Assembly (NCBI RefSeq): GCF_016887565.1 | Contig: NZ_CP069396.1 | Location: forward strand, 11,762,001 to 11,826,000 | Source of the DNA: Archangium violaceum | Lineage (GTDB): Bacteria > Myxococcota > Myxococcia > Myxococcales > Myxococcaceae | Direction: 5' to 3' | DNA: 64,000 nt | In this document: positions 1 to 64,000 of the stretch, piece by piece | Layout of the letters: each line of letters starts with the position of its first letter | How positions within the stretch are numbered: the first letter of the stretch is position 1 | Notes under the pieces: generated by a model | The model's database searches: none | What the model was told of the DNA's origin: nothing | What the model saw: the letters and a program-made list of their open reading frames with translations, nothing else | Translations under genes and position numbers: made by a program

Positions 1-740
1 TGGCCGTCATTGGCCGCCCCTATGACAAGGGCCTCACCAAGCTGGTGATCGGCCGCGCCTTCCGCGCCCCCAATGTCTACGAGCTCGACTACCAGGACTA
101 CGGCTTCACCCAGCGCGCCGCTGGCTCGCTGGAGCCGGAGACCATCACCACCTATGAGCTCGAGCACTCGCACGACCTGACGAACGAGCTGCGCCTCACC
201 GTGGCGGCCTACGACAACCGCATCTCCAACCTCGTGGTGCTGGAGACGGAGGACGGACCAGCGCGGTGCGGCAACCCGCTCGGCACCGAGGAGTGCATCA
301 TCTTCCAGAACCGTCCCGGCGAGATACGCGCCCTGGGCGCCGAGGCCAGCCTGCGCTGGCAGCCGGGGCGCTACCTGATGGTGGACTTGAACTACTCCTT
401 CGTCACCCTGAGCAAGGCCTCGGAGGAGGTGGCCGCCGCCGTGCCCGCGCACCTGGCCTCCGGACGGCTGCTGCTGCCCCTGGGCAATGGCGACGTGCGC
501 CTGTCCACCCAGGCCACCTACCAGAGTGCCCGCGGCAGCAGGACGGAGGGTGCCGACCGCGGCGAGGCCCTGCTCATCAACGTGGGCTTCTCCGGCGAGT
601 TGCCACACCTGCGCTACTTCGCCGGCGTGCAGAACCTCCTCGACGCGCGCTACGCCCTGCCGCTCGGGAGCGAACGCGCCGCCGCCCCCGTGCCCCAGTA
701 CGGGCGCACCTTCACGCTGCAGCTCACCGGCGACTTCTGA
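1..740 (+). CDS. TonB-dependent outer-membrane receptor, C-terminal part
   Basis: The gene enters the window already open (reading frame from base 3) and ends at the TGA at 738-740. The visible residues look like the last beta-strands of a TonB-dependent receptor: alternating aromatic and polar strands, a conserved segment reading GRAFRAPNVYEL (typical of vitamin B12, siderophore and sugar receptors), a late segment 'FAGVQNLLDARYALP' and a C-terminus ending in Phe (LQLTGDF), as expected for insertion by the BAM complex. Such proteins import metal chelates, vitamins or carbohydrates across the outer membrane with energy from TonB-ExbB-ExbD. The plug domain and TonB box lie outside the window, so the substrate cannot be inferred. 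Confidence 0.88.
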   Translation, partial: AVIGRPYDKGLTKLVIGRAFRAPNVYELDYQDYGFTQRAAGSLEPETITTYELEHSHDLTNELRLTVAAYDNRISNLVVLETEDGPARCGNPLGTEECIIFQNRPGEIRALGAEASLRWQPGRYLMVDLNYSFVTLSKASEEVAAAVPAHLASGRLLLPLGNGDVRLSTQATYQSARGSRTEGADRGEALLINVGFSGELPHLRYFAGVQNLLDARYALPLGSERAAAPVPQYGRTFTLQLTGDF

Positions 741-743
741 GGC

Positions 744-3092
744 TCACAGCTTCAGGGGAAACTCCTTCCGGCCCTCGGCGCAGAAGAGGCCCAACCGATT
801 CCTGTCGACGTAGGGCACGTCATGGCCGCCCTTCTCGAAGTCGCGCAGCGAAATCTCCCGCTCGCCGCCGGGGGCCATGCCGCCCAGCTTGTACATGTCC
901 CGTCCCTGGATGACGAGGATGCACTGGCTCCAGATGATGGAGTCCGTGTTGGTGAGGATGAGCTTCCGGCCGAGGGCACCCTTCCGCGCGATGCGCCCAC
1001 TCAACTCCCGTGGCTCCGCGGGCTTCCCTGCGGCGGGAGCTGACTCGGCGGGAGCCGACGCGACGGGAGCCGACGCGACGGCCGGCGGCGTGACGGTCAC
1101 CTCTTGGAGCGGCGCGAGGAGCTCGGACGCCTGGGGCTCGGACGCCTCGGGTTCGGCCTTCACGGGTTTGACCTTCTCGGCTCTGGCCTTCACGGTGGAG
1201 GACGCGGGAAGCACCAGGAAACGGTCGACATCCCCGGCGTTACGCACGCGCTCGTCGGGGTCCACCCTCGCCTGCTGCGGAAACACCTGCATCACCGTCG
1301 CCTCGCCCAGGAGCCTCGCCTTCCCATCCTTCACCGGCGCCGCCACCACCGGGAGGACCATGCCCTCCGAGAGTCCCGACTTCCTCCCTCCCAGGACGCG
1401 GTAGAGTCGGCCTCGCTCCGCCCTCATCGCCACCACATGCTCCGCGGGGACGAGCTCCGGCGGTGCCGACGGGACCTCGCCCCTCTCGGGGGCATGGGGC
1501 TCCCCGGCCATGGCCTCCGGCGGCCCTGGGTTTGGACGGGGCTCGCCGAATGCGCCAGGGCCACCCGGAGGCATTCCCTCCGGAGGTGGCGGCATGTGCT
1601 CCCGAGGCGCTCTCTCCCCTCGTGGCGGTCTGTGCTCGGGAAAAGGCCCGTCCCCTGGCCGCCTGTGTTCAGGAGGCCCGTCCCCTGGCCGCCTGTGTTC
1701 AGGAGGAGGCCCATCCTCTGGCCGCCAATCATGACGAGGCCCACGCATGTCCGGGCCACGCTCCTCCCGCTGTTGAGCACTGTGGAGCATGAACCCCGTG
1801 GTCACCGCCGCCGTGATGCCAATCAGGCCGAGCGCTCCGAGGGTGAGCGCCACCACCCACCCCTTGCGGCTCACGCCCAGCGGTCCGGAGACGGGCGCCG
1901 CGAGCTGCGCGGTCGCCACCGGCGCGAGCGCCGGCCCGGAGCCGACCACGGGCACGGCGGGGCTGGTGGGCGAGCGCACCAGGGTGGGCTCGAAGCCCGG
2001 GCTCTGCTCCGCGATGGGGGAAGCCAGGGGCAGCGGAGCATGGCGCGCGGTGTTCACGGTCCCCAGGCTGCCGCCGGGCAGGGGGGTGCGGCGCAGGGCC
2101 GGGTTGGAGAGGCTCGTGAGGAGCTTGCGCTGCGCGGCGAAGGCCTCCGGGCAGCGCTCGCGCACGAAGTTGCCCACCTCCTCGGCGCCGAGCGTGGAGC
2201 CGGTGCGCAGCAGCTGCTCGTTGAGGGCGCGGGCGAAGTCATCGGCGCGTGCGTAGCGGTCCCCGGGGGCGGGAGCCAGCGCGCGGCGCACCACCGCGTC
2301 GATAGCGGGGTCCAGGTCCGGACGCACCTCGTGCAGCGCGGGCACCGAGGGGTTGGCCATGGCCGCCATCATCTCGCCCACCGTGCCGGGGGCGATGAGG
2401 GGCCGGCCCGCGAGCAGCTCCCACACCACCACGCCACAGGAGTAGATGTCACCGCGGTGGTCGACGGGCTCGGCGCGCACCTGCTCCGGGGACATGTAGC
2501 CCAGCTTCCCCATCACCGTGGACGGCAGGGTGTACTTGCTGCGCGCCGCCGACTTGGCGAGGCCGAAGTCGATGACCTTCACCTCGCCCTCGTAGGACAC
2601 CATCACGTTGTGGGGCGAGACGTCACGGTGGACGATGCCCAGCGGCTGGCCGTCCGGCCCCGTCTTGCGGTGGGCGTAGCCGAGCCCCTCGGCGATGCGC
2701 TGGCCGAGGTAGAGCGCCACCGGCACGGGAACCTGCTGGCCCTGGGTGCGCGCCTGGTCCTGAAGGAAGGCCAGGTCCACGCCGGCCACGTACTCGAGGG
2801 CCATGTAATAGGTGCCCTCGGCCTCGCCCATGTCGTACACCTGCGCGATGGACGAGTGGACGAGGTGCACCAGCACCTTGGCCTCGTGGTGGAACCGGTC
2901 GAGGAACTGCCGGTCATTGAGGAGCGCCGGGAGGATCGTCTTGACGATGCAGGGTTTCTCGAAGCCCGCCGCACCGGAGATCTTGGCGAGATAGACCTCG
3001 CCCATGCCGCCCTGGCCGAGCAGCTGGACGAGCTCGTAGCGGCCGAGGGGTTGGAGCAACTGGGGAGATTCGTTCATCGACGGAGAATCCAT
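744..3092 (-). CDS. Membrane-anchored eukaryotic-type serine/threonine protein kinase
   Basis: The 782-residue protein begins with a complete Hanks-type kinase domain (about residues 18-290): glycine loop LGQGGMGEV, catalytic Lys near 51, HRDVSPHN loop with the catalytic Asp near 157, and DFG near 175. A disordered linker follows, then one membrane helix (about 412-435), a long region rich in Pro, His, Arg and Glu with near-repeats of 'HRRPGDGPPEH', an Ala/Pro/Glu stretch, and a compact C-terminal domain of about 70 residues. The kinase is therefore cytoplasmic and the tail probably periplasmic and possibly sensory. I chose the ATG at 3092 because homology to kinases begins shortly after it; an ATG at 3077 also fits, and an upstream frame to 3155 looks non-conserved. 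It converges with the receptor gene with a 3-base gap. Targets are unknown. Confidence 0.92.
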   Translation of the reverse strand: MDSPSMNESPQLLQPLGRYELVQLLGQGGMGEVYLAKISGAAGFEKPCIVKTILPALLNDRQFLDRFHHEAKVLVHLVHSSIAQVYDMGEAEGTYYMALEYVAGVDLAFLQDQARTQGQQVPVPVALYLGQRIAEGLGYAHRKTGPDGQPLGIVHRDVSPHNVMVSYEGEVKVIDFGLAKSAARSKYTLPSTVMGKLGYMSPEQVRAEPVDHRGDIYSCGVVVWELLAGRPLIAPGTVGEMMAAMANPSVPALHEVRPDLDPAIDAVVRRALAPAPGDRYARADDFARALNEQLLRTGSTLGAEEVGNFVRERCPEAFAAQRKLLTSLSNPALRRTPLPGGSLGTVNTARHAPLPLASPIAEQSPGFEPTLVRSPTSPAVPVVGSGPALAPVATAQLAAPVSGPLGVSRKGWVVALTLGALGLIGITAAVTTGFMLHSAQQREERGPDMRGPRHDWRPEDGPPPEHRRPGDGPPEHRRPGDGPFPEHRPPRGERAPREHMPPPPEGMPPGGPGAFGEPRPNPGPPEAMAGEPHAPERGEVPSAPPELVPAEHVVAMRAERGRLYRVLGGRKSGLSEGMVLPVVAAPVKDGKARLLGEATVMQVFPQQARVDPDERVRNAGDVDRFLVLPASSTVKARAEKVKPVKAEPEASEPQASELLAPLQEVTVTPPAVASAPVASAPAESAPAAGKPAEPRELSGRIARKGALGRKLILTNTDSIIWSQCILVIQGRDMYKLGGMAPGGEREISLRDFEKGGHDVPYVDRNRLGLFCAEGRKEFPLKL

Positions 3093-3215
3093 GGCCGGCC
3101 CTGGGGACTTCCATCCTAACCCGGGATGTGCCCCGGGTTGCGGCGGTCCCCCCATGTCTTAAAAATTGGAAATAACGGCCATCCGACCCGGGGCTCGGGG
3201 GGCGAGCGGTGTGCC

Positions 3216-5033
3216 TCAGCCCACCCGCTCCACCCGTGCGGGGCCTCGCGGCTCGCGGAATTGCCGGTGGTACAGCTCCGAGTACAGCCCACCCCGGGCG
3301 AGCAGCTCCTCGTGCGTGCCCCGCTCGACGACCCGCCCCGCGTCGATGACGAGGATGAGCGCCGCGTTCCGGATGGTGCTCAGCCGGTGGGCGATCACCA
3401 CGCTCGTACGGCCAGCGAGCAGCGTGGACAGCGCACGCTGGATGAGTGCCTCCGTCCGCGTGTCGATGTTCGCCGTGGCCTCGTCGAGGATGAGCACGCG
3501 CGGCTCCGCGATGACCGCCCGCGCGAAGGCGAGCAGCTGCCGCTGCCCCTGACTCAAGGTGGCGCCCCCCTCACCGAGCACCGAGTCGTAGCCCTTCGGC
3601 AGCGCGGCGATGAAGTCGTGGGCGTGGACCGCACGCGCGGCGGCCTCTATCTCCTCGCGGCTGGCGCCCGGCCGGCCATAGCCGATGTTCTCGGCGATGG
3701 TGCCGGAGAAGAGGAACGGCTCCTGGAGGACCATCGCCATCTGCCGCCGCAGGCTCGCCCGCGTCACGCGCCGCACGTCGTGCCCGTCCAGCCGCACCGT
3801 CCCCGAGCTCGCGTCGTAGAAGCGCGGAATCAGGCTGGCCACGGTCGTCTTCCCCGCGCCCGTGCGGCCCACCAGCGCCACCGTCTGGCCGGGCTCGACC
3901 TCGAAGCTCACGTCATGGAGCACCGGCTGCGCCGCGTCATAGGCGAACGACACCCCCTCGAGGACGATGCGTCCCTCGGCCCGCCCCAGCTCCAACGCAT
4001 CCGGGGCATCCCCGGGCTCACGCGGCTCGTCGAGGATGGCATAGACGCGCTCGGCGCCGGCGAGCGCCGACTGCATCTGCGTGTAGACCGAGGCCGCGAG
4101 CTGCACCGGCCGGAAGAACTGCTGCACGTAGATGAGGAACGCGGCCAGCAGGCCGACGCTCAAGTGCTCCTGGAGCACCAGGTGGCCGCCGTAGCCGATG
4201 ACGAGCGCGGTGGAGAGCGTGGACAGGACGTCGATCGCCGGGGAGAACGCCGAGGTGACGCCGACCGCGGCCACGTTCGCGTCCCGGTTGGCGGCGTTGC
4301 GGTCGCGGAAGCGCCGGATGTTCTCGTCGGTGCGGTTGAACGCCTGCGCCTGCCGCACGCCGACGATCTCCTCCTGGAGCTCGGCCGTCACATTGCCCAC
4401 CGTCTGGCGCGTCTTGCGGTAGGCGCGCCGGGCGCGGGCGGCGAAGAACCAGGTGGTGGCCAGCATCACCGGCAGCAGCATGAAGCACGCCAGCGCCAGC
4501 CGGACATTGAGCGCCAGCATCATCCCCAGCACGCCCACCAACGCGAGCACCGGGCCCAGCAGCTGCGTCAGTCCCTGCGAGAAGAACTGATTGATCGTAT
4601 CGACGTCACTGAGCAGCCGGCTCATCAGGTCGCCAATGGGCCGCTTGTCGAAGTACGTGAGCGGCAGCGCCTGGAGCTGCTCGAAGAGCCGGGTGCGCAG
4701 GGTGGAGAGCACCCGCTGGGCCGTCGCGCCCACGCGCTGCGTCTGCGCTCGCTGGGCCAGGGCGCCCACGCCGTAGACAACCAGCAACAGCAGCATGGTG
4801 CGCAGCAGGCCGGGCCGATCTCCGCTCCCGATGTCGCGGTCGATGGCCAGGCTCACCAGGTACGGCCCGGCCATCTGCGCCAGCGCGCTCACCCCAATGA
4901 GCGCCAGCGCGACGAGCAGTGTGCCCTGGTGGGGCCGCAGCTCGCCCAGGAGCCGCCGCGCCACCGCCCCGCGATTGTTGGCGCGCTGCTCCTCCACCTC
5001 CGCCATCGCCTCGAGACTCCCGGGCCTCCTCAT
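3216..5033 (-). CDS. ABC exporter half-transporter with intact ATPase site
   Basis: The 605-residue protein has an ABC-exporter membrane domain (about residues 35-320, six predicted helices) followed by a nucleotide-binding domain. Walker A is GRTGAGKT (near 388), the signature is LSQGQ (near 493) and Walker B ends ILDEATANID, so the catalytic Glu is present. LSQGQ in place of LSGGQ is common in one subunit of heterodimeric exporters. Its ATG overlaps the stop of the upstream transporter gene (ATGA, 5030-5033), so the two are translationally coupled and probably assemble 1:1. By analogy with TM287/288, BmrCD and SmdAB it exports a hydrophobic compound or lipid. The substrate is not known. Confidence 0.93.
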   Translation of the reverse strand: MRRPGSLEAMAEVEEQRANNRGAVARRLLGELRPHQGTLLVALALIGVSALAQMAGPYLVSLAIDRDIGSGDRPGLLRTMLLLLVVYGVGALAQRAQTQRVGATAQRVLSTLRTRLFEQLQALPLTYFDKRPIGDLMSRLLSDVDTINQFFSQGLTQLLGPVLALVGVLGMMLALNVRLALACFMLLPVMLATTWFFAARARRAYRKTRQTVGNVTAELQEEIVGVRQAQAFNRTDENIRRFRDRNAANRDANVAAVGVTSAFSPAIDVLSTLSTALVIGYGGHLVLQEHLSVGLLAAFLIYVQQFFRPVQLAASVYTQMQSALAGAERVYAILDEPREPGDAPDALELGRAEGRIVLEGVSFAYDAAQPVLHDVSFEVEPGQTVALVGRTGAGKTTVASLIPRFYDASSGTVRLDGHDVRRVTRASLRRQMAMVLQEPFLFSGTIAENIGYGRPGASREEIEAAARAVHAHDFIAALPKGYDSVLGEGGATLSQGQRQLLAFARAVIAEPRVLILDEATANIDTRTEALIQRALSTLLAGRTSVVIAHRLSTIRNAALILVIDAGRVVERGTHEELLARGGLYSELYHRQFREPRGPARVERVG

Positions 5034-6817
5034 GCGACCTCCGCGGGTGCCGGCTGGAGCTGCGAGCCGAGGATTTCATTGTAGAGAGGGCTCGAGGCGA
5101 CCAGCTCCTCGTGCCGTCCCCGCGCGACCACCCGGCCCTCGTCGAGCACGAGGATGAGGTCGGCATCGCGTACCGTGCTGACCCGCTGGGCGATGACGAT
5201 GGCGGTGCGGTGGGCGCCGCGCATGAGCCGGTCGAGCGCGTCCTGGATGGCGCTCTCGGTCTCGGCGTCGACCGCCGAGGTGCTGTCATCGAGGATGAGC
5301 AGGCGCGGATCCGTCAGCAGCGCCCGGGCGATCGCCAGCCGCTGGCGCTGCCCGCCCGACAGCCCCACGCCGCGCTCACCGACCCTCGTGTCATAGCCCT
5401 GCGGCAGCTCCGCGATGAATCCCGCCGCCTGCGCCGCCTCGGCGGCCGCCTGGACCTCCTCCAGGGTCGCCTCGGGGCGGCCATAGGCGATGTTCTCCCG
5501 GATGGTTCCCGAGAAGAGCAGCGCCTCCTGCAACACGATGCCGATCTGCGAGCGCAGGCTGGAGAGCGTCACCTCGCGCACGTCCTGGCCGTCGACGAGC
5601 ACCGCGCCCCCCGTCACGTCGTAGAAGCGGGGCAGCAGGTTGATGATGGTGCTCTTGCCAGAGCCGGTGGTGCCGAGAATCGCGACGAGCTGCCCCGGCT
5701 CGGCCACGAAGCCCACCCCGCGAAGCACCTCCCGCTCACCGCCCGCGTAGCGGAAGCGCACATCGCGGAACTCGACCCGCCCCTGGATGGGAGGCAGTAC
5801 CCTGGCCCCGGGCCTGTCGACCACCTCGACCTCGGTGTCGAGCAGCTCGAAGACACGCAGCGCGGATGCCCCGGCGCGCGAGAGCTGCACCGACAGGAAC
5901 CCCACGGACATCAGCGGCATGAGCAGGAAGCCCAGATAGCTGTTGAACGCGAGGAGCTCACCGAGCGTCAGCCGCTGGCCGAAGATGAGCACTCCACCGA
6001 GCCCCACGACCACGAGCGTGCCGAGGTTGGCGAAGAAGCCCACGAACGGGAAGTTGCTGGAGATCGCGTCGACGACCTGGAGGTTCTGCACCAGCAGCTC
6101 GTCGTTGATGCGCTGGTAGCGGGCCGTCTCGCGCGCCTCGCCGGAGAACGCCCGCACCACGCGGATGCCACGCAGGTCCTCCTGGAGGACCGTGTTGAGC
6201 CGGCCGAGCGACGCCTGCAGCTTGCCGAACAGGGGGCCCATCTGGCCCATGAACCGCCTGAGCAGCCAGAGGATGGGCGCCACGGCCGCGATCGCCGCGA
6301 CGCCGAGCACCAGGTTGATGCCGAGCAGCAGCGCCGCGCAGCCCACGAGCATGACCAGCGAGGCGGCGAACTGGACCACGCCGCTGCCGACGAAGGTGCG
6401 CACCTGCTCGACGTCGTTGGTGAGCCGGGTGAGCAGTTGCCCCGTCTGTGCCTGATCGTAGTAGCTGAAGCTCAGCCGTTGAATCCGCGCGAAGAGCCCG
6501 TCGCGCAGGTCGAAGGCGACGCCCTGCGAGGCGCGCTCGGCCAGGTAGCCCTGAAGGAAGGTGAAGAGCCCGCGCACCAGGGCAATGGCCACCAGACCGC
6601 CCACCGCCGCGAGCAGGGTCGAACGGTTGTCCCGGGCGATGCCCTCATCGATCGCCAGACGCACCATCTGCGGCGCGGCGAGGTTGGCGGCCGAGAGCAG
6701 CAGGAGCGACACCAGCGCGCCCGCCGTCTCCAGCTTGTACCGCCTCAAATACCCCAGGGCCCTCCAGACCGCCTTGCCTCCGCCGGGTGCCAGCGTTGGC
6801 CGTCGTCCTTGTTCCAT
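5030..6817 (-). CDS. ABC exporter half-transporter with degenerate ATPase site
   Basis: This is the first gene of the exporter pair. The protein is about 595 residues with an N-terminal six-helix exporter domain and a C-terminal ATPase domain: Walker A GTTGSGKS (near 380), canonical signature LSGGQRQRLAIARA (near 486), but Walker B reads ILDDSTSAVD, with Asp where the catalytic Glu is expected. That substitution marks the degenerate site of heterodimeric exporters, so hydrolysis should occur mainly at the composite site completed by the partner's Walker B Glu. I placed the start at the ATG at 6817 (MEQGRRPTL) because an open frame to 6961 adds residues unlike the family; an ATG at 6904 is an alternative. 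The promoter presumably lies in 6818-7068. Confidence 0.9.
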   Translation of the reverse strand: MEQGRRPTLAPGGGKAVWRALGYLRRYKLETAGALVSLLLLSAANLAAPQMVRLAIDEGIARDNRSTLLAAVGGLVAIALVRGLFTFLQGYLAERASQGVAFDLRDGLFARIQRLSFSYYDQAQTGQLLTRLTNDVEQVRTFVGSGVVQFAASLVMLVGCAALLLGINLVLGVAAIAAVAPILWLLRRFMGQMGPLFGKLQASLGRLNTVLQEDLRGIRVVRAFSGEARETARYQRINDELLVQNLQVVDAISSNFPFVGFFANLGTLVVVGLGGVLIFGQRLTLGELLAFNSYLGFLLMPLMSVGFLSVQLSRAGASALRVFELLDTEVEVVDRPGARVLPPIQGRVEFRDVRFRYAGGEREVLRGVGFVAEPGQLVAILGTTGSGKSTIINLLPRFYDVTGGAVLVDGQDVREVTLSSLRSQIGIVLQEALLFSGTIRENIAYGRPEATLEEVQAAAEAAQAAGFIAELPQGYDTRVGERGVGLSGGQRQRLAIARALLTDPRLLILDDSTSAVDAETESAIQDALDRLMRGAHRTAIVIAQRVSTVRDADLILVLDEGRVVARGRHEELVASSPLYNEILGSQLQPAPAEVA

Positions 6818-7068
6818 GTCCTGGCAGGCGTAGCGGAGAGCGCCACCGTCGGCAATGTCTGGTGCACTCTCCGGGTACGAGAAAAGAAGACGGAGGCTGG
6901 TCATCGCACCGCGCCTCCGTTGGTAGGAGTTGCTCCCCCTCGGCAATGGCCACTTCTCCAATCAAGAATATGCGGTTATTCCCCCCAGAGCCTGTTCCCA
7001 GTGAGGCTTCGTTCATGGCCGGAGCTGGTCAGCAGAACCATCAACCGCGTTGGACAGCGAGAGCGCTC

Positions 7069-8382
7069 ATGCACTTGTTTCAATCGACCCATCGGACCCC
7101 GAGAGTCTCCCTTCGTGCGGTCCTGCTCCTGAGCCTGGGATGGATGGGTTGTGGAGAGGGCAAGGACAGCACGGCCCCGGAGAAGGTCCAGATCACCGGT
7201 GGCGTGACGGCGGAGGAGGCCGTGACGGGCTGGCGGACGCTGCAGGCCTCCGCCGAGGACGACTCCGGAAAGGTCTCCAAGGTGGAGTTCTACGTCTCCG
7301 ACACGCTCGCCTGCGTGGATGGAGTGGCCAAGAGCTCCGGCGCGACCTTCTCGTGCGCCTGGGACTCCTCCAGCGTCGCCCAGGGCGGCCACCAGCTCAC
7401 CGCCAGGGCCTACGATGCCGCGGGGAACGTCACCCGCTCCCAGCCTCTCTCCTTCACCGTCGCTCCGCCCAACCGCCTCCCCACCATCAGCGGGGTGACC
7501 GTCACGACCTCCTCGCTCGACGAGGGCTCGAGCACCACCTTCACGGTGACCGCCAGCGACTCGGACGGGGATGCACTCACCTACTCCTGGACGCAGACCC
7601 CGTTCGCCCCCGCGGGCACCTTCGGTGACGAGACCGGAGCGACCCGCACGTGGACGGCCCCCCTCGTCTCGACCAACACGACCTTCACCTTGAAGGTGAC
7701 GGTCTCGGATGGGAAGGGAGGCACGACCCAGTCCTCCCTCGATGTGACGGTGGCGAATGTCCCCTCCCGCAACCGCGCGCCCACCGTGGACGAGACCATC
7801 ACCGTCCCCACCGCGCGAGTGGTCGCGGGCGACACCGTCATCCTCTCCATCGGCGCCAATGATCAGGATGGGGACACGCTCACCTACACCTGGACGACGA
7901 CGAACACGGCGGGCGAGGGCATCTTCACGAACCGGAATGCCCCCGTCGCGGAGTGGCGCTCTCCCGACCTCCGCACGGCCACGACCTACTCCTTCCAGGT
8001 CACCGTGTCCGATGGAGCCGATTCCGTGACCCGCTCGGGCGAGGTGCAGCTCCAGATTCCGTCGTACTCCCGTGACATCCAGCCCCTCTGGGGCCCGACG
8101 TGCACGGACTGCCACAACGCCAACAGCACGACGCCCCAGGGATTGAACCTGGAGGCGAGCAGTTCCTACGCGTCCCTCGTCAACGTGGGAGGCACCGAGG
8201 CCTGCAGCGCCCTCAACCGCGTGCAGCCGGGCTCCCCCGACGACTCCCTGTTGGTGCAGCGGCTCAGCAGCGACAGCTGTGGTCGCAGGATGCCTCCGCT
8301 CGACGCGGACTACTTCGACAGGAACGCCGGCGAGCTCACGCGCATCCGCTCGTGGATCCTCGCTGGTGCGGCGAACGACTGA
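7069..8382 (+). CDS. Lipoprotein with Ig-like and PKD/cadherin-like repeats and a C-terminal cytochrome-like domain
   Basis: The 437-residue protein has a lipoprotein signal (hydrophobic stretch then LGWMGC, Cys28). An Ig-like domain follows (about 36-120, of the type found in secreted enzymes), then two related repeats of about 95 residues, each opening with 'NR.PT' and containing SDGDALTYSW or QDGDTLTYTW, typical of PKD/cadherin-like modules. The C-terminus carries CTDCH (near 345), a CxxCH c-type haem motif, then RMPP near the end, whose Met could be the distal ligand. The tail resembles the haem-binding domain of planctomycete-type secreted cytochromes. It probably sits on the outer membrane and may bind partners while carrying electrons. 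An upstream ATG at 7015 has a better GAGG ribosome site but gives an unusually long leader. Confidence 0.82.
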   Translation: MHLFQSTHRTPRVSLRAVLLLSLGWMGCGEGKDSTAPEKVQITGGVTAEEAVTGWRTLQASAEDDSGKVSKVEFYVSDTLACVDGVAKSSGATFSCAWDSSSVAQGGHQLTARAYDAAGNVTRSQPLSFTVAPPNRLPTISGVTVTTSSLDEGSSTTFTVTASDSDGDALTYSWTQTPFAPAGTFGDETGATRTWTAPLVSTNTTFTLKVTVSDGKGGTTQSSLDVTVANVPSRNRAPTVDETITVPTARVVAGDTVILSIGANDQDGDTLTYTWTTTNTAGEGIFTNRNAPVAEWRSPDLRTATTYSFQVTVSDGADSVTRSGEVQLQIPSYSRDIQPLWGPTCTDCHNANSTTPQGLNLEASSSYASLVNVGGTEACSALNRVQPGSPDDSLLVQRLSSDSCGRRMPPLDADYFDRNAGELTRIRSWILAGAAND

Positions 8383-8419
8383 TCCCTCGGGTCACCGGCT
8401 CTCGCGAGGGCGGCCCGCC

Positions 8420-8884
8420 TCAGGGAGTGGAGGCGGGCGGCTTCACCGGCTCGCCCTGGCGGAAGCGCTGCTCGGGGCCGGGCCCCACGTACACCTGCAC
8501 GGCGCGGAAGCGCGCGGTGCCCTCGGGGATGCGGGCCGCGTGACGGATGCCCGCCGGGATGTAGACGGCATCTCCCGGCCGCACGGGCATCGCCCGCCCC
8601 TCCACGCTCATCTCCGCCTCGCCCTCCTCCACGTAGAGCATCTCCACGCTGTCCTCGTGGATGTGCTCGGGCACGCCCGAGCCTCCCTGGAGCTCCAGCA
8701 CGCCCATCGAGGCCGCACTGGCGCCGGTCTCCTCGTTGACCAGCAGGATGGCCGTGCCCTTTCCCTGGGCGATGCGGAAGGTGGCGGCATCCGCGGTGCT
8801 CACCACGTAACGAACGGGAACGGTGGGAACCCGGGCACAGCCGGCGGAGACACAGAGCAGGGCCGTCAGGAGCGAGGTGCGCAT
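8420..8884 (-). CDS. Cupin-domain lipoprotein
   Basis: The 154-residue protein has a short lipoprotein signal ending LCVSAGC and a single cupin barrel. Cupin motif 1 reads PEHIHEDSVEMLYV (two His and a Glu for metal) and motif 2 reads PGDAVYIPAGIRHAA with the fourth His ligand. It should be anchored on a membrane facing the periplasm or outside and bind a divalent metal; whether it is an enzyme or a sensor is not clear. Its ATG (8882-8884) lies back-to-back with the nudC region, so the two genes diverge from a very short shared promoter region. Confidence 0.85.
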   Translation of the reverse strand: MRTSLLTALLCVSAGCARVPTVPVRYVVSTADAATFRIAQGKGTAILLVNEETGASAASMGVLELQGGSGVPEHIHEDSVEMLYVEEGEAEMSVEGRAMPVRPGDAVYIPAGIRHAARIPEGTARFRAVQVYVGPGPEQRFRQGEPVKPPASTP

Positions 8885-8930
8885 GCCCCGTTCCTATCCC
8901 AAAGAATCCGGTCCCGCTAAGGTACCGCGC

Positions 8931-9764
8931 GTGAGCCCTCCCCGATTCATTCCCGCCTATGACGCCCCCGAGCGCCCGCGTGATCGCGCCCTGCTCTTCG
9001 TCGTGCGTGGTCTCGACGTGCTCGTCGCCGAACAGGGGGAGAGCGTCCGCATCCCCACCGGCGCGGAGCTGCCCGCGCTCGCGGCGGAGGCCCACTTCCT
9101 GGGCATGCTCGAGGACGTGGATTGCTACGCCGTCGCCCTGTCCAAGGACACCGAGCCTCCCACGGGCCTGAAGCTCGTCCCCGCGCGGAGCCTCTACAAC
9201 CGCGTGGACGAGGCCCTCTTCGGCGTCACCGGCCGCGCGCTCGCCATCGCCGAGTGGGACAGCACCCACCGCTTCTGCGGGCGCTGTGGTCAGCCCACCG
9301 TGCTCGTCCCCGGCGAGCGCGCGCGCCGCTGCCCCGCCTGCCGCACGCCCTTCTACCCGCGCATCTCCCCCGCCGTCATCGTGCTCATCACCCACGGCGA
9401 CTCCATGTTGCTCGCGCGCAACGCCAACTTCCCCGAGCCCTTCTTCAGCACCCTGGCCGGCTTCGTCGACGCGGGTGAGTCGCTCGAGGAGACCGTGGCG
9501 CGCGAGGTGAAGGAGGAGGTGGGCGTGGAGCTGAAGAACCTCCGCTACTTCGGCAGCCAGCCGTGGCCCTTCGGCCGCTCGCTCATGGTGGGCTTCACCG
9601 CCGAGTACGCCGGAGGCGACATCCGCGTGGACGGCCAGGAGATCGCCGAGGCGAAGTGGTTCACCATCGACAACCTCCCGCGCATCCCTCCGCGCATGAG
9701 CATCGCCCGCCAGCTCATCGACTCCTTCATCGCCCAGGTGAAGGCCCGGAACACCCCAGGCTGA
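8931..9764 (+). CDS. nudC: NAD(+) diphosphatase NudC (Nudix hydrolase)
   Basis: The protein is about 277 residues, close to the 257 of E. coli NudC. It has the N-terminal NudC-like domain, a four-Cys zinc ribbon (FCGRCGQP...RRCPACRTPFYPRISP), the full Nudix box with REVKEEVGVE for Mg binding, and the family-specific SQPWPFG motif just after it. NudC hydrolyses NAD(H) to NMN(H) and AMP and removes NAD caps from RNA 5' ends. I chose the GTG at 8931 because TAAGGT precedes it by about 8 bases and homology begins soon after; in-frame ATGs at 8823 and 8883 would overlap the divergent cupin gene. Confidence 0.93.
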   Translation: MSPPRFIPAYDAPERPRDRALLFVVRGLDVLVAEQGESVRIPTGAELPALAAEAHFLGMLEDVDCYAVALSKDTEPPTGLKLVPARSLYNRVDEALFGVTGRALAIAEWDSTHRFCGRCGQPTVLVPGERARRCPACRTPFYPRISPAVIVLITHGDSMLLARNANFPEPFFSTLAGFVDAGESLEETVAREVKEEVGVELKNLRYFGSQPWPFGRSLMVGFTAEYAGGDIRVDGQEIAEAKWFTIDNLPRIPPRMSIARQLIDSFIAQVKARNTPG

Positions 9765-9883
9765 GGTCCAGGAGGGCAGGCGTCCGGAAATCCCAGGCGC
9801 CGCCGGGTGGTTCGAGGTCCAGAGGGTGACTCCGCTTGCATCCACCGCCCGGGTGGGGTTGAAGCTGGCCCCTCGGATTCCCC

Positions 9884-10576
9884 ATGCCCGCCGCGCGTCC
9901 CCAGATCGAGCCCCGTCGTGTTCCCACCGCCGACTCCGTGGTGGTGAAGGAGATCTACCTCTCGGTACAGGGCGAGTCCTCGCACGCGGGACTGCTGTGC
10001 TCCTTCGTGCGGCTCACCGGCTGCCACCTGCGCTGCACCTACTGCGACAGCGAGTTCGCCTTCCACGGCGGCATGCGCATGAAGATTCCGGAGGTGGTGG
10101 CCCAGGTGAAGGCGCTCGGCGCGCCCCGGGTGGAGGTGACGGGCGGCGAGCCCCTGCTGCAGCCCGGTGTGTACCCGCTCATGGAGGAGCTGCTCTCCGC
10201 CGGCCTCATCGTGCTGCTGGAGACGAGCGGCGCCATCGACGTGCGGCTGGTGCCCCCGGCCGTCCATAAAATCGTGGACATGAAGACGCCGTCCTCGGGC
10301 GAGTGCGACCGGAACGACTACCGGAACCTCACCTCGATGAACGCCAACGACGAGCTCAAGTTCGTCATCGGCAGCCGCGAGGACTACGAGTGGTCCAAGC
10401 GCCTCATCACCGAGCACCGGCTGCTGGAGAAGCCCTACGAGCTGCTCTTCTCCACCGTCTTCGGCAAGCTCACGACGAAGGCGCTGGCCGAGTGGATCAT
10501 CGAGGACCGGCTCCCGGTGCGCTTCCAGCTCCAGATGCACAAGTACACCTGGGACCCGAACGAACGCGGGGTGTGA
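9884..10576 (+). CDS. queE: 7-carboxy-7-deazaguanine synthase QueE (radical SAM)
   Basis: The 230-residue protein has the QueE opening 'KEIYLSVQGESSHAG' and the radical-SAM cluster motif CHLRCTYC (CxxxCxxC), then 'VEVTGGEPLLQPGVYPLMEEL' for SAM binding and 'DMKTPSSGE'. QueE converts 6-carboxytetrahydropterin to 7-carboxy-7-deazaguanine in the pathway to queuosine tRNA modification, using a 4Fe-4S cluster. No other queuosine gene lies nearby, so the rest of the pathway must be elsewhere. The ATG at 9884 starts a leader of about 20 residues before the conserved part; no alternative is clearly better. Confidence 0.93.
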   Translation: MPAARPQIEPRRVPTADSVVVKEIYLSVQGESSHAGLLCSFVRLTGCHLRCTYCDSEFAFHGGMRMKIPEVVAQVKALGAPRVEVTGGEPLLQPGVYPLMEELLSAGLIVLLETSGAIDVRLVPPAVHKIVDMKTPSSGECDRNDYRNLTSMNANDELKFVIGSREDYEWSKRLITEHRLLEKPYELLFSTVFGKLTTKALAEWIIEDRLPVRFQLQMHKYTWDPNERGV

Positions 10577-10593
10577 GGGCACGGCCCCGACGC

Positions 10594-11079
10594 TCAGCCT
10601 GGCCGCAGGGCGCGGAGGAGCCACAGGCCCCAGGCGAGCGAGAGCAGGAAGAAGAGCAGGTTCACGGCGGCGAGCCAGCGCGTGCACCGGGCGAGGAGCC
10701 GGGCCCGTCGAGGACCCTGTCCCCGGTCGATGCGGCGCAGCTCCCGGGTGGGCACCCAGAGGCCCAGCGCGCCCGACACACCTAGCAGGAGCCATCGGGG
10801 GATGGCGAAGCTGGCTGGAACCCCCGGGAGGAAGGCCGCCGCGGTGGAGAGAATCCCGAGCAGCACCAGGCCCGACACCCCGAGGAGCCGCAGCGGAATG
10901 GGGCCGAGCTGGGGGCCGACCAGGGCCGCGCAGGAGGCACAGTACGCCGCCTCGCCGAGCAGCTCGGTGCACTCGCCACAGAGGAAGGTGCCGCAGCGGG
11001 TGCAGGTGGCCACCGCCGCGCGCTGATGGGTGGGGCAGCGGGGGCTCGTGGAGGCGGGCGGTTCGTGCGCGGTCGCCAC
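10594..11079 (-). CDS. Small membrane protein with N-terminal B-box-like zinc finger
   Basis: The protein has an N-terminal cluster of metal ligands (CPTHQRAAVATCTRCGTFLCGECTELL...YCASC), matching the Cys/His spacing of B-box-like zinc fingers seen in other bacterial membrane proteins. Two to four hydrophobic segments follow (PLRLLGVSGLVLLGILSTAAAF, IPRWLLLGVSGALGLWVP and a last one near the C-terminus). Function is unknown; the finger may bind a partner at the cytoplasmic face. The start is uncertain: GTG at 11079 is the closest codon that keeps the finger and begins just after the upstream gene ends at 11097. It lies directly downstream of another small membrane protein, probably as an operon. 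Confidence 0.62.
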   Translation of the reverse strand: MATAHEPPASTSPRCPTHQRAAVATCTRCGTFLCGECTELLGEAAYCASCAALVGPQLGPIPLRLLGVSGLVLLGILSTAAAFLPGVPASFAIPRWLLLGVSGALGLWVPTRELRRIDRGQGPRRARLLARCTRWLAAVNLLFFLLSLAWGLWLLRALRPG

Positions 11080-11096
11080 GGGCTCGCGTCGGGACG

Positions 11097-11378
11097 TCAG
11101 AAGCTGGGAGGCGGAGGCCGCAGGAGCACCTGCTCCACCGCGTGAGCGCCCAGACCGAGGAAGACGGCGGCCAGCACCGTGCTGCCGAAGAAGCCCGCGA
11201 GGATGAGGTTCTTGCGCGGGTGCTCGAACTGACTGAAGGCGTAGACGAGCATGTAGAAGGGCACCAACAGCACCATCATCCCGGTCCCCAGACTGCGACG
11301 GAACGCATGGATCAGCAGGAAGGCGGCGCAGACGACCGTGATGACCCCGAACAGGGCGGCGAGAGGAAGGAGCGGCAC
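11097..11378 (-). CDS. Small three-helix membrane protein, unknown function
   Basis: I do not recognise this family. From the GTG at 11378 the protein is about 93 residues with three predicted membrane helices (VPLLPLAALFGVITVVCAAF, MMVLLVPFYMLVYAF and LILAGFFGSTVLAAVFLGLG) and a Pro-rich end. The frame is open further upstream to 11486, but that part lacks codon-like composition and overlaps the divergent gene. It is followed after 17 bases by the zinc-finger membrane protein, suggesting they are co-transcribed. Confidence 0.55.
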   Translation of the reverse strand: MPLLPLAALFGVITVVCAAFLLIHAFRRSLGTGMMVLLVPFYMLVYAFSQFEHPRKNLILAGFFGSTVLAAVFLGLGAHAVEQVLLRPPPPSF

Positions 11379-11476
11379 GACCTTCAGATAGCACGGCTCT
11401 CGCCTTGTCGCGGTCCCCGTGAGCAGATTGCGTGCTAAAGGACGCTCCCACGTCTCCTCACCGAGGTGCTCCGACG

Positions 11477-11794
11477 ATGGCCACACTGAAGACGCTGCTC
11501 ACCTTCATCCTCGCGGGGGCCTTCCTGGGGCTGGCCTCGGCCTCGTGGTTGGGGCCCCAGTTCCTCACCTGGTACAACACGGCGCCGCTCGGCGCGCAGA
11601 CGGTGTGCGATCTTCCCAAGGTCATCGAAGGCGTCACCGCGGACCTGCTGCGCTACCAGCTCTACGGCACCCTCACGGGCGCGGGCGTCTTCCTCATCCT
11701 GGGCATCCTCTTCGTGGTGGCGCGCTCGAAGAAGCAGAAGCAGGCCCAGCAGCAGCCCCCGGCCAGCCCGCCCCAGCCTCGTCCGACCGCCTGA
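11477..11794 (+). CDS. Small membrane protein with two transmembrane helices
   Basis: The 105-residue protein starts at the ATG at 11477 with GAGGTG placed about 8 bases upstream. It has an N-terminal hydrophobic helix (TFILAGAFLGLASASWLG), a middle loop of about 45 residues with one Cys, a second helix (LTGAGVFLILGILFVVA), then a basic and Gln/Pro-rich tail, so both ends are probably cytoplasmic. No known domain was recognised. It diverges from the two membrane-protein genes on its left. Confidence 0.65.
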   Translation: MATLKTLLTFILAGAFLGLASASWLGPQFLTWYNTAPLGAQTVCDLPKVIEGVTADLLRYQLYGTLTGAGVFLILGILFVVARSKKQKQAQQQPPASPPQPRPTA

Positions 11795-11838
11795 GACGGG
11801 TAGACTGTCAGGCTGACCTCCCACCAGGAAGTCAGCCC

Positions 11839-12137
11839 ATGTCCAGCGCCAGCTCGCCCCGTCCCGACACGCACGCCGCTCCGGCCTCGCCCTCACCTGC
11901 CCCGGCCCCGCCCGGTGTCGAGGTGGAGGGCGTCAGCAAGTTCTACCGCCGGGGCCAGCGCGTGCTGTCGGACGTGAACCTCCACATCCGCGCCGGAGAG
12001 ACCTTCGGCATCATCGGCCCCAACGGCGCCGGGAAGACGACCCTGTTCGGGTGCATGCTCGGCCTGCTGTGGCCGGACACGGGGGCTACACCGAGACGCT
12101 GAAGTTCCTCCGCATCCCGACGGCGCTCAACCCGTAG
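11839..12137 (+). pseudogene. Remnant of an ABC transporter: start of the ATPase joined to a probable permease end
   Basis: An ATG at 11839 opens an Ala/Pro-rich leader followed by a normal ABC ATPase beginning (VEGVSKFYRRGQRVLSDVNLHIRAGETFGIIGPNGAGKTTLFGCMLGLLWPDTG), with a perfect Walker A. Directly after 'PDTG' the frame breaks and ends at the TGA at 12100-12102 (87 residues). In the +1 frame the next codons read GYTETLKFLRIPTALNP and stop at 12137, which looks like the last residues of an ABC-2 type permease. The simplest reading is an out-of-frame deletion that removed most of the ATPase and nearly all of the permease. The product cannot be a functional ATPase: the signature motif and Walker B are absent. 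Confidence 0.7.
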
Positions 12138-12176
12138 ACCCTCACCCCCATCCCCTCTCCCAGGGGGAGAGGGGAG
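12138..12176 (+). repeat. Intergenic palindromic repeat, copy 1
   Basis: An ACCCTCACCCC lead-in is followed by an 11-bp perfect stem (TCCCCTCTCCC at 12151-12161 against GGGAGAGGGGA at 12165-12175) with a 3-base loop. The same element occurs at 18494-18527 (opposite orientation) and 33826-33877. Here it sits between the ABC remnant and the end of a histidine kinase gene on the other strand, where it could act as a bidirectional transcription end. Confidence 0.8.
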
Positions 12177-12181
12177 TGACG

Positions 12182-13441
12182 TCACGCCACCGGCAGATCC
12201 ACGATGAAGCGCGCGCCGCCCTCGGGACGGTTCTCCGCGCTCAGCTGGCCCCCGAAGGACTCCACGTACTGGCGCGACAACGTCAGCCCCAGCCCCGTGC
12301 CCTTCCCCTGCTCCTTCGTCGTGAAGAACGGCGTGAAGAGCTTCGCCAGGTGCTCCGGCTTCATCCCCGGCCCGTTGTCCTCCACCACCAGCCGCACCCG
12401 CTCGGCCACCGTCTCCACGCGCACCGCCACCTGCCCGTCCAGCACCTTCGCGTCCTCGATGGCGTCCGCCGCGTTCAACAGCAGGTTCAGCAGCACCTGC
12501 CCCAGCCGCCGCGGCTCGGCCCTCACCGCCATCTGCGCCGGCGGCTCCTCCACCGCCAGCTTCACCAGCGACTTGAGCCGCACCGACGCCAGCCGCACGC
12601 TCGCGTCGAGGATCGGCGCCAGCTCGCACCGCCCCACGCCCTCCACGCCCTCGGCGCGCGACATCGCCGTGAGGTCCTTCACGATTTGATGGATGCGCTC
12701 CACCCCCTGCATCGTCTCCTGCAGGGCCTCGGTGTACTCGGCCGTGCCCACTCCCGGCGCCACCTGCTGCCACTCCTCCTGGAGGAAGCGCAGGTTGGCC
12801 TGGATGTAGGCCAGCGGGTTCTTCACCTCGTGCGCCACGCCCGCCGCCAGCCGCCCCACCTGCGCCAGCCGCTCCGCCTCCAGCACGCGCGTCTGCGACG
12901 CCACCAGCGCCTCCTTCGCCGCCAGCCGCTCCGCCTCCGCCCTCACCCGCGCGTTGCCCACCCGCCGGTAGAAGGAGCTCAGCAGCATCCCCATGCCTCC
13001 GGCCCCCAGCAGCAGCAGCAGCCACGTCGCCATCAGCGGCGCGCTCGTCCCGCTCAGCCACATCACCACGCCCGCCGACACCATCGGAAAGAGCGTACTG
13101 AGCACGCCCAGCCCCAGCGCCCCCCGCGAGATGGAGAGCGACACCACCGGCAACACGCAGAGCCAGCCGAAGAGCGGGCTGTTCACCCCTCCCACCCGGG
13201 ACAACACCAGCCCGAAGAAGACGTTGGGCAGCACCACCCCGGCCAGCGTCAGCACCACCTGGCGCCGCTCCGGCGACACCCGGCTGAGCGACCACGCCAT
13301 CACCCCCGTCAGCCCCCCCCACACCGCCCGCAGCGCCAGCGTGTCCCATGTCGGCCGCATCACCGACAGCGAGTCCACCACCCAGAACGGCAGACACACG
13401 AGGGCCAGCATGTAGAGAAGTTTCTGCTCGTCCTGGAGCAT
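12182..13441 (-). CDS. Membrane-bound sensor histidine kinase
   Basis: The 419-residue protein has about six N-terminal membrane helices with very short loops, so it probably senses something within the membrane. A coiled linker leads to a HisKA domain with GVAHEVKNPLAYIQ (phospho-acceptor His near 204) and a HATPase_c domain with NLLLNAADAI (N box), VEDNGPGM (G1), TPFFTTKEQGKGTGLGL (F and G2) near the C-terminus. There is no receiver domain, and no response regulator gene adjoins, so it is an orphan kinase. The ATG at 13441 was chosen because GGAGCGAGGA lies just upstream; the frame continues to 13534 without better support. Confidence 0.92.
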   Translation of the reverse strand: MLQDEQKLLYMLALVCLPFWVVDSLSVMRPTWDTLALRAVWGGLTGVMAWSLSRVSPERRQVVLTLAGVVLPNVFFGLVLSRVGGVNSPLFGWLCVLPVVSLSISRGALGLGVLSTLFPMVSAGVVMWLSGTSAPLMATWLLLLLGAGGMGMLLSSFYRRVGNARVRAEAERLAAKEALVASQTRVLEAERLAQVGRLAAGVAHEVKNPLAYIQANLRFLQEEWQQVAPGVGTAEYTEALQETMQGVERIHQIVKDLTAMSRAEGVEGVGRCELAPILDASVRLASVRLKSLVKLAVEEPPAQMAVRAEPRRLGQVLLNLLLNAADAIEDAKVLDGQVAVRVETVAERVRLVVEDNGPGMKPEHLAKLFTPFFTTKEQGKGTGLGLTLSRQYVESFGGQLSAENRPEGGARFIVDLPVA

Positions 13442-13577
13442 TGATTCCTCGCTCCCTGGCGCTACCCCCGAGTCTTCCTGGGGGATTCTCCCATGCTCCC
13501 GCTTCATGTCCGTCCGGTCTCCCCTGATTTCCAAGGGAATGGAGAGTTACGCAGGAACAGTGTCATAAAACGGGGTC

Positions 13578-13597
13578 AGAAGAAACCCAGCCTGGGT
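13578..13597 (-). terminator. Probable intrinsic terminator after the GIY-YIG gene
   Basis: Read on the minus strand, a perfect 6-bp stem ACCCAG/CTGGGT with a 1-base loop (13585-13597) is followed by TTTCTTCT. It begins at the stop codon of the GIY-YIG gene. The stem is short, so termination may be partial. Confidence 0.5.
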
Positions 13598-13869
13598 CAG
13601 CCACGCACCTGCTGAACAAGGCGAAGTTTCTCAGCCCGTGAGAGGCGCTTGAGGGCGGCCTCGCGGCGCAGGGCGGCGCCGCGATCGGCGGCCGACTCGC
13701 TCCACACCAGCGTCACCGGCAGGCGGGCACGGGTGTAGGCGGCGCCGCGGCCCCGGTTGTGGGTGGCCAGGCGGCGCTCGAGGTTGTTGGTGGCACCGGT
13801 GTAGAGCGACCCATCCCGGCAGCGCACCATGTAGACGGTCCAGGCGTCCGGCACGGCGGGCGGCAGCAT
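13597..13869 (-). CDS. GIY-YIG nuclease-superfamily protein (UPF0213/YhbQ-like)
   Basis: The 90-residue protein is one GIY-YIG domain: 'WTVYMVRCRDGSLYTGATNNLERRLATHNRGRGAAYTRARLPVTLVW', where the VYMV and LYTG elements replace the GIY and YIG triads, followed by the conserved Arg (ERR), a His/Asn turn, and Glu in REAALKRL. That length and layout match the YhbQ/UPF0213 family, whose E. coli member has DNA-repair-related nuclease activity. It is on the minus strand, about 18 bases after the CBS-domain gene and likely in the same transcript. Confidence 0.87.
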   Translation of the reverse strand: MLPPAVPDAWTVYMVRCRDGSLYTGATNNLERRLATHNRGRGAAYTRARLPVTLVWSESAADRGAALRREAALKRLSRAEKLRLVQQVRG

Positions 13870-13887
13870 AGCGCGCCCGTGCCCTTC

Positions 13888-14160
13888 CTAATAAGGAGGC
13901 GGGCCCTCCCATGTCCCCCCCCTGGGTTTCCCACACTCCGACATCACCAACCCCACCGGCAGCAGGGGGTCCACCCGCCAGGCCGACAGCACGTGGGCCC
14001 GGCTGATGAGCCCCACCAATCCCCCCGCCTCCTCCACCACGGGAAGTAGCGAGACACCGTGTCGCTCCATCACTCGCAGGGCACGAAGGAGAGTATCTGT
14101 GGGTAGTAGGGTGACCTCGGTCGAGGACAACCTTTCCGCAAGTGTCGGGTCTTGCCGCAT
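13888..14160 (-). CDS. Single CBS-domain protein
   Basis: The 90-residue protein is one CBS motif and a half: 'TLLPTDTLLRALRVMERHGVSLLPVVEEAGGLVGLISRAHVLSAW'. CBS motifs usually pair to bind adenosyl nucleotides, so this short protein probably dimerises or regulates a partner. The C-terminus (GGTWEGPPPY) is not conserved-looking. The ATG at 14160 is the only reasonable start. It is upstream of the GIY-YIG gene in the same direction. Confidence 0.72.
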   Translation of the reverse strand: MRQDPTLAERLSSTEVTLLPTDTLLRALRVMERHGVSLLPVVEEAGGLVGLISRAHVLSAWRVDPLLPVGLVMSECGKPRGGTWEGPPPY

Positions 14161-14306
14161 CTACGAGCCTCCCGGCTTGAACGCGGGAGAGTCATTGCAA
14201 CCACCCTGCCGGACATGTGGGTGCATTGGATTTTGAACACATCTCTTGCACCCGGGGGCATTACATTCCAGCCGTGACGAATCGAAACGGGCCCAGGTTG
14301 CTGAAG

Positions 14307-15323
14307 ATGGCGGATCTCTTCTCGCGGACGGTCAACCACGAGGGAGAGGGGCTGCTCACCCTGCCCTTCAAGCCCGACGAGCTGTACCGGGTCCCCACGG
14401 ATGACGGCGCGGCCATCGCCCTGGGGCGCTACCACCCTCGGGGCGAGCGCCGCTACGCCGAGCCCGTCGTCCTCTGCCATGGCCTGGGAGCCAACCGCTT
14501 CCACATGGACTTCGACGAGCGCTACAGCCTGGCGCGCTACCTGGCCCGGGCGGGCTTCGAAACGTGGGTGATGGAGCTGAGGGGCCGGGGGCTGGCGGGC
14601 CCCTGTGGCGAGGCCTCCTTCGATGACCAGGCCGAGCACGACGTGCGCAGCGCCCTGCGAACCGTCCTCTCCACGGGGGCGAAGGAAGTGCTCTGGGTGG
14701 GCCATTCCAAGGGAGGACTGACCCTGTACGGCCATCTGGCGCGAAACCCGCAAGCGCCCGTCCGGGCGGCCGTGGCCATGGGCAGCCCCTTCACCTTCGC
14801 GGTGCAGCCGGGCCTCAAGCGCTTCATCCAGCGGATAGAGCCGCTGCTGCGCCTGAAGATGATTCCCACCCGGCGAATCACCGGCATCGCCCTGTTCGGC
14901 GCGCCGCCGGGGCCGCTCAGCCGCTACATGATGCTGGCCTCCAACATGGAGCCGGACGTGGTGCGCAAGGCCCTGGCCAACGTGCCCGCGGACATCTATG
15001 GCGGCGTGGTGCGCCAGTTCGCCCATTGGATCGCCACCGACTCCTTCTGCATGACGGACGGCACCTGCTACCGCAAGCCGCTGTCCGAGGTGCGCCTGCC
15101 GGTGATGCTCATGGCGGGGAGCAAGGACCTGCTCGCTCCCCCGCTGGCCGTGGCACGGGCCCAGGAGCACCTCGGTGGGCCGGTGAAGCTGGTGGTGGCC
15201 GGGCGGGGGCACGGCTTCGCCGAGGACTACGGCCATGCCGACCTGGTGCTCGGACGTCGGGCACCGGACGAAATCTTCCCCCTGGTGGAGGCGTTCCTGT
15301 CCGCGCACGCGACCCGGCCGTGA
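14307..15323 (+). CDS. Alpha/beta hydrolase (esterase/lipase-like)
   Basis: The protein is about 338 residues. An oxyanion-hole segment (VVLCHGLGANRFHMD) precedes the nucleophile elbow GHSKG (WVGHSKGGLTLYGHL), then an Asp in 'MLMAGSKDLLAPP' and a His in GRGHGFAEDYGHADLVLG, completing a Ser-Asp-His triad. It resembles the lysosomal-lipase-type hydrolases that act on fatty or acyl esters. No signal peptide is visible, so it is probably cytoplasmic. I chose the ATG at 14307; a GTG at 14274 and an ATG at 14217 are in frame but lack a ribosome site. Confidence 0.88.
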   Translation: MADLFSRTVNHEGEGLLTLPFKPDELYRVPTDDGAAIALGRYHPRGERRYAEPVVLCHGLGANRFHMDFDERYSLARYLARAGFETWVMELRGRGLAGPCGEASFDDQAEHDVRSALRTVLSTGAKEVLWVGHSKGGLTLYGHLARNPQAPVRAAVAMGSPFTFAVQPGLKRFIQRIEPLLRLKMIPTRRITGIALFGAPPGPLSRYMMLASNMEPDVVRKALANVPADIYGGVVRQFAHWIATDSFCMTDGTCYRKPLSEVRLPVMLMAGSKDLLAPPLAVARAQEHLGGPVKLVVAGRGHGFAEDYGHADLVLGRRAPDEIFPLVEAFLSAHATRP

Positions 15324-15386
15324 GGCCCCGGGGGCAGTCCCGTTGTCCGCTCCTCCCTGGCGTGCTACCCCACGGGCCCGCACACC

Positions 15387-16418
15387 ATGTCCCCCACCCT
15401 TCGTCCCCTTGCCCTCGCCCTGCTGGCCCTCGTGGGCTGCGAGCGCGGCCCCGCGCCGGGTCACGCCCAGGTGGATCTCCGCCACACGCGTGAGGAGGGC
15501 GGCACGCCGGTGGCCTCCTGGGAGGCAGACGGGGTGACGGCGGAGGAGCTGCGCCTGCGCCTGGGGGAGATGAGCCCCGCGCTGCGCGAGCGCTACCAGA
15601 CGCTGGAGCAGAAGCGCGAGTACGTGGAGGGCCTGGCCCGCTTCGAGCTGCTGGTGCGGGAGGCCGTCGCGCGCGGGCTGCAGAACGACCCCGAGGTGGT
15701 GGCCAGCACCAAGCGGGCGCTGGTGTCGAGGCTGATGCGGCAACAGCTCGACGAGGCCCAGCCCCCCGTGTCCGACGCCGAGGTGGCCGCGTACTACGAG
15801 CGCCAGAAGGAGGACTACGTGCGGCCGGAGCAGGTGCGGCTCTCGCACGTCTTCCTCGCGGCGCCCCGGGCGGACGCGGCGCGCGTGGCGGCGGCGCGCG
15901 AGAAGGCGGAGAAGCTGCTCGCCGAGGCGAAGGCCCTGCCTCCCAAGGACTTCGCCGCCTTCGGCCGGCTGGCGCGGGCCCACAGCGAGGAGCCCCGCAC
16001 GCAGCCGTTGGACGGAGACCTGCGCTTCCGCGCCCTGGAGGTGCTGGCCCAGGACTTCGGGCCCGAGGTGGCCGAGGCCGCGCGCGCCCTCATCGCCAGC
16101 GGCCCGGGCGCGCTCAGTGGCGTGGTGCAGACGGACGCGGGGCTGCACGTGCTGAGGCTCACCGGGTACCAGTCGGCGCTGGACCTGAAGCTCGAGGACG
16201 TGCGCCAGCAGATCTCCGGCCGCCTGTCCCAGGAGAAGCGCACCCGGGCCTGGGCGGAGCTGCTCGGCGACCTGGAGCGCCGCTCGGGTTTCGCGCTGGA
16301 CACCGCGGCGCTGTCGCGGGTGCACGTGGACGTGAGCACACCCATGCTGCCAGCGAGCGGCCCGGCCCCCGGTACCATTCCTTCCCCCTTCCCCGCCGCT
16401 CCCGTGGAGCAACCGTGA
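15387..16418 (+). CDS. Parvulin-type peptidyl-prolyl isomerase lipoprotein (first of three)
   Basis: The 343-residue protein has a lipoprotein signal (LALALLALVGC). Next come a SurA/PpiC-type N-terminal chaperone region (REYVEGLARFELLVREAVARG...VSDAEVAAYYERQKEDYVRPEQVRLSHVFL) and a parvulin domain with the 'DLRFRALEVL' and 'SGVVQTDAGLHVLRLTGY' elements. The normal GGDLGFF motif is changed to DGDLRFR, so catalytic activity is doubtful and it may act as a chaperone. It should handle unfolded outer-membrane or secreted proteins in the periplasm. The next gene starts 20 bases after its stop. Confidence 0.87.
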   Translation: MSPTLRPLALALLALVGCERGPAPGHAQVDLRHTREEGGTPVASWEADGVTAEELRLRLGEMSPALRERYQTLEQKREYVEGLARFELLVREAVARGLQNDPEVVASTKRALVSRLMRQQLDEAQPPVSDAEVAAYYERQKEDYVRPEQVRLSHVFLAAPRADAARVAAAREKAEKLLAEAKALPPKDFAAFGRLARAHSEEPRTQPLDGDLRFRALEVLAQDFGPEVAEAARALIASGPGALSGVVQTDAGLHVLRLTGYQSALDLKLEDVRQQISGRLSQEKRTRAWAELLGDLERRSGFALDTAALSRVHVDVSTPMLPASGPAPGTIPSPFPAAPVEQP

Positions 16419-16438
16419 CTGTCGAGAGGAGCCCCTTC

Positions 16439-17440
16439 ATGCGCCTGGCCTTCGTCCGCGCCGCCCCGCTGCTCGCCACCCTGGCACTCGCCGTGGGGCT
16501 GGCGGGCTGTACCAAGAAGGACCAGGAGGATCCGGACGCCAACGTGGTGGCCACGGTGAATGGCGAGGTGCTCTCCCGCGCGGAGTTCGAGCAGGAGCTC
16601 TGGCGGGAGCTCGCCTCCACGGGCACGGAGTCCTCGCAGCAGCCCACCCCGGAAGAGGTGGAGCCCTACAAGCGGGCGCTGGTGGAGACGCTCATCTCGC
16701 GCATGTTGCTGCTGCAGGAGGCGCGGACGCACAACATCACCGTGACTCCCGAGGAGGTGGATCGCGGCGTGTTGCGGCTGTCGAGTGACTATCCGTCGGG
16801 CAACTTCAACGAGGTGCTGGCGCAGGGGCAGCTGTCCATGGCGGAGCTGAAGACGCGCGAGGCGGCCCGGCTCACCATCGAGAAGCTCTTCGCCCACCAG
16901 GTGTACACGCGCGTGGCGCTGACGGAGGAGGAGCTGCGCGCCCACTTCGCCGCGCACGAGGCGGAGTACGCCGAGCCCGAGCAGGTGCGCGCGGCCCAGA
17001 TTGTCGTGAAGGGGATGGACGAGGCGCGGCGGGTGCAGGCGCAGCTCAAGGCGGGCAAGAAGTTCGCCGACCTGGCGCGCCGGTACTCGCTGAGCGCGGA
17101 CGCCAAGGTGGGAGGAGACCTGGGCTTCTTCCCCCGAGGGCAGATGCCGCCGGCCTTCGACGAGGTGGTGTTCAAGCTGGGCGTGGGGCAGAGCTCGGAC
17201 GTGGTGGAGACGGAGTACGGCTACCACCTGTTCCGGGTGCTGGAGAAGAAGCCGGGGCGCAAGCTGGAGTTCGCGGAGGTGCGCGACCAGGTGGAGACGA
17301 AGCTGCTGGCGCAGCGGCGGGCGGAGGCGCAGGGGAAGTACGAGCAGGAGCTCCGGGCGAAGGCGAAGGTGTGGGTGAACGAGGCCACGCTGCAGGCCAT
17401 CCGTGAGCGGCCGGCGCCGCAGGCCACGGCGAAGCAATGA
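16439..17440 (+). CDS. Parvulin-type peptidyl-prolyl isomerase lipoprotein (second of three)
   Basis: The 333-residue protein begins at the ATG at 16439, which has GAGAGGAG about 8 bases upstream. It has a lipoprotein signal (LALAVGLAGC), a SurA-type chaperone part ('VVATVNGEVLSRAEFEQELWREL...LLQEARTHNITVTPEEVDRGV') and a canonical parvulin domain (ARRYSLSADAKVGGDLGFFPRGQMPPAFDEVVFKLGVGQSSDVVETEYGYHLFRVLE). It is expected to be an active periplasmic prolyl isomerase and chaperone. It overlaps by a few bases the open start of the third gene, indicating translational coupling. Confidence 0.9.
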   Translation: MRLAFVRAAPLLATLALAVGLAGCTKKDQEDPDANVVATVNGEVLSRAEFEQELWRELASTGTESSQQPTPEEVEPYKRALVETLISRMLLLQEARTHNITVTPEEVDRGVLRLSSDYPSGNFNEVLAQGQLSMAELKTREAARLTIEKLFAHQVYTRVALTEEELRAHFAAHEAEYAEPEQVRAAQIVVKGMDEARRVQAQLKAGKKFADLARRYSLSADAKVGGDLGFFPRGQMPPAFDEVVFKLGVGQSSDVVETEYGYHLFRVLEKKPGRKLEFAEVRDQVETKLLAQRRAEAQGKYEQELRAKAKVWVNEATLQAIRERPAPQATAKQ

Positions 17441-17469
17441 CGACCCGTCGTCCCAACGAGGACACGAAG

Positions 17470-18453
17470 ATGAGGACGCACATGAAGAAGCTGATGGGGA
17501 CGATGGTGGCGGCGCTGCTGCTGAGCGGCGCGGTGGCGCGGGCGGAGCTGGTGGACCGGGTGGCGGCGGTGGTGAACAAGGACGTCATCGCGCTGTCCGA
17601 GGTGGAGAAGCGCGCGGCGCCGGAGCTGTCGCGGGTGAACAGCGCGGTGCGCGAGCCGCAGAAGCGGGCCGAGGAGCGAGCGCGGGTGCTGAAGAGCTCG
17701 CTGGACACGCTCATTGGCGAGAAGCTGATGGAGGCGCAGATCCAGGAGCTGGGCCTGGGGACGACGGACGCCGAGCTCGAGGCGGCGATGGCGGACGTGA
17801 GGAGGCAGAACAACATCACGGACGACTCGCAGTTCGAGCGGCTGCTGTCGGGCGAGGGCTACACGCTGGCGGCGTACAAGGACTTCCTGCGCAAGCAGAT
17901 GTCGCGGATGAAGCTGGTGCAGATGAAGGTGAGCCCGAAGGTGAAGGTGTCGGAGGAGGACCTGAAGGCGGCCTACACGCAGTACACCAAGATGGAGTCC
18001 GGGGACGCGGAGGTGCACGCGCGGCACATCCTGGTGCAGGTGGATCCGAAGGCGACGCCGCAGCAGGTGGAGGCGGCGCGGCAGAAGGCGCTGAAGCTGG
18101 CGGAGGAAGCGCGCAAGCCGGGGGTGGACTTCACGGAGCTGGCGAAGGCGAAGAGCGAGGGACCGAGCGCGAAGGAGGGAGGAGACCTGGGCTTCTTCAG
18201 GCGAGGGGTGATGGTGCCGGCGTTCGAGAAGGTGGCGTTCGCGCTGAAGGAGGGGGAGGTGAGCGAGCCGGTGCGGACGCAGTTCGGCTGGCACGTGTTG
18301 AAGGTGGAGGAGAGGAGAGCGGTGGACGTGCCGGCGTTCGAGACGGTGAGGGCGGAGCTGGAAGGTCGACTGCGGATGCAGAAGACGGAGAAGTACGTGG
18401 AGCAGTACGTGCAGGAGCTGAGGCAGCAGGCGTCGATCGACGTGAAGATCTGA
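17470..18453 (+). CDS. SurA-like periplasmic chaperone/prolyl isomerase (third of three)
   Basis: The protein is about 327 residues with a normal (non-lipoprotein) signal peptide ending VARA, a SurA N-terminal domain that starts LVDRVAAVVNKDVIALSEVEKRA (the characteristic SurA opening), and one complete parvulin domain (HARHILVQVDPKATPQQVEAARQKA...EGGDLGFFRRGVMVPAFEKVAF...VRTQFGWHVLKVEE). SurA escorts beta-barrel proteins to the BAM complex. The ATG at 17470 has GAGGACACG ahead; ATGs at 17437 (overlapping the upstream stop) and 17482 are alternatives. It is followed by pdxA, repeating the surA-pdxA order known in E. coli. Confidence 0.9.
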   Translation: MRTHMKKLMGTMVAALLLSGAVARAELVDRVAAVVNKDVIALSEVEKRAAPELSRVNSAVREPQKRAEERARVLKSSLDTLIGEKLMEAQIQELGLGTTDAELEAAMADVRRQNNITDDSQFERLLSGEGYTLAAYKDFLRKQMSRMKLVQMKVSPKVKVSEEDLKAAYTQYTKMESGDAEVHARHILVQVDPKATPQQVEAARQKALKLAEEARKPGVDFTELAKAKSEGPSAKEGGDLGFFRRGVMVPAFEKVAFALKEGEVSEPVRTQFGWHVLKVEERRAVDVPAFETVRAELEGRLRMQKTEKYVEQYVQELRQQASIDVKI

Positions 18454-18493
18454 GGACCCAGGTACGAGTGACCCAGGTTGAATCCGCGTCAAT

Positions 18494-18527
18494 CCCCTCT
18501 CCCTCTGGGAGAGGGTCAGGGTGAGGG
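18494..18527 (-). repeat. Intergenic palindromic repeat, copy 2
   Basis: The stem CCCTCTCCC (18495-18503) and GGGAGAGGG (18507-18515) enclose a TCT loop, followed by TCAGGGTGAGGG. It is the same element as at 12138 and 33826 but inverted. Its right end (GGTGAGGGAAG) is positioned to be the ribosome-binding site of pdxA, 5-9 bases before the GTG start at 18535, so the element may have shaped the translation of that gene. Confidence 0.8.
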
Positions 18528-18534
18528 AAGACGC

Positions 18535-19506
18535 GTGAACGAGCGTCCGGTCGTAGGCATCTCATTGGGAGACGTCTCGGGGATAGGGCCCGAGGTCACG
18601 GAGCAAGCCCTGGCGAGGCCACAAGTACGCCGGGCCCTGCTGCCCGTGGTCTTCGGGGACGGGCCGACGCTGGCCCGCTTCGCCCACTTCAAAAAATACG
18701 CGCGAGCCACCCCCGAGACGCTGACCCGGCCGACCCAACCCACGGTGTGCGTGGTGACGGAGCTGGCGGAGAAGGACCGGGTGCCTGGCAAACCCACGAG
18801 GGCGGGAGGCCGAGCACAATACGGCTACATCCAGGCGGCGATCGAAGCGGCGCGAGCGGGGAAGGTGGACGCGCTGTGCACGGCACCGGTGTCGAAGGAG
18901 CAGATCTCCCGTGCGGGAATCCCCTTCATGGGGCACACGGAGGTGCTGGCGGAGGCGTTCGGGCGCGAGGTGCTGATGCTGATGGACGGCCCTCGGGTGC
19001 GGGTAGCGCTGGCGACGAATCACGTGCCGTTGGTGGAGGTGTCGAAGCTGCTGACGGTGGAGCGGCTGGTGGGCCAGCTCCAGCTCCTGTCACGGAGCCT
19101 GAAACCGGTGGTGGGCCGAGCGCCGCGCATCGGGGTGCTGAGCTTCAACCCGCATGCGGGCGAGGGAGGGCTGCTGGGGCGGGAGGAGGTGGAGGTCCTC
19201 ACGCCGGCCATCAAGAAGGCGCGCAAGCTGCGGGTGGACGCGCACGGGCCGCTGGCGGCGGACGGGCTCTTCGCGAAGGTGAAGGACTTCCCGTACGACG
19301 TGGTGCTGGCGATGTACCACGACCAGGGGCTCATCCCGGCGAAGGCGCTGGACTTCGAGCGGACGGTGAACGTGACGCTCGGGCTGCCGGTGCCGAGGAC
19401 GTCACCGGACCACGGCACGGCCTACGGCATCGCGGGCCAGGGAAAGGCGAGCAGCGTTCCCATGGAGGAAGCGCTGCTCAAGGCGGCGCGGCTGGCGGGG
19501 CGCTGA
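18535..19506 (+). CDS. pdxA: 4-hydroxythreonine-4-phosphate dehydrogenase PdxA
   Basis: The 323-residue enzyme starts at a GTG (VNERPVVGISLGDVSGIGPEV), length typical of PdxA. Conserved metal and substrate residues are visible: MGHTEVLAE (His), NPHAGEGGLLG, MYHDQGLIPAK (His) and TSPDHGTAYGIAG (His). PdxA oxidises 4-phosphooxy-threonine with NAD(P) on the way to pyridoxal 5'-phosphate (deoxyxylulose-dependent route). Its position after the SurA-like gene suggests a shared transcript. It ends 6 bases from the convergent GYF-domain gene. A frame open from 18478 includes the palindromic repeat and is not taken as the start. Confidence 0.93.
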   Translation: MNERPVVGISLGDVSGIGPEVTEQALARPQVRRALLPVVFGDGPTLARFAHFKKYARATPETLTRPTQPTVCVVTELAEKDRVPGKPTRAGGRAQYGYIQAAIEAARAGKVDALCTAPVSKEQISRAGIPFMGHTEVLAEAFGREVLMLMDGPRVRVALATNHVPLVEVSKLLTVERLVGQLQLLSRSLKPVVGRAPRIGVLSFNPHAGEGGLLGREEVEVLTPAIKKARKLRVDAHGPLAADGLFAKVKDFPYDVVLAMYHDQGLIPAKALDFERTVNVTLGLPVPRTSPDHGTAYGIAGQGKASSVPMEEALLKAARLAGR

Positions 19507-19512
19507 GCCCGT

Positions 19513-21255
19513 TCAGTAGGTGAACGGGAAGCGGATGGGCTCGCTGCTCTGCACGCGGTGCTGGGGGAACTTCCAGGAGCGCACGGCGCCCTCCATGCAG
19601 CGGGCGAACGGGGTGCCCTTGAGGGAGTCGGTTTCCATCTGCACGTCGGAGGCGGAGCCGCTGGTCTGGACGCGCCAGCGCAGGACGAAGCGATCCTTGC
19701 CCGAGTCGGAGGTGCGAGGAGGCTCGTGCGCCTCGATGCAGGAGAGGATGGCGTCCTTGTGCGCGCTCACCACCTGCACGATGTCCGAGGTGGAGAGCGA
19801 CTCGGGCACCGCCTTGCCGGGCTCGGGCGGGAGGTAGACGGTGCGCTTGGAGCGCGGGTCGTCCGGCTTGTGCTTCGGCGAGTCCTTGGAGAAGCCGAGT
19901 TCCCGCTCGAAGTCCTTGTCGATGGAGTCATCGATGTCGGTCGGGTCAGCGGCGCCCTTGTCATCCTCCAGCGCCCTGTGTCCCGGAGACGAGACGGGAG
20001 CCTCGGGCGCGGGCGGCGGCTGCGAGCGGCGCTGCGAGGCCGACGCGGACTCCTCCGGGCGGACGGAGGCCAGGCGCGGGCCGGGGAGCGGCTTCTCGTG
20101 CGTCACCGGAGTGGCCTCGGCCACCTTGCGCGGCTTCTCGGGTGCCGCCACGGGCGCGGACGGCGCCGAGGCGGCGATGACCTTCGCCTCCTGCTTCTCG
20201 GGTGCCGGCACGACGGCGGGCGGAGGCTGGGGCGCGGTCACCACGGGCTGAGCCACGGGAGCGGGCTGCTGCGCCACGGGAGCAGTCTGCTGCACCACCG
20301 GAGCCGCGGCGACCACGGGCGCGGAGGCCACGGGAGACGCAACGGGAGGCGGCGAGACCTCGGTCCGGGGCGCCGGAGCACCGTGGAGCCGCGGCATGAG
20401 GAACAGCGCCCCCACGACGACGCCCACGGCCGTGGACCCCACCACGGCGCCGGCCACGCGCAGCAGTCCCCGCCGCGAGGGCGCGGGCGCCTCGACGGGA
20501 ACGGGAGCGGCCATCATGGGAGGAACGACGGGCGGAGCCATGGGCACTCCGAGCCCCGGGTACGGATAGGCATACGGAGCGACCGGCGCGACCGGCGCGA
20601 CCTGGGGCACGGGCGTGGGGATGGGAGCACTCGGCGCGTCCAGCAGAGCCGAGCGCTCCTCCTCCCTGGCCTGCTCGCGCTCCTCCTCCATCTTGCGCAG
20701 CCACGCCTCCTCCTCCGCGACGAGCGAGGGCAGCGCGGAGGCCACCTTCTTCTCCTCGGAGCCGGCCTTCTTCGAGGGAGCCGGAGCCGCGGCGACGCTC
20801 GCGTCCACGCCCACGGTGGGCAGCCCCGCGACGGTCAGCGCGGCCACGAGCTCGGGGACATGGGACAGCGGTATCCAGTTGGACCAGGCCTCGCACCAGA
20901 AGAGGGTGTCGGGGCCGAGCTCGCCCTGGTGCCACAGCTCGCGCAGGCGCTCCAGACGGAACGGACCGGCCGCCTGCGCGCCACGCTCCACGTACCAGTC
21001 CACCGCTCCCACGGCCACGGGAGCGCGGCCCTCTGGCGCGCGAGCCGCCTCATCGGAGACGGCCTCCAGCTCCGGCGCTCCGAAGAGCGCGTCGTCGAAG
21101 ATGGCGTCCAGATCATCCGGCCGCACCTCGCGCAGGGCGGACTGGACGCTGACGGGTGACGTCTCGGAGCGAGACGCGGAGAGGAGCGGGGGACGAGCCC
21201 CGCTGCCCGCACGAGAAATGGAATCGCCCCCGATGCCTGAATGGTTCGTGCCCAC
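19513..21255 (-). CDS. GYF-domain membrane protein with AgmX/PglI-type C-terminal domain
   Basis: The 580-residue protein starts at a GTG at 21255 with TAGGAGGG directly upstream. It contains a GYF_2 domain (DWYVERGAQAAGPFRLERLRELWHQGELGPDTLFWCEAWSNWIPL, about residues 84-130), a charged and Ala/Pro-rich linker, a single membrane helix (near 285-305), another Ala/Pro/Val-rich periplasmic linker and a C-terminal TonB-like tail ('SDIVQVVSAHKDAILSCIEAHE...FARCMEGAVRSWKFPQH...IRFPFTY') that matches the AgmX/PglI tail of myxobacterial gliding-motility proteins. GltJ/AgmX has an additional N-terminal zinc finger that I do not see here, so this is a paralogue of uncertain role, perhaps spanning the periplasm to an outer-membrane partner. 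Confidence 0.85.
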   Translation of the reverse strand: MGTNHSGIGGDSISRAGSGARPPLLSASRSETSPVSVQSALREVRPDDLDAIFDDALFGAPELEAVSDEAARAPEGRAPVAVGAVDWYVERGAQAAGPFRLERLRELWHQGELGPDTLFWCEAWSNWIPLSHVPELVAALTVAGLPTVGVDASVAAAPAPSKKAGSEEKKVASALPSLVAEEEAWLRKMEEEREQAREEERSALLDAPSAPIPTPVPQVAPVAPVAPYAYPYPGLGVPMAPPVVPPMMAAPVPVEAPAPSRRGLLRVAGAVVGSTAVGVVVGALFLMPRLHGAPAPRTEVSPPPVASPVASAPVVAAAPVVQQTAPVAQQPAPVAQPVVTAPQPPPAVVPAPEKQEAKVIAASAPSAPVAAPEKPRKVAEATPVTHEKPLPGPRLASVRPEESASASQRRSQPPPAPEAPVSSPGHRALEDDKGAADPTDIDDSIDKDFERELGFSKDSPKHKPDDPRSKRTVYLPPEPGKAVPESLSTSDIVQVVSAHKDAILSCIEAHEPPRTSDSGKDRFVLRWRVQTSGSASDVQMETDSLKGTPFARCMEGAVRSWKFPQHRVQSSEPIRFPFTY

Positions 21256-21453
21256 ACGCCCTCCTACCGGCCCCTGCTGCCCCGCACGCCGGGACAGCTC
21301 GTGGGGCCGAAGCTAAGGACGTTCGAGAGGGTCGCCAGGATTCATCTCCCGCGCACGGACCGAACCATCCGCTTCCGAGCGCTTGCTGGCGAGGAAAGTT
21401 CTGTGCTGGACGCAGCCAATTCCCTCAGGAGCAAAAACCCCTGGACACCCGGA

Positions 21454-21756
21454 CTACGTCGTTTCCATGGATGGGCAAGGAAGGTGTGCGATCAGCTCCT
21501 CGCCATCCCTCGCGGGGTCGACCAGCACCACATCCGAGGCCTGCCCGTCGCGGAACAGCTGAACACTGACGCGCCCCACGGGGCACCAACCCAGGCACCC
21601 GGTGAGGCTGACGCGCACGCGCTCGCCACACCCGCTCCGGGCGAGGGTGGCGCGGATGCGGCGCGGCAGGTCCACGCCGCCCGCGCTCGTCTCCAGCCGC
21701 ATCAGGCAGCGGTGGCACACCTGGGCCTGTGTCTCCGGCGAATCCGAGTCACTCAT
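21454..21756 (-). CDS. (2Fe-2S) ferredoxin, thioredoxin-like fold
   Basis: The 100-residue protein begins at the ATG at 21756 with GGAGGTGGGG about 10 bases upstream. Cys residues are arranged as CHRC near the N-terminus, SGCGERV in the middle and TGCLGWCPVGRVSVQL later, which matches thioredoxin-like [2Fe-2S] ferredoxins, where the late CxxxC pair and early Cys residues ligate the cluster. It probably serves as an electron carrier; no redox partner gene is adjacent. It points away from the KaiC-like operon, sharing a promoter region of about 190 bases. Confidence 0.82.
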   Translation of the reverse strand: MSDSDSPETQAQVCHRCLMRLETSAGGVDLPRRIRATLARSGCGERVRVSLTGCLGWCPVGRVSVQLFRDGQASDVVLVDPARDGEELIAHLPCPSMETT

Positions 21757-21944
21757 GGCGAGCCCCACCTCCTCCCCTCTCCCGTCCCGCGCCCGCCCAC
21801 AAGGTATTGCGACAGGGCGGGTGCCGGTAGCCGCTCCGCTGGCCGCCCGCGGGACGAGCGGGAGAGCGACGGATGTGACGTCTCCCCATCTCTCGATGCA
21901 CAACCTTGGGAATAGCGCTTGCACCTACGAAGGGAGACCCGGTC

Positions 21945-23414
21945 ATGGGAGGGAGCAAGGAGAAGCAGGAGACGCCCCAGAACGAAATCCCGAGAATCTC
22001 CAGCGGCACCTCCTACCTCGATCAGATCCTCGCGGGCGGCTGGCTGTGCGGCGGCATCTATATCGTCGCGGGCCCGCCCGGTGCGGGGAAGACCATGCTC
22101 GGCAACCAGTTCTGCTTCTCCGCGGCCGACCGGGGTGAAGCGGCCCTCTACGTCACCCTGCTCACCGAGACGCACTCGCGCATGATGCTGCACCTGCGCT
22201 CGTTGGCGTTCTTCCGGTCCGAGTACGTGGGCACGCGCATCTACTATCTCAGCGGCTCGGTGACGCTGAAGGACAGCGGCCTGTCGGGGCTGATGGAGCT
22301 GCTCACGCGCACGGTGCGCGAGAAACGCATCAAGGCCCTGGTGCTGGATGGCTTCACCCTGCTGCACACGTACGCGAAATCCCCCCTGGAGCTGCGCGAG
22401 TTCCTCCAGGGCCTGTCGGTGCTGTGCGAGCTGACCGGTTGCACCACGCTCCTGCTGAGCACCGAGGTGAACAAGGCCATGGACGTCGAGTACGCCATGG
22501 TCGACGGCATCCTCGCGCTGAGCGCGGAGCTGCTCGGGCTCAAGGCCATCCGCGGCCTGGAGGTCATCAAGTTCCGGGGCAGCAACAACATCCCGGGCAA
22601 GCACACCTTCCTCATCGACGAGCGCGGCGTGAACGTCTATCCGCGCTGGGAGGCCGTGTTCCGCGCAACGCCCAAGGCCGTGCCCGACTCCAGCGTGCGT
22701 CTGCGCCTCGGCATTCCCAGCGTGGATGCCATGTGCCAGGGGGGCCTCATCACGCACTCCTCCACGCTGCTGCTCGGCAGCCCGGGAGCAGGAAAGACGA
22801 TCCTCGGGTTGAGCTTCCTGGCCGAAGGCGCGGCCCGGGGCGAGCGCGGCCTGTACTTCGGCTTCGCGGAGAGCGCCGAGACGCTGATCCGCAAGATGAA
22901 GAGCGTGGGGCTCGACCTCGCGCCTCACGTCGAGCGCGGGCTACTGCGCCTGGAGGTCCGCGCCCCCGTGGAGACGCTCCCGGACGCCATGGTCCAGGAG
23001 CTGATGGAGCATGTCTCCCGGCACGAGTACAAGCGCCTCTTCATCGACGGGCTGGAGCCCTTCTCCAAGGAGAGCATCGACCCCGAGCGCACGCCCCGCT
23101 TCATGTCCGCGCTCCTCAACGCGCTGCGTGCTCATCACCTCACCACGCTGGTGACGGAGCAGCTCCACACCCTCTTCGGACCGGACCTGCGCTCCCCCAT
23201 CCAAGGCGCGGAGGCCACCTTCGACAACGTCATCCTCCTGCGCCTCGTGGAGCTCGACGGCCGGCTGCGCCGCCTGCTGTCCATCCTGAAGATGCGCGAC
23301 AGCGACAACGACCCCTTCCTGCGCGAGTTCGTCATCTCCGACCACGGCTTGCAGGTGCGGGAGCTCCACAAGAGCCCCAAACGCCGCCCGCGCAAGAGCC
23401 GGGGACGCGGATGA
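21945..23414 (+). CDS. KaiC-like two-domain RecA-family ATPase
   Basis: The 489-residue protein has two RecA/KaiC-type ATPase domains, each with a Walker A: GPPGAGKT at about 43-50 and GSPGAGKT at about 278-285. The start (ATG at 21945) has AAGGGAG about 8 bases upstream. KaiC-like ATPases outside cyanobacteria are linked to signal-dependent switching rather than a KaiABC clock; no KaiA or KaiB gene is nearby. Its stop overlaps the next gene (ATGA, 23411-23414), so it is co-expressed with a receiver protein, a CheB-CheR hybrid and a hybrid kinase. A plausible role is to relay ATP-dependent state to that pathway, but this is inference. Confidence 0.88.
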   Translation: MGGSKEKQETPQNEIPRISSGTSYLDQILAGGWLCGGIYIVAGPPGAGKTMLGNQFCFSAADRGEAALYVTLLTETHSRMMLHLRSLAFFRSEYVGTRIYYLSGSVTLKDSGLSGLMELLTRTVREKRIKALVLDGFTLLHTYAKSPLELREFLQGLSVLCELTGCTTLLLSTEVNKAMDVEYAMVDGILALSAELLGLKAIRGLEVIKFRGSNNIPGKHTFLIDERGVNVYPRWEAVFRATPKAVPDSSVRLRLGIPSVDAMCQGGLITHSSTLLLGSPGAGKTILGLSFLAEGAARGERGLYFGFAESAETLIRKMKSVGLDLAPHVERGLLRLEVRAPVETLPDAMVQELMEHVSRHEYKRLFIDGLEPFSKESIDPERTPRFMSALLNALRAHHLTTLVTEQLHTLFGPDLRSPIQGAEATFDNVILLRLVELDGRLRRLLSILKMRDSDNDPFLREFVISDHGLQVRELHKSPKRRPRKSRGRG

Positions 23415-23782
23415 GCCGCATCCTCATCGTCGAGGATGAGGAGATCCTCGCGGCCGCTCTCGAGGACATCCTCGAGGACGAGGGGCACCACGTGCGCATG
23501 GCTCGCAACGGCCTGGAGTCCCTCGAACTGATCGCGCGGGAGCGGCCGGAGCTGGTGCTGCTCGACCTGATGCTGCCCCTGATGGACGGCCTCACGGTGT
23601 TGAAGACCCTGCGGCGGGAGTCGCCCGCTCCGGCGGTGGTCGTGGTGACCTCGTGCGAGCGCGCGGTGTTGGGAGACGTCCCCATCCAGGGCTTCCTCCG
23701 CAAGCCCTTCTCACTCGATGCACTGCTCCGAGCGGTGAAGGCCGCGCTGCTCCCGCGGCGGACGCCCTCCACCTCCAGATGA
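23411..23782 (+). CDS. Single-domain response regulator (receiver)
   Basis: The 123-residue protein is a bare CheY-like receiver: acidic pair in RILIVEDEE, phospho-acceptor Asp near 52 in LLDLMLP, Thr in VVVTSCE, and Lys in FLRKPF. There is no output domain, so it should pass phosphoryl groups or bind a partner such as the KaiC-like ATPase. It begins at the ATG that overlaps the upstream stop. The next gene begins within its last codons or 27 bases further, depending on start choice. Confidence 0.92.
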   Translation: MSRILIVEDEEILAAALEDILEDEGHHVRMARNGLESLELIARERPELVLLDLMLPLMDGLTVLKTLRRESPAPAVVVVTSCERAVLGDVPIQGFLRKPFSLDALLRAVKAALLPRRTPSTSR

Positions 23783-23808
23783 TAAAGGAGGGGCCCCCAG
23801 GGGCCGCC

Positions 23809-26793
23809 ATGAAGAGGACCGTCAGGAAGAAACAACCATCCAGGAAGCGCCGGAGCGCGGCGGGGGAACGGACCCAGCTCGTGGAGCGCTTCCCCGTGGT
23901 GGGCATCGGGGCCTCCGCCGGAGGACTGCCCGCCCTCCAGTTCCTGCTCGAATCCCTGCCCCCCGACACCGGGATGGCCTTCGTCATCGTCCAGCACCTC
24001 TCGCCCGACCACGAGAGCGCCCTGCCCGCCCTGCTGGCCTCGAGGACGTCCATGCCCGTGCTCGAGGCCCGGGAAGGGCTGGCGCTCGCGCCGGACCACG
24101 TCTACGTCAGCCCGCCCGGCGTCCGCCTGACGCTCGCGCGGGGTACGCTGCACCTCAGCCGCCGCCAGCGCCCCCAGGGCAAGCTCCGCCTCATCGACGA
24201 CTTCCTGGGCTCCCTGGCGGAGTCCGCGCCGGGCCGCGCCCTCGGCGTCATCCTCTCCGGCACGGGCTCGGACGGCACTGACGGCCTGCGGGCCATCCGG
24301 AGCGCCGGGGGCACCACCTTCGCCCAGGAGCCGTCCTCGGCCCGCTTCGACCTCATGCCCCGCAGCGCCATGGAGGCTGGCGTCGTGGACCACGTGCTGT
24401 CCCCCGAGGGCATCGCGGGAGCGCTGGCCCAGCTCGCCCACGCCCCCGGTCCTCGCCTCGCGCGGCCCGCCCCCTCGTCCTCCTCCCCCGGCGAACCCGA
24501 GCAGGACCTCGCCCACCTCTTCCACCTGTTGCGCACCACCACCGGGGTGGACTTCACCCACTACAAGCCGAGCACCATCCAACGGCGCCTGGGCCAGCGG
24601 ATGCACCTGAGCCAGTCGTCCACCCTCGCCGACTACGTCCGCTACCTGGAGAAGCACCCCGAGGAGCGCGAGGCGCTCGGGCAGGATCTGCTCATCCACG
24701 TGACGAGCTTCTTCCGGGACCCGGAGGCCTTCGAGCCCCTCCAGCAGCACGTCTTCCCCGAGCTCTTCCGCAACCGGCCCTCGGGGCTCCCCTTCCGGCT
24801 GTGGGTGCCGGGCTGCTCCACCGGGGAGGAGGTCTATTCCCTCCTCATCTGCCTGCTGGAGTACCTGGGCGAGAACGCCGCCACCACGTCCATCCAGGCC
24901 TTCGCCACCGACGTGAGCGAGCAGGCCCTCGCCCACGCCCGCACCGGCCTCTACCCCGAGTCCATCGCCGCCGACGTCTCCCCCGAGCGGCTGCGCCGCT
25001 TCTTCGTGCGCACCGAGCACGGCTATCAGGTCCACAAGTCCCTGCGCGACCTGTGCATCTTCGCCCGGCAGAACGTGGTGGGGGATCCGCCCTTCTCCCG
25101 GATGGACCTCATCAGCTGCCGCAACGTCCTCATCTACCTGGGCCCGGTGCTGCAGAAGCGCGTCCTGCCCATCTTCCACTACGCCCTCAACCCCGGCGGC
25201 TTCCTGCTGCTGGGAACGTCCGAGACGGTGGGCGCCTCGGTGGACCTCTTCTCGCTGGTGGACCGGCGGCACAAGCTCTACCGGAAGAAGGCCACCTCGC
25301 ACCGGCCGAGCCTGGCCTTCAACTACCAGGAGCCCGTGGCCGGGCGGCACGAGGACACGCGCGCCCGGCTCAAGCGCACCCCCCTGGAGCAGGACCCGCA
25401 GCGGGAGGCGGACCGGCTCGTCCTCGCCCAGTACGGACCCCCGGGCGTCATCATCAACGACGCGATGGAGATCCTCCACTTCCGCGGGCATACCGGCCCC
25501 TATCTCGAGCCCCAGTCCGGAGCCGCGAGCCTCAACCTCCTGAAGATGGCGCGCGAGGGCCTGGCGCTGGAGCTGCGCGCCGCCATCCATCAGGTGCGGC
25601 GGGGCGCCAGCCGGGTCCGCAAGGAGCAGGTGCGGGTGTCCGGCGACCGCGAAGGCCAGCGGCGGATCAACCTCGAGGTGGACCTGCTGTGGGCCTCCTC
25701 GGGCGCGCGGGAGCGCTACTACCTCGTCCTCTTCGAGGAGCTCCCCGAGCCCCCGGCCGTCCCCGCCTCCCGCGGGGGAAAGACCCGGGTGGGGCGGAAG
25801 AGCCCTCGCGCCAGCACCGGCGAGGAGGTGGAACGGCTGCGTGAGGAGCTGCGCATGGCCCGGGAGCACTTGCGGACACTGCTGCAGGAGCAGGAGGCCG
25901 CCTCCGAGGAGCTGCGCGCCGCCCACGAGGAGTCCCAGTCCAGCAACGAGGAGCTCCAGTCCACCAACGAGGAGCTGGAGACGGCCAAGGAGGAGCTCCA
26001 GTCCACCAACGAGGAGCTCACCACCCTCAACGAGGAGCTGCAGAACCGCAATGCCGAGCTCAGCCAGCTCAACAGCGACCTGAACAACCTGGTCGGCAGC
26101 GCGCAGATCGCCACCGTCATCGTGGGCAACGACCTGCGCATCCGCCGCTTCACCCCCATGGCGGAGAGCGTGCTGGGGCTCACCTCCGCGCACGTGGGCC
26201 GCTCGCTGCGCGAGCTGCCGCTGCCCATGGACCTGCCGGCTCTGGAGCGGGCCATCTCCGCGGTCACCGACCAGCTCACCCCCTTCGAGCGCGAGGTGCG
26301 CGCCCGCGACGGGCACTGGTACTCGCTGCGGCTGCGCCCCTACAAGACGCTGGACAACAAGCTCGATGGCGCCGTGATGACGCTGTTGGGCATCGACCGG
26401 CTCAAGCACAGCCTCGAGGAGAGCCACCAGGCCCGGGAGTACGCGGAAGCCCTCGTGGAGACGATGCGCGAGCCGTTCCTGGTGCTGGACAGCCACCTGC
26501 GCGTGGTGACCGCCAGCCGCTCCTTCTATGAATCCTTCCAGGTGATGGAGGCGCACACCGTGGGGATGCCCATCTACCAGCTCGGCAACGGACAGTGGAA
26601 CATCCCCCAGCTGCGCCACCTGCTGGAGGAGGTCCTCCCGGAGAACACCCGGCTGCGAGACTTCCTGGTGGAGCACGACTTCGAACAGCTCGGCCACCGG
26701 CGGATGCTGCTCAACGCCCGGAGGATCTCCGGCCGGGAGCTGGGCACGCAACGCATCCTGCTCTCCATCGAGGACGTCACGGGTCGGACATAA
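23809..26793 (+). CDS. CheB-CheR-PAS chemotaxis-like hybrid protein
   Basis: The protein is about 994 residues and joins, in order: a CheB methylesterase domain (VVGIGASAGG with the catalytic Ser near 36, VQHLSPDHES, LSGTGSDGTDG with Asp), a CheR methyltransferase (FFRDPEAFEPLQ...LWVPGCSTGEEVYSL, SAM-binding), a coiled-coil rich in 'SSNEELQSTNEEL' and 'TLNEELQNRNAEL' repeats, and two PAS-like domains at the C-terminus. There is no kinase domain, so it probably methylates and demethylates a receptor or docks with the hybrid kinase encoded next. An ATG at 23779 overlaps the upstream stop and is an alternative start; a GGCCCC/GGGGCC hairpin lies between the two. Confidence 0.9.
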   Translation: MKRTVRKKQPSRKRRSAAGERTQLVERFPVVGIGASAGGLPALQFLLESLPPDTGMAFVIVQHLSPDHESALPALLASRTSMPVLEAREGLALAPDHVYVSPPGVRLTLARGTLHLSRRQRPQGKLRLIDDFLGSLAESAPGRALGVILSGTGSDGTDGLRAIRSAGGTTFAQEPSSARFDLMPRSAMEAGVVDHVLSPEGIAGALAQLAHAPGPRLARPAPSSSSPGEPEQDLAHLFHLLRTTTGVDFTHYKPSTIQRRLGQRMHLSQSSTLADYVRYLEKHPEEREALGQDLLIHVTSFFRDPEAFEPLQQHVFPELFRNRPSGLPFRLWVPGCSTGEEVYSLLICLLEYLGENAATTSIQAFATDVSEQALAHARTGLYPESIAADVSPERLRRFFVRTEHGYQVHKSLRDLCIFARQNVVGDPPFSRMDLISCRNVLIYLGPVLQKRVLPIFHYALNPGGFLLLGTSETVGASVDLFSLVDRRHKLYRKKATSHRPSLAFNYQEPVAGRHEDTRARLKRTPLEQDPQREADRLVLAQYGPPGVIINDAMEILHFRGHTGPYLEPQSGAASLNLLKMAREGLALELRAAIHQVRRGASRVRKEQVRVSGDREGQRRINLEVDLLWASSGARERYYLVLFEELPEPPAVPASRGGKTRVGRKSPRASTGEEVERLREELRMAREHLRTLLQEQEAASEELRAAHEESQSSNEELQSTNEELETAKEELQSTNEELTTLNEELQNRNAELSQLNSDLNNLVGSAQIATVIVGNDLRIRRFTPMAESVLGLTSAHVGRSLRELPLPMDLPALERAISAVTDQLTPFEREVRARDGHWYSLRLRPYKTLDNKLDGAVMTLLGIDRLKHSLEESHQAREYAEALVETMREPFLVLDSHLRVVTASRSFYESFQVMEAHTVGMPIYQLGNGQWNIPQLRHLLEEVLPENTRLRDFLVEHDFEQLGHRRMLLNARRISGRELGTQRILLSIEDVTGRT

Positions 26794-26873
26794 ACCCTAG
26801 CGGTAGGGGGTGGGGTGGGTGACCCCACTGCCTATGGGTGTTACATTTTGGGGCCCCCCGCCGGGGGACACCC

Positions 26874-28538
26874 ATGCCCGACTACGCAAGCCTTTCCCGA
26901 GCCGAGTTGGCGCGGGCGCTGGAATCCCTCGACTCCACGCCCGTGGCGCCCGACGAGCTCAAACGCTTGCTAAGGGAGCTGCAGCGCCACCAGCTCGAGC
27001 TCGAGCTGCAGAACCGCGAGCTCCGCGAGACGCACCAGGAGCTGGAGGAGTCGCGCAGCCGCTACGTGGACCTCTACGACTTCGCCCCCATGGCCTGCGT
27101 GAGCCTGGATGGCCGCGCCTGCATCCGCGAGCTCAACCTCACCGGGGCCGCCCTGCTGCAGCGGGATCGCACCCATTTGATGGGCCAGCCCTTCACGCCC
27201 TTCGTGGACCCGCCGGACTTGAGCCGCTTCCTCCAGCACATCCGCCAGTGCCTCTCGGGCGAGACGGTGAGCACGGAGCTGGGGCTGCGGGTGGGCAAGA
27301 GCCGCATCGTGGTGCGGCTCCACAGCGCCCCGTTCAGCGGCGGAGAGCCATACGGACACCTGTGCCGCACGGCCATCCTCGACATCACCGAGCTGCGGCA
27401 GATGCAGTTCCGCCTGAGCCTCACCGAGCGGCTGGCCACGGTGGGGACGCTCGCGGCGGGAGTGGCCCATGAGATCAACAATCCGCTCAGCTTCCTGATG
27501 GGCAGCATCGAGCTCGTCGTGCGTCAGCTCCTGCGACAGCCGGAGCTCGGGCCCGAGCCCCTGGACATGCTCATCAAGCACCTGACCGATGCCCGGACGG
27601 GAGCCGAGCGAATCCGGAGCATCGTGAGGGATCTGGGCACCTTCTCCCATTCCGAGGAGAGCCCCCTGGTTCCCATCGACGTGCGGCAGGTGCTCGACCT
27701 GTCGGTGAAGATGGCCATGGGGGAGATCCGCCACCGGGCCCGGCTCGTGCGCGACTACGGGGACGTCCCGGACATCCTCGCCGACGGCTCCCGGCTGGGG
27801 CAGGTGTTCCTCAACCTGCTGGTGAACGCGGCCCAGGCCATCCCGGAGGGCGGCGCGGAGCGCAATGAGATCCGCCTGCGCACGCGGACCCTGGACGGGG
27901 CGGTGGTGGTCGAGGTGCAGGACTCGGGCAATGGCATCCCCCGGGAGCTGCTCGGTCGCGTCTTCGATCCGTTCTTCACCACCAAGCCCATGGGAAAGGG
28001 AATGGGGCTCGGCCTGTCCATCAGCCACGGACTGGTCACGGCGCTCGGGGGCGAGCTCGCCGTGGAGAGCGAGCTGGGGCGGGGCAGCGTGTTCCGCGTC
28101 CGCCTCCCGGTGGCGCCAGCCGGGCTCGCGGCGGTGTCGTCTCCGCCTGCGTCCGAGCGCTCCGCGGCCCAGCGGCGGGGACGGCTCCTCATCGTGGACG
28201 ACGAGCCCCTGCTCGCGCAGACCCTCAAGATGCTCCTGGAGCCGGAGCACGACATCACGATCCTCGGGGATGCGCGCTCCGCGCTGGAGCATCTGCGCGA
28301 CGGCACCCCCTACGACGCCATCCTGTGTGATCTCATGATGAAGGAGATGACCGGGAGCCAGTTCTACGAAGAGCTCTCGCGCATCATCCCCGAGCAGGCC
28401 CGCCGGATCATCTTCATGACGGGCGGAGCCTTCACCCCCAGCGCCCGCGACTTCCTGGTGCGGGTATCCAACCCCCACATCATCAAGCCCTTCAGGAAGG
28501 GGGAGCTCGACAAGCTGCTCATCCCGCTCCTCCAGTAA
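26874..28538 (+). CDS. PAS-histidine kinase-receiver hybrid
   Basis: The 554-residue protein has an N-terminal coiled coil ([27 protein letters not shown]), a PAS domain ([29 protein letters not shown]), a HisKA domain ([13 protein letters not shown], His near 200), an HATPase_c domain ([39 protein letters not shown]) and a C-terminal receiver ([12 protein letters not shown], Asp near 485 in ILCDLMM, MTGG, IKPF). It begins about 80 bases after the CheB-CheR gene, continuing the same operon, and is the likely phosphate source for this signalling group. No membrane helix is seen, so the sensing is cytoplasmic. Confidence 0.9.
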
Positions 28539-28567
28539 CCGGGCCCGTCGAAAGGGGGAAGGCCCGG
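28539..28567. terminator. Inverted repeat between convergent genes, possible bidirectional terminator
   Basis: A perfect 7-bp inverted repeat CCGGGCC (28539-28545) and GGCCCGG (28561-28567) with a 15-base loop follows the stop of the PAS-kinase gene, between it and the end of the hibernation-factor gene. There is no T-run, so this is a weak call. Confidence 0.35.
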
Positions 28568-28594
28568 ATGGAGCCCTCCCCCCTCACGCGTGCT

Positions 28595-28927
28595 TCAACG
28601 GTGGGCGCGGAGCCCGTCGGCGTAGTGCTGCAGCTGGCGCTTCGCGGCATCGAAGGCATCGTTCACGGCCTGGTAGGGGTCCTCGTGTGCGGCGCGGTCG
28701 CCATGCTCGCGGTCGACCACGATGTTCTTGCCGGGGACGTGCAGGTCCAGACGGACGTGGAAATGCTTGCCCTGCTGATGATGCCGGTGCGGCTCTTCCA
28801 CCACCACGTGGCAGCCAGTGATGCCGTCGAAGAACTGCTCGAGCTTGTCCGCGCTGTCGCGGATGTGCTCCGAGAGGGCATCGCTGGGGTTCATTCCACG
28901 GAAGGTGATCTGCAGGTTTCGCTTCAT
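28595..28927 (-). CDS. Ribosome hibernation factor, short HPF/RaiA type
   Basis: The 110-residue protein has the S30AE-family opening (MKRNLQITFRGMNPSDALSEHIRDSADKLEQFFDGITGCHVVVEEP), a basic patch (HRHHQQGKHFHV), and a helical 'EDPYQAVNDAFDAAKRQLQHYADGL' end. Proteins of this size bind the A/P sites of the 30S subunit and silence ribosomes in stationary phase or stress. It lacks the long C-terminal dimerisation domain of long-form HPF. GAGG lies about 7 bases before the ATG at 28927. It converges on the signalling operon and stands alone otherwise. Confidence 0.9.
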   Translation of the reverse strand: MKRNLQITFRGMNPSDALSEHIRDSADKLEQFFDGITGCHVVVEEPHRHHQQGKHFHVRLDLHVPGKNIVVDREHGDRAAHEDPYQAVNDAFDAAKRQLQHYADGLRAHR

Positions 28928-29229
28928 CTTCGCGCCTCTTGAGTGGCTCGCCGTTGGAGCCGTCGTGACGACCTCTCTCCATTGCATACGGAGCGCCAAC
29001 GCTCCTTCCCTCGGAGGGCCAGGGGTTGGGCCCCGTGAGTGACGCAGCCTTTGCGGTGCCCCCGGGTGGGAGCGCAGCCTTTGCGGAAACAGGTGCCGGG
29101 CCCCATCGGACCCGCACGGGGAGTCGAAGACGCCACACGGGAGGGCTTCCCGTCGGGCGGAGCAGCCGGGCAGGCGCGTGCTGCGGCGCGGCGAAGGGGT
29201 GCCCATCGTCACCTGTCGGAGGTGCACGC
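28928..29229. other. 302-base intergenic region between divergent genes
   Basis: This region separates the hibernation-factor gene (minus strand) from the DUF72 gene (plus strand) and must hold both promoters. I see no gene or repeat in it; both strands lack coding-like composition. The GGAGGTG just before 29230 is the ribosome site of the DUF72 gene. Confidence 0.5.
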
Positions 29230-30138
29230 GTGATTCGCATCGGACCGGCGGGATGGAGCTACGATGACTGGGCGGGGGTGGTGTACCCGAAGCCGAAGCC
29301 GAAGGGGTTCGACCCGCTGGCCTTCCTGGCGAGGTACTTCGACGCGCTGGAGCTGAACACCAGTTTCTACGGGCCCATCAGCCGGCGCAACGCGGAGCTC
29401 TGGGTGGAGCGCACGGACTTCAACCCGGACTTCCGCTTCACGGCGAAGCTGTGGCGGCGCTTCACCCACGAGCGCGGCGAGGCGTGGACGGCCGACGAGG
29501 TGCGGCAGACGCGCGAGGGGCTGGATGCCATCCACGAGGCCGGCAGACTGGGAGCGGTGCTGGTGCAGTTCCCCTGGTCGTTCCGCAACGACGAGGAGAA
29601 CCGGGACTGGCTGGACGCGCTGGTGTCCGAGTTCTCGGACTGGCCGTTGGCGTTGGAGGTGCGGCACGAGTCCTGGAACGAGCCGGACGTCTTCGCGGAG
29701 CTGGCCGAGCGCGGAGTGGGTTTCGTGAACATCGACCAACCGCTCTTCCAGAACTCACTGGGGCCGAGCGCGCGGGTGACCTCGTCGGTGGGCTACGTGC
29801 GGGTGCACGGGCGCAACTACCGCAACTGGTTCCGCAAGACGGCGAGCGCGCTGGAGCGCTACGACTATCTGTACACGGCGAAGGAGCTGAAGCCCTGGGC
29901 CGCGCGCACGCAGGAGATAGCGGCGCACCCGCGGGTGAGTGACGTGTACGTGGTCACCAACAACCACGTGCGGGGCAAGGGCGTGGTCAACGCGATGATG
30001 CTGCAGACGATGCTCACCGGCCGGAGGGTGCACGCCCCGGAGGCCCTGCTGCGCGAGTACCGCGACACGCTCGGGCCCTACGTGTTGCCGCCGGAGGAGG
30101 AGGCTGCCGAGGCCCCTGGAGCCAGCCCCGCGGGGTGA
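29230..30138 (+). CDS. DUF72 (YecE-like) protein
   Basis: The 302-residue protein starts at a GTG (VIRIGPAGWSYDDWAGVVYP) with an excellent GGAGGTG about 6 bases upstream. The opening (GPAGWSYDDW), 'YFDALELNTSFYGPISRRNAELWVERT', 'LEVRHESWNEPDVFAELAERGVGFVNIDQP', 'GYVRVHGRNYRNWF' and 'VVTNNHVRGKGVVNAMM' blocks are characteristic of DUF72/YecE, a TIM-barrel family that has no established reaction. The length is typical. Confidence 0.92.
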   Translation: MIRIGPAGWSYDDWAGVVYPKPKPKGFDPLAFLARYFDALELNTSFYGPISRRNAELWVERTDFNPDFRFTAKLWRRFTHERGEAWTADEVRQTREGLDAIHEAGRLGAVLVQFPWSFRNDEENRDWLDALVSEFSDWPLALEVRHESWNEPDVFAELAERGVGFVNIDQPLFQNSLGPSARVTSSVGYVRVHGRNYRNWFRKTASALERYDYLYTAKELKPWAARTQEIAAHPRVSDVYVVTNNHVRGKGVVNAMMLQTMLTGRRVHAPEALLREYRDTLGPYVLPPEEEAAEAPGASPAG

Positions 30139-30153
30139 GCGCACGGCAGGCCA

Positions 30154-30726
30154 TCAGACCTCGATGAATTTGATGCCTGTAATGCCCTCTTGCTCCATGG
30201 CCAGCTTGACACGCTCGGAGACGATGAGGACCACCAGCCAGCCCCAGGGACGGAAGATGCTGGCGTCCCCAACCTTCGTCGGATCTATCTTCATGCCCGC
30301 CACGTTCCGGTATTCACCTACCCTCTCCGGCTCGCCATCCTCTGGCCTCCAGTAGAGCACCTCCTCACACCGGGCATCATCGATACATCGGATGACTTGC
30401 AAGGCATTGAGGATGAACCAGGGCTCCGACTGGCCCTCCACCTCAACGGGGACGAACTGCACCTCCTCCTCAATCCCCAGACGCTCGAAGAGAGAAACGA
30501 CACGACGGTTGACGATGGGAATCCCCATGGAATGAGAGAATTCGAGCGCAACACCCGCGGGTTTCACGGATAAGCAAATGGGTTCCTTGATATCCAGGGC
30601 CCGTCCCTCGTGGAACCGCCAGGTGTCGAACACCTCATCCTCTGTTCCTAGAGGCATCCGCAGGTGCCAACGCCCTGGAATGTATTTATCATCGTATAGC
30701 TTGTAATATCTTGCTTGCGCCGTCAT
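30154..30726 (-). CDS. Imm11-family immunity protein (DUF1629-like)
   Basis: The 190-residue protein opens ARYYKLYDDKYIPGRWHLRMPLG and continues 'DTWRFHEGRALDIKEPICLSVKPAGVALEFSHSMGIPIVNRRVVSLFERL', the pattern of the Imm11 (PF07791) immunity family found beside polymorphic toxins in myxobacteria. Its ATG overlaps the stop of the upstream AHH-nuclease toxin part (ATGA, 30723-30726), so toxin and antidote are translationally coupled. The start region has AGGAGG within a few bases. The gene is visibly less GC-rich than its neighbours, consistent with horizontal acquisition. It is expected to bind and block the AHH nuclease in the cytoplasm. Confidence 0.83.
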   Translation of the reverse strand: MTAQARYYKLYDDKYIPGRWHLRMPLGTEDEVFDTWRFHEGRALDIKEPICLSVKPAGVALEFSHSMGIPIVNRRVVSLFERLGIEEEVQFVPVEVEGQSEPWFILNALQVIRCIDDARCEEVLYWRPEDGEPERVGEYRNVAGMKIDPTKVGDASIFRPWGWLVVLIVSERVKLAMEQEGITGIKFIEV

Positions 30727-31379
30727 GGCCTCCTCGTGGCGAGCTTGTTGAGCGTGGAGCCTGGCGTACATACCTCCCCTGCAATCTTGTCGAGTTCTTC
30801 CACAAGCCTGGCTCGGCACTCGGCCCGAGTTCTACAAGTCCCAAGCGCCTTGTTCAATCGCTCGAAGATCTGACTGTGGTACTCCTCGGGATGGGGCCCC
30901 TTGTGGTCTCGCAAGTAGACGATGTTCGCCGGGTCGTCGAGACTCATCCCCGCCCGCGCGAAGAGAGACTCGAACTCAGGCGTCCAGGGGCCACCGTTGG
31001 CTTCCGACGTGTCATTCTTGTTCGTGCACAGATGGTGGGCCTGGTTGTCACTCTGCTTCGACTCGTCACACGCCCCTGTCGTCCGGGTCGCTGCCGCCGC
31101 TGACGCCACCGCCGCGGCCGTCGTGTTCGCCGTCACCCCCATCAGCACCACCGTGCCGTCCGCCACGCTCACCTGCGCCCGCGCTCCCTCTCCCACCATC
31201 AACCTTCCCCTCCCTCCTCCTCCCGCCAGACTGAATCGGGGCGGTGACAGCCTCCCCCACAGCCCTCCTCCTGGCACCTCCGGCAACGCCCTGGCCAGCC
31301 TCGCCCCCGCCAGCGTCACCAGCACCCTCAGCCCCACTCCCCCCATCGCCTTCCCAAACCGCTCGGCCACCGCTTCCAA
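30723..31379 (-). CDS. AHH-nuclease toxin part of an amber-split SitA-like gene
   Basis: The toxic end of the split gene is about 218 codons if started at TTG 31379 (AGGAG just upstream, so internal re-initiation is possible). It has an Ala/Gly-rich spacer and then the AHH nuclease signature: 'AHHLCTNKND', 'GGPWTPEFESLFARAGMSLDDPANIVYLRDHKGPHPEEYHSQIFERL' and a helical end. AHH proteins are predicted HNH-like nucleases. This part lies in exactly the same frame as the upstream piece that ends at the TAG at 31413-31415, so only one codon separates the two. It lacks a signal peptide, so if made alone it would stay in the producing cell. The Imm11 gene follows at once. Confidence 0.72.
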   Translation of the reverse strand: MEAVAERFGKAMGGVGLRVLVTLAGARLARALPEVPGGGLWGRLSPPRFSLAGGGGRGRLMVGEGARAQVSVADGTVVLMGVTANTTAAAVASAAAATRTTGACDESKQSDNQAHHLCTNKNDTSEANGGPWTPEFESLFARAGMSLDDPANIVYLRDHKGPHPEEYHSQIFERLNKALGTCRTRAECRARLVEELDKIAGEVCTPGSTLNKLATRRP

Positions 31380-31412
31380 CTGCTCCTGAGTCCTGGCCGC
31401 CTCCGCCTCCTG

Positions 31413-32045
31413 CTACAGGCGCAGGCACGCCAGCCCCACGTTGTAGAGCTCCGTCGCCGTGTACGTCAGCATCAGCCCTATCGTCACCGCCGTGGCGAAG
31501 GCCTTTGAGAAAACCGGCTCGGGCGCCGCCCACGCCACCATGTAGAGCACCATCGACATGCCCACCGATAGCAGCACCGCGCGCGAGCTGAACATCTCCG
31601 CCGCCGCCTCTCTCGCCCCCTCTCCCATGTAACGCGGCGAGAGCGCCAGGGCCTGAAACCACTTCGCGCTCTCCAGCGAGTCCGGCAGTGACACCTGGGC
31701 GGGCCCGTACAGCATCTCGTATGCCTCTCGCACCCTCCTCTCCAGGTCCGCGCGGGGCGGTGGCTCGGCCAGCCAGCCCGCCATCACCACACCCCTGGCG
31801 GATGGCGGCTCCAGCGCCGCCACCACCGCTCTCGCTTCCTCCCACGAGAACAGCGCCAGGGCTGGGTTGGGCCTGAGCTTCTTGAAGGTGAGCTTCAGCC
31901 CGCGCCCCTGTCCGCCGAGGTACTCGCTCACCCCCACCGGCTCCAACACCGAGAGCCGCGCTCCCGTATCGGGCGGGGCTGCTCGGGCCGACAGCGACAC
32001 CACCACCAGCAGCAGGCAAAGAACGTGGGTGACTCTCGGATGCAT
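31413..32045 (-). CDS. Signal-peptide and carrier part of the amber-split SitA-like toxin gene
   Basis: The 210-residue piece starts at the ATG at 32045 (a TTG at 32054 is closer to the AAGGAG) with a signal peptide (VLCLLLVVVSLSARA), a domain 'LSVLEPVGVSEYLGG...LKLTFKKLRPNPALALFSWEEARAVVAALE', a helical region and two hydrophobic stretches (SSRAVLLSVGMSMVLYMVAWAA and FATAVTIGLMLTYTATELY). It ends 'GLACLRL' at an in-frame TAG. In related myxobacterial AHH toxins I recall this carrier running straight into the 'AVAERFGKA' region that lies just after the stop here, where a Tyr codon would be expected. The lack of a lipobox Cys differs from the lipoprotein SitA toxins. Confidence 0.7.
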   Translation of the reverse strand: MHPRVTHVLCLLLVVVSLSARAAPPDTGARLSVLEPVGVSEYLGGQGRGLKLTFKKLRPNPALALFSWEEARAVVAALEPPSARGVVMAGWLAEPPPRADLERRVREAYEMLYGPAQVSLPDSLESAKWFQALALSPRYMGEGAREAAAEMFSSRAVLLSVGMSMVLYMVAWAAPEPVFSKAFATAVTIGLMLTYTATELYNVGLACLRL

Positions 32046-32181
32046 GACAACCAACCATCTCCTTCCACCTCGGCGTGCGCCACCTGCGCGTCGAAGCGGA
32101 GCACCGTGGGGAGGCCCGGGGCCACCCGCAGCCCCGGCTCACTTCCAACGGGTACCCGGCCGAGCATGACCCGAGCCGCTA

Positions 32182-33372
32182 CTACCGCGCCGTCCCCACC
32201 GTCTCGCCTCGGAGGAAGCGCTCCACGGACTGGAGCACCTCGGGGTCCGACATGAGCGCCAGGTGCTCGGCCGGGCTGTCCAGGTGGCGGAAGGGAATGG
32301 ACCCTACGGGCAAGGCGCGCGAGGCCAGCACGGACCCGTCCCCGTCCGCGCGCGGCGGGTGCTCCAGGTCGAGCTTCCCATCCACCACCCGCACGCCGCT
32401 CACCGTGGGCCGCCCCTTGCCCACCACCACGAGCATCTCGAAGGGAGCCGGAGGCAACCCGGGCTTCAGCGCGAGCGCCTCGGTCAGCTCCCGGTGCGCG
32501 TCCAGCATGCGGACGAGCTGCGCGCGGTAGGCCTCGTTCTCGCGCAGCGCGGGGTCCGCGAACAGGCCCCAGCCCTGCTTCAACCAGACGGCCGGATCGA
32601 AGGCATCCAGCTCGACGGGCCCGCCCTCCGCGTCCACGAAGAAGTCACTGCGCCAGGGCAGCAGCTGGAAGGCCGAGGCGAAGGTGAACATCGCCTCGGG
32701 CGCGAGCAGCGCGCGGTTGCGCATCGTCTCCGTGCCCACCAGCAGGTCATCGAAGATGCCCGGACCGCCGGTGAACGGGGTACCGAGAATCACCACGCGC
32801 TTCACGTGCTCGGCACCGGCCCAGGGGCGCTCGCCCGCCTGCGCGCCTCCGTGGAGCAGACAGTGCATCGTCACCAGCCCGCCCATGCTGTGGGCCACGA
32901 TGTTCACCTTGCGCCGCCCTCCCCCTTCCGCCACGAGCTGCTCGATGCGCGCGCACAGCTGGCCCGCGCTCTCGCGCACGTCCCGCCGCCAGTCATAGGA
33001 GAACGGAACGAAGCCCGGCAGGTGGTCGCGGCTGAACTCCATGAACGTGCGGTACGCGTCCACCGACACGAAGACCGCCGAGAGCTGGGTGAGCGGGCCA
33101 TCCGGGCGCAGGGGCCCATAGACAGGCACGGGGCGCTGTCCGGGGAAGGGAAGGGCGAGCGTGCGCTCTCCGCGCGAGAACGCCTGTCCCACCGAGATCC
33201 AGGCCCGCTCGGGCTCCGGGCCCTCGGTGACGAGGAAGCTGCCGTGATAGCCCGGAACCAGCAGGGTGACCTCGTCCCCCGTGGGCGGTGGCACATGGAC
33301 GCGGGCGACGGTGCAACCGGCGAGCACCGCGCCCAGCAGCAACAGGATGTACGAGCGGTGGAGTGTCTTCAT
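32182..33372 (-). CDS. LCAT/lipase-like alpha/beta hydrolase lipoprotein
   Basis: The 396-residue protein has a lipoprotein signal (LLLLGAVLAGC). It is an alpha/beta hydrolase with 'VTLLVPGYHGSFLV', the tryptophan-rich 'VPFSYDWRRDVRESAGQL' segment typical of LCAT-like lipases/phospholipases, and the nucleophile elbow AHSMGG ('VNIVAHSMGGLVTMHCLLHGG'). A late 'HLDSPAEHLALMSDPEVLQSVERFL' supplies the His. It is probably an outer-membrane or periplasmic lipase or acyltransferase. The start ATG 33372 was chosen over the far upstream frame because the signal peptide begins there. A gap of about 136 bases separates it from the toxin gene. Confidence 0.87.
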   Translation of the reverse strand: MKTLHRSYILLLLGAVLAGCTVARVHVPPPTGDEVTLLVPGYHGSFLVTEGPEPERAWISVGQAFSRGERTLALPFPGQRPVPVYGPLRPDGPLTQLSAVFVSVDAYRTFMEFSRDHLPGFVPFSYDWRRDVRESAGQLCARIEQLVAEGGGRRKVNIVAHSMGGLVTMHCLLHGGAQAGERPWAGAEHVKRVVILGTPFTGGPGIFDDLLVGTETMRNRALLAPEAMFTFASAFQLLPWRSDFFVDAEGGPVELDAFDPAVWLKQGWGLFADPALRENEAYRAQLVRMLDAHRELTEALALKPGLPPAPFEMLVVVGKGRPTVSGVRVVDGKLDLEHPPRADGDGSVLASRALPVGSIPFRHLDSPAEHLALMSDPEVLQSVERFLRGETVGTAR

Positions 33373-33517
33373 GGCGCGCAGCTTCCGGGGGATGAACCGG
33401 CCTCGCAAGGATGCTGTCTCATTACCCGGCGGCCGGGCACCCGAGCCCCCGAGGGCCTGTCTTCGCCCGCTGACGCCCTGGAGCACCGTTCGCACCTTCG
33501 GGCAAAGGAGACACCCG

Positions 33518-33811
33518 ATGTCCGACGATCCCATCGAGAAGCTGCATCAGCGCGAACGGCAGCAGGAGCGGGAGCGGTTGCGCGAGCTGGAGGCCAAGGA
33601 CCTGGAGGTGGAGTCGCAGCGGGGCCCACGCCCGCTCGAGGGCTTCGCCGGGGGCCACACCACCTGGGCGAGCAAGCAGGACGATGAGGCCGCCGCGGAG
33701 GTGCACGCCCACGACGAGGAGGACGCCTGGAACGAGAGCAAGGAGCAGGTGGCCCGGCTCTCCCCCGATGGCCACGCGCCCGCGCGCAAGGACGAGGAGC
33801 CAGGGAAATAG
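33518..33811 (+). CDS. Small charged protein, unknown function
   Basis: The 97-residue protein starts at an ATG with AAAGGAG about 8 bases upstream, a strong ribosome site. It is dominated by Glu, Arg, Gln, Asp and His (DPIEKLHQRERQQERERLRELEAKDLEVE...HAHDEEDAWNESKEQ) and has a predicted helical N-terminal half with little hydrophobic content, so it is probably soluble and partly disordered. I do not recognise it. It is divergent from the lipase-like gene and is followed by a palindromic repeat. Confidence 0.65.
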   Translation: MSDDPIEKLHQRERQQERERLRELEAKDLEVESQRGPRPLEGFAGGHTTWASKQDDEAAAEVHAHDEEDAWNESKEQVARLSPDGHAPARKDEEPGK

Positions 33812-33825
33812 AACGGAGGCGGATA

Positions 33826-33877
33826 CCCTCACCCCGACCCTCTCCCAGAGGGAGAGGGGGAGGGAGAGGGAGAGGGG
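33826..33877 (+). repeat. Intergenic palindromic repeat, copy 3
   Basis: The stem CCCTCTCCC (33838-33846), loop AGA, GGGAGAGGG (33850-33858) has the same CCCTCACCCC lead-in as copy 1, followed by a run of three more GGGAGAGG-like units. It lies between the convergent charged-protein gene and the monooxygenase gene. Confidence 0.8.
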
Positions 33878-33879
33878 GC

Positions 33880-35091
33880 TCAGACCGCGAGCCGCAGGGG
33901 CCTCAGCACGCCCTGGAAGCGCCGGTCCCCGGCAATGGCGAAGTCACGCAGGACGCCCAGCTTCCCCAGCAGCGGCAGGGAGGCCATCAGCAGCCGCGGC
34001 AACAGCCCTGTCCCACTCAGGAAGCGCGCTTGCCGCGTCTGGATACTCTGGATGTCGGTCACCTCGGGCAACCGCTCCGCCTGGACGCGCGCGGCCGCGG
34101 CATCCAGCGCCTCGGGGGAGCCGTCCGCGGCGAGCACCGGGAACAGGTGGTTGGCGGCCACCAGTGCATCGCGCAGCGCCACGTTCACCCCCTGCCCGCC
34201 CACGGGCGACATGGGGTGCGCCGCGTCCCCGATGAGCAGCAACCCTGGTGCCGTCCAGCGCACCAGCCGGTCGCAGATGACATCCAGGAGGAACGGATGG
34301 CTCACCTGCTCCCGGTGCGCGAGGACGTGCTCGGCCAGCTCCGGCCGCACCGCCCGGGCCAGCTCCTCCATCCACGCATCCACGCCCCTGCCGCGCAGTT
34401 GCTTGAACTGGCCCTTCCCCATGCTCCAGCCCAGCTGCAGCGTCCCGTCATAGGAGGGGAAGGACAGGCATGCACCGCCCACGGTGGCGTAGATCTCCGA
34501 GTGGCCCGGCCGCCACGAGGGAGGAAGCGGCACCTTGCACCACAGGATGTCGAAGGACTGGGGCACGCGCTCCTCGTGCAGGTCCGCCTTGCGGCGCAGC
34601 ACCGAGTTGCGCCCGTCCGTGCCGATGATGAAGTCCGCTCGCAGCTCCTCCTCGTGCCCGTCCCGCTCCACGCGCACGCCCACCACGCGCCCGCCCTCGC
34701 GCACCACGTCCCGCACCGCCACGCCCCGCTCCAGGCGGAAGTGCGGGAAGCGCCCCGCCTCCTCCACCAGCATCTCCAGCAGCGCCGGCTGGCTCACGAT
34801 GCGCGCCACGTTGTCGCGGGCCGACTCGGGCACGTCCACCGACACCAGCCGCCGCGAGCCCCTCCACACCGCGAGACTCGCCAGCCGCACCGACGGCAGC
34901 GCCTCGAAGCGCGCGCCCAACCCCATCTGGTGCAGCACGTCCCGGCCGCTCGGCTGGAAGCCCTCGCCACGGAACTCGCGCGAGAAGTCCCGCTGGCGCT
35001 CCAGCAGGTGCACCGGCACGCCCCGGCTGGCGAGGATGTAGGCCAGGGCGGCGCCCGCCGGTCCCGCTCCGACGATGAGAACCCGCTTCAT
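33880..35091 (-). CDS. FAD-dependent monooxygenase
   Basis: The 403-residue protein is a group-A flavoprotein monooxygenase: FAD/NAD-binding start VLIVGAGPAGAALAYILASRG, a middle 'IIGTDGRNSVLRRKADL' motif, and the second FAD motif 'GLLLIGDAAHPMSPVGGQGVNVALRDALVAANHL'. Such enzymes hydroxylate aromatic or polyketide-like substrates with NAD(P)H and O2. It is in an operon after its TetR regulator, whose stop overlaps this ATG (35088-35091), which suggests that the substrate is the inducer. The precise substrate cannot be told. Confidence 0.92.
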   Translation of the reverse strand: MKRVLIVGAGPAGAALAYILASRGVPVHLLERQRDFSREFRGEGFQPSGRDVLHQMGLGARFEALPSVRLASLAVWRGSRRLVSVDVPESARDNVARIVSQPALLEMLVEEAGRFPHFRLERGVAVRDVVREGGRVVGVRVERDGHEEELRADFIIGTDGRNSVLRRKADLHEERVPQSFDILWCKVPLPPSWRPGHSEIYATVGGACLSFPSYDGTLQLGWSMGKGQFKQLRGRGVDAWMEELARAVRPELAEHVLAHREQVSHPFLLDVICDRLVRWTAPGLLLIGDAAHPMSPVGGQGVNVALRDALVAANHLFPVLAADGSPEALDAAAARVQAERLPEVTDIQSIQTRQARFLSGTGLLPRLLMASLPLLGKLGVLRDFAIAGDRRFQGVLRPLRLAV

Positions 35092-35726
35092 GACTTCCCT
35101 CCCGGTTGGGCCGGCGTGAGCAGCCGGCGAAAGCCATCCACGACGAGGTCCGCGTGCCGCTGCAGGGCCTCGTCATCGAGCCGCTCCCAGTTCGCGAGCA
35201 GCCACCTGTCTCCAGTGCCATCGATGGCGCCCACCCACTCCACGAGCAGCTCCACGGGCACGTCGTCGCGCACGACGCCCAGCTCGCGGCCTCGCTCGAG
35301 GATCGCTCGCGAGACGGACTGGCCCTGCTCGAAGAGGACCGCTAGCGGTCCTCCCTCGCGCAGCTGCGCCGGCAGCGTCCACACCGCGCGCGCCACACCC
35401 ATGAGCCATGGATGCTGGCGGAAGATGAGGAACTGGCGCCGGTAGGTGGCGCGCGCGACGTCCCAGAAGGTGTCCGCGCGCAGCTCTTCCGGCCGCAGCT
35501 GGGCCACGAGCATCAGCTGCTCCATGCTGTGCTGGACCACCGCGAGGAACAGGTCCGCCTTGTCGTCGAAGTAGTAGTAGGCCGCGCCCTTGCTCAGCTC
35601 CGCCTTCTCCAGGATGCGGTTGAGCGACGCCCCCTCGTAGCCGAGCGCGCCGAACTCGCGCGCCGCCACCTCCAGGATGTGGGCGCGGCGCTCGGGGGGA
35701 AGCTTCTCGAAACGCGGACGGGGCAT
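35088..35726 (-). CDS. TetR-family transcriptional regulator
   Basis: The 212-residue protein starts at ATG 35726 and has an N-terminal TetR helix-turn-helix (PPERRAHILEVAAREFGALGYEGASLNRILEKAELSKGAAYYYFDDKADLF) and a variable all-helical ligand-binding remainder. It heads an operon with the FAD monooxygenase (4-base overlap), so it probably represses its own operon. A possible operator lies immediately upstream at 35781-35807. The long frame back to 35813 adds a leader without support. Confidence 0.92.
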   Translation of the reverse strand: MPRPRFEKLPPERRAHILEVAAREFGALGYEGASLNRILEKAELSKGAAYYYFDDKADLFLAVVQHSMEQLMLVAQLRPEELRADTFWDVARATYRRQFLIFRQHPWLMGVARAVWTLPAQLREGGPLAVLFEQGQSVSRAILERGRELGVVRDDVPVELLVEWVGAIDGTGDRWLLANWERLDDEALQRHADLVVDGFRRLLTPAQPGGKS

Positions 35727-35780
35727 GGCGGTGTGAACCTCGGGCCCGATGGCCAGACCAGGAGAACGAACCTCCTGGTT

Positions 35781-35807
35781 AGACCAGATAGTCTGGACGT
35801 CCGGTCT
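35781..35807. promoter_or_regulatory. Possible TetR operator upstream of the tetR-monooxygenase operon
   Basis: Two nested inverted repeats sit about 60 bases before the regulator start: CCAGA-TAG-TCTGG (35784-35796), which is perfect, and AGACC (35781-35785) facing GGTCT (35803-35807). Their size and position suit TetR-family binding near the promoter. No experiment supports it. Confidence 0.5.
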
Positions 35808-36390
35808 GCGCAACTTCCCGCGAGTCGGAGGCCCAGGAGCTGTTCGACACGCCAGAATTCCATAAATGTCAAAATTGGGTACCCTCAGCGTTCTCGGTCA
35901 GTAAGCGAGCGCGTGCTTGCCCATCCCCTTGGAGGCAAGCCCCTGCGGACTCGCCCGCTGTCCGCGACCTCCCCTGACGAGTACGCCAGCCACTTTCAGC
36001 GGCCGGCGCTCCACGCCGACGCGAGGTCAGAGCTTCTCGCTGTGCGGCCAGGTGACACTCACCGTGGTGGCAATCAATGGCAATGGCATCTCCAGCTCGA
36101 AGCGGCGCGTCTGGGATTCCGTCGGGAACACCCGACACGGTCATCGCCTTCACAGGCACGCTCAGCCTCGACAATGGTGGTGACACTGTATAGTTGAAGA
36201 ACACAGCCAAGACGGTCATCGAAGGCATCACAAGACATGTGAAACGCCTCACTCGTCGAACGTGAAAGGATTCACAGCGCCGGGACGGCGTGGCCGTCAT
36301 ATTGGGATACACCGAGGCCACGAAGCCCCGGCGCACACGGTTGACTGGAAGCAGGCACTGCCTGGCGGGGCCTCTTCGAGGGGGATGCAA
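35808..36390. other. Poorly coding 583-base region, with a possible lamin-tail-like remnant
   Basis: No convincing gene is seen in this region. On the plus strand, bases of about 36113-36195 read in one frame as 'GIPSGTPDTVIAFTGTLSLDNGGDTV' and then stop, which resembles the end of a lamin-tail-type beta domain; nothing upstream of it in that frame looks intact. It may be a decayed gene end. The ribosome site of the following NTF2-like gene (GAGGGGG) lies at the right edge. Confidence 0.35.
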
Positions 36391-36804
36391 ATGAAGCGCG
36401 ACAACGAAGAACAGGTCATCAAGGCAACCCTGAAGGGCTTCTCGGAGGCGTGGCTCGCCGGAAGCATGGACGCGGTGATGCAGCTGTGGGATCCCTCCGC
36501 CGCGGAGGAGATGACCTACGAGCCCGTCGAGCACACCTCGCCCATCCTCGGACGCGATGCCCTGAGGCAGTACTTCGTCCAGGCCATCGCGGGGCACGTG
36601 ATGACCCATACCGACATGCTGGCTCCGGTCGTGCGCTTCCTGAGCGGTGACCTCGCCTACGCCATCTGCAACTACCGCTGGGTGTCCGAGACGGCCAACG
36701 GCCAGCACTCCGACGACATCACCCGGGCCACCTGCGTCCTGCGCAAGCGCGCTCACCGGTGGTACTTCCTGCACATGCACGAGTCGCTGGGCGTGGGAGG
36801 GTAG
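36391..36804 (+). CDS. SnoaL/NTF2-fold protein
   Basis: The 137-residue protein starts at ATG 36391 (ATG at 36385 is a close alternative); GAGGGGG lies about 7 bases upstream. The 'EEQVIKATLKGFSEAWLAGSMDAVMQLWDPS' helix, 'FLSGDLAYAICNYRWVSETANGQ' and 'RATCVLRKRAHRWYFLHMHES' strands make an NTF2-like cone, the fold of SnoaL isomerases, ketosteroid isomerases and many small stress proteins. A pocket role is likely but no reaction can be assigned. It converges with the alcohol dehydrogenase gene, 6 bases apart. Confidence 0.87.
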   Translation: MKRDNEEQVIKATLKGFSEAWLAGSMDAVMQLWDPSAAEEMTYEPVEHTSPILGRDALRQYFVQAIAGHVMTHTDMLAPVVRFLSGDLAYAICNYRWVSETANGQHSDDITRATCVLRKRAHRWYFLHMHESLGVGG

Positions 36805-36810
36805 TCGGGC

Positions 36811-37821
36811 TCACCGGCCCAGGGCGGGGGCGGAGATGCCCATGTCCAGCACCGCCGCGCCGCGTACCCGTCCCTCTCGCAGCGCCGCCAGCGCCTCGTT
36901 GGCGGCCTCGAGGGGGAAGGCTTGCACCTCGGTGTGCACCGGCACCCGGGGCGCGAGCGCGAGGAAGTCCAGCCCGTCCTGCCGCGTGAGGTTGGCCACC
37001 GAGCGCACGGTGCGCTCCCCCCACAGCAGTGAGTAGGGGAACGCGGGGATGTCGCTCATGTGGATGCCCCCGCACACCACGGTGCCACCCTTCACCACGG
37101 AGGCCAGCGCGGCGGGGACCAGGCTCCCCACGGGCGCGAAGAGGATGGCGGCGTCCAGCTGCACGGGCGGCGGCACGTCCGAGTCCCCCGCCCACTCGGC
37201 CCCCAACCGCAGCGCGAAGTCCTGCGCCGCCACGTCTCCCGGGCGCGTGAAGCCGAACACCCGCCGGCCCTGGTAGCGAGCCACCTGGATGATGACGTGC
37301 GCCGCCGCGCCGAAGCCGTACAGGCCCAGCCGCTCGGCGTTGCCAGCCATGCGCAGGCAGCGGTAGCCGATGAGCCCCGCGCACAACAGCGGTGCCGCCT
37401 GCAGGTCCGGGTAGCCCTCGGGGATGGGAAAGCAGAAGCGGTGGTCCGCCACGGCGTAGTCGGCGTAACCGCCGTCGATCTGATAGCCGGTGAAGCGGGC
37501 GTTGTCGCAGAGGTTCTCCCGGCCCGACAGGCAGTAGTGACACGTCCCGTCACTCCACCCCAGCCACGGCACGCCCACCCGGGTACCTGGAGCGAAGATT
37601 CGCGCGTGCTCACCCGCCTTCACCACCCTGCCGATGATCTCGTGCCCCAGCACCAGCGGCAGCTTGGGGCGCGTCAGCTCGCCATCCGTCACGTGCACGT
37701 CCGTGCGGCACACCGCGCACGCATGGACTCTCAGCAGGAGCTGCTCGGGACCCGGCTCCGGAATGGGTCGCTCCTCCAACCGGAGCGGCTGCCCGGGAGC
37801 GGGAAGCACCATGGCACGCAT
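36811..37821 (-). CDS. Zinc-dependent alcohol dehydrogenase
   Basis: The 336-residue protein is a medium-chain dehydrogenase. The catalytic-zinc motif LGHEIIGRVVKAGEHAR follows an early Cys (CAVCRTDVHV); the structural-zinc loop reads 'DGTCHYCLSGRENLC' with Asp where the first Cys normally is; the nucleotide fold is around 'GLYGFGAAAHVIIQVARYQG'. It oxidises or reduces an alcohol/aldehyde with NAD(P). I use the ATG at 37821 (MRAMVLP is the usual start); the frame is open to a GTG at 37833. The first-Cys replacement may weaken the structural zinc site. Confidence 0.9.
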   Translation of the reverse strand: MRAMVLPAPGQPLRLEERPIPEPGPEQLLLRVHACAVCRTDVHVTDGELTRPKLPLVLGHEIIGRVVKAGEHARIFAPGTRVGVPWLGWSDGTCHYCLSGRENLCDNARFTGYQIDGGYADYAVADHRFCFPIPEGYPDLQAAPLLCAGLIGYRCLRMAGNAERLGLYGFGAAAHVIIQVARYQGRRVFGFTRPGDVAAQDFALRLGAEWAGDSDVPPPVQLDAAILFAPVGSLVPAALASVVKGGTVVCGGIHMSDIPAFPYSLLWGERTVRSVANLTRQDGLDFLALAPRVPVHTEVQAFPLEAANEALAALREGRVRGAAVLDMGISAPALGR

Positions 37822-38054
37822 ACGAATCGTCACCCGGGCTCAGCGGAAAAGGAGCGCGTCCGACACGGGGCACACCTACCCCACACCCACCCAACCGGTA
37901 CCCACCCCGTCCCGCACCGGACTCCTACTGTTGGTCCCGTGCCGGGCACGCATCTGGAAACTAGGTACCGTCACGCCGGGCACCACCCCCACCCCGAGGA
38001 GCCCGGCCGTACCTCCGAGAGGAGGGCGGGGGCCTGGTTGCCTCACAGGTGGGC

Positions 38055-39245
38055 TCAGATCTGGATGCCAGCGACGAGGCCCGGCCACAGCCGCACGCTC
38101 GTGTCTTCCGACCCGTAGACCCGGCCCAGGCCGAAACGATCCATCTCCTTCAGCCCCTCGCCCTGGAAGGAGATGAGGGTATTGGCCGTCACCCCGCCGA
38201 AGACCGCCAGGTGCGAGGCCAGCTGCCAACCGCCCACCAACCGCAGCTGCGCCAGCAGGTCATTGCTCGAACCGAGGAAGTTGCCCTCGCGCAGGGAGGA
38301 GGCGATGGCATCCACGTCGACGAAGAAGCCTCCGAAGGGGATGTGGCCCCCCAGCCCGAGACCCGCCGACCAGCGGCGCTGCTGGCCCTCGCGGCCGGGC
38401 TCCATCCCCACCGTGAGGAGGGTGTGGACGTTCTTGCCGCCGATCTTCAGCGCCACGTTCGTCAGCATGACGTCGCTGGCCCAGGCCTGCAGGTGGAACT
38501 GGCCATTGCCCACGATGCTCAGCAGGCCGATGGGAGCGCCCTCCGCCTCTCCAGCCACGTTGAGGAGGCCCAGCTGCAGGCCCTTCATCCGCCGTGCGAT
38601 GTTGACGAGGCCCACCTGCGCCCCGTTCACGTCCCCGCCCACGTTGAGGAGGGAGAGCTGGACGCCATCGAGGCTCCGCGCGAGGCTCACCCCCGTGGAC
38701 AGCTGCATGCCCGTCATGGCCGGGGCGATGTTGAGACCCACCGCCGCCTGAAGGCCGCGCGTCTCACCCGACGCGATGTTGACGCCGCTGGAGAGCTGCG
38801 CGCCCACCATCTCGCCGGCCGCGACGTTGACGCCCACGACCGCCTGCAGGCCCCGCATCGACCCCCCGGCCACATTGGTGATCACCGAGGCCTGCGCCCC
38901 CTTCACCTGGCCGGCGTAGTTGGCGACCACCGCGAACTCGGCGCCCCGCAGCTCCCGGTCCACCCAGTTGCCCACGATGGACGTGGCCAGACCGTCCACC
39001 CGGCCCGCGTGGGTGGCGAGCAATCCAATGGAGAGGTTGTTCACCACGTTGCCGCTCGTGAACCCGTTGGTGCTGATGCCGGGCAGGATGGAGAGATTCA
39101 CGGGCATGTGGACGTCCTGCGCCGGGGCCTGCTGGGAGGCCTCCACCGTCGCGGGCAGCGGCGCGGGCTCCGGCTGTTCGGCGCCCGCCGAGAACCCCAC
39201 CATCGCCGCCATCACTCCCGCGCACACCGAGACCTCGAGCTTCAT
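38055..39245 (-). CDS. Surface-repeat protein of the LA_2272 type
   Basis: The 396-residue protein has a signal peptide (MKLEVSVCAGVMAAMVGFSAGA) and then a long series of about 15-residue repeats of the form 'G.QLS.GVNIA..E..G', rich in Asn, Gly and Val ('GAQLSSGVNIASGETRGLQAAVGLNIA'), followed by a non-repetitive beta-rich end (HTLLTVGMEPGREGQQRRWSAGLGLGGHIPFGGFFVDVDAIASSL...WPGLVAGIQI). This is the layout of LA_2272-type surface repeat proteins; the repeats probably fold as a beta-helix and the end as an outer-membrane beta region. AGGAAGGG precedes the ATG at 39245. The function is unknown. Confidence 0.82.
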   Translation of the reverse strand: MKLEVSVCAGVMAAMVGFSAGAEQPEPAPLPATVEASQQAPAQDVHMPVNLSILPGISTNGFTSGNVVNNLSIGLLATHAGRVDGLATSIVGNWVDRELRGAEFAVVANYAGQVKGAQASVITNVAGGSMRGLQAVVGVNVAAGEMVGAQLSSGVNIASGETRGLQAAVGLNIAPAMTGMQLSTGVSLARSLDGVQLSLLNVGGDVNGAQVGLVNIARRMKGLQLGLLNVAGEAEGAPIGLLSIVGNGQFHLQAWASDVMLTNVALKIGGKNVHTLLTVGMEPGREGQQRRWSAGLGLGGHIPFGGFFVDVDAIASSLREGNFLGSSNDLLAQLRLVGGWQLASHLAVFGGVTANTLISFQGEGLKEMDRFGLGRVYGSEDTSVRLWPGLVAGIQI

Positions 39246-39383
39246 CGTGTAACCCTTCCTGCCATCGGGGCCCCACCGCCCCATCCGGGCACTGGAAAAC
39301 CGGTGCCCGGCGAAAGTGTCACCTGCCCCGCTCACCTTTCTTCCGGGGCCCACCGTCCGGCGGGAACCGGTACGCTGCCCTCC

Positions 39384-40205
39384 ATGCTGACGCGCACCAT
39401 TCCCAAGAGCGGCGAGAAGCTGCCCGTCATCGGCCTCGGAACGTGGCAGACCTTCGACGTGGGGCCCTCCCCCGCCGAGCGCAAGGAGCAGAAGGCGGTC
39501 CTCAAACGCTTCCTCGCGGCCGGCGCCCGGGTCATCGACTCCTCCCCCATGTACGGCCGCGCCGAGCAGGTGGTGGGGGACCTGTTGCGGGAGCTCGGGG
39601 AGGAGCGCACCCCCTTCCTGGCCACCAAGGTGTGGACCTCGGGCCAGGAGGCCGGCCAGACGCAGATGCGTGACTCGCTGCGCAAGATGGGCCACGGGCA
39701 GCTGGACCTGATGCAGGTGCACAACCTCGTGGACTGGCGCACCCACCTGCCCACCCTGCGCGAGTGGAAGTCCACCGGGCGCATCCGCTACCTCGGTGTC
39801 ACCCACTACCTGCGGAGCGCCTTCGACGACCTGGAGAAGCTCATCCGCGAGGAGTCACTGGACTTCGTGCAGCTGCCCTACTCCATTGCGATGCGCGACG
39901 CGGAGGAGCGGCTGCTGCCCGCGGCCGCCGAGCACGGCACCGCGGTGCTGGTGATGCGCCCCTTCGAGAGCGGGGACCTCTTCCGGCGGGTGAAGGGCAA
40001 GTCGCTGCCCCCGTGGGCCGCCGACTTCGACTGCAAGAGCTGGGCGGAATTCTTCCTCAAATACATCCTCGGGCACCCGGCGGTGACGTGCCCCATCCCG
40101 GCCACGAGCAACCCGCGACACCTCGAGGACAACCTGCGCGCGGGCACCGGGCGCCTGCCCGACACGAAGACCCGGGCCCGCATGGTGGAGTACCTCGGCC
40201 TGTAG
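39384..40205 (+). CDS. Aldo/keto reductase
   Basis: The 273-residue protein has the AKR barrel with LPVIGLGTWQTFDVG, the catalytic Asp and Tyr in VIDSSPMYGRAEQVVG, Lys in ATKVW and His in 'LDLMQVHNLVDW', and the 'YLGVTHY' and 'PIPATSNPRHLEDNL' elements (NADPH binding). It reduces aldehydes or ketones with NADPH. No ribosome site is seen before the ATG at 39384 (CCCTCC precedes it), so translation may be leaderless. It is divergent from the surface-repeat gene. Confidence 0.92.
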   Translation: MLTRTIPKSGEKLPVIGLGTWQTFDVGPSPAERKEQKAVLKRFLAAGARVIDSSPMYGRAEQVVGDLLRELGEERTPFLATKVWTSGQEAGQTQMRDSLRKMGHGQLDLMQVHNLVDWRTHLPTLREWKSTGRIRYLGVTHYLRSAFDDLEKLIREESLDFVQLPYSIAMRDAEERLLPAAAEHGTAVLVMRPFESGDLFRRVKGKSLPPWAADFDCKSWAEFFLKYILGHPAVTCPIPATSNPRHLEDNLRAGTGRLPDTKTRARMVEYLGL

Positions 40206-40216
40206 CGGCGCGAGGC

Positions 40217-40711
40217 TCAGTCCTCGAGCTCGGACTCGAAGACGAGCTCGCCGGTGAGCGAGAAGACGAGGCCGGTGCCCAGCTCGCCCTCCTCGTCGTC
40301 ACGGCCCACGTCGACCACCTTGTCGTCCTCGTCCCACTGGCCCAGGTAGTACTCGCCGCCCGCCGTCATCCACGCCCGGTCCTCGGAGACGACCGTCTCC
40401 ACCGTGTCGCCCTTGTCGCTGGTGGCCCGGTACACGGTCCACTCCATGCCCTCCTCCTTCAGGTGGGACGTCACCTCGACGAGTTCCTCGTCCTGGGGCG
40501 CACCACCCGCCTTCTCCTCCACCTTCCACTTGCGCTCGTCGGCCTTGGGCTTCTGCGCGTGCCAGCCCTTCACCAGGTCCCGCATGGACTGCTCGGCCTT
40601 CTCCTGGAGCGCCTTCATGTTCGAGGGCAGCCCGGCCTCGTCCAGCGCCATCAGCGCCGTCTCCAGTTGGATCGCCTTGAGGGCCCACTCGTTCATCGCC
40701 GTCTTCAGCAT
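40217..40711 (-). CDS. Hypothetical acidic protein
   Basis: The 164-residue protein is not recognised. It has a helical first half ('ALKAIQLETALMALDEAGLPSNMKALQEKAEQSMRDLVKGWHAQKPKADERKWKVEE') and a beta-rich, very acidic second half ('YYLGQWDEDDKVVDVGRDDEEGELGTGLVFSLTGELVFESELED'), is predicted cytosolic, and has no signal. A GAGGAG sequence lies about 10 bases before the ATG at 40711. It converges with the aldo/keto reductase gene (12-base gap). Confidence 0.72.
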   Translation of the reverse strand: MLKTAMNEWALKAIQLETALMALDEAGLPSNMKALQEKAEQSMRDLVKGWHAQKPKADERKWKVEEKAGGAPQDEELVEVTSHLKEEGMEWTVYRATSDKGDTVETVVSEDRAWMTAGGEYYLGQWDEDDKVVDVGRDDEEGELGTGLVFSLTGELVFESELED

Positions 40712-41016
40712 CGCCGTCCGTCTCCTCGGGCCACGGGGGCCCGCCATCCATCCCGGGGACTTTCCGCGGGCAGGGCGCGTGCCCCTATCACGTTCCGGTG
40801 CCCGGTGGGGCCGCGCGTTCGCCTCGGGATGATGGGGACGGCGCTGGAAACCCGACATCCCACCCGGCCTCCGGTACGAGGCGCTGTCCGGCCCCGAACG
40901 TGGCTCCGGGCCCCACGCAAGCCAAAGGAGCGAGCAAGTACCGCGCTCGCCATACGGCCGGGCACTGCCCACCTTCGCCAGAGCATCTGAGCGCGCGGAA
41001 GAAAGGAGGGCGGGCC

Positions 41017-42090
41017 ATGGGGAGCGAGCGACATGAGCTGAGCCTGGGAACTCCGGCGAGCATTCCCCTGACGACACGGGCCGCGGAACGGTTGCCGGCC
41101 CTGAGCCGCCCCACGGCGGTGCCCAGGCCGGCACGGGCGCGCGTGCAGGCGGTGCTACGCCCGGCGTTCGCGGTGGTAGGGCTGGGCATGCTCGTCCTGC
41201 TCGTCCGGGACGTGGGGGCCGGGGAGCTGCGGCGGGTGCTGTCGCGGGCCGCGCCCTGGTTGCCGCTGGTGTTCGCGCTCGAGGTGGCGCGCCTGTCGCT
41301 GGACGCGCTGGCCACGTGGGTGGCGTATGGCAGCCGAGCACAGCAGGTGCCCTTCCGCTCCATGCTGCGCGCGCAGCTCATCAGCACGGTGGTGGCGACG
41401 CTGGCGCCAGCGGGACGGGTGGCGGGCGAGGCGACGAAGGCGGCGCTGGTCAGCCCGTACACGGGAGGCGCCACGGCGATGGCGGCGGCGGCCACGTCGC
41501 AGGCGGCCGCGCTGGTCTCCACGGGCCTCATCTCCATCCCGTGCGCGCTGGCCGCGTACGTGATGACGGGCCCCTCGTGGCTGACGCTGGCGCTCGGGGT
41601 GCACATGGTGGTGCTGGTGCTCGTGGGCGCGAGCATGCGCGCGGGAATGAGGGCGCACAGGCTCGGTGCGTGGCTGAAGCGCCGCTTCCATCGCATCGCC
41701 CCGCATACGGAGGTCTTCCAGGAGTCGGCGCGGAGCTGCGCGCTGCTGCCGGCCCGGCCCATCCTGGCCACCCTGCTCGGCCGGGTGCTGCAGGTGGTGC
41801 AGTACGGCATTCTGGCGATGGCGGTGGGCATCGACGTGACGGTGGTGGGGGCGCTCGTCGCGCAGGGGCTCAACCTGGTGGCGCTGGCGGTGGGCACGCT
41901 GGTACCAGGGCAGTTCGGGGTGAGCGACGGGGCCTTCGCGCTGTCGGCCAAGGCCTTCGGCACCACCGCGGCCAAGGCCATGTCCATCGCGCTGATCGCC
42001 CACGTGATTCAGGTGCTGTTCGTGCTGATGGGTGCCCTCACGCCCCTGGTGTGGAGGGAGCGTCGGACCCCGGCTCCTAACAGAACCTGA
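41017..42090 (+). CDS. Flippase-like membrane protein (LPG_synthase_TM/UPF0104 type)
   Basis: The 357-residue protein starts at ATG 41017 with AAAGGAGG about 8 bases upstream. It has about eight membrane helices and resembles the LPG-synthase transmembrane (UPF0104) family: 'LRAQLISTVVATLAPAGRVAGEATKAALVSPYTGG', 'ALNLVALAVGTLVPGQFGVSDGAFALSAKAFG'. Members are proposed to transport or flip lipids or be part of aminoacyl-lipid synthesis. There is no catalytic synthase domain attached. The substrate is unknown. Confidence 0.85.
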   Translation: MGSERHELSLGTPASIPLTTRAAERLPALSRPTAVPRPARARVQAVLRPAFAVVGLGMLVLLVRDVGAGELRRVLSRAAPWLPLVFALEVARLSLDALATWVAYGSRAQQVPFRSMLRAQLISTVVATLAPAGRVAGEATKAALVSPYTGGATAMAAAATSQAAALVSTGLISIPCALAAYVMTGPSWLTLALGVHMVVLVLVGASMRAGMRAHRLGAWLKRRFHRIAPHTEVFQESARSCALLPARPILATLLGRVLQVVQYGILAMAVGIDVTVVGALVAQGLNLVALAVGTLVPGQFGVSDGAFALSAKAFGTTAAKAMSIALIAHVIQVLFVLMGALTPLVWRERRTPAPNRT

Positions 42091-42209
42091 TTCTGTTTCC
42101 ACGACACGGCGAGCAGAGTGACACTCAGCTCGGGGGCGCGGTGGTACCAATACTCCAATGCAGGAGTTCCGCGGGTCCTCCTTTCCAAGACGGGAGAGCA
42201 GGTAGACTG

Positions 42210-42923
42210 ATGAGGGGACGCCTGTATATGGCCGCAGCGGTCCTACTCGGGCTCGGGCTCGTGATCATCTATCATCTCGCGCCCGCCAAACCAGCGCCCA
42301 CCCGGTCCAACGTGCCACAGACGGAGCCGGAATACTTCGCCGAGCGAACTTCGGACTGCGATGTGGACCTGTTGGCCATGGCTCGGTCAGAATCAGGCCC
42401 TTTCCAACGTGTCTTCCCCGTGGGCGCGAACCGGCCGCGGGAGCGGCTCCGGCGCAATGTCTGGGAGCATGGCCGCTATAGAATTCGAGGGCGCTTCACA
42501 GGCAAGCTGCGTGAGTTCTCCGAGTGTGCCTCCTTCCCGGAGTTCGAGGTGCTCGAATTCAGACCCTGGGGCAAGGTACAGCGCTGCGCGTCCCCTGGGG
42601 CACTCGATGCCACGCTGCTGCTCTACACTGAAGACCTCGCGCAGGATCGCTACGCTCCCGAGGATTTCATTGATGGCCCCTGGCCTGCCTCCATTGACGA
42701 TGGGACCTGTAGACTCATCGCCGCGTGCGCGGTGGACGAGCGCCGCCAGGAGTCGCGCCACGCTCCCGATGATGTCATCGATGGAGAAGAGCTCCCCTCC
42801 CTTGATGGCAGGTATTGCAAGCCCACCGCAACGTGCGCGGACGGCGAGCGGCGCGTCACCGCGTGCTCGGGAGACATCTGGTGCTGCCACCTCCTGCCCG
42901 CGGATGATGCGCCGGAGCAATGA
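42210..42923 (+). CDS. Membrane-anchored Cys-containing protein with a tandem 32-residue repeat
   Basis: The 237-residue protein has an N-terminal membrane helix (RLYMAAAVLLGLGLVIIYHL) and a periplasmic or external body. Two 32-residue repeats (about 42651-42746 and 42759-42854) share the pattern '[Y/H]AP[E/D]D..IDG....S.D....C....A.C...ERR'; the first is 'YAPEDFIDG...C', the second 'HAPDDVIDG...C'. Each holds two Cys; a further Cys pair lies at the end (ACSGDIWCCHLL). It is of lower GC content than its neighbours. I do not recognise the family. Its stop overlaps an in-frame ATG of the transporter gene. Confidence 0.65.
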   Translation: MRGRLYMAAAVLLGLGLVIIYHLAPAKPAPTRSNVPQTEPEYFAERTSDCDVDLLAMARSESGPFQRVFPVGANRPRERLRRNVWEHGRYRIRGRFTGKLREFSECASFPEFEVLEFRPWGKVQRCASPGALDATLLLYTEDLAQDRYAPEDFIDGPWPASIDDGTCRLIAACAVDERRQESRHAPDDVIDGEELPSLDGRYCKPTATCADGERRVTACSGDIWCCHLLPADDAPEQ

Positions 42924-43015
42924 CCGGCGCATGGCCACGGTACTCACCCAGTAGTCACCCCGCACCGCGGGACGCTAGACTGCGTCCCTCTCTTCACCCT
43001 GGGAGGGACCCACCA

Positions 43016-44566
43016 CTGACCCGAATCCTGCTCGTCGGCCTCGTCCTCTGCTGTCTCCCCGCCCTCGCGCGGGAAGCCTCGTCCACCGAGCCCCAGGGGC
43101 TCGCGGCGGTGCAGGCCCGTGGAGAGCTGTTGTGGGGGGCCGACGCGCAAGGCGGTGCGCCCTACGTCTTCCAGGACCCGATGGACCCCAACCGGCTCAT
43201 CGGCTTCGAGGTGGACCTGGCCAACGCCCTCGCCGAGAAGCTCGGTGTGAGAGCGCGTCCGGTGCTCGGCCCGTGGGACTCGCTGCTGGAGCTGCTGGCG
43301 CGCGGCGACTTCGACGTGGCGCTCAACGGCATCGAGGTGGCCGAGGAGAAGAAGCGCGTCTGCCTCCTCTCGCGGCCCTACTACTCCGCCGGAGAGCGGC
43401 TCACCGTGCGCCGGGGAGACCCCCACGCGCCCCACGTGCTGTCCCAGGTGAAGGGCCGTCCCGTCGGTACGCTGCCCGGCTCGCTCGCCGAGCGCATCCT
43501 CCGCCGCGAGGGCGCGCAGGTGAGGACCTATGAGGGTGGCCAGGATGAGATCTTCGCGGACCTGAAGCTGGGCCGTACGGACGCGGTGCTGCTCGACGAG
43601 CCCATCACCCGGTACTACGGCACCATCGAGCCGGACCTGGAGGTGGCACCGGGCTCCTTCGGCGAGGTGCGCTACGCGGTGGCGGTGCGGCTGGGAGAAG
43701 AAGACCTGCTGCGGGCCATCGACGAGGCGCTGGACGAGCTGGCGCGCGACGGCACGCTGCGGTCCATCTACGAGCGGTGGGGCCTGTGGAACCCCGAGAC
43801 GGCGGCACTGCTGGGCGACCCGAACCCGAGCCCGAGCGGCGTGCCGGAGCAGTACGACGCATGGCGGGCCGCGGTGGGCAAGGTGCCGCCCTTCCTCGAG
43901 CGCGTGAAGGAGCGCTACCCGGCCACGCTGGCGCTGTTCGCCCGGGGAGCGCTGATGACGCTGGGGGTGTCGCTGCTGTCCATGGCCCTGGCCGTGGCGA
44001 CGGGCGTGGTGCTGGCGGTGATGCGCGTCTTCGGCCCCCTCCCCCTGCGCTGGTTGGCCATGGCCTACATCGAGGTGGTGCGCGGCACGCCGCTGCTGGT
44101 GCAGCTCACCCTGGTGTACTTCGGACTGCCACAGCTCGGGCTGCGGTTGAATCCGCTCACCGCGGGCGTGCTGACGCTGGGGCTCAACTACGCGGCGGCC
44201 GAGGCGGAGAACTACCGCGCTGGAATCTCCAGCGTGCCCGCGGGCCAGCACGAGGCGGCCAGGGTGCTCGGCCTCACGCGGTGGCAGACCTTGCGGCACG
44301 TCGTGTTCCCCCAGGCCATGCGCATCTCCCTGCCGCCGATGACGAACGACTTCATCGCGCTGCTCAAGGACAGCTCACTGGTGTCGCTGGTGACGCTCAC
44401 CGAGCTCACGCGCACCTACCTCAACCTGGCCAACGCCATGCGAGACCACCTGGGCCTCGGCCTCCTGGTGGCCGCCATCTACCTGCTGCTCGGCCTGCCC
44501 TTCGCGCACCTGGCGCGCACGGTGGAGGCCCGGCTCGGCCGGCACCTGAAGGCGGTGGCGCGATGA
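43016..44566 (+). CDS. Fused amino-acid-binding protein and ABC permease
   Basis: The protein is about 516 residues: signal peptide (LTRILLVGLVLCCLPALA), a periplasmic solute-binding domain of the amino-acid family (SBP_bac_3: 'GFEVDLANALAEKLGVRARPVLGPWDSLLELLARGDFDVALNGIEV...YYSAGERLTV') and a HisM-type permease domain ('ARGALMTLGVSLLSMALAVATGVVLAVMR', EAA loop 'AGISSVPAGQHEAARVLGLTRWQTLRHVVFPQA'). So the binding protein is tethered to its own permease. A GGGAGGG stands about 8 bases before a CTG at 43016, which may be the real start; the alternative is the ATG at 42920 that overlaps the preceding stop but gives a 32-residue unconserved leader. Confidence 0.86.
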   Translation: MTRILLVGLVLCCLPALAREASSTEPQGLAAVQARGELLWGADAQGGAPYVFQDPMDPNRLIGFEVDLANALAEKLGVRARPVLGPWDSLLELLARGDFDVALNGIEVAEEKKRVCLLSRPYYSAGERLTVRRGDPHAPHVLSQVKGRPVGTLPGSLAERILRREGAQVRTYEGGQDEIFADLKLGRTDAVLLDEPITRYYGTIEPDLEVAPGSFGEVRYAVAVRLGEEDLLRAIDEALDELARDGTLRSIYERWGLWNPETAALLGDPNPSPSGVPEQYDAWRAAVGKVPPFLERVKERYPATLALFARGALMTLGVSLLSMALAVATGVVLAVMRVFGPLPLRWLAMAYIEVVRGTPLLVQLTLVYFGLPQLGLRLNPLTAGVLTLGLNYAAAEAENYRAGISSVPAGQHEAARVLGLTRWQTLRHVVFPQAMRISLPPMTNDFIALLKDSSLVSLVTLTELTRTYLNLANAMRDHLGLGLLVAAIYLLLGLPFAHLARTVEARLGRHLKAVAR

Positions 44567-45246
44567 TCCGCGTCGAGGACGTGCGCAAGCGCTTCCCCGG
44601 CGCGGCCGCGCCCACGCTGGACGGCGTGTCCTTCACGTTGGAGACCGGCAGGCTGGCGGCCATCCTCGGACCGAGCGGCTCGGGCAAGTCCACGCTGCTG
44701 CGCTGCATCGTGGGCCTGGAGCGGCCCGACTCGGGCACCATCCACCTGGGCGGACAGGCGGGGTTGGTATTCCAGTCCTTCGAGCTGTTCCCTCACCTGA
44801 CCACGCTGGACAACTGCGTGCTGGCGCAACGGCTGGTGGCGAAGCGCTCGCGAGCCGACGCGGAGGCGAGGGCGCGCCAGTTGCTGGAGGCGCTCGGGCT
44901 GACACACCGGCTGGACGCCTATCCGGACATGCTCTCCGGAGGGCAGCGGCAGCGGGTGGCCATCGCGCGGGCGCTGGCCATGGAGCCGGCGGTGCTGCTC
45001 TACGACGAGCCGACGAGCGCGCTGGACCCGTCCCTGCGCCGCGAGGTGGTGGAGACGCTGCGCCGGGTGGGCTCGCTGGGAATGACCCAGCTCGTGGTGA
45101 CGCACGACGTGGCGCTCGCGCGGGCCTCGGAGGTGGTGCTGGTGCTGGACCATGGCCACCTCGTGGAGCAGGGCCCACCCCAGCAGGTGCTCGATGCCCC
45201 CCGGCACGACGCCACGCGCCGGCTGCTCGCGCAGGCCCATGACTGA
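44563..45246 (+). CDS. Amino-acid ABC transporter ATP-binding protein
   Basis: The 227-residue protein is a canonical polar amino-acid ABC ATPase: Walker A GPSGSGKSTLL, Q-loop in GLVFQSFELFPHLTTLDN, signature LSGGQRQRVAIARA, Walker B 'VLLYDEPTSALDP', and His in VTHDVALARA. The start ATG overlaps the stop of the fused binding-permease gene (ATGA), so one complete importer for a polar amino acid is encoded in two genes. The substrate is not identified. Confidence 0.93.
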   Translation: MIRVEDVRKRFPGAAAPTLDGVSFTLETGRLAAILGPSGSGKSTLLRCIVGLERPDSGTIHLGGQAGLVFQSFELFPHLTTLDNCVLAQRLVAKRSRADAEARARQLLEALGLTHRLDAYPDMLSGGQRQRVAIARALAMEPAVLLYDEPTSALDPSLRREVVETLRRVGSLGMTQLVVTHDVALARASEVVLVLDHGHLVEQGPPQQVLDAPRHDATRRLLAQAHD

Positions 45247-45347
45247 ACACGGTGGCGCACGCTCGCCCGCCTCCTTGTTGCAACGGCTCCCGGCCGTACT
45301 CAATCACGGTGGAGGCCCCAGGCCGTGGAGGGGCCTCGGGGGCTGGA

Positions 45348-47249
45348 ATGCGGCAGCGCATCGACGACTACGCCTTGCTGGGCGACTGCCATTCCGCGGC
45401 GCTGGTGGGCCGTGATGGCTCCATCGACTGGGCCTGCTTCCCCCGGTTCGACTCCGCCGCGGTGTTCTGCCGCATCCTCGACATGCGCCAGGGTGGCTCC
45501 TTCCGGGTGAGCCCCGAGGGTCCCTATCAATCCAGACGCCGGTACCTCGACGACACCAATGTGCTCATCACCACCTTCACCACGCCCACCGGAGTGCTGG
45601 AGGTGACGGACTGCATGCCCGTGCGCCTGGCGCTGGCGCGCAGCTCGCGCGTGGGGACGCGGCACTCGCTGCTGCGCCGGCTGCGCTGCGTCGGTGGCGA
45701 GGTGACGGCCCGCGTGGTGGTGGCGCCGCGCTTCGAGTACGGGGCCTTCGTGCCACACATCCGCCTCACCTCGCCGCGGACGGCGGAGCTGGTGGGGGGC
45801 GCGGACGCGCTCTGGGTGACGGCCACGCGCCCGCTCTCCGCGCACGAGAACGCCCTGCGCGCCCGCTGGCGCCTGCGGCCCGGAGACGAGGCCTGGGTGG
45901 AGGCGGCGTGGACGCCCTCGCTCGTCCAGCGCGCCCTGGAGGACATGCCGGACCAGAACGCGATGCGCCGGCGGCTGGAGGAGACCGTGACCTTCTGGCG
46001 CGAGTGGATCTCCCACTGCGCCTACGAGGGCGAGTACACGCAGGCGGTGCGCCGCTCGGCGCTGGTGCTCAAGGCGCTCACGTACGCGCCCTCGGGCGCC
46101 ATCATCGCGGCCCCCACCACGTCCCTGCCCGAGGAGCCGGGCGGCGAGCGCAACTGGGACTACCGCTACACCTGGCTGCGGGACACGACGCTCACGCTCA
46201 TCTCCCTGATGCTCCTGGGCTACCGGGAGGAGACGGTCGCCTTCCGGCACTGGTTGGGGCGCACCAGCGCGGGCCGCCCCGAGGACGTTCAAATCATGTA
46301 CGGCATCCGTGGCCACCGGCGGCTTCCGGAGGTGGAGCTGCCCCACCTGGAAGGCCACCAGGGCGCACGGCCCGTGCGCGTGGGCAACGGAGCGGTGAAG
46401 CAGCTGCAGCTCGACGTCTTCGGGGAGATGCTCGAGGGGGCGTGGCTCTTCTCGAAGATGGGCGGGCGGATGACGGCGGAGACGTGGGACTTCCTGCGCG
46501 GGCTGGTGGACGGCGTGTGCGAGCGCTGGCGCCAGCCGGATCAGGGCCTGTGGGAGATCCGCGACGAGCCCCGGCACTTCATCCACTCGAAGCTGTTGTG
46601 CTGGGTGGCGCTGGACCGGGGGCTGCGCATCGCGCGGGCGCGGCGGTTGCCGGCGGCGGTGGGGCGCTGGTCGCGCGAGCGCACGCTGCTGCGCGAGTAT
46701 CTGCTGCGCGAGGGCGGGCGCGATGGGTGGTTCTCCCAGGCGGTGGGCTCGGACAGGGCGGATGCGTCGGTGCTGCAGCTTCCCGCGCTCGGCTTCCTCC
46801 CGTCGGCCCACCCGCTGGTGAGCCGCACGGTGGAGAAGGTGCGCCGGTTGTTGGAGCGGGACGGGCTGCTCTTCCGCTACCACGCTCCGGATGGACTGCG
46901 CGGCGGGGAGGCAACCTTCCTGCTGTGCTCCTTCTGGCTGCATGACGTGCTGGTGCACTCGGGGAGGACGCAGGAAGCGGAGGAATTGCTGCGACACCTG
47001 CTGAGCCTGGCCAATGACGTGGGCCTCTACGCGGAGGAGGCGGTGCCGGGCACGGGCGAGGCGATGGGCAACTTCCCCCAGGCCTTCACACACATGGCCC
47101 TGGTGGCCTCGTGTGCTCAGCTCTCCGCGGGCCGGAGCTTCCAGCTCCCCAGGCCGGGCGCGTACGACTACGCGGACTTCGCGCTCACCTACCACCTCGG
47201 CCGGCGCTCCATCTTCATGTCCCACTTCTCGTGGGAAGCGGTGATGTGA
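45348..47249 (+). CDS. GH15 family glucoamylase/trehalase-like glycoside hydrolase
   Basis: The 633-residue protein opens MRQRIDDYALLGDCHSAALVGRDGSIDWACFPRFDSAAVFCRIL, the hallmark of GH15-like proteins of the trehalase/glucoamylase family. It has a beta-rich N-terminal domain and an (alpha/alpha)6 barrel: 'EPGGERNWDYRYTWLRDTTLTL' (substrate-binding) and 'QGLWEIRDEPRHFIHSKLLCWVALDRG' (catalytic Glu), plus 'GNFPQAFTHMALV' near the end with the second acidic residue nearby. It probably hydrolyses trehalose or alpha-glucans in the cytoplasm. No signal peptide is seen. The start ATG 45348 was chosen over 45252 for family agreement. Confidence 0.92.
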   Translation: MRQRIDDYALLGDCHSAALVGRDGSIDWACFPRFDSAAVFCRILDMRQGGSFRVSPEGPYQSRRRYLDDTNVLITTFTTPTGVLEVTDCMPVRLALARSSRVGTRHSLLRRLRCVGGEVTARVVVAPRFEYGAFVPHIRLTSPRTAELVGGADALWVTATRPLSAHENALRARWRLRPGDEAWVEAAWTPSLVQRALEDMPDQNAMRRRLEETVTFWREWISHCAYEGEYTQAVRRSALVLKALTYAPSGAIIAAPTTSLPEEPGGERNWDYRYTWLRDTTLTLISLMLLGYREETVAFRHWLGRTSAGRPEDVQIMYGIRGHRRLPEVELPHLEGHQGARPVRVGNGAVKQLQLDVFGEMLEGAWLFSKMGGRMTAETWDFLRGLVDGVCERWRQPDQGLWEIRDEPRHFIHSKLLCWVALDRGLRIARARRLPAAVGRWSRERTLLREYLLREGGRDGWFSQAVGSDRADASVLQLPALGFLPSAHPLVSRTVEKVRRLLERDGLLFRYHAPDGLRGGEATFLLCSFWLHDVLVHSGRTQEAEELLRHLLSLANDVGLYAEEAVPGTGEAMGNFPQAFTHMALVASCAQLSAGRSFQLPRPGAYDYADFALTYHLGRRSIFMSHFSWEAVM

Positions 47250-47264
47250 GCGCGCGCGGAGGAG

Positions 47265-47606
47265 CTAACAACCCAGGTGCGGGTCGTACCGGGGCGCGAG
47301 CAGCGAGGGCACCACCATCTCCGTCACGTCCCTGCCCCCCAACAGGTTGGTGGCCAGCACCAGGGGTGTGTAGACGAACCCCCACGGCAGGCCCCACCAG
47401 CCGAGCAGCAGTGACAGCAGTGTGTAGCCGAGACTCAGGCCAAACGTGCCCTGTCCCGCGCGGACGAAGTAGACGTCGGAGGAGCGCCGCGTTGTCGTGA
47501 CGAAGAAGGACACGCAGTACTCGAAGACGACGAACCTTCCTCCACGTTGCAGCTCTTCCTGGACCTGTGCCGTAGACAGGCCCTCGATGCCCAGGATGCC
47601 AGCCAT
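47265..47606 (-). CDS. Conserved small membrane protein, unknown function
   Basis: The 113-residue protein starts at ATG 47606. It has a soluble N-terminal half (GIEGLSTAQVQEELQRGGRFVVFEYCVSFFVTTTRRSSDVYFVRAGQ) and a C-terminal membrane segment pair (SLGYTLLSLLLGWWGLPWGFVYTPLVLATNLLGG). It is of a conserved but uncharacterised type seen in many bacteria. It converges with the GH15 gene (15-base gap). Confidence 0.72.
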   Translation of the reverse strand: MAGILGIEGLSTAQVQEELQRGGRFVVFEYCVSFFVTTTRRSSDVYFVRAGQGTFGLSLGYTLLSLLLGWWGLPWGFVYTPLVLATNLLGGRDVTEMVVPSLLAPRYDPHLGC

Positions 47607-47945
47607 TACTGTTCCCCCTGTTCGAAGAGTTCGGCGTAAACCGCGATGAACAGTCATCACAGCGTACATAGGGCCTGCCCGCCTGCACAGCGACGCCGAG
47701 AGCGAGCCCTCGCGGACACACGACAGGGGCGAAGGCTCCAATACTCCGCGTACAAGAGCAATCCGGTAACGCTTTCTCAAATGTGGAGAACGCCACGCTC
47801 ACGGTTCGATAGTTGCCTGGCGAGCAACACCCGTCTCGTGAAGCCCCTCACGGCAAGGCCCACCTGGCGTGCGGGCGAGGGAGCGACATCCACGCGCCTG
47901 TCACCTTCTTCCTCCCTGCTTACCGTGAGCGCTCGGGAGGCAGGA
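47607..47945. other. 339-base intergenic region between divergent genes
   Basis: The region carries the promoters of the small membrane-protein gene (left) and the PPOX-type gene (right). It has no convincing gene in any frame. I could not pick a confident -10/-35 pair; the GGGAGGCAGGA just before 47946 is the ribosome site of the next gene. Confidence 0.45.
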
Positions 47946-48473
47946 ATGGCCACGAAGAAGACGGAGAAGAAGAATCCCATCGCGCACTTGAGCGAGCTCA
48001 TCCGCGGCATCAAGGTCGCGATGATGACGACGGTCGAGGAGGACGGCACCCTGCGCAGCCGCCCCATGTGGACCCACGACCGGGACTTCGATGGAGAGCT
48101 GTGGTTCTTCACCCGCGAGCACTCGCCCAAGGTGGACGCGGTGGAGCGGGACCATCACGTCAACCTCTCGTACTCGGAGCCGGGACGGGACCGCTACGTG
48201 TCGGTGAGCGGGCTGGCCCGTCTGGTGCTCGACAAGGAGAAGGCCCGCGAGCTGTGGAACCCCACCCTCAAGGCCTGGTTCCCCGAGGGGCTCGATGACC
48301 CCGAGCTCGCCCTCATCTGTGTCCAAGTGAACAAAGCCGAGTACTGGGACACTCCCAACAGCCGCATGGTGCAGCTGGTGGGCTTCGTGAAGGGCGTCAT
48401 CACCGGCGAGCCGTACCGTCCGGGCGACAACGAGAAGGTGAACCTCGACGAGGCCGGCACCTCGTTGCACTGA
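47946..48473 (+). CDS. Pyridoxamine 5'-phosphate oxidase-fold protein (general stress protein 26-like)
   Basis: The 175-residue protein has the PNPOx-like split barrel: 'AHLSELIRGIKVAMMTTVEEDGTLRSRPMWTHDRDFDGELWFFTREHSPKVDAVERDHHVNLSYSEPGRDRYVSVSGLARLVLDKEKARELWNPTLKAWFPEGLDDPELALICVQVNKAEYWDTPNS'. This is the flavin-binding layout of general stress protein 26-type proteins, which bind FMN. GGGAGGCAGGA precedes the ATG at 47946. It may act in redox stress; the substrate is unknown. Confidence 0.9.
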   Translation: MATKKTEKKNPIAHLSELIRGIKVAMMTTVEEDGTLRSRPMWTHDRDFDGELWFFTREHSPKVDAVERDHHVNLSYSEPGRDRYVSVSGLARLVLDKEKARELWNPTLKAWFPEGLDDPELALICVQVNKAEYWDTPNSRMVQLVGFVKGVITGEPYRPGDNEKVNLDEAGTSLH

Positions 48474-48524
48474 CGCCCTCGCTGCACTTTTCCAGCAGTG
48501 CCCTAAAAGACAGACGCGGGAAGC

Positions 48525-49559
48525 TCAGCCGCATTCCACGACGAGCTTCCCCTGCACGCGGCCCTCCTCGAGCAACCGGTGGGCCTCGCGCACGGAGGCC
48601 GCCGACAGCGGGCCCACGGAACGCACCGCGGGTGGATTCAGGACGCCCTCCTCGATGAGCCGGGAGAGCGTCTCGAGTTGCTCGCGGTAGAGGCTCCACG
48701 TCTCGCGCGGAGCGTAACGGGCCCGCGCGCCGAGCTGGACGAAGTGGAACTCCAGCGAGCGGAGGATGAGCGGACTGCGCGTCTCGTCCCAGAGGTTGAT
48801 GGGGGAGTCCGCCGGCTCCTCCACGATGGACACCACGCGCCCCTCCACCGCCGCCGCGTCGAAGCACAGCTCCTTCATGGTGCCGCCGACGAAGTCCAGG
48901 GCCACGGGCACGGGCCGCCCGCCGTTCATCGCCAGCAGCTCCGAGAGCAACCGCTCACGTGACAGCCCGCGGTAGCGGAGGATGTGGCCGGGCTCCACGC
49001 CGAGCTGGCGCACCAGGTAGTCGGCGCTCGTGTCGCTCCCGGCCGTGGTCAGGAGGGGGTGGGCTCCCAGGTGGCGCAACAGTTGGAGCGCCATGGAACC
49101 CACGCCGCCCGCGCCTCCGGCGACGAAGACCGCCTCGCCGCGCTGGACGCGTGCCCGGGTGATGGACTGCCACGCCGTGAGCGCCACCACGGGCAGTGCG
49201 GCCGCCTCGGCGAAACCCAGACGCGCGGGCTTGGGGACCACCAGCACCGCCGGCACACAGGTGTACTCCGCGTGAGAGCCATTGCTGCCCTGTCCCGCCC
49301 GGTAGCAATACACCGCGTCCCCCACGGCGAGTCCCTTCACCCCCTCGCCCAGTGCATCCACCACGCCGGAGAGGTCCCTCCCCAGGACCTGCGGCAGCCG
49401 GCCGCCGAATCTTCCCTGGCGGAAGTAGAGATCGATGGGATTGAAGGACGCGGCCCGGATGCGCACCCGCACCTCTCCAGGGCCCGGCTCGGGTAGGGGC
49501 CAGTCCGCTTCCACCAACTGCTCGACTCCACCGAACGCATGCTGAGTGATGACGCGCAT
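48525..49559 (-). CDS. Quinone-oxidoreductase-like zinc-free medium-chain dehydrogenase
   Basis: The 344-residue protein is a medium-chain reductase of the quinone oxidoreductase type: N-terminal 'IRAASFNPIDLYFRQG', 'VLGRDLSGVVDALGEGVKG', nucleotide motif GGAGGVGSMALQLLRHLGAHP, and 'ALDFVGGTMKE'. The zinc-binding Cys/His of true alcohol dehydrogenases is missing, as expected for NADPH:quinone or enal reductases. It is divergent from the aminotransferase gene with about 50 bases between starts. Confidence 0.9.
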   Translation of the reverse strand: MRVITQHAFGGVEQLVEADWPLPEPGPGEVRVRIRAASFNPIDLYFRQGRFGGRLPQVLGRDLSGVVDALGEGVKGLAVGDAVYCYRAGQGSNGSHAEYTCVPAVLVVPKPARLGFAEAAALPVVALTAWQSITRARVQRGEAVFVAGGAGGVGSMALQLLRHLGAHPLLTTAGSDTSADYLVRQLGVEPGHILRYRGLSRERLLSELLAMNGGRPVPVALDFVGGTMKELCFDAAAVEGRVVSIVEEPADSPINLWDETRSPLILRSLEFHFVQLGARARYAPRETWSLYREQLETLSRLIEEGVLNPPAVRSVGPLSAASVREAHRLLEEGRVQGKLVVECG

Positions 49560-49612
49560 AGGGCGGCGGAGCGTACCGGCGCCCCCCGCCCGAGGCTATG
49601 CTCTCGTGCGTC

Positions 49613-50803
49613 ATGACCTCCCCTTTCGCCGAGCACTTTCCCGCCTTGCGGTCGGGCTTCAGCTACATCGACAACGCCGCCGGTGCGCAGGTGCCCTCGC
49701 ACACCATCGACGCCATCACCGGGTTCCTCACCAGCGGCAGCTGCAACGTGGGCCAGCCCTACGCGGCCTCCGTGCGCGCCACCGAGGTGAAGGCCCAGGC
49801 CCGCGCCGCTACCGCCGAGTTCCTCCACTGTCAGCCCGAGGAGGTCATGCTCGGCACCAGCGCGACCGCCCTCACCTTCCAGCTCTCGCGCGCCTTCTCC
49901 CGGCTCTTCCAGCCCGGAGACGAGGTCATCGTCTCGGAGCTCGAGCACGAGTCCAATGCCAGCCCCTGGCGCTGGCTGGAGGCCCAGGGCGCCGTGGTGA
50001 AGGTGTGGCGCGCGCACTGGCCCGAGGGACGTCTGGAGCTCGCGGATCTGCGCTCGCTGCTCACCTCGCGCACCCGGCTGGTCGCGGTGACGGCCGCCGC
50101 CAACTCGGTGGGCACGATGCCGGATGTGGCCGGTGCCACCGAGCTGGCCCACTCCGTGGGCGCGTGGAGCATCATCGACGCGGTGCACTCCAGCCCGCAT
50201 CAGCTGCCCGACATGAAGGGCTGGGACGCGGACTTCGCCGTGTTCTCGCCGTACAAGGTCTTTGGACCCCACATGGGCTGCATGTACGTGCGCCGCGAGC
50301 TGCTGCCCCGGCTGCCGGCGGACAAGCTCTGGTTCGTCCCCGACGACAGCCCCCAGAAGTTCGAGCCCGGCACCGCCAACCACGAGGCCCTCGCGGGCTG
50401 GCTGGGCACGCTGCGCTACGTGCGCGAGGTGCTCGGTGGTGGGCAGCCCGGGCGCGCGGGACTGGAGCAGGCCTATCGCCGCATCGAGTCCCTGGAGCGT
50501 CCGCTGCTGGAGTCCGCGCTGGAGCGGCTGCGCGCCCACCCGCGCGTGCGGCTGTACGGCATCCCCGAGCCCAAGGGTCGGACGGCCACCTTCTGCTTCA
50601 ACGTGCCCGGAGTCGCGCCGCGCGCGGTGGCCGAGCACCTCGCCCAGCGGGGAGTGGGCGTGGCCGCGGGCCACTACTACGCCACCCTGGCCATGCAGGC
50701 GCTGGGCCTCATGCCCGAGGGCGCGGTGCGCGTCTCGCTGCTGCACTACAACACCCTCGCGGACGTCGACCGGCTCCTCGCGGCCCTGGACGCGCTACCT
50801 TGA
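49613..50803 (+). CDS. Class V aminotransferase, cysteine desulfurase-like (SufS-like subgroup)
   Basis: The 396-residue PLP enzyme has 'FSYIDNAAGAQVPSHTIDAI', a PLP-loop 'LGTSATALTFQLSRAFSRLFQPGDEVIVSELEHESNASPW', 'SIIDAVHSSPHQLPDMKGWDADFAVFSPYKVFGPHMGCMYV' with the Schiff-base Lys, and C-terminal 'YNTLADVDRLLAALDALP'. The sequence matches the VCR1094-type, cysteine-desulfurase-like subfamily, which has an undefined substrate. The ATG at 49613 is used; an ATG at 49598 (GAGG nearby) would add five residues. It overlaps the convergent cyclase gene by a few bases at the 3' end. Confidence 0.9.
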   Translation: MTSPFAEHFPALRSGFSYIDNAAGAQVPSHTIDAITGFLTSGSCNVGQPYAASVRATEVKAQARAATAEFLHCQPEEVMLGTSATALTFQLSRAFSRLFQPGDEVIVSELEHESNASPWRWLEAQGAVVKVWRAHWPEGRLELADLRSLLTSRTRLVAVTAAANSVGTMPDVAGATELAHSVGAWSIIDAVHSSPHQLPDMKGWDADFAVFSPYKVFGPHMGCMYVRRELLPRLPADKLWFVPDDSPQKFEPGTANHEALAGWLGTLRYVREVLGGGQPGRAGLEQAYRRIESLERPLLESALERLRAHPRVRLYGIPEPKGRTATFCFNVPGVAPRAVAEHLAQRGVGVAAGHYYATLAMQALGLMPEGAVRVSLLHYNTLADVDRLLAALDALP

Positions 50804-51493
50804 GTCCGTCGCGGTGAGCGGCACGAAGCGCAGCCCGAAGGCCCAGGCCGGAAAGGCCGTCGCCGCGAACCCCGAGCCCCACCCGTACAGCAGCTCATCG
50901 AGTGGAACGCCGAGCAACCTGCCCCGCAGCAGGAGGCTCGGCCTCCACGTGCGCTCGAAGACACCGGGGACGAGCCACTCGAAGACCAGGCACAGCCCGA
51001 GGTAGATGGCCGCCGACACCAGTGCGCCCCACAGGCTCGGCGCCACCAGGTCCGGGCGCGTCACCAGCAGGCCCACCACCACCCCCACCATCGCCAGCAC
51101 CGAGGCGTAGAGGATGGGCACGCCCACGGCGAGCAACAGCCCGGCCACCGCCAGCACGAGGACGATGGCGCCCACCGCCCGGGGCCACGGCCTCACGCCG
51201 CCGCTCTGGGAGACCACCGTCCGGCGGAACACCACCGCGTAGGCACTGCACGAGAAGGCACCGAGCCCGACGACGAACAGCACGTCCTCGATGCCGAAGC
51301 CGAGCCGGTCCGCCAGGTCGAACAGGAACCGCGGGGCCCAGTACTCCGGATAGAACAGCCACTCGGTCGCCGCGAACGGGAGCGAGCACAGCGCCACCCG
51401 CCCCATCAACCCGCGCAGGTCCGCGCGCACGAGCCAGACGAGGGCCCCCGGAATCAGGAACAGGAGCGCCAGGACGAGGAACTCGTACGTCAT
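50795..51493 (-). CDS. Two-domain lycopene-cyclase-like membrane protein
   Basis: The 232-residue protein has about seven membrane helices. It resembles a fusion of the two small lycopene cyclase halves (CrtYc/CrtYd type), with the conserved acidic motif FGIEDVLF in the first half and VPLDELLYG in the second, where the normal motifs read P-x-E-E-x-x-F/Y. These Asp/Glu residues are the proposed acid for cyclising polyenes. It is the last gene of a five-gene operon that also encodes two UbiA prenyltransferases. Its ATG follows the UbiA stop by a few bases. The reaction in this organism is not known. Confidence 0.75.
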   Translation of the reverse strand: MTYEFLVLALLFLIPGALVWLVRADLRGLMGRVALCSLPFAATEWLFYPEYWAPRFLFDLADRLGFGIEDVLFVVGLGAFSCSAYAVVFRRTVVSQSGGVRPWPRAVGAIVLVLAVAGLLLAVGVPILYASVLAMVGVVVGLLVTRPDLVAPSLWGALVSAAIYLGLCLVFEWLVPGVFERTWRPSLLLRGRLLGVPLDELLYGWGSGFAATAFPAWAFGLRFVPLTATDSR

Positions 51494-51500
51494 GGAGCTC

Positions 51501-52391
51501 TCAGCTTGCCGCCAGCAGGAGGAGGGGGAGCGCGACCGCCGCCAGGGTGGCGGTGATGGCGGCGGCGACCCGGACCTGGACGCGCTTCGAGCCGGGAGGC
51601 GCGGGACGCACCAGCGGCACCGCGAGCGCCGCCAGCGCGGGCACGAGCCACCACGCCCCCGCGCTCAGTCCCACCGACGCCATGCCGAACGGGGCCAGCG
51701 CCAACGTGAGCCCGTTGAGCGCCAGGATGCCCCACGAGGCCCGCTCGCCGCCTATCCGTGCTGGCAACGTGAGCTTGCCGCTCTCCCGGTCCGAGGGCTC
51801 ATCGGGGAGCGCGGTGGCGATGGAACAGGCCAGGTGGGTGGGCAGCAGGAGCGCGACGAGCGCCCAGGGGAAGCTCCCGAGCGCTCCGCCCTGCGCGAGG
51901 TACCCATAGAGCGGCAACACCCCGGCGACACCCACCGCCTGCAACGCCTCACCACCGCCCCGATAGGAGAGCCGGAGTGGCGGATAGCTGTAGGCCCACA
52001 GCAGCCCCAGCGCCAGCACCGCCAGCGGCACGAGCAGCGGTGCGCCACGGGCCACCGCCAGCCCCACCGACACGGCCAGCAGCGAGCCCGCGCAGACCAG
52101 GGCGGCCGTGCCGATCGCACGCGGCGAGAGCCGGCCCTCGACGAGCACGCGGGAGCCGCCGGAGAAGACGGTGGGCGTCCGGTTGCGGCGGTCGGTCTCC
52201 TGGTCCGCCCAGTCGTTGGCGTAGACGATGAAGAGCTGGTCGAGCAGCCCGAAGAGCTGGACACCCACCAGCGTCCCGAGGTCGAGCGGCTGTCCCCGCA
52301 TGCGCACGGCGACGAGCTGACCGAGCAGCAACGGGAGCGCGATGTACGACTGCGAGGGCAACCGCGAGGCCTGGAGCCACGCCCGGCTCAC
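51501..52391 (-). CDS. UbiA-family prenyltransferase (first copy upstream of the cyclase)
   Basis: The 296-residue protein has about eight membrane helices and the UbiA aspartate motifs: 'VYANDWADQETDRRNRTP' (NDxxDxxxD) and, later, 'LPDEPSDRESGKLTLPARIGG' (DxxxDxxxGK). It resembles MenA/UbiA enzymes that move a prenyl chain to an acceptor. The GTG start at 52391 overlaps the stop of the upstream gene (GTGA). It shares the LSYRGGGEALQAVGVAGVLPLYGYLAQ region with the second UbiA of the operon. Confidence 0.86.
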   Translation of the reverse strand: MSRAWLQASRLPSQSYIALPLLLGQLVAVRMRGQPLDLGTLVGVQLFGLLDQLFIVYANDWADQETDRRNRTPTVFSGGSRVLVEGRLSPRAIGTAALVCAGSLLAVSVGLAVARGAPLLVPLAVLALGLLWAYSYPPLRLSYRGGGEALQAVGVAGVLPLYGYLAQGGALGSFPWALVALLLPTHLACSIATALPDEPSDRESGKLTLPARIGGERASWGILALNGLTLALAPFGMASVGLSAGAWWLVPALAALAVPLVRPAPPGSKRVQVRVAAAITATLAAVALPLLLLAAS

Positions 52392-53113
52392 GACGTGGCA
52401 TCCCGCGAGAGACCCAGACGCCGCGCGGCCTCGGTGCGCAGATCGGTGAACGGGAGGTCCCAGCGGCGCTCGCCATCGAGCCGCCAGGCCTTGACGGGGA
52501 TGAGGTCCGCCTGGGCGAGCACCTGGTGCAGGTGCGCCTCCTCGCGAGGCTCGCGACAGAAGAAGAAGGGGTTGCGGAACTCCGGGCCCTGGAGCTGCCC
52601 GTATTTGGCGTCGTTGCGGGCGATGAGCTCCAGCAACGTCTGGCGCCGGGCATCGAGGTAGTCGAAGAACACCAGGTCGAACGGACCGATGGCCGCACGC
52701 GCCTCGGGCTGGCGCGACACCCAGCGGGCCCAGTCGTAGCCGTACAGGAAGTCGTGGGCGTAACGGAAGCGCAGCTCCGACTTGTTGCCGAAACCACGGC
52801 ACAGCCCCACCACCCGGCGCGCGAAGCCCTCTATCTCTCCCGGCCCTCCGGCGTTCCACATGCAACAGGCCAGGTAGTCGAGGTCCCAGAAGATGTTGTC
52901 CGGGAAGTCCTCCGCGAAGACCCGCACCAGCTCGCCCAGCCCCTCGGCGAAGGCTCGCGTCCGCGCCACGTCACCCAGGCCGTCCATCACCCTCGCCGCC
53001 AGCTCCACGGGCAGGAGCGCGCGCGAACGGCTGGGATCGAGCGAAGCGCCCCCGCCGAGCAGCGGCGCCAACCGCTCGAGTCCCGCGAGGATGTCTTCCG
53101 GCAGTCCTCTCAC
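52388..53113 (-). CDS. Unknown conserved-looking protein between the two UbiA genes
   Basis: I do not recognise this family. From the GTG at 53113, which overlaps the upstream UbiA stop, the protein is 241 residues, soluble-looking and helical, with a conserved-looking run: 'DNIFWDLDYLACCMWNAGGPGEIEGFARRVVGLCRGFGNKSELRFRYAHDFLYGYDWARWV' and 'DYLDARRQTLLELIARNDAKYGQLQGPEFRNPFFFCREPREEAHLHQVL'. There is no membrane helix or signal. Its central place in a tightly overlapped operon suggests a pathway-specific accessory or enzyme. Confidence 0.7.
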   Translation of the reverse strand: MRGLPEDILAGLERLAPLLGGGASLDPSRSRALLPVELAARVMDGLGDVARTRAFAEGLGELVRVFAEDFPDNIFWDLDYLACCMWNAGGPGEIEGFARRVVGLCRGFGNKSELRFRYAHDFLYGYDWARWVSRQPEARAAIGPFDLVFFDYLDARRQTLLELIARNDAKYGQLQGPEFRNPFFFCREPREEAHLHQVLAQADLIPVKAWRLDGERRWDLPFTDLRTEAARRLGLSRDATS

Positions 53114-54060
53114 CCAGGCCCTCTCCAGCTCGCGACGAGCACCAGCGCCGACAGCGTGAACGTGCCCCACCAGATGGCGCGATGCAGCTCCGCCTTGTAC
53201 GCCGACTGCGCGCCGAAGGCATTCGTCACCGCGCCCGGACTCCTCCGCACCAACCGCACACCGAACAGTAACGTGAGCAGCACGGCCGGCACCACCGCAC
53301 CGGGCGGCGGTGCGTCCTCGGTCAGACAGGCCGCCACGAGCCAGAGGAGCGCGCCCAGCGCCAGCAGCACCTCCGAGCCCGCGCGGACCACCGCGTTGCC
53401 CAGGAGCGTGGTGAAGGTGCGCTTGCCTCCGGCCCGGTCGCTCTCCTCGTCGGACAATCCACTCGCCAGGGCGCTCGACAGCGACAGCGCCAGCATGCCC
53501 GGGGACAGAGCCACCAGCCATGCGGGTGCCCACTCGCCACACTGGGCATAGGCATGCAGCGCGGGGAGCACGACGCCCACGCCCACCATCTCCAGCAACT
53601 CACCGCCGCCCCGGTAGTTCAGCCGCAGCGGCGGCAACGTGTAGGCGACGAAGACGAACAGGCCCAGCGCCGCCAGGTGTGGCAACAGCGGACGCTCCAG
53701 GGCGAGCCCCGCCACCCACGCAACGAGCAGCGCCACGACCCCCGCCCCCAGTCCCGCCGCGAGCACCGCCCCGGCGGAGAGGATGCCATCGGGGATCGTC
53801 TTCGGCGAACAGCCCTGGGGGAACATCCGGCGCTTGAGGACATCCACCTCGCGGTCTCCCCAGTCGTTGAGCAGCACGACGAAGGCGACATCCGCGAGCA
53901 TCCACACCGCGCCGAAGAGGAGCGCCCCCGCGGACAGCCGGCCCGCGGTGGCCGCGCCCACGGCCTGGCCGAACAGGGCCGGGACGAACACCTTCGGCCA
54001 GCTGGCCGGCTTGAGGGCGTACCACCACCGCGCCGCGAGACTCATCGACCCGACACGCAC
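53110..54060 (-). CDS. UbiA-family prenyltransferase (second copy, regulator-proximal)
   Basis: The protein is about 316 residues with about eight membrane helices. The first aspartate motif is 'VVLLNDWGDREVDVLKRRMFPQG' (NDxxDxxxD); the second is 'GLSDEESDRAGGKRTFTTLLGN'. A central LNYRGGGELLEMVGVGVVLPALHAYAQ is shared with the other UbiA, so the two are paralogues. GTG at 54060 has GGGAGG four bases upstream; ATG at 54045 is the alternative. It follows the XRE regulator gene with about 20 bases between. Confidence 0.86.
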   Translation of the reverse strand: MRVGSMSLAARWWYALKPASWPKVFVPALFGQAVGAATAGRLSAGALLFGAVWMLADVAFVVLLNDWGDREVDVLKRRMFPQGCSPKTIPDGILSAGAVLAAGLGAGVVALLVAWVAGLALERPLLPHLAALGLFVFVAYTLPPLRLNYRGGGELLEMVGVGVVLPALHAYAQCGEWAPAWLVALSPGMLALSLSSALASGLSDEESDRAGGKRTFTTLLGNAVVRAGSEVLLALGALLWLVAACLTEDAPPPGAVVPAVLLTLLFGVRLVRRSPGAVTNAFGAQSAYKAELHRAIWWGTFTLSALVLVASWRGPG

Positions 54061-54080
54061 CGCGCCTCCCAACGTGAGAA

Positions 54081-54482
54081 TCAGCGCGTGAGCGCGGTGG
54101 CGATGACGTTGAGCACCTTGAGCTGGGACGGAGACAGGGTGCGCAGCGAGCGCGCGAGCTTGCGCAGCTCGGGGGAGCGCTCCTCCTTCGCCGGCAGCGA
54201 ATCCACCCAGGCCGTCACCTCGGTGTGACTCAGGCTCAGCAGCGTGTCCGAGGGAATCTTCAGGATGATGCTCAGCCGGCGCAGCGTCGGGACGCTGGGC
54301 ATCATCCCCCCGCGCTCGATGCGGCCGTACACGCCAGGAGCCAGACCGACCTTCTCGGCCGCTTCCGCCTGGGTGAGCCCCGCGCGCAGCCGGGCGGCAC
54401 GCGCCGCCGCCCCCAGTGCGAGGGCCAGCTTGTCATCCATGCGCTGCTGCGAGACGGGCGGAGAGATGCGTTTCGATGCCAT
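54081..54482 (-). CDS. XRE-family transcriptional regulator
   Basis: The 133-residue protein has a central Cro/CI-type helix-turn-helix ('LALALGAAARAARLRAGLTQAEAAEKVGLAPGVYGRIERGGMMPSVPTLRRLSIILKIPSDTLLSL') and a short Arg/Lys/Leu-rich end. It is the first gene of the UbiA/lycopene-cyclase-like operon, so it may control it and itself. The segment 54483-54766 upstream is the probable promoter region. Confidence 0.88.
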   Translation of the reverse strand: MASKRISPPVSQQRMDDKLALALGAAARAARLRAGLTQAEAAEKVGLAPGVYGRIERGGMMPSVPTLRRLSIILKIPSDTLLSLSHTEVTAWVDSLPAKEERSPELRKLARSLRTLSPSQLKVLNVIATALTR

Positions 54483-54766
54483 GGTGCCTGACGTACAAAG
54501 AGACGTAGGAGGACATTACCCGAGAGGCCAACCCGCGCCTAGGAACTTGCGGCATCTCGTTCCCTCCCGGAAGCGCTACCTCCTGCCCCACGGGTCGTGC
54601 ATCGCCCCACGACCAGGGGAGTCCTCCGACACCCGCTCTAGAGGTCCCCCGCGCGGCAGGAGAGGGCACGGGAGGGCAGGCGCCTCCTGCGACCTCGCGG
54701 CCCGCATGTCCACGTTCTCGGTCTGACAGCGGACACCCCAAGACATCTCAACGAGGAGACGGAACG

Positions 54767-55330
54767 ATGACCGGGAAGACGAGACTCGCACTGGTTGGAC
54801 TGCTCGCGGGCTTCATGGCGCTGAGCACCGCCAATATGCGCGCGGAGGCCAGGACGAGCCCGCAGGCCATCTCTCAGCAACAAGGCGGGAGCACCGGCAC
54901 TGGCACGGGGACCAGCACCGGCACAGGTACTGGCACTGGCGGAGCTGGCACCACCCAGGACCAGGACACCCTCGACCCGTCCAGGACGAATGACACGGGT
55001 GACACGAGCACGCTGGACGAGCCCGGCACTGGCGGCGCGGGCACCACGCAGGACGAGGGCCCCCTCGACGAGCCCGGCACCGGCGGCACGGGAACGACCC
55101 GGGACGAGAGCACGCTGGACGAGCCCGGCACCGGCGGCGCGGGCGCCGACGACATGACGGATGATCCGGCGCTCGACGAGCCCGGCACCGGCGGCGCGGG
55201 TGACAACGGGCAGGACCGCGTGGACGACGAGGACGAGGGTTTCCTCCGCGACGAGGGGCTCGACCACCAGGAGGGGCAGGCCGATCAGGACACCGTGAAT
55301 CCTCCGGGCACGGGCCAGCAGCAGCGCTAA
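54767..55330 (+). CDS. Repetitive secreted Gly/Thr/Asp-rich protein
   Basis: The 187-residue protein has a signal peptide (LALVGLLAGFMALSTANMRAEA) and then a low-complexity body: GT/TG dipeptides, then four copies of LDEPGTGGAG (or GTGGTG) separated by acidic spacers, then DEDEGFLRDEGLDHQEGQ. It is intrinsically disordered and probably exported. GAGGAGACGGAACG precedes the ATG. The 3' end overlaps the convergent CapA gene by 4 bases. No function is known. Confidence 0.72.
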   Translation: MTGKTRLALVGLLAGFMALSTANMRAEARTSPQAISQQQGGSTGTGTGTSTGTGTGTGGAGTTQDQDTLDPSRTNDTGDTSTLDEPGTGGAGTTQDEGPLDEPGTGGTGTTRDESTLDEPGTGGAGADDMTDDPALDEPGTGGAGDNGQDRVDDEDEGFLRDEGLDHQEGQADQDTVNPPGTGQQQR

Positions 55331-56625
55331 CCCGCGCCCGCGGGACGCCTCCCGGACTTCGCCGCGTCCGCGTCGGCGCCGGGAGGCAGTGCTATCTGGA
55401 GGATGAGCTCGCGTCGGCGCCGGGCCATGTCGAGCCGGCGCTCGAGCGCGGTGCGCTCCTGCCGGACCTCGCGAGGCTGGGTGACGGCCCGGGCCGCGAG
55501 CGCCACCAGCCGCTCGTTGATGACCTGCAGCTCCTCGTCGAGGAGCACGGGCTGGATGTGGCGCGCGACCTTGCCCCGGCCGAGCGCGACGTAATGGTTG
55601 TTCTCGATCCACACCGGCAACACGGACGTGCCCGCCAGCGACACGGGCGCTCCCGGAGCGGGGCGCGTGAGCGAGAGCCGCAGCAGCAGGGAGTCGCGCT
55701 TGTTGCCCCCCTCCTCCGACCGCCGGCCGTGGACGTAGTACCGATCCTGGTTGGCGATGAGGTTGCCCAGGGAGAAGGCGACGAGCGTGTCGCGTCCGGA
55801 GGTGGTGCGGTACGACTCGATGGGCTGTAGCACATGGGGATGGTGGCCGATGATGGCGAGCGCACCGGCCTCCAGGAGCGCGCGCGCCAGCTTCCGGTCA
55901 TCCGGATGCGGCGAGTGCGAATACTCGGTGCCCCAGTGGATGGCGACGATGAGCGCGTCGCAGCGCCGGGCCGCGGCGCGCACCAGCTCCACGGCGGCCT
56001 CTGGAGCCAGCCAGGTCCCACTCGCCTTCGCGTTGTAGGGCACGTAGGCGACATGGGGCGAGGTGTCCGGCTCGCTCGGGTTGTGCGCGCCGTTCAGCCA
56101 CCGGGTGAAGGACAGGAAGCCGATCCGCATCCCGCGCTTCTCGAGGATGAGGGGCTGCCACGCGGAGGCCTCGGAGGAACCCGAGCCGACGCTCCGCAAG
56201 CCGGCCTCGGACAGGTGCTTCCACGTCGCGGCGACACCCGCGCGGCGCTGGTCGAAGGCATGGTTGTTGGCGACGGACACAACATCCACCCCGGCGGAGG
56301 CCAGCGCGCGCAGCATGGCGGGAGGCGCGTCGAAGATGAGGGGAGCGGTGGGCGCGCGGGGGTCCCCGCTGACGGGCGTCTCCAGATTGACCATGGCGAC
56401 GTCGGCGGTGCGCAGCACGTCGGTGATGGGCCCGAAGACGTGGTCCCATCCCTCGTTGTTGAGCGACCGGACGGTGCCGCCCCCCTCCTGGACGGAACGC
56501 GCATGGTCGGCCGCGGCCTCCTTCACCTCGCCATGGGGAATGACATCCCCACCGAAGACGAGCTCCACGCGTTCGGGAGTGGTTCCACACAGCAGGGGGA
56601 CGAGCAGGAGCGTCTGAACGAGCAC
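55327..56625 (-). CDS. CapA-family metallophosphatase-like protein
   Basis: The 432-residue protein is of the CapA (poly-gamma-glutamate capsule) family: GGDVIPHGEV, 'MVNLETPVSGDPRAP', 'GVDVVSVANNHAFDQ', 'HWGTEYSHSPHPDD', 'IIGHHPHVLQPIE', 'AFSLGNLIANQ'. These carry a calcineurin-like dimetal site. A GTG start at 56625 opens a weak signal-like stretch (LLLVPLLCG). It could act on a cell-surface polymer; no capsule cluster is present here. Confidence 0.88.
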   Translation of the reverse strand: MLVQTLLLVPLLCGTTPERVELVFGGDVIPHGEVKEAAADHARSVQEGGGTVRSLNNEGWDHVFGPITDVLRTADVAMVNLETPVSGDPRAPTAPLIFDAPPAMLRALASAGVDVVSVANNHAFDQRRAGVAATWKHLSEAGLRSVGSGSSEASAWQPLILEKRGMRIGFLSFTRWLNGAHNPSEPDTSPHVAYVPYNAKASGTWLAPEAAVELVRAAARRCDALIVAIHWGTEYSHSPHPDDRKLARALLEAGALAIIGHHPHVLQPIESYRTTSGRDTLVAFSLGNLIANQDRYYVHGRRSEEGGNKRDSLLLRLSLTRPAPGAPVSLAGTSVLPVWIENNHYVALGRGKVARHIQPVLLDEELQVINERLVALAARAVTQPREVRQERTALERRLDMARRRRELILQIALPPGADADAAKSGRRPAGAG

Positions 56626-56644
56626 GCCCTCAGGCTAGCCGAGC

Positions 56645-57359
56645 CGACGGGCTGGAGGACAGGGCCCCCTGGTGCACACGGTGCGGCTCGACGTGCGTAC
56701 CGGGGACTTCCTCTTCCCGGGGCTGCCGCTGCTGTCGCTCTGGCCGCCGGTGGCCTTGAGCGAGCGGCAACGGAGACGGCTGCACGCCGCGCTCGCCGGG
56801 GGGGCGCCACCGCACCACGCAACAGGACGTGCTCTATGGAGTGCGGCAGCTGGTAGACAGGGCCCTCAAGGCGCTCTCGCCCGCCATCAATGACGTCACC
56901 ACGGCGGTGATGGTGATCAACGAGTTGGGCGCGGTGGGGCGGGCGGTGGCACACAAGGGGCGGCTCGGCCAGGGTTGGTGGATGCGGCACATCCGTGGGG
57001 TGACGCTGCTGCGCCCCGGCTTCGGGCTCGCGCCCTTCCTGCAGGACGCGTTCGGGGAGATTCCCCACGCCGCCTCCTCGCAGCCCCGGGTCATCCTGCG
57101 CATTCTGGAGGTGCTCTCGCAGATCGCCAGTGTCGAGCAGGACGCGACGATCCGGAGGATGCTCGTGCGGACCGGCCGGTCGGTCTACGAGGCGGTCCGG
57201 CTCTCCGAGCAACGAAAGCGTGACATGCGGCTCATCGACGAGCTCTGGCTCGGGCTGCAGCAGAAGGAAGCCCCCCTGTCCGCTGCCCTCCCCCCTGCGA
57301 GACGGTGCACTGAGAAAGCCCGGTTGAAACGCGCGAGGGGCTCGGGCATCTGGGAGGCC
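56645..57359 (+). pseudogene. Truncated, frameshifted DUF2254 membrane-protein gene
   Basis: The reading frame starting after a stop near 56641 gives 'VRLDVRTGDFLFPGLPLLSLWPPVALSERQRRRLHAALAGG', which matches the end of the membrane part of DUF2254 proteins, and is then broken at a run of seven G (56798-56804). One base fewer there would bring it into the frame of 'RHRTTQQDVLYGVRQLVDRALKALSPAINDVTTAVMVINELG', a typical DUF2254 segment. The N-terminal membrane helices are missing upstream. The second frame has no stop before the glutathione peroxidase gene, so the two now read through in frame. This is a decayed gene; a sequencing error in the G run would explain the shift but not the missing front. 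Confidence 0.72.
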
Positions 57360-57905
57360 ATGCTAAACCGAATGCTTCCCCTCACCGTGGCGGCCCTCCT
57401 GCTGGGTACGGCCGCCGTCTCCGCGGAGCGTGCGATGTCCTTCTTCGAGCTGCAGTCCAAGCGACTCAATGGCCAGGCCGTGAACCTCTCCGAGTACAAG
57501 GGGAAGGTGGTGCTGGTGGTGAACACCGCCTCCGAATGTGGCTACACGCCGCAGTACGCGGGGCTGGAGAAGCTCTGGGGCGAGTACAAGGACAAGGGGG
57601 TGGTGGTGCTGGGCATCCCCTCCAACGACTTCGGTGGCCAGGAGCCCGGCGGCGCGGAGCAGATCGCGAAGTTCTGTGAGCTCCGCTACAAGGTGACGTT
57701 CCCGATGCTCGAGAAGGTGAAGACGAAGGGCGCGGGCCAGTCGCCCATCTACGAGTTCCTCGCGCGCAAGCACGGCGAGCCGAAGTGGAACTTCCACAAG
57801 TACCTGGTGGGCAAGGACGGCCAGGTACGCGCCGCCTTCTCCAGCTCGGTGGCACCCGAGAGCACCGAGCTCAAAAGCGCCATCGACAAGGCCCTCGCGG
57901 AGTAG
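57360..57905 (+). CDS. Glutathione-peroxidase family protein, secreted type
   Basis: The 181-residue protein starts at ATG 57360 with a signal peptide (MLNRMLPLTVAALLLGTAAVSA) and the GPx domain: 'VVNTASECGYTPQYAGLEKL' (peroxidatic Cys), 'GIPSNDFGGQEPGG' (Gln), 'KWNFHKYLV' (Trp). It should reduce peroxides in the periplasm, probably using thioredoxin rather than glutathione. Its start is chosen by the signal peptide; the open frame extends upstream into the DUF2254 remnant without a stop. Confidence 0.9.
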   Translation: MLNRMLPLTVAALLLGTAAVSAERAMSFFELQSKRLNGQAVNLSEYKGKVVLVVNTASECGYTPQYAGLEKLWGEYKDKGVVVLGIPSNDFGGQEPGGAEQIAKFCELRYKVTFPMLEKVKTKGAGQSPIYEFLARKHGEPKWNFHKYLVGKDGQVRAAFSSSVAPESTELKSAIDKALAE

Positions 57906-57987
57906 GCCGAACGCTGTACCGGCAGTGCCCGCTCCCAGTGGCTTGCGCCCGTGGCGGCAGGACTCCTAGCCTCCGCCACGCTCGCGT

Positions 57988-58698
57988 ATGTCCACCAAGA
58001 AGACCCTTCATCACTCCACCCGATGGCTCGCGCTCCTCGGTGTGCTACTGGCCGCCTGCGCCACCTCTGCCCCGGGAGTGCGCGAGGAGGACGAATCGCC
58101 CGAGGCCGTGACCTCGTGGGAGGAGGCCCGGACGGACCCGAGTTGCGTGGTGCCGCTATGTGACGGGGAGCGCTGCGCCCTCTGGCGCTGCCGGGACCTG
58201 GTGGTAGAGGACTCCCACTCCGTGGTGCTGGCACGTGGGCCCATGCCCCAGGCCATGCGCCCGCCGCTGGTAGGCAATCCCAGCCGCTGGTGGGCGCCGC
58301 CCCAGGCCGCGCCCTCCTACCCGGAACCCATCTTCGAGATTCCCTGGCACAACTGGAAGCTTCGCGAGCAGCTCGCGCAGCGGCAGCACCCGCTCGCGTG
58401 CATGCTCCCACCCGAGCCCCTCGAGAAGCACCACATCTTCCCGCAAGCCCGGGACCTGGCTGAATGGTTCGAGAGCAAGCACATCGACATTCATGCATTC
58501 ACCGTCCGCCTCCCCGAGAGCTTCCATCGATGGCTGCACAGTGGCGGACCCAAGGGCGGGCAGTGGAATGAGGCCTGGCGACAGTTCCGTGATGAGAACG
58601 GAGGCGCCACCACAGAGGATATCTGGCGGTTCGCATTCGTGCTCATGACCCGGTTCGGAATCAATGGCCCGCTCATCCCCTACTACTGCCAGAAGTGA
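57988..58698 (+). CDS. SitA6/TIGR02269-type polymorphic toxin lipoprotein
   Basis: The 236-residue protein has a lipoprotein signal (LALLGVLLAACA), a Cys-rich carrier ('DPSCVVPLCDGERCALWRCRDLVVED') and a C-terminal nuclease-like domain: LEKHHIFPQARDLAEWF, 'IDIHAFTVRLPESFHRWLHSGGPKGGQWNEAWRQF', 'FGINGPLIPYY'. This is the layout of myxobacterial TIGR02269 lipoproteins, now treated as SitA6-type toxins delivered to neighbours by outer-membrane exchange. The toxin is followed after 16 bases by a double-CXXCG immunity gene. The coding sequence has a less extreme GC bias than its surroundings, suggesting lateral acquisition. Confidence 0.83.
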   Translation: MSTKKTLHHSTRWLALLGVLLAACATSAPGVREEDESPEAVTSWEEARTDPSCVVPLCDGERCALWRCRDLVVEDSHSVVLARGPMPQAMRPPLVGNPSRWWAPPQAAPSYPEPIFEIPWHNWKLREQLAQRQHPLACMLPPEPLEKHHIFPQARDLAEWFESKHIDIHAFTVRLPESFHRWLHSGGPKGGQWNEAWRQFRDENGGATTEDIWRFAFVLMTRFGINGPLIPYYCQK

Positions 58699-58714
58699 GC
58701 CGAGGAGCACAGGG

Positions 58715-59443
58715 ATGCGGTATTTCAGAATCAAGGAAGACAGAGAGGCGGGCTACACCGGCGACGTTGACGCCGCGCACAAATGGAAGCTCCCGGGTGT
58801 CTTCGGCTGCCCTGCGTGCAAGGCCACCTGGGGTGACAATTCCAGAGCGTACCCCTCGGTGGATCTGACCCCGGTGGCCTCCTTGGCCAACTTCGAGAAG
58901 GCCCGGGCCGAGCCCATCGAGGAGTATGAGCGGCTGCGAGCATTGGTTCTCCCCTACCTGCCTCCGGGAGCCGTGCTGGAACCGGGTTCAGCCCTGGGTC
59001 CGCTGGTCGGCAACGCTCAGGGCCGCTTCGGGCCGCTGGTATCTCCCAATCCCTGGTGGCTGCTCATACAGCGTGAGGCACTCGAGAAGCTTCAGTCCGA
59101 GGACTTGCGTGGGCTCAAGGGTTGCCGCACCCAACTCCGTTTTCGCCAGCGAAACTCGCCCGAGTTGCTCGAACTGGAGCTCCTCCCCCTGGGCCGTGCG
59201 CACCCGGACTGCCTGCCGCCGGATCGCAAACCGCCCTGCCCTCGCTGTGGCCGTTTTGGCCTCACCCTGCCCAAGCCCCTCCTTCTGGATGCCGCCACGC
59301 TCCCCAACCACCTGGACGTCTTCCGACTGGAGGACTTCTCCACCGTGATCGTCTGTACCGAGCGATTCGTCGACGCCTGCCAACGTCTGGGCCTGGATGG
59401 CGTCGCCTTCCATCCCCTGCCCACGCCAATGGTATCGACCTGA
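58715..59443 (+). CDS. SitI6-type double-CXXCG immunity protein
   Basis: The 242-residue protein starts at ATG 58715 with GAGGAG about 8 bases upstream. It has two zinc-binding pairs, CPACK near residue 33 and CPRCG near 180, in the arrangement of the gmx double-CXXCG family, which are the immunity partners (SitI6) of TIGR02269 toxins. Between them lies 'RAYPSVDLTPVASLANFEKARAEPIEEYERLRALVLPYLPPGAVLEPGSALGPL'. It should sit in the cytoplasm and neutralise the toxin imported by kin. Confidence 0.85.
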   Translation: MRYFRIKEDREAGYTGDVDAAHKWKLPGVFGCPACKATWGDNSRAYPSVDLTPVASLANFEKARAEPIEEYERLRALVLPYLPPGAVLEPGSALGPLVGNAQGRFGPLVSPNPWWLLIQREALEKLQSEDLRGLKGCRTQLRFRQRNSPELLELELLPLGRAHPDCLPPDRKPPCPRCGRFGLTLPKPLLLDAATLPNHLDVFRLEDFSTVIVCTERFVDACQRLGLDGVAFHPLPTPMVST

Positions 59444-59458
59444 CCGAGTCGGCCGGGC

Positions 59459-60100
59459 TCACTTCCGGGGAGTCCGGCCGCCCCGTCCTGGCGCTGGCGG
59501 TGCGCGCTCGCTCCCCGCCGTGAGCCATGACACCACGCGCCGCAGCTCAGCCTCCACATTCCGGTCGGGCGCGCCCACCGTTCCGGACCGGAAGAGCGAG
59601 AGTCCCTCCAGCAGGGCCACGAGCAGCTCCGCTCGTGCGCGGGTCTCGGCGCGGGACGTCTCTGGAGCCAACTGGCCCAGCCGCTCCGCCACCGCGTCGG
59701 TATAGCGCGAGTAGAAAGCCCGAAGCTCCGCGGCGATGGCGGGCTCCCGCGCCGCCAGGGCCCACAGGTCGTAGAAGAGCCGGTAGCTGGCGGGATCCAA
59801 CTGGTCTTCCAACAGGGCCTTCAATGTCTCGTCGAGCGCCTCGGCCGGGTCTCCCGCCGCGCCCATCCGCTCCTCGAGCCGCGCCGTCGCCCGCTCCAGG
59901 ACGCGCGCGAGCAGGGCCCGCACCAGGTCCTCGCGAGTCGCGAAGTAGTACTGCAGGTTGCCCAGCCGGATGCCGGACCGCTGCGCCACCCCGCGCAGCG
60001 TGAGGGCCGCGTGTCCCTCGTCCACGAGCAGCCGTTCCGCCGCGTCGAGGATGGCTTCGCTCCGCTCCTGGCCCTTGCGGGAGGCACCGCGGGTGCTCAT
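59459..60100 (-). CDS. TetR-family transcriptional regulator
   Basis: The 213-residue protein has the TetR DNA-binding part 'GQERSEAILDAAERLLVDEGHAALTLRGVAQRSGIRLGNLQYYFATREDLVRALLARVLE' and a variable C-terminal helical domain. Its ATG overlaps the stop of the upstream saccharopine-dehydrogenase-like gene (60097-60100). An 18-bp operator at 61225-61242, ahead of that gene, fits control of both. It converges with the SitI6 gene. Confidence 0.92.
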   Translation of the reverse strand: MSTRGASRKGQERSEAILDAAERLLVDEGHAALTLRGVAQRSGIRLGNLQYYFATREDLVRALLARVLERATARLEERMGAAGDPAEALDETLKALLEDQLDPASYRLFYDLWALAAREPAIAAELRAFYSRYTDAVAERLGQLAPETSRAETRARAELLVALLEGLSLFRSGTVGAPDRNVEAELRRVVSWLTAGSERAPPAPGRGGRTPRK

Positions 60101-61215
60101 GCCGCCCGCCTCTCCATTTCCGCGCCGCGCCGTACCTCGAGCTCCACTCCCAGGGAGCGCAGCGCCGCGAGCGCCCGCTCGGGCGACGGGGTCTGCTCCG
60201 GGAAGGCGACTCCCCGAGGAGGCGCGTCTCCATCCAGCCCGAGCGCACGCTCCAGTGCCAGGGTGGCTCCGGCGGCGGTCAGGTGGGCTTGACCCCGCGC
60301 ATCCACCAACGTGGCCGTGAGCGACCCTCCGCCGGAGGAGACCTCGATGCGAACCACGGCCTGGCCCCCCTGCCCCGAGCTGCGCAACAGGGCGCGACGC
60401 AGACCCCGGAAACGATCCCCTCGAAGCAGGTGGATGAGACCCAGCCCTCGGAGGGCCCGGAACGCGAGCGTGGCCGACTCGTCGCTGAAGCCAATGCGCG
60501 TGGAGACCGTCCGCGCGCCCAGCACCAGAGGGAGCGTGAGCTGCTCGGGCGTATCGAGCCGGACCACCCGGCGGTGCCGGCCCGCGAGCTCGACCCGGCG
60601 CGCTCCGGTCAGTGGCTCCACCTCCCGGCGCCGTCCCTCCTCCATCACCTCGAAGGGCAGGTGCATGCGGTCCATGAACTCGATCGAGTCCTCGCCCGCC
60701 CGGTCGGCCAGGTCATAGAGGATGGAGGTATCAATGGAGTGCGCGCTGCCCAGCTCCCGGGCAAGTGCCGCCCCCACCAGCGGGACGATGCCTCCCATCC
60801 ATCCGGAGGCGAGGACGACAGGGGCTCGGGGCGGCTCCACCGCCGCCCAGGCCAGGGCCTGCTGCACACGCGCCGTCCAGCGGGTGATGTCCACGAAGGG
60901 AATGCCCGCGTGAACGCACGCGCGCAGCAGCCGGTCCAGGGGATCATTCACCAGGGTGACGACGGCACGTGCGGAGAGGTCGAGCGGGGCCGGGCCCGCG
61001 ATGTCCATCGCGTGGAGCGACGCCCCCACTTCCGCCGCCAGGGCTTCGCCCCGTGAGGGTGTCCGTCCTGTCAGCACCAGCGGCAGCGAGGGATGACGGG
61101 CCCGGAGCATCCGGGCTACCTCACCGCCGACGACGCCATACCCCCCCGCGAGCACCACGGCTCCGTTGGGGTCGTACCGAAGCGTGTCCCTCACGATGAT
61201 TTCCCGAGTACGCAT
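60097..61215 (-). CDS. Saccharopine-dehydrogenase-like NAD(P)-binding oxidoreductase
   Basis: The 372-residue protein has an N-terminal Rossmann motif (GAVVLAGGYGVVGGEVARMLRARHPSLPLVLTGRT), the family's 'VTLVNDPLDRLLRACVHAGIPFVDITRW' segment and 'VVLASGWMGGIVPLVGAALARELG'. It belongs to the saccharopine dehydrogenase-like/trans-acting enoyl-reductase group. Substrate is unknown; the linked TetR gene suggests induction by a hydrophobic small molecule. An ATG at 61233 is also in frame but lies inside the operator; I favour 61215. Confidence 0.88.
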   Translation of the reverse strand: MRTREIIVRDTLRYDPNGAVVLAGGYGVVGGEVARMLRARHPSLPLVLTGRTPSRGEALAAEVGASLHAMDIAGPAPLDLSARAVVTLVNDPLDRLLRACVHAGIPFVDITRWTARVQQALAWAAVEPPRAPVVLASGWMGGIVPLVGAALARELGSAHSIDTSILYDLADRAGEDSIEFMDRMHLPFEVMEEGRRREVEPLTGARRVELAGRHRRVVRLDTPEQLTLPLVLGARTVSTRIGFSDESATLAFRALRGLGLIHLLRGDRFRGLRRALLRSSGQGGQAVVRIEVSSGGGSLTATLVDARGQAHLTAAGATLALERALGLDGDAPPRGVAFPEQTPSPERALAALRSLGVELEVRRGAEMERRAA

Positions 61216-61224
61216 GGGAAGAAT

Positions 61225-61242
61225 ATAGGTCATTTGACCTAT
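61225..61242. promoter_or_regulatory. Perfect 18-bp operator for the TetR-controlled operon
   Basis: The sequence ATAGGTCA-TT-TGACCTAT has perfect 8-bp arms and a 2-base centre. It lies 10 bases upstream of the preferred start of the saccharopine-dehydrogenase-like gene, where a TetR dimer would block transcription. It also overlaps the last codon and stop of the upstream isomerase gene (stop at 61239). Confidence 0.7.
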
Positions 61243-62099
61243 TTCTTCAACCCCGGGAACTGAGCCAACGTCGTGTCATGCGCTCGGCGGGTCGACTCCT
61301 CGATCGGGAGCTGCCTGAGTGCTTTCGACAGCACCTCGATGCCCCACGGGCCCCGGTACCCCGCCGCCAACATGATGTCGACGAAGCCTCGCACGTCGAA
61401 CTCACCATCTCCGCAGAGGTTGCGGTACTGGGTGGTTTCCTCGACGAGGTCCGGCATCGACCGCAACCGTCCATCGTTGATTTCGATGCCGACGATGTAG
61501 CTGCCGGGAAACTCCGCGACCGCCTGGTACGGAATGCCCAGCTTCACGATGTGCCACAGGTCCAAGACGATGCCGCCGTTCGGCGCGTTGGCGCCGGTCA
61601 CCAGCTCGAGCGCCTTGGCCAGTGAGTCGATGTGGGAGAAAGGCATGAGCTCGAAGCCGATGCGCGTGCCATGCTCGGAAGCGTCTTCACACAGCCTGGC
61701 GAAGCTTTCGATCAACCGTGGCATCGGACAGGGCGTGCGCAGGAAGTCGCCCACCTTCACGTGACGGGCGCCCAGTGTCCGCGCGGCCGTCAGCAGCATG
61801 CGCCGGGTCTGGTCGGATGCCACGCGACGCTCACCGTCCACGAACCAGTCGGTCAGGAACTCGAGCTCGACGTGCACGATGCCGTGATCGTCGAGAATGC
61901 GCTTCATCTCGGTCAGCGTGTAGCGCTTCAACGAATGCGCGAGATCCGCATGCCAGATGCCCATGCCGCGGAAGCCCGCCCTGGCGGCGGCCGATACACG
62001 GTCACGAAAATCGATGGGACTGTATTCACGATCGGTATGCGGCTCGGCGCCGCCCGCGATGGTCCAATATGAAGCCAACAGCTCGGGACGTTCAGTCAT
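61239..62099 (-). CDS. Sugar phosphate isomerase/epimerase-like TIM barrel
   Basis: The 286-residue protein is of the xylose-isomerase-like TIM-barrel (AP_endonuc_2) type: 'AARAGFRGMGIWHADLAHS', 'HVELEFLTDWFVDG', 'ARHVKVGDFL', 'RIGFELMPFSHIDSL', 'GGIVLDLWHIVKLG', 'YIVGIEINDG', 'RGPWGIEVLSKALRQL', giving Glu, Asp, His and Glu metal ligands. Such proteins isomerise, epimerise or dehydrate sugars. It is the first gene on the minus strand here and diverges from the amidase gene, with which it may share regulation and pathway. Confidence 0.88.
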   Translation of the reverse strand: MTERPELLASYWTIAGGAEPHTDREYSPIDFRDRVSAAARAGFRGMGIWHADLAHSLKRYTLTEMKRILDDHGIVHVELEFLTDWFVDGERRVASDQTRRMLLTAARTLGARHVKVGDFLRTPCPMPRLIESFARLCEDASEHGTRIGFELMPFSHIDSLAKALELVTGANAPNGGIVLDLWHIVKLGIPYQAVAEFPGSYIVGIEINDGRLRSMPDLVEETTQYRNLCGDGEFDVRGFVDIMLAAGYRGPWGIEVLSKALRQLPIEESTRRAHDTTLAQFPGLKK

Positions 62100-62180
62100 G
62101 CTGTCACTCTCATGCGGCGAGACCTTGACCGCGAGGGAAATCAAGAGAAGGTCGTTTCCGTTCCAGAACAGGGGTAACCG

Positions 62181-63584
62181 ATGAAGGACATGGTGTCTCT
62201 CGCTCGCCTCGACGGCATGGCCCAGGCGGAGCTGTGTGCTCGGGGAGAGGTCTCCGCTGCCGAGTTGTTCGACGCGTGCCTGGCGCGCATCGACGCGTTG
62301 AACCCGCTGTTGCGTTCGGTCGTCACGGTCGCTCGCGAGCCCACCCGCCCGGCGAAGCCGGGACCGTTCTCCGGGGTGCCGTTCCTGGTGAAGGACGCCA
62401 CGCCGTGGCCGGGAATGCGTTGGTCGATGGGCTCGCGGCTGTTCGCGGCCAACGTCGCCCAGCAACAGACGCCGTACGGCAGGCAGCTCGACGAGTCGGG
62501 GCTCGTGTGCGTCGGCAAGAGCGCGACGTCGGAGTTCGGCCTGATCGGCAGCACCGAGACGTTGCTCGAGGGCGTGACGCACAACCCATGGAACCTCGCC
62601 CATTCGGCCACGGGCTCATCCGGGGGAAGCGCGGTCGCCGTCGCCGCGGGGCTCGTCCCGCTCGCGCACGCCAACGACGGCGGCGGTTCAATCCGCATCC
62701 CCGCGTCGGCGTGCGGCCTCTTCGGCTTCAAGCCGAGCCGTGGTCTCACGGTGTCGGCGAGCTTCGCCAGCTCGGACTTCGGGGACATGACGAGCGATCA
62801 CTGCATCAGCCGCTCGGTGCGTGACAGCGCGTTGTTCCTGTCGATCACCGAGGATCGCTCGAGGGGTGCGCCCGTCGGCTTCGTGCGCGATCCGATCGCT
62901 CGCAAGCTGCGCATCGCGACCTGGACGCGGACGGTGATGGGCTCGGAGCCGGAGCCCGCGGTGCGCCGCGCCTACGATGAGGCGGTGGCGCTGCTCACCG
63001 AGCTCGGTCACGAGGTCGAGCCGATCGCGCCGCCCGCCTTCGACGGCCCCGCGCTGGGCGACGCGTTCTTCCTGGTGTCGGGTGCGGCCATCGCGGGCGT
63101 CGTCGAGCTGGTCGATCGAACGCGTGACATTCCCGTGCAGAGCGACGAGCTCGAGCCGTTCACCTGGGCGCTGGTCGACACCTTCCTCGCCCGCGGTCCC
63201 GACGCGCTGCCTCAATCGCGCGCCGTCTTCGCACGGGCGGTGCACACCTATCACGAGGCGACCCGAGGGTACGACGTGGTGCTCACGCCGACGATCGCCA
63301 CCGAACCCTGGCCCATCGGGCACCTCTCGCCGGTTCTCGGGCGAGAGGAGCTGCTCCGCCGCACGGCGCGCGCCGTCGGTTACACGCCCATCCAGAACAT
63401 CGCGGGCTGCCCCGGCATGTCCGTCCCCCTTCACTTCCCGGATGGCGGTCTGCCCATCGGCACCCACTTCGCCGCGGCCCCCGGCGCCGACGCGCTGCTC
63501 CTCGGCCTCGCGTATCAACTCGAACAGGCACGCCCGTGGAAGGACCGCTGGGCGCCCTACTCGATTCCCGCGCTCCGCCCATGA
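62181..63584 (+). CDS. Amidase signature family enzyme
   Basis: The 467-residue enzyme has the Ser-cisSer-Lys triad of the amidase signature family: Lys near 71 in VPFLVKDAT, cis-Ser near 146-147 in 'ATGSSGGSAVAVAAG', nucleophile Ser near 170 in DGGGSIRIPAS. There is no signal peptide. It resembles amidases of the GatA/aryl-acylamidase group, but the absence of gatB/gatC neighbours argues against a tRNA role. AGGGGTAA lies about 7 bases before the ATG. The TIM-barrel gene diverges from it with about 80 bases between. Confidence 0.93.
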   Translation: MKDMVSLARLDGMAQAELCARGEVSAAELFDACLARIDALNPLLRSVVTVAREPTRPAKPGPFSGVPFLVKDATPWPGMRWSMGSRLFAANVAQQQTPYGRQLDESGLVCVGKSATSEFGLIGSTETLLEGVTHNPWNLAHSATGSSGGSAVAVAAGLVPLAHANDGGGSIRIPASACGLFGFKPSRGLTVSASFASSDFGDMTSDHCISRSVRDSALFLSITEDRSRGAPVGFVRDPIARKLRIATWTRTVMGSEPEPAVRRAYDEAVALLTELGHEVEPIAPPAFDGPALGDAFFLVSGAAIAGVVELVDRTRDIPVQSDELEPFTWALVDTFLARGPDALPQSRAVFARAVHTYHEATRGYDVVLTPTIATEPWPIGHLSPVLGREELLRRTARAVGYTPIQNIAGCPGMSVPLHFPDGGLPIGTHFAAAPGADALLLGLAYQLEQARPWKDRWAPYSIPALRP

Positions 63585-63760
63585 ATCCACCAGCTCGCGC
63601 TCATCGTGCCGGCCACCAACCGAGTGCATGCCGGGAACGTAGGCATCTGGCTGGGCCTTCCCTCTCTCGAACGAAGGTCCACACTGGCCCGGGCCCGGGC
63701 GCATTCCCAACTTCCTCTTGAGTAGCAACCAACCGGTCCCCGGACACGGAGGTGAATGCC

Positions 63761-64000
63761 ATGAGCCAGCTAATCACCAAGACGTTCTCCCAACCCGATG
63801 AGCGACGGTCCTTCATCGCGCATGGCCATGTGGACGTCATCCATCTCGACGGCCGTACCATGGGATTGGCCGTCTTCGAGCCCGGGTGGATATGGTCGAA
63901 GGACATCCAGCCCATCGCCGGGACGAAGAGCTGCCAGGTTGCCCACACCTGCTACTACGTCTCCGGGAGCATGGAGGTCGTCATGGACGACGGCACCCGG
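63761..64000 (+). CDS. Cupin-domain protein, N-terminal part
   Basis: The gene starts at ATG 63761 (GGAGGTG about 8 bases upstream) and runs off the end of the window after 80 residues. A cupin pattern appears at the end: 'GTKSCQVAHTCYYVSGSMEVVMDDGT', with His as a possible metal ligand. It could be a small sensor or dioxygenase-like protein; the rest is needed to tell. Confidence 0.78.
   Translation, partial: MSQLITKTFSQPDERRSFIAHGHVDVIHLDGRTMGLAVFEPGWIWSKDIQPIAGTKSCQVAHTCYYVSGSMEVVMDDGTR

Follow-up and report, generated by a model that had tools for sequence, protein, structure and literature searches.

A four-gene cassette of Archangium violaceum with two UbiA-superfamily genes, a candidate for the synthesis of a special isoprenoid

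In the window, a 64,000-nucleotide stretch of the Archangium violaceum genome, we find a compact unit of four genes, UbiA1-UNK-UbiA2-CYC, that recurs in distant bacteria. On balance, and with moderate confidence, we read it as a self-contained, translationally coupled cassette for a special isoprenoid, distinct from both menaquinone and the standard carotenoid. Distant bacteria have largely acquired or lost the four genes as a set. Therefore, these genes probably make one terpene-type lipid that is neither vitamin K nor a usual carotenoid. Judged by titles and abstract openings, with partial coverage and among the matches listed, no paper describes the set.

A preliminary description of this DNA had proposed a five-gene minus-strand operon joined by GTGA overlaps or gaps of a few bases. 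Five open reading frames (XRE, UbiA1, UNK, UbiA2, and CYC) do follow one another head to tail on the minus strand; both overlaps are in place, and 7 bases separate UbiA2 from CYC (Table 1). Across loci, the 4-base UbiA1/UNK overlap is kept in 22 of 24 measurable junctions and the UNK/UbiA2 overlap in 23 of 24 same-strand junctions (26 rows, with L140 and L016 being one locus and start codons picked by similarity; locus L107 is left out of the junctions and locus L013/L143 has none; the lone or broken-set loci L013/L143, L014, L019, and L107 stay in the counts as stated). Pairwise dN/dS values of 0.15 to 0.49 for UbiA1, UNK, UbiA2, and CYC, which compare pairs rather than test a single lineage, indicate purifying selection. 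These values and the recurrent overlaps suggest that the gene arrangement is more than chance. A promoter scan found none, and the only terminator-like site was inside CYC, against 1.4 in shuffles. The cassette has neither a prenyl-diphosphate synthase gene nor an acceptor-making gene.

Table 1. Features of the cassette and the adjoining regulator gene (positions within the window).
Feature	Position	Strand	Basis or remark
XRE/HTH_3 regulator gene, 133 aa	54081..54482	-	HTH_3 49.7 bits (Pfam)
UbiA1, UbiA-superfamily membrane prenyltransferase, 311 aa from ATG	53110..54045	-	PF01040 70.8 bits; start uncertain (ATG 54045; alternatives GTG 54060, TTG 54072)
UbiA1 first Asp motif NDWGDREVD	53842..53868	-	N60, D61, D64, D68 invariant in 22 sequences
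UbiA1 second Asp motif DEESD	53437..53451	-	D199, D203 invariant in 22 sequences
UbiA1/UNK stop/start overlap GTGA	53110..53113	-	ORF coordinates; 4-base overlap conserved
UNK, 241-aa helical protein, GTG start	52388..53113	-	Without recognised family
UNK core motif HDFLYGYDWARW (H120 to W131)	52721..52756	-	Conserved in UNK alignment
UNK motif RNPFFFCR (R180 to R187)	52553..52576	-	Conserved in UNK alignment
UNK/UbiA2 stop/start overlap GTGA	52388..52391	-	ORF coordinates; 4-base overlap conserved
UbiA2, second UbiA-superfamily prenyltransferase, 296 aa, GTG start	51501..52391	-	PF01040 80.8 bits
UbiA2 first Asp motif NDWADQETD	52191..52217	-	N59, D60, D63, D67 invariant in 19 sequences
UbiA2 second Asp motif DEPSD	51789..51803	-	D197, D201 invariant in 19 sequences
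CYC, membrane protein of the Lycopene_cyc family, 232 aa	50795..51493	-	PF18916 46.1 bits
CYC first acidic pair E69-D70	51284..51289	-	Both invariant in 23 sequences
CYC second acidic pair D199-E200	50894..50899	-	E200 invariant, D199 nearly (23 sequences)

Among the loci examined, XRE adjoins the four genes only in loci of the genus Archangium, and not in every one of these; the window's flanking genes likewise adjoin the unit only in Archangium loci. The conserved unit is UbiA1-UNK-UbiA2-CYC, and XRE, previously described as a built-in regulator, is a genus-level neighbor outside it. Pairwise dN/dS of XRE was 0.04 to 0.13. Ten flanking ORFs from five other loci had no common theme and no crt family above cut-off. 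A defense system was also considered and rejected: PADLOC models matched XRE only.

Both UbiA1 and UbiA2 exceed the gathering cut-off of PF01040 (34.2 bits) and thus belong to the UbiA superfamily, whose two Asp-rich motifs serve metal-bound diphosphate. Both motifs of both proteins are present and invariant in our alignments, which bears out the initial report of two paralogs with intact motifs. UbiA1 and UbiA2 each form their own clade (support 94/97 and 89/84, respectively) in a tree with long branches and several weak forks, where both clades stay short of the tree tool's star level. The best NCBIfam relative of UbiA2 is a MenA model; for UbiA1, a MenA model ranks second, behind an unnamed “prenyltransferase” model. 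Among the matches listed, the two proteins are far under every NCBIfam cut-off. Against the MenA model NF004751 (cut-off 264 bits), UbiA2 scored 45.5 and UbiA1 41.8; against the MenA model TIGR00751 (cut-off 102), UbiA1 scored 20.5 and UbiA2 was absent from the listed matches.

The host genome carries a true MenA gene away from the cassette, scoring 356 bits with NF004751 and 214 with TIGR00751, and adjoining MenD (474 bits; cut-off 244). The preliminary description had named, as one outcome that would overturn its proposal, a CYC lacking cyclase function together with UbiA proteins that are ordinary menaquinone enzymes. We reject the latter identity for UbiA1 and UbiA2, since neither reaches any MenA cut-off and the genome has its own MenA beside MenD. 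CtaB, crtB, two crtI-family genes, CrtYc, and CrtYd are also encoded elsewhere, and the crt cluster (C1:11277718-11284233) lies ~0.53 Mb from the cassette (at ~11.813 Mb). With MenA, CtaB, and a crt cluster containing CrtYc and CrtYd at other sites, the cassette therefore appears to serve neither menaquinone synthesis nor ordinary lycopene cyclization.

CYC was originally likened to the CrtYc/CrtYd superfamily on account of its acidic motifs, and this assignment holds: CYC matches PF18916 (Lycopene_cyc, cut-off 27) and has two conserved acidic pairs. The match covers the C-terminal half alone and is shared by all 14 members of the CYC alignment, while the host's CrtYc and CrtYd score 29.6 and 26.7 bits with the same model. 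At residue 199, every one of the 25 rows of a second alignment carries D or E; a distant Croceicoccus relative (L049) with K at this position was left out of that alignment. An AF2 model of CYC has seven long helices (pLDDT 83.0); in a Foldseek search, all of its matches listed had E >1, and the best match of the CYC profile to PDB sequences had an E of 0.75. None of 23 CYC proteins matched TIGR03462 (NCBIfam lycopene cyclase domain, cut-off 39.4) at E up to 10, compared with 80.1 bits for the host's CrtYc and 68.1 for its CrtYd. CYC is thus rejected as an ordinary lycopene cyclase, given its failure with TIGR03462 and the separate CrtYc and CrtYd in the genome. We instead propose it as a candidate proton-initiated cyclase.

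UNK, noted earlier as a partner of no recognized family between the two UbiA genes, indeed has no match in Pfam, NCBIfam, or PADLOC, and its 29 relatives have only weak, scattered Pfam matches. Within these 29 sequences, H120, D121, F122, G125, D127, W128, and W131 of the core motif are invariant, as are R180, N181, P182, F183, F185, and R187 of the second motif. UNK is taken to be a putative soluble enzyme, and its AF2 model is confident (pLDDT 93.6). Foldseek gave no convincing PDB match for this model (all E >1 among the best 50 of 66), and a terpene or prenyl-diphosphate synthase fold was rejected because the corresponding rows were at noise level (query TM 0.16 to 0.20, also among the best 50 of 66). 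The best VIA structure matches were designed helical proteins (Z 5.7), the best match in a viral fold library had an E of 0.48 (probability 0.08), and the best match of the UNK profile to PDB sequences had an E of 0.15.

Three further genera of the family also carry the four genes, as does Sorangium. We detected UbiA1 in 20 of 195 genomes of the phylum, and UbiA2, with scores of at least 301 bits, in the same 20. CYC was found in 21 of the 195 (full-length in the same 20, a remnant in G003), and UNK in 22 (the same 20, G003, and G143). These 20 carriers represent five genera only, so that shared ancestry inflates the co-occurrence, and at most 11 to 14 first-look candidates were scored per genome, making misses possible. 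UNK lies beside remnants of the other three genes in G003 and stands alone in G143 (locus L013); it might be able to function independently of UbiA1 and UbiA2, or might just be the last of the genes to decay. No Sorangium-like match was seen in the 195 genomes, and therefore the Sorangium group is probably outside this set. In Sorangium So ceGT47 (L014), UNK-UbiA2-CYC is present but an intact UbiA1 is missing.

Farther afield, a Leptospiraceae metagenome-assembled genome (MAG) and a distant member of the phylum carry all four genes beside an ABC-2 exporter; at loci L031 and L104, the four genes adjoin an ABC ATPase and an ABC-2 permease. UNK was detected in 1 of 392 genomes of the MAG's phylum, namely that MAG itself. 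Eight of nine genomes whose UNK locus lacks UbiA2 have a UbiA2 match of 209 to 276 bits elsewhere. Outside Cystobacterineae and Sorangium, 11 of 13 genomes had UbiA1, UNK, and UbiA2 and no CYC match, and CYC was unmatched in 12 of 14 genomes searched through loci. Conversely, an Ilyobacter plasmid stretch carries CYC-UbiA2 without UbiA1 or UNK on that stretch. In a plasmid search, UNK gave matches only with E of 3 or more and UbiA1 gave none. Co-occurrence in other genomes, on which the preliminary description had staked its proposal, is thus seen both in distant genomes and in 20 of 195 within the phylum. This nearly all-or-none inheritance among the genomes surveyed suggests that the cassette probably makes one defined product.

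The best reading of these sequence data is that the product would be a prenylated, usually cyclized, and perhaps exported isoprenoid, and the unusual terpenoid suggested at the outset is kept as likely. UNK, which is nearly always beside UbiA1, might prepare or hand over a small polar acceptor, or act on the UbiA1 product. At the membrane, UbiA1 would draw on the common prenyl-diphosphate pool to attach a prenyl chain, and UbiA2, the paralog that travels with it, could carry out a second prenyl transfer. As an optional final step, the acidic pairs of CYC would protonate the end of the prenyl chain and a ring would close. The ABC-2 transporter found in the UbiA2-CYC operon of two distant lineages may flip the product or carry it out of the cell. 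The sole reason for favoring an aromatic acceptor is that the nearest curated families belong to the MenA, homogentisate-phytyltransferase, and chlorophyll-synthase types.

Other pathways might use such genes. A UbiA protein with a CarR-type cyclase is the known logic of C50 carotenoids, with which the cassette had initially been compared: in the manner of CrtEb, the UbiA proteins would extend lycopene by C5 units, and CYC would close rings, like CrtYe/CrtYf. The same pairing in the cassette, the PF18916 match, and the host's carotenoid cluster speak for this, as does, in two g15 genomes, a FAD-dependent protein encoded on the opposite strand ~2.3 kb upstream of UbiA1 (weak CrtD/CrtI similarity, 22 to 27 bits; cut-offs 238 and 550). 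However, the crt cluster is distant and has its own CrtYc and CrtYd, CYC proteins lack TIGR03462 matches, and the flanks of five loci hold no crt family above cut-off. To our knowledge, UNK has no place in a C50 pathway, and UbiA1-UNK-UbiA2 is found without CYC, as in the 11 outlying genomes. The comparison is therefore weak, and we regard a C50-type branch as unlikely.

A quinone side branch, in which the UbiA proteins prenylate naphthoate or a related quinol and CYC cyclizes the side chain to a cyclic menaquinone or chromanol-like lipid, is quite unlikely. The ranking of MenA models among the UbiA relatives agrees with it, and one report describes new quinones from myxobacteria whose prenyl chains are modified (PMC8955186). 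Yet the UbiA scores are far below the MenA cut-off, and the true MenA lies beside MenD. According to that report, myxoquinones occur in most screened Cystobacterineae, and a men-like cluster has mxqL as its prenyltransferase (PMC8955186), in contrast to a cassette in 20 of 195 genomes. A role of CYC in hydrating myxoquinone side chains was set aside because these distributions differ. That CYC is a non-enzymatic, Insig-like lipid or isoprenoid sensor regulating or chaperoning UbiA2 seems most improbable. Its best VIA alignment is with the mycobacterial Insig homolog MvINS (4xu4; Z 7.0, rmsd 4.9, 167 residues aligned), the next unrelated row having a Z of 4.0. However, a Z under 8 falls in the range that the tool gives models without a true match, every listed Foldseek match has E >1, and acids at positions 69, 199, and 200 in 25 of 25 rows fit a proton donor, although the Croceicoccus relative outside those rows has K at 199. 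Some members of the UbiA superfamily are terpene cyclases with both Asp motifs retained, and one or both UbiA proteins might be such cyclases acting on a prenyl diphosphate, with UNK and CYC tailoring the hydrocarbon; this is very unlikely, as the nearest curated models of UbiA1 and UbiA2 are prenyltransferases.

We thus retain the isoprenoid cassette as our favored explanation, although the lack of prenyl-diphosphate synthase and acceptor genes in it, the loci with incomplete sets, the few genera among the carriers, and the modest standing of the UbiA clades count against it. A bolder proposal is possible, although we hold it only tentatively: a new isoprenoid pathway in Myxococcota, the Leptospiraceae MAG, and a Calditrichia MAG, in which the core UbiA1-UNK-UbiA2 would make an undescribed doubly prenylated lipid, CYC and the ABC-2 exporter would be add-ons, and UNK would have a new fold and found its own enzyme family. 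No Pfam or NCBIfam family was found for the central protein of the cassette, and the cyclase-like protein does not fall within the curated lycopene-cyclase domain. This is a warning that a “lycopene cyclase” annotation can cover proteins of other pathways. Because four small genes are easily co-expressed, both the nature of the product and what UNK does can be tested directly.

Among known systems, the UbiA proteins sit on the MenA-like side of the UbiA superfamily: they pass the Pfam cut-off, carry both Asp motifs, and have MenA-type models among their nearest curated relatives. Their clades are nevertheless separate from E. coli MenA and from the host's MenA. C50 modules pair one UbiA protein with a cyclase (CrtEb with CrtYe/CrtYf) and would be expected to be linked to crt genes; the cassette has two UbiA genes plus UNK, and the crt genes, with CrtYc and CrtYd, are elsewhere in the genome. 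Like CarR-type CrtYc/CrtYd, CYC has two halves with one acidic pair each and exceeds the PF18916 cut-off. Its C-terminal half aligns weakly with the host's CrtYd over GVPL(E/D)E (hhalign; E 0.0094, probability 4%), and hhalign gave no usable alignment with CrtYc. The CYC motifs are GIEDVLF and PLDELLYG, compared with PLEEYLFF and PLEEILFF in CrtYc/CrtYd; furthermore, the TIGR03462 model, which the latter match, found no match among the 23 CYC proteins, and CYC is unlinked to the crt cluster here. Another report describes Pyr4, XiaE, and DmtA1 as seven-helix membrane terpene cyclases of 227 to 250 residues without an Asp-rich motif, with E60 essential and D214 important, in which prenyl transfer is followed by proton-initiated closure of the prenyl chain (PMC6173783). 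Likened by description rather than by sequence, CYC may resemble these enzymes in its 232 residues, its seven long modeled helices, and the acids in both of its halves.

The five minus-strand genes of the window are present as the preliminary description had them: a regulator gene (XRE), two UbiA-family genes (UbiA1 and UbiA2) on either side of a gene for an unknown protein (UNK), and a gene for a Lycopene_cyc-family protein (CYC). Pfam matches are HTH_3 in XRE, UbiA in both UbiA1 and UbiA2, and Lycopene_cyc in CYC; UNK has no Pfam match. One GTGA is common to the ends of UbiA1 and UNK and a second to UNK and UbiA2, and a gap of 7 bases parts UbiA2 from CYC downstream. XRE terminates a short way before UbiA1, for which the start position is uncertain, and CYC stands tail to tail with a plus-strand cysteine-desulfurase-like gene (TIGR01976, 434 bits). 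The surrounding genome is a single contig of 13.2 Mb. A 187-amino acid (aa) open reading frame (ORF) adjoining XRE has GTGT and DEPGTGG repeats, seen by eye, and no Pfam match.

Features by stretch and position
Stretch	Positions	Strand	Feature
Window	54767-55330	plus	ORF adjoining XRE
L110 (window's own genome)	6512-7399		further UbiA protein
L107 (G003, Archangium genus)	7270-8709		UNK and cassette remnants
L031 (Leptospiraceae MAG)	1764-4899		second operon
L104 (G187, distant phylum member)	5411-9187		second operon
L015 (Sorangium cellulosum So0157-2)	7638-8816		CYC with insertion
L139 (genus g15)	337-1845		FAD/NAD-binding protein
L147 (genus g15)	950-2458		FAD/NAD-binding protein
L047 (Methylophaga plasmid)	7992-8684		distant CYC relative
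L049 (Croceicoccus plasmid)	3150-3856		distant CYC relative
L048 (Polaromonas plasmid)	5896-6279		distant CYC relative

We find that the four genes from UbiA1 to CYC (the cassette) also occur together elsewhere: all four are found in one identical set of 20 of the 195 Myxococcota genomes surveyed. Individually, UNK occurs in 22 genomes, UbiA1 in 20, UbiA2 in 21 (20 at 301 bits or more), and CYC in 21 (full-length in 20, a remnant in G003). The twenty-first UbiA2 match, in G003, is another UbiA gene and a remnant only. For independent genomes, the probability that 20 of 195 fall by chance wholly within a set of 22 would be ~2e-25; the carriers, from five genera, are not independent.

UNK relatives number 21 in the genome collection. 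In 18 loci UbiA1 is the immediate upstream neighbour of UNK and shares its strand (with a broken frame in L019), and in L023 it is ~4 kb away; L013 (Myxococcus sp. RHSTA-1-4) and L014 (Sorangium So ceGT47) have no intact UbiA1. UbiA2 is within the locus in 12 of the 21 and CYC in 9. Eight of the nine genomes whose loci lack UbiA2 have a match elsewhere (209.7 to 276.4 bits); the ninth, Myxococcus sp. RHSTA-1-4, has a best UbiA match of only 61 bits. Among 14 genomes searched through UNK loci, CYC was found in Sorangium So ceGT47 and the Leptospiraceae MAG.

Junctions are conserved as well. A four-base overlap joins UbiA1 to UNK at 22 of the 24 junctions that could be measured, and UNK to UbiA2 at 23 of 24 same-strand junctions. 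Among 25 measured UbiA2-CYC gaps, 15 are 7 bases long. These counts come from 26 rows, of which two represent a single locus. CYC lies ~22 kb downstream in genome G015, and 1.4 kb from UbiA2 in G139. Among the loci examined, the PGA, XRE, cysteine-desulfurase and quinone-oxidoreductase-like flanking genes adjoin the unit only in the genus Archangium, so the unit travels, or persists, independently of them. The G003 stretch showed no XRE. Ten flanking ORFs at five other-genus loci are mixed (amino-acid permease, royal-jelly-type protein, MgsA ATPase, mannosyltransferase, UvrD helicase, sigma-54 activator and others). Purifying selection acts on all four genes (pairwise dN/dS 0.15 to 0.49).

Partial sets also occur. 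UNK is intact in G003, where the other three genes are in pieces, and stands alone in Myxococcus sp. RHSTA-1-4 (L013/L143, counted as G143 among the 195 genomes; dN/dS 0.24 to 0.32 against two relatives); the two genomes together form a decay series. In L031 and L104, UbiA1-UNK point away from a second operon encoding, by Pfam, an ABC ATPase, an ABC-2 permease, UbiA2 and CYC. This linkage in two distant lineages suggests that the product is exported. On an Ilyobacter polytropus plasmid, CYC adjoins UbiA2 (42% and 46% identical over aligned parts). From these arrangements, UbiA1 tends to pair with UNK and UbiA2 with CYC. The So0157-2 CYC carries an in-frame insertion, giving a 392-aa open frame.

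UbiA1 and UbiA2 were rejected as menaquinone enzymes, since they score at most 46 bits to any NCBIfam model listed (cut-offs 102 to 555 bits) and the genome's own MenA lies elsewhere (356 bits, cut-off 264), beside menD (474 bits, cut-off 244). Heme O synthase is at a further, separate place. A tree built from 31 UbiA proteins places UbiA1 and UbiA2 in two clades apart from MenA (94/97 and 89/84, both short of the tree tool's star level); Archangium, Sorangium, Leptospiraceae, Calditrichia and Nannocystis are represented in both. If the clades are indeed separate, the split predates the spread of the pair. The six UbiA2 proteins with a CYC neighbour cluster together (82/91). Another UbiA protein of this genome (PF01040, 56.9 bits) reaches no NCBIfam cut-off and has the tree's longest end branch.

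The predicted UNK model is helical (pLDDT 93.6). Residues N73, D77, H120, D121, D127, W128, W131, R156, D168, Y171, R180, N181, R187 and E192 do not vary across 29 sequences, whose identity falls as low as 30%, and look like an active site. Comparison with solved and viral structures gave no convincing match, which does not in itself prove a new fold. UNK and the cassette product have a fair chance of being new.

An ordinary lycopene cyclase was rejected for CYC: TIGR03462 matched none of 23 CYC proteins even with E values as high as 10 admitted, and the same genome separately encodes CrtYc and CrtYd, which reach that model with 80 and 68 bits (cut-off 39.4). They belong to a carotenoid cluster ~0.53 Mb from the cassette, with crtB (PF00494, 250 bits) and two crtI-family genes (503 and 274 bits, cut-off 238). 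CYC outscores both on PF18916 (46.1 against 29.6 and 26.7), so the Pfam name is no evidence of a lycopene substrate. A study of carotenoid genes across myxobacteria (PMC9304148) places CrtYc-CrtYd in Cystobacterineae, CruA-type cyclases in Sorangiineae and CrtL-type in Nannocystineae; on that account Sorangium would hold CYC plus another lycopene cyclase. One of its figure legends lists, without further specification, a "cyc: possible lycopene cyclase", along with a fused CrtYcd; neither could be tied to the present loci. The C50-like carotenoid branch raised in the preliminary description is improbable, keeping some room because the myxobacterial carriers probably make carotenoids. A genus g15 FAD/NAD-binding protein with weak CrtD/CrtI similarity (22 to 27 bits, far under cut-off) also speaks for it; the gene is divergent, upstream of the cassette past a permease and a 237/230-aa ORF. 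CYC might also be no enzyme, as the best alignment of its predicted model (Z 7.0) is to MvINS, an Insig homologue from mycobacteria, and the next unrelated structure reaches Z 4.0. The same alignment raises a possible link between the Insig and CarR-type cyclase folds. Distant CYC relatives occur on plasmid stretches with no annotated UbiA gene: that of Methylophaga adjoins RND/TolC efflux, copper and arsenic genes, that of Polaromonas has TolC/RND genes ~4 kb away, and that of Croceicoccus no longer has one of the acids in the second acidic pair.

We favour an enzymatic CYC. UNK/UbiA1 would act before UbiA2, then CYC, then export, an order proposed because of gene linkage and the loss pattern, CYC being most often absent. 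Against this pathway speak UNK, which can outlast the other three genes, a Sorangium locus where UbiA1 is not intact, and the acid missing from the Croceicoccus relative of CYC. The cassette is a real, conserved, uncharacterised set of predicted prenyltransferases and cyclase with an orphan partner, and its pathway would be a variation on a known kind. CYC keeps two acidic pairs, one per half (E69-D70 and D/E199-E200), and shows seven long helices in its predicted model. According to PMC6173783, mutants support proton-initiated ring closure of a prenyl chain by DmtA1, a seven-helix protein that uses one catalytic Glu together with other acids. CYC may act likewise; DmtA1, of like size and also seven-helix, serves here as a model of action, not of family.
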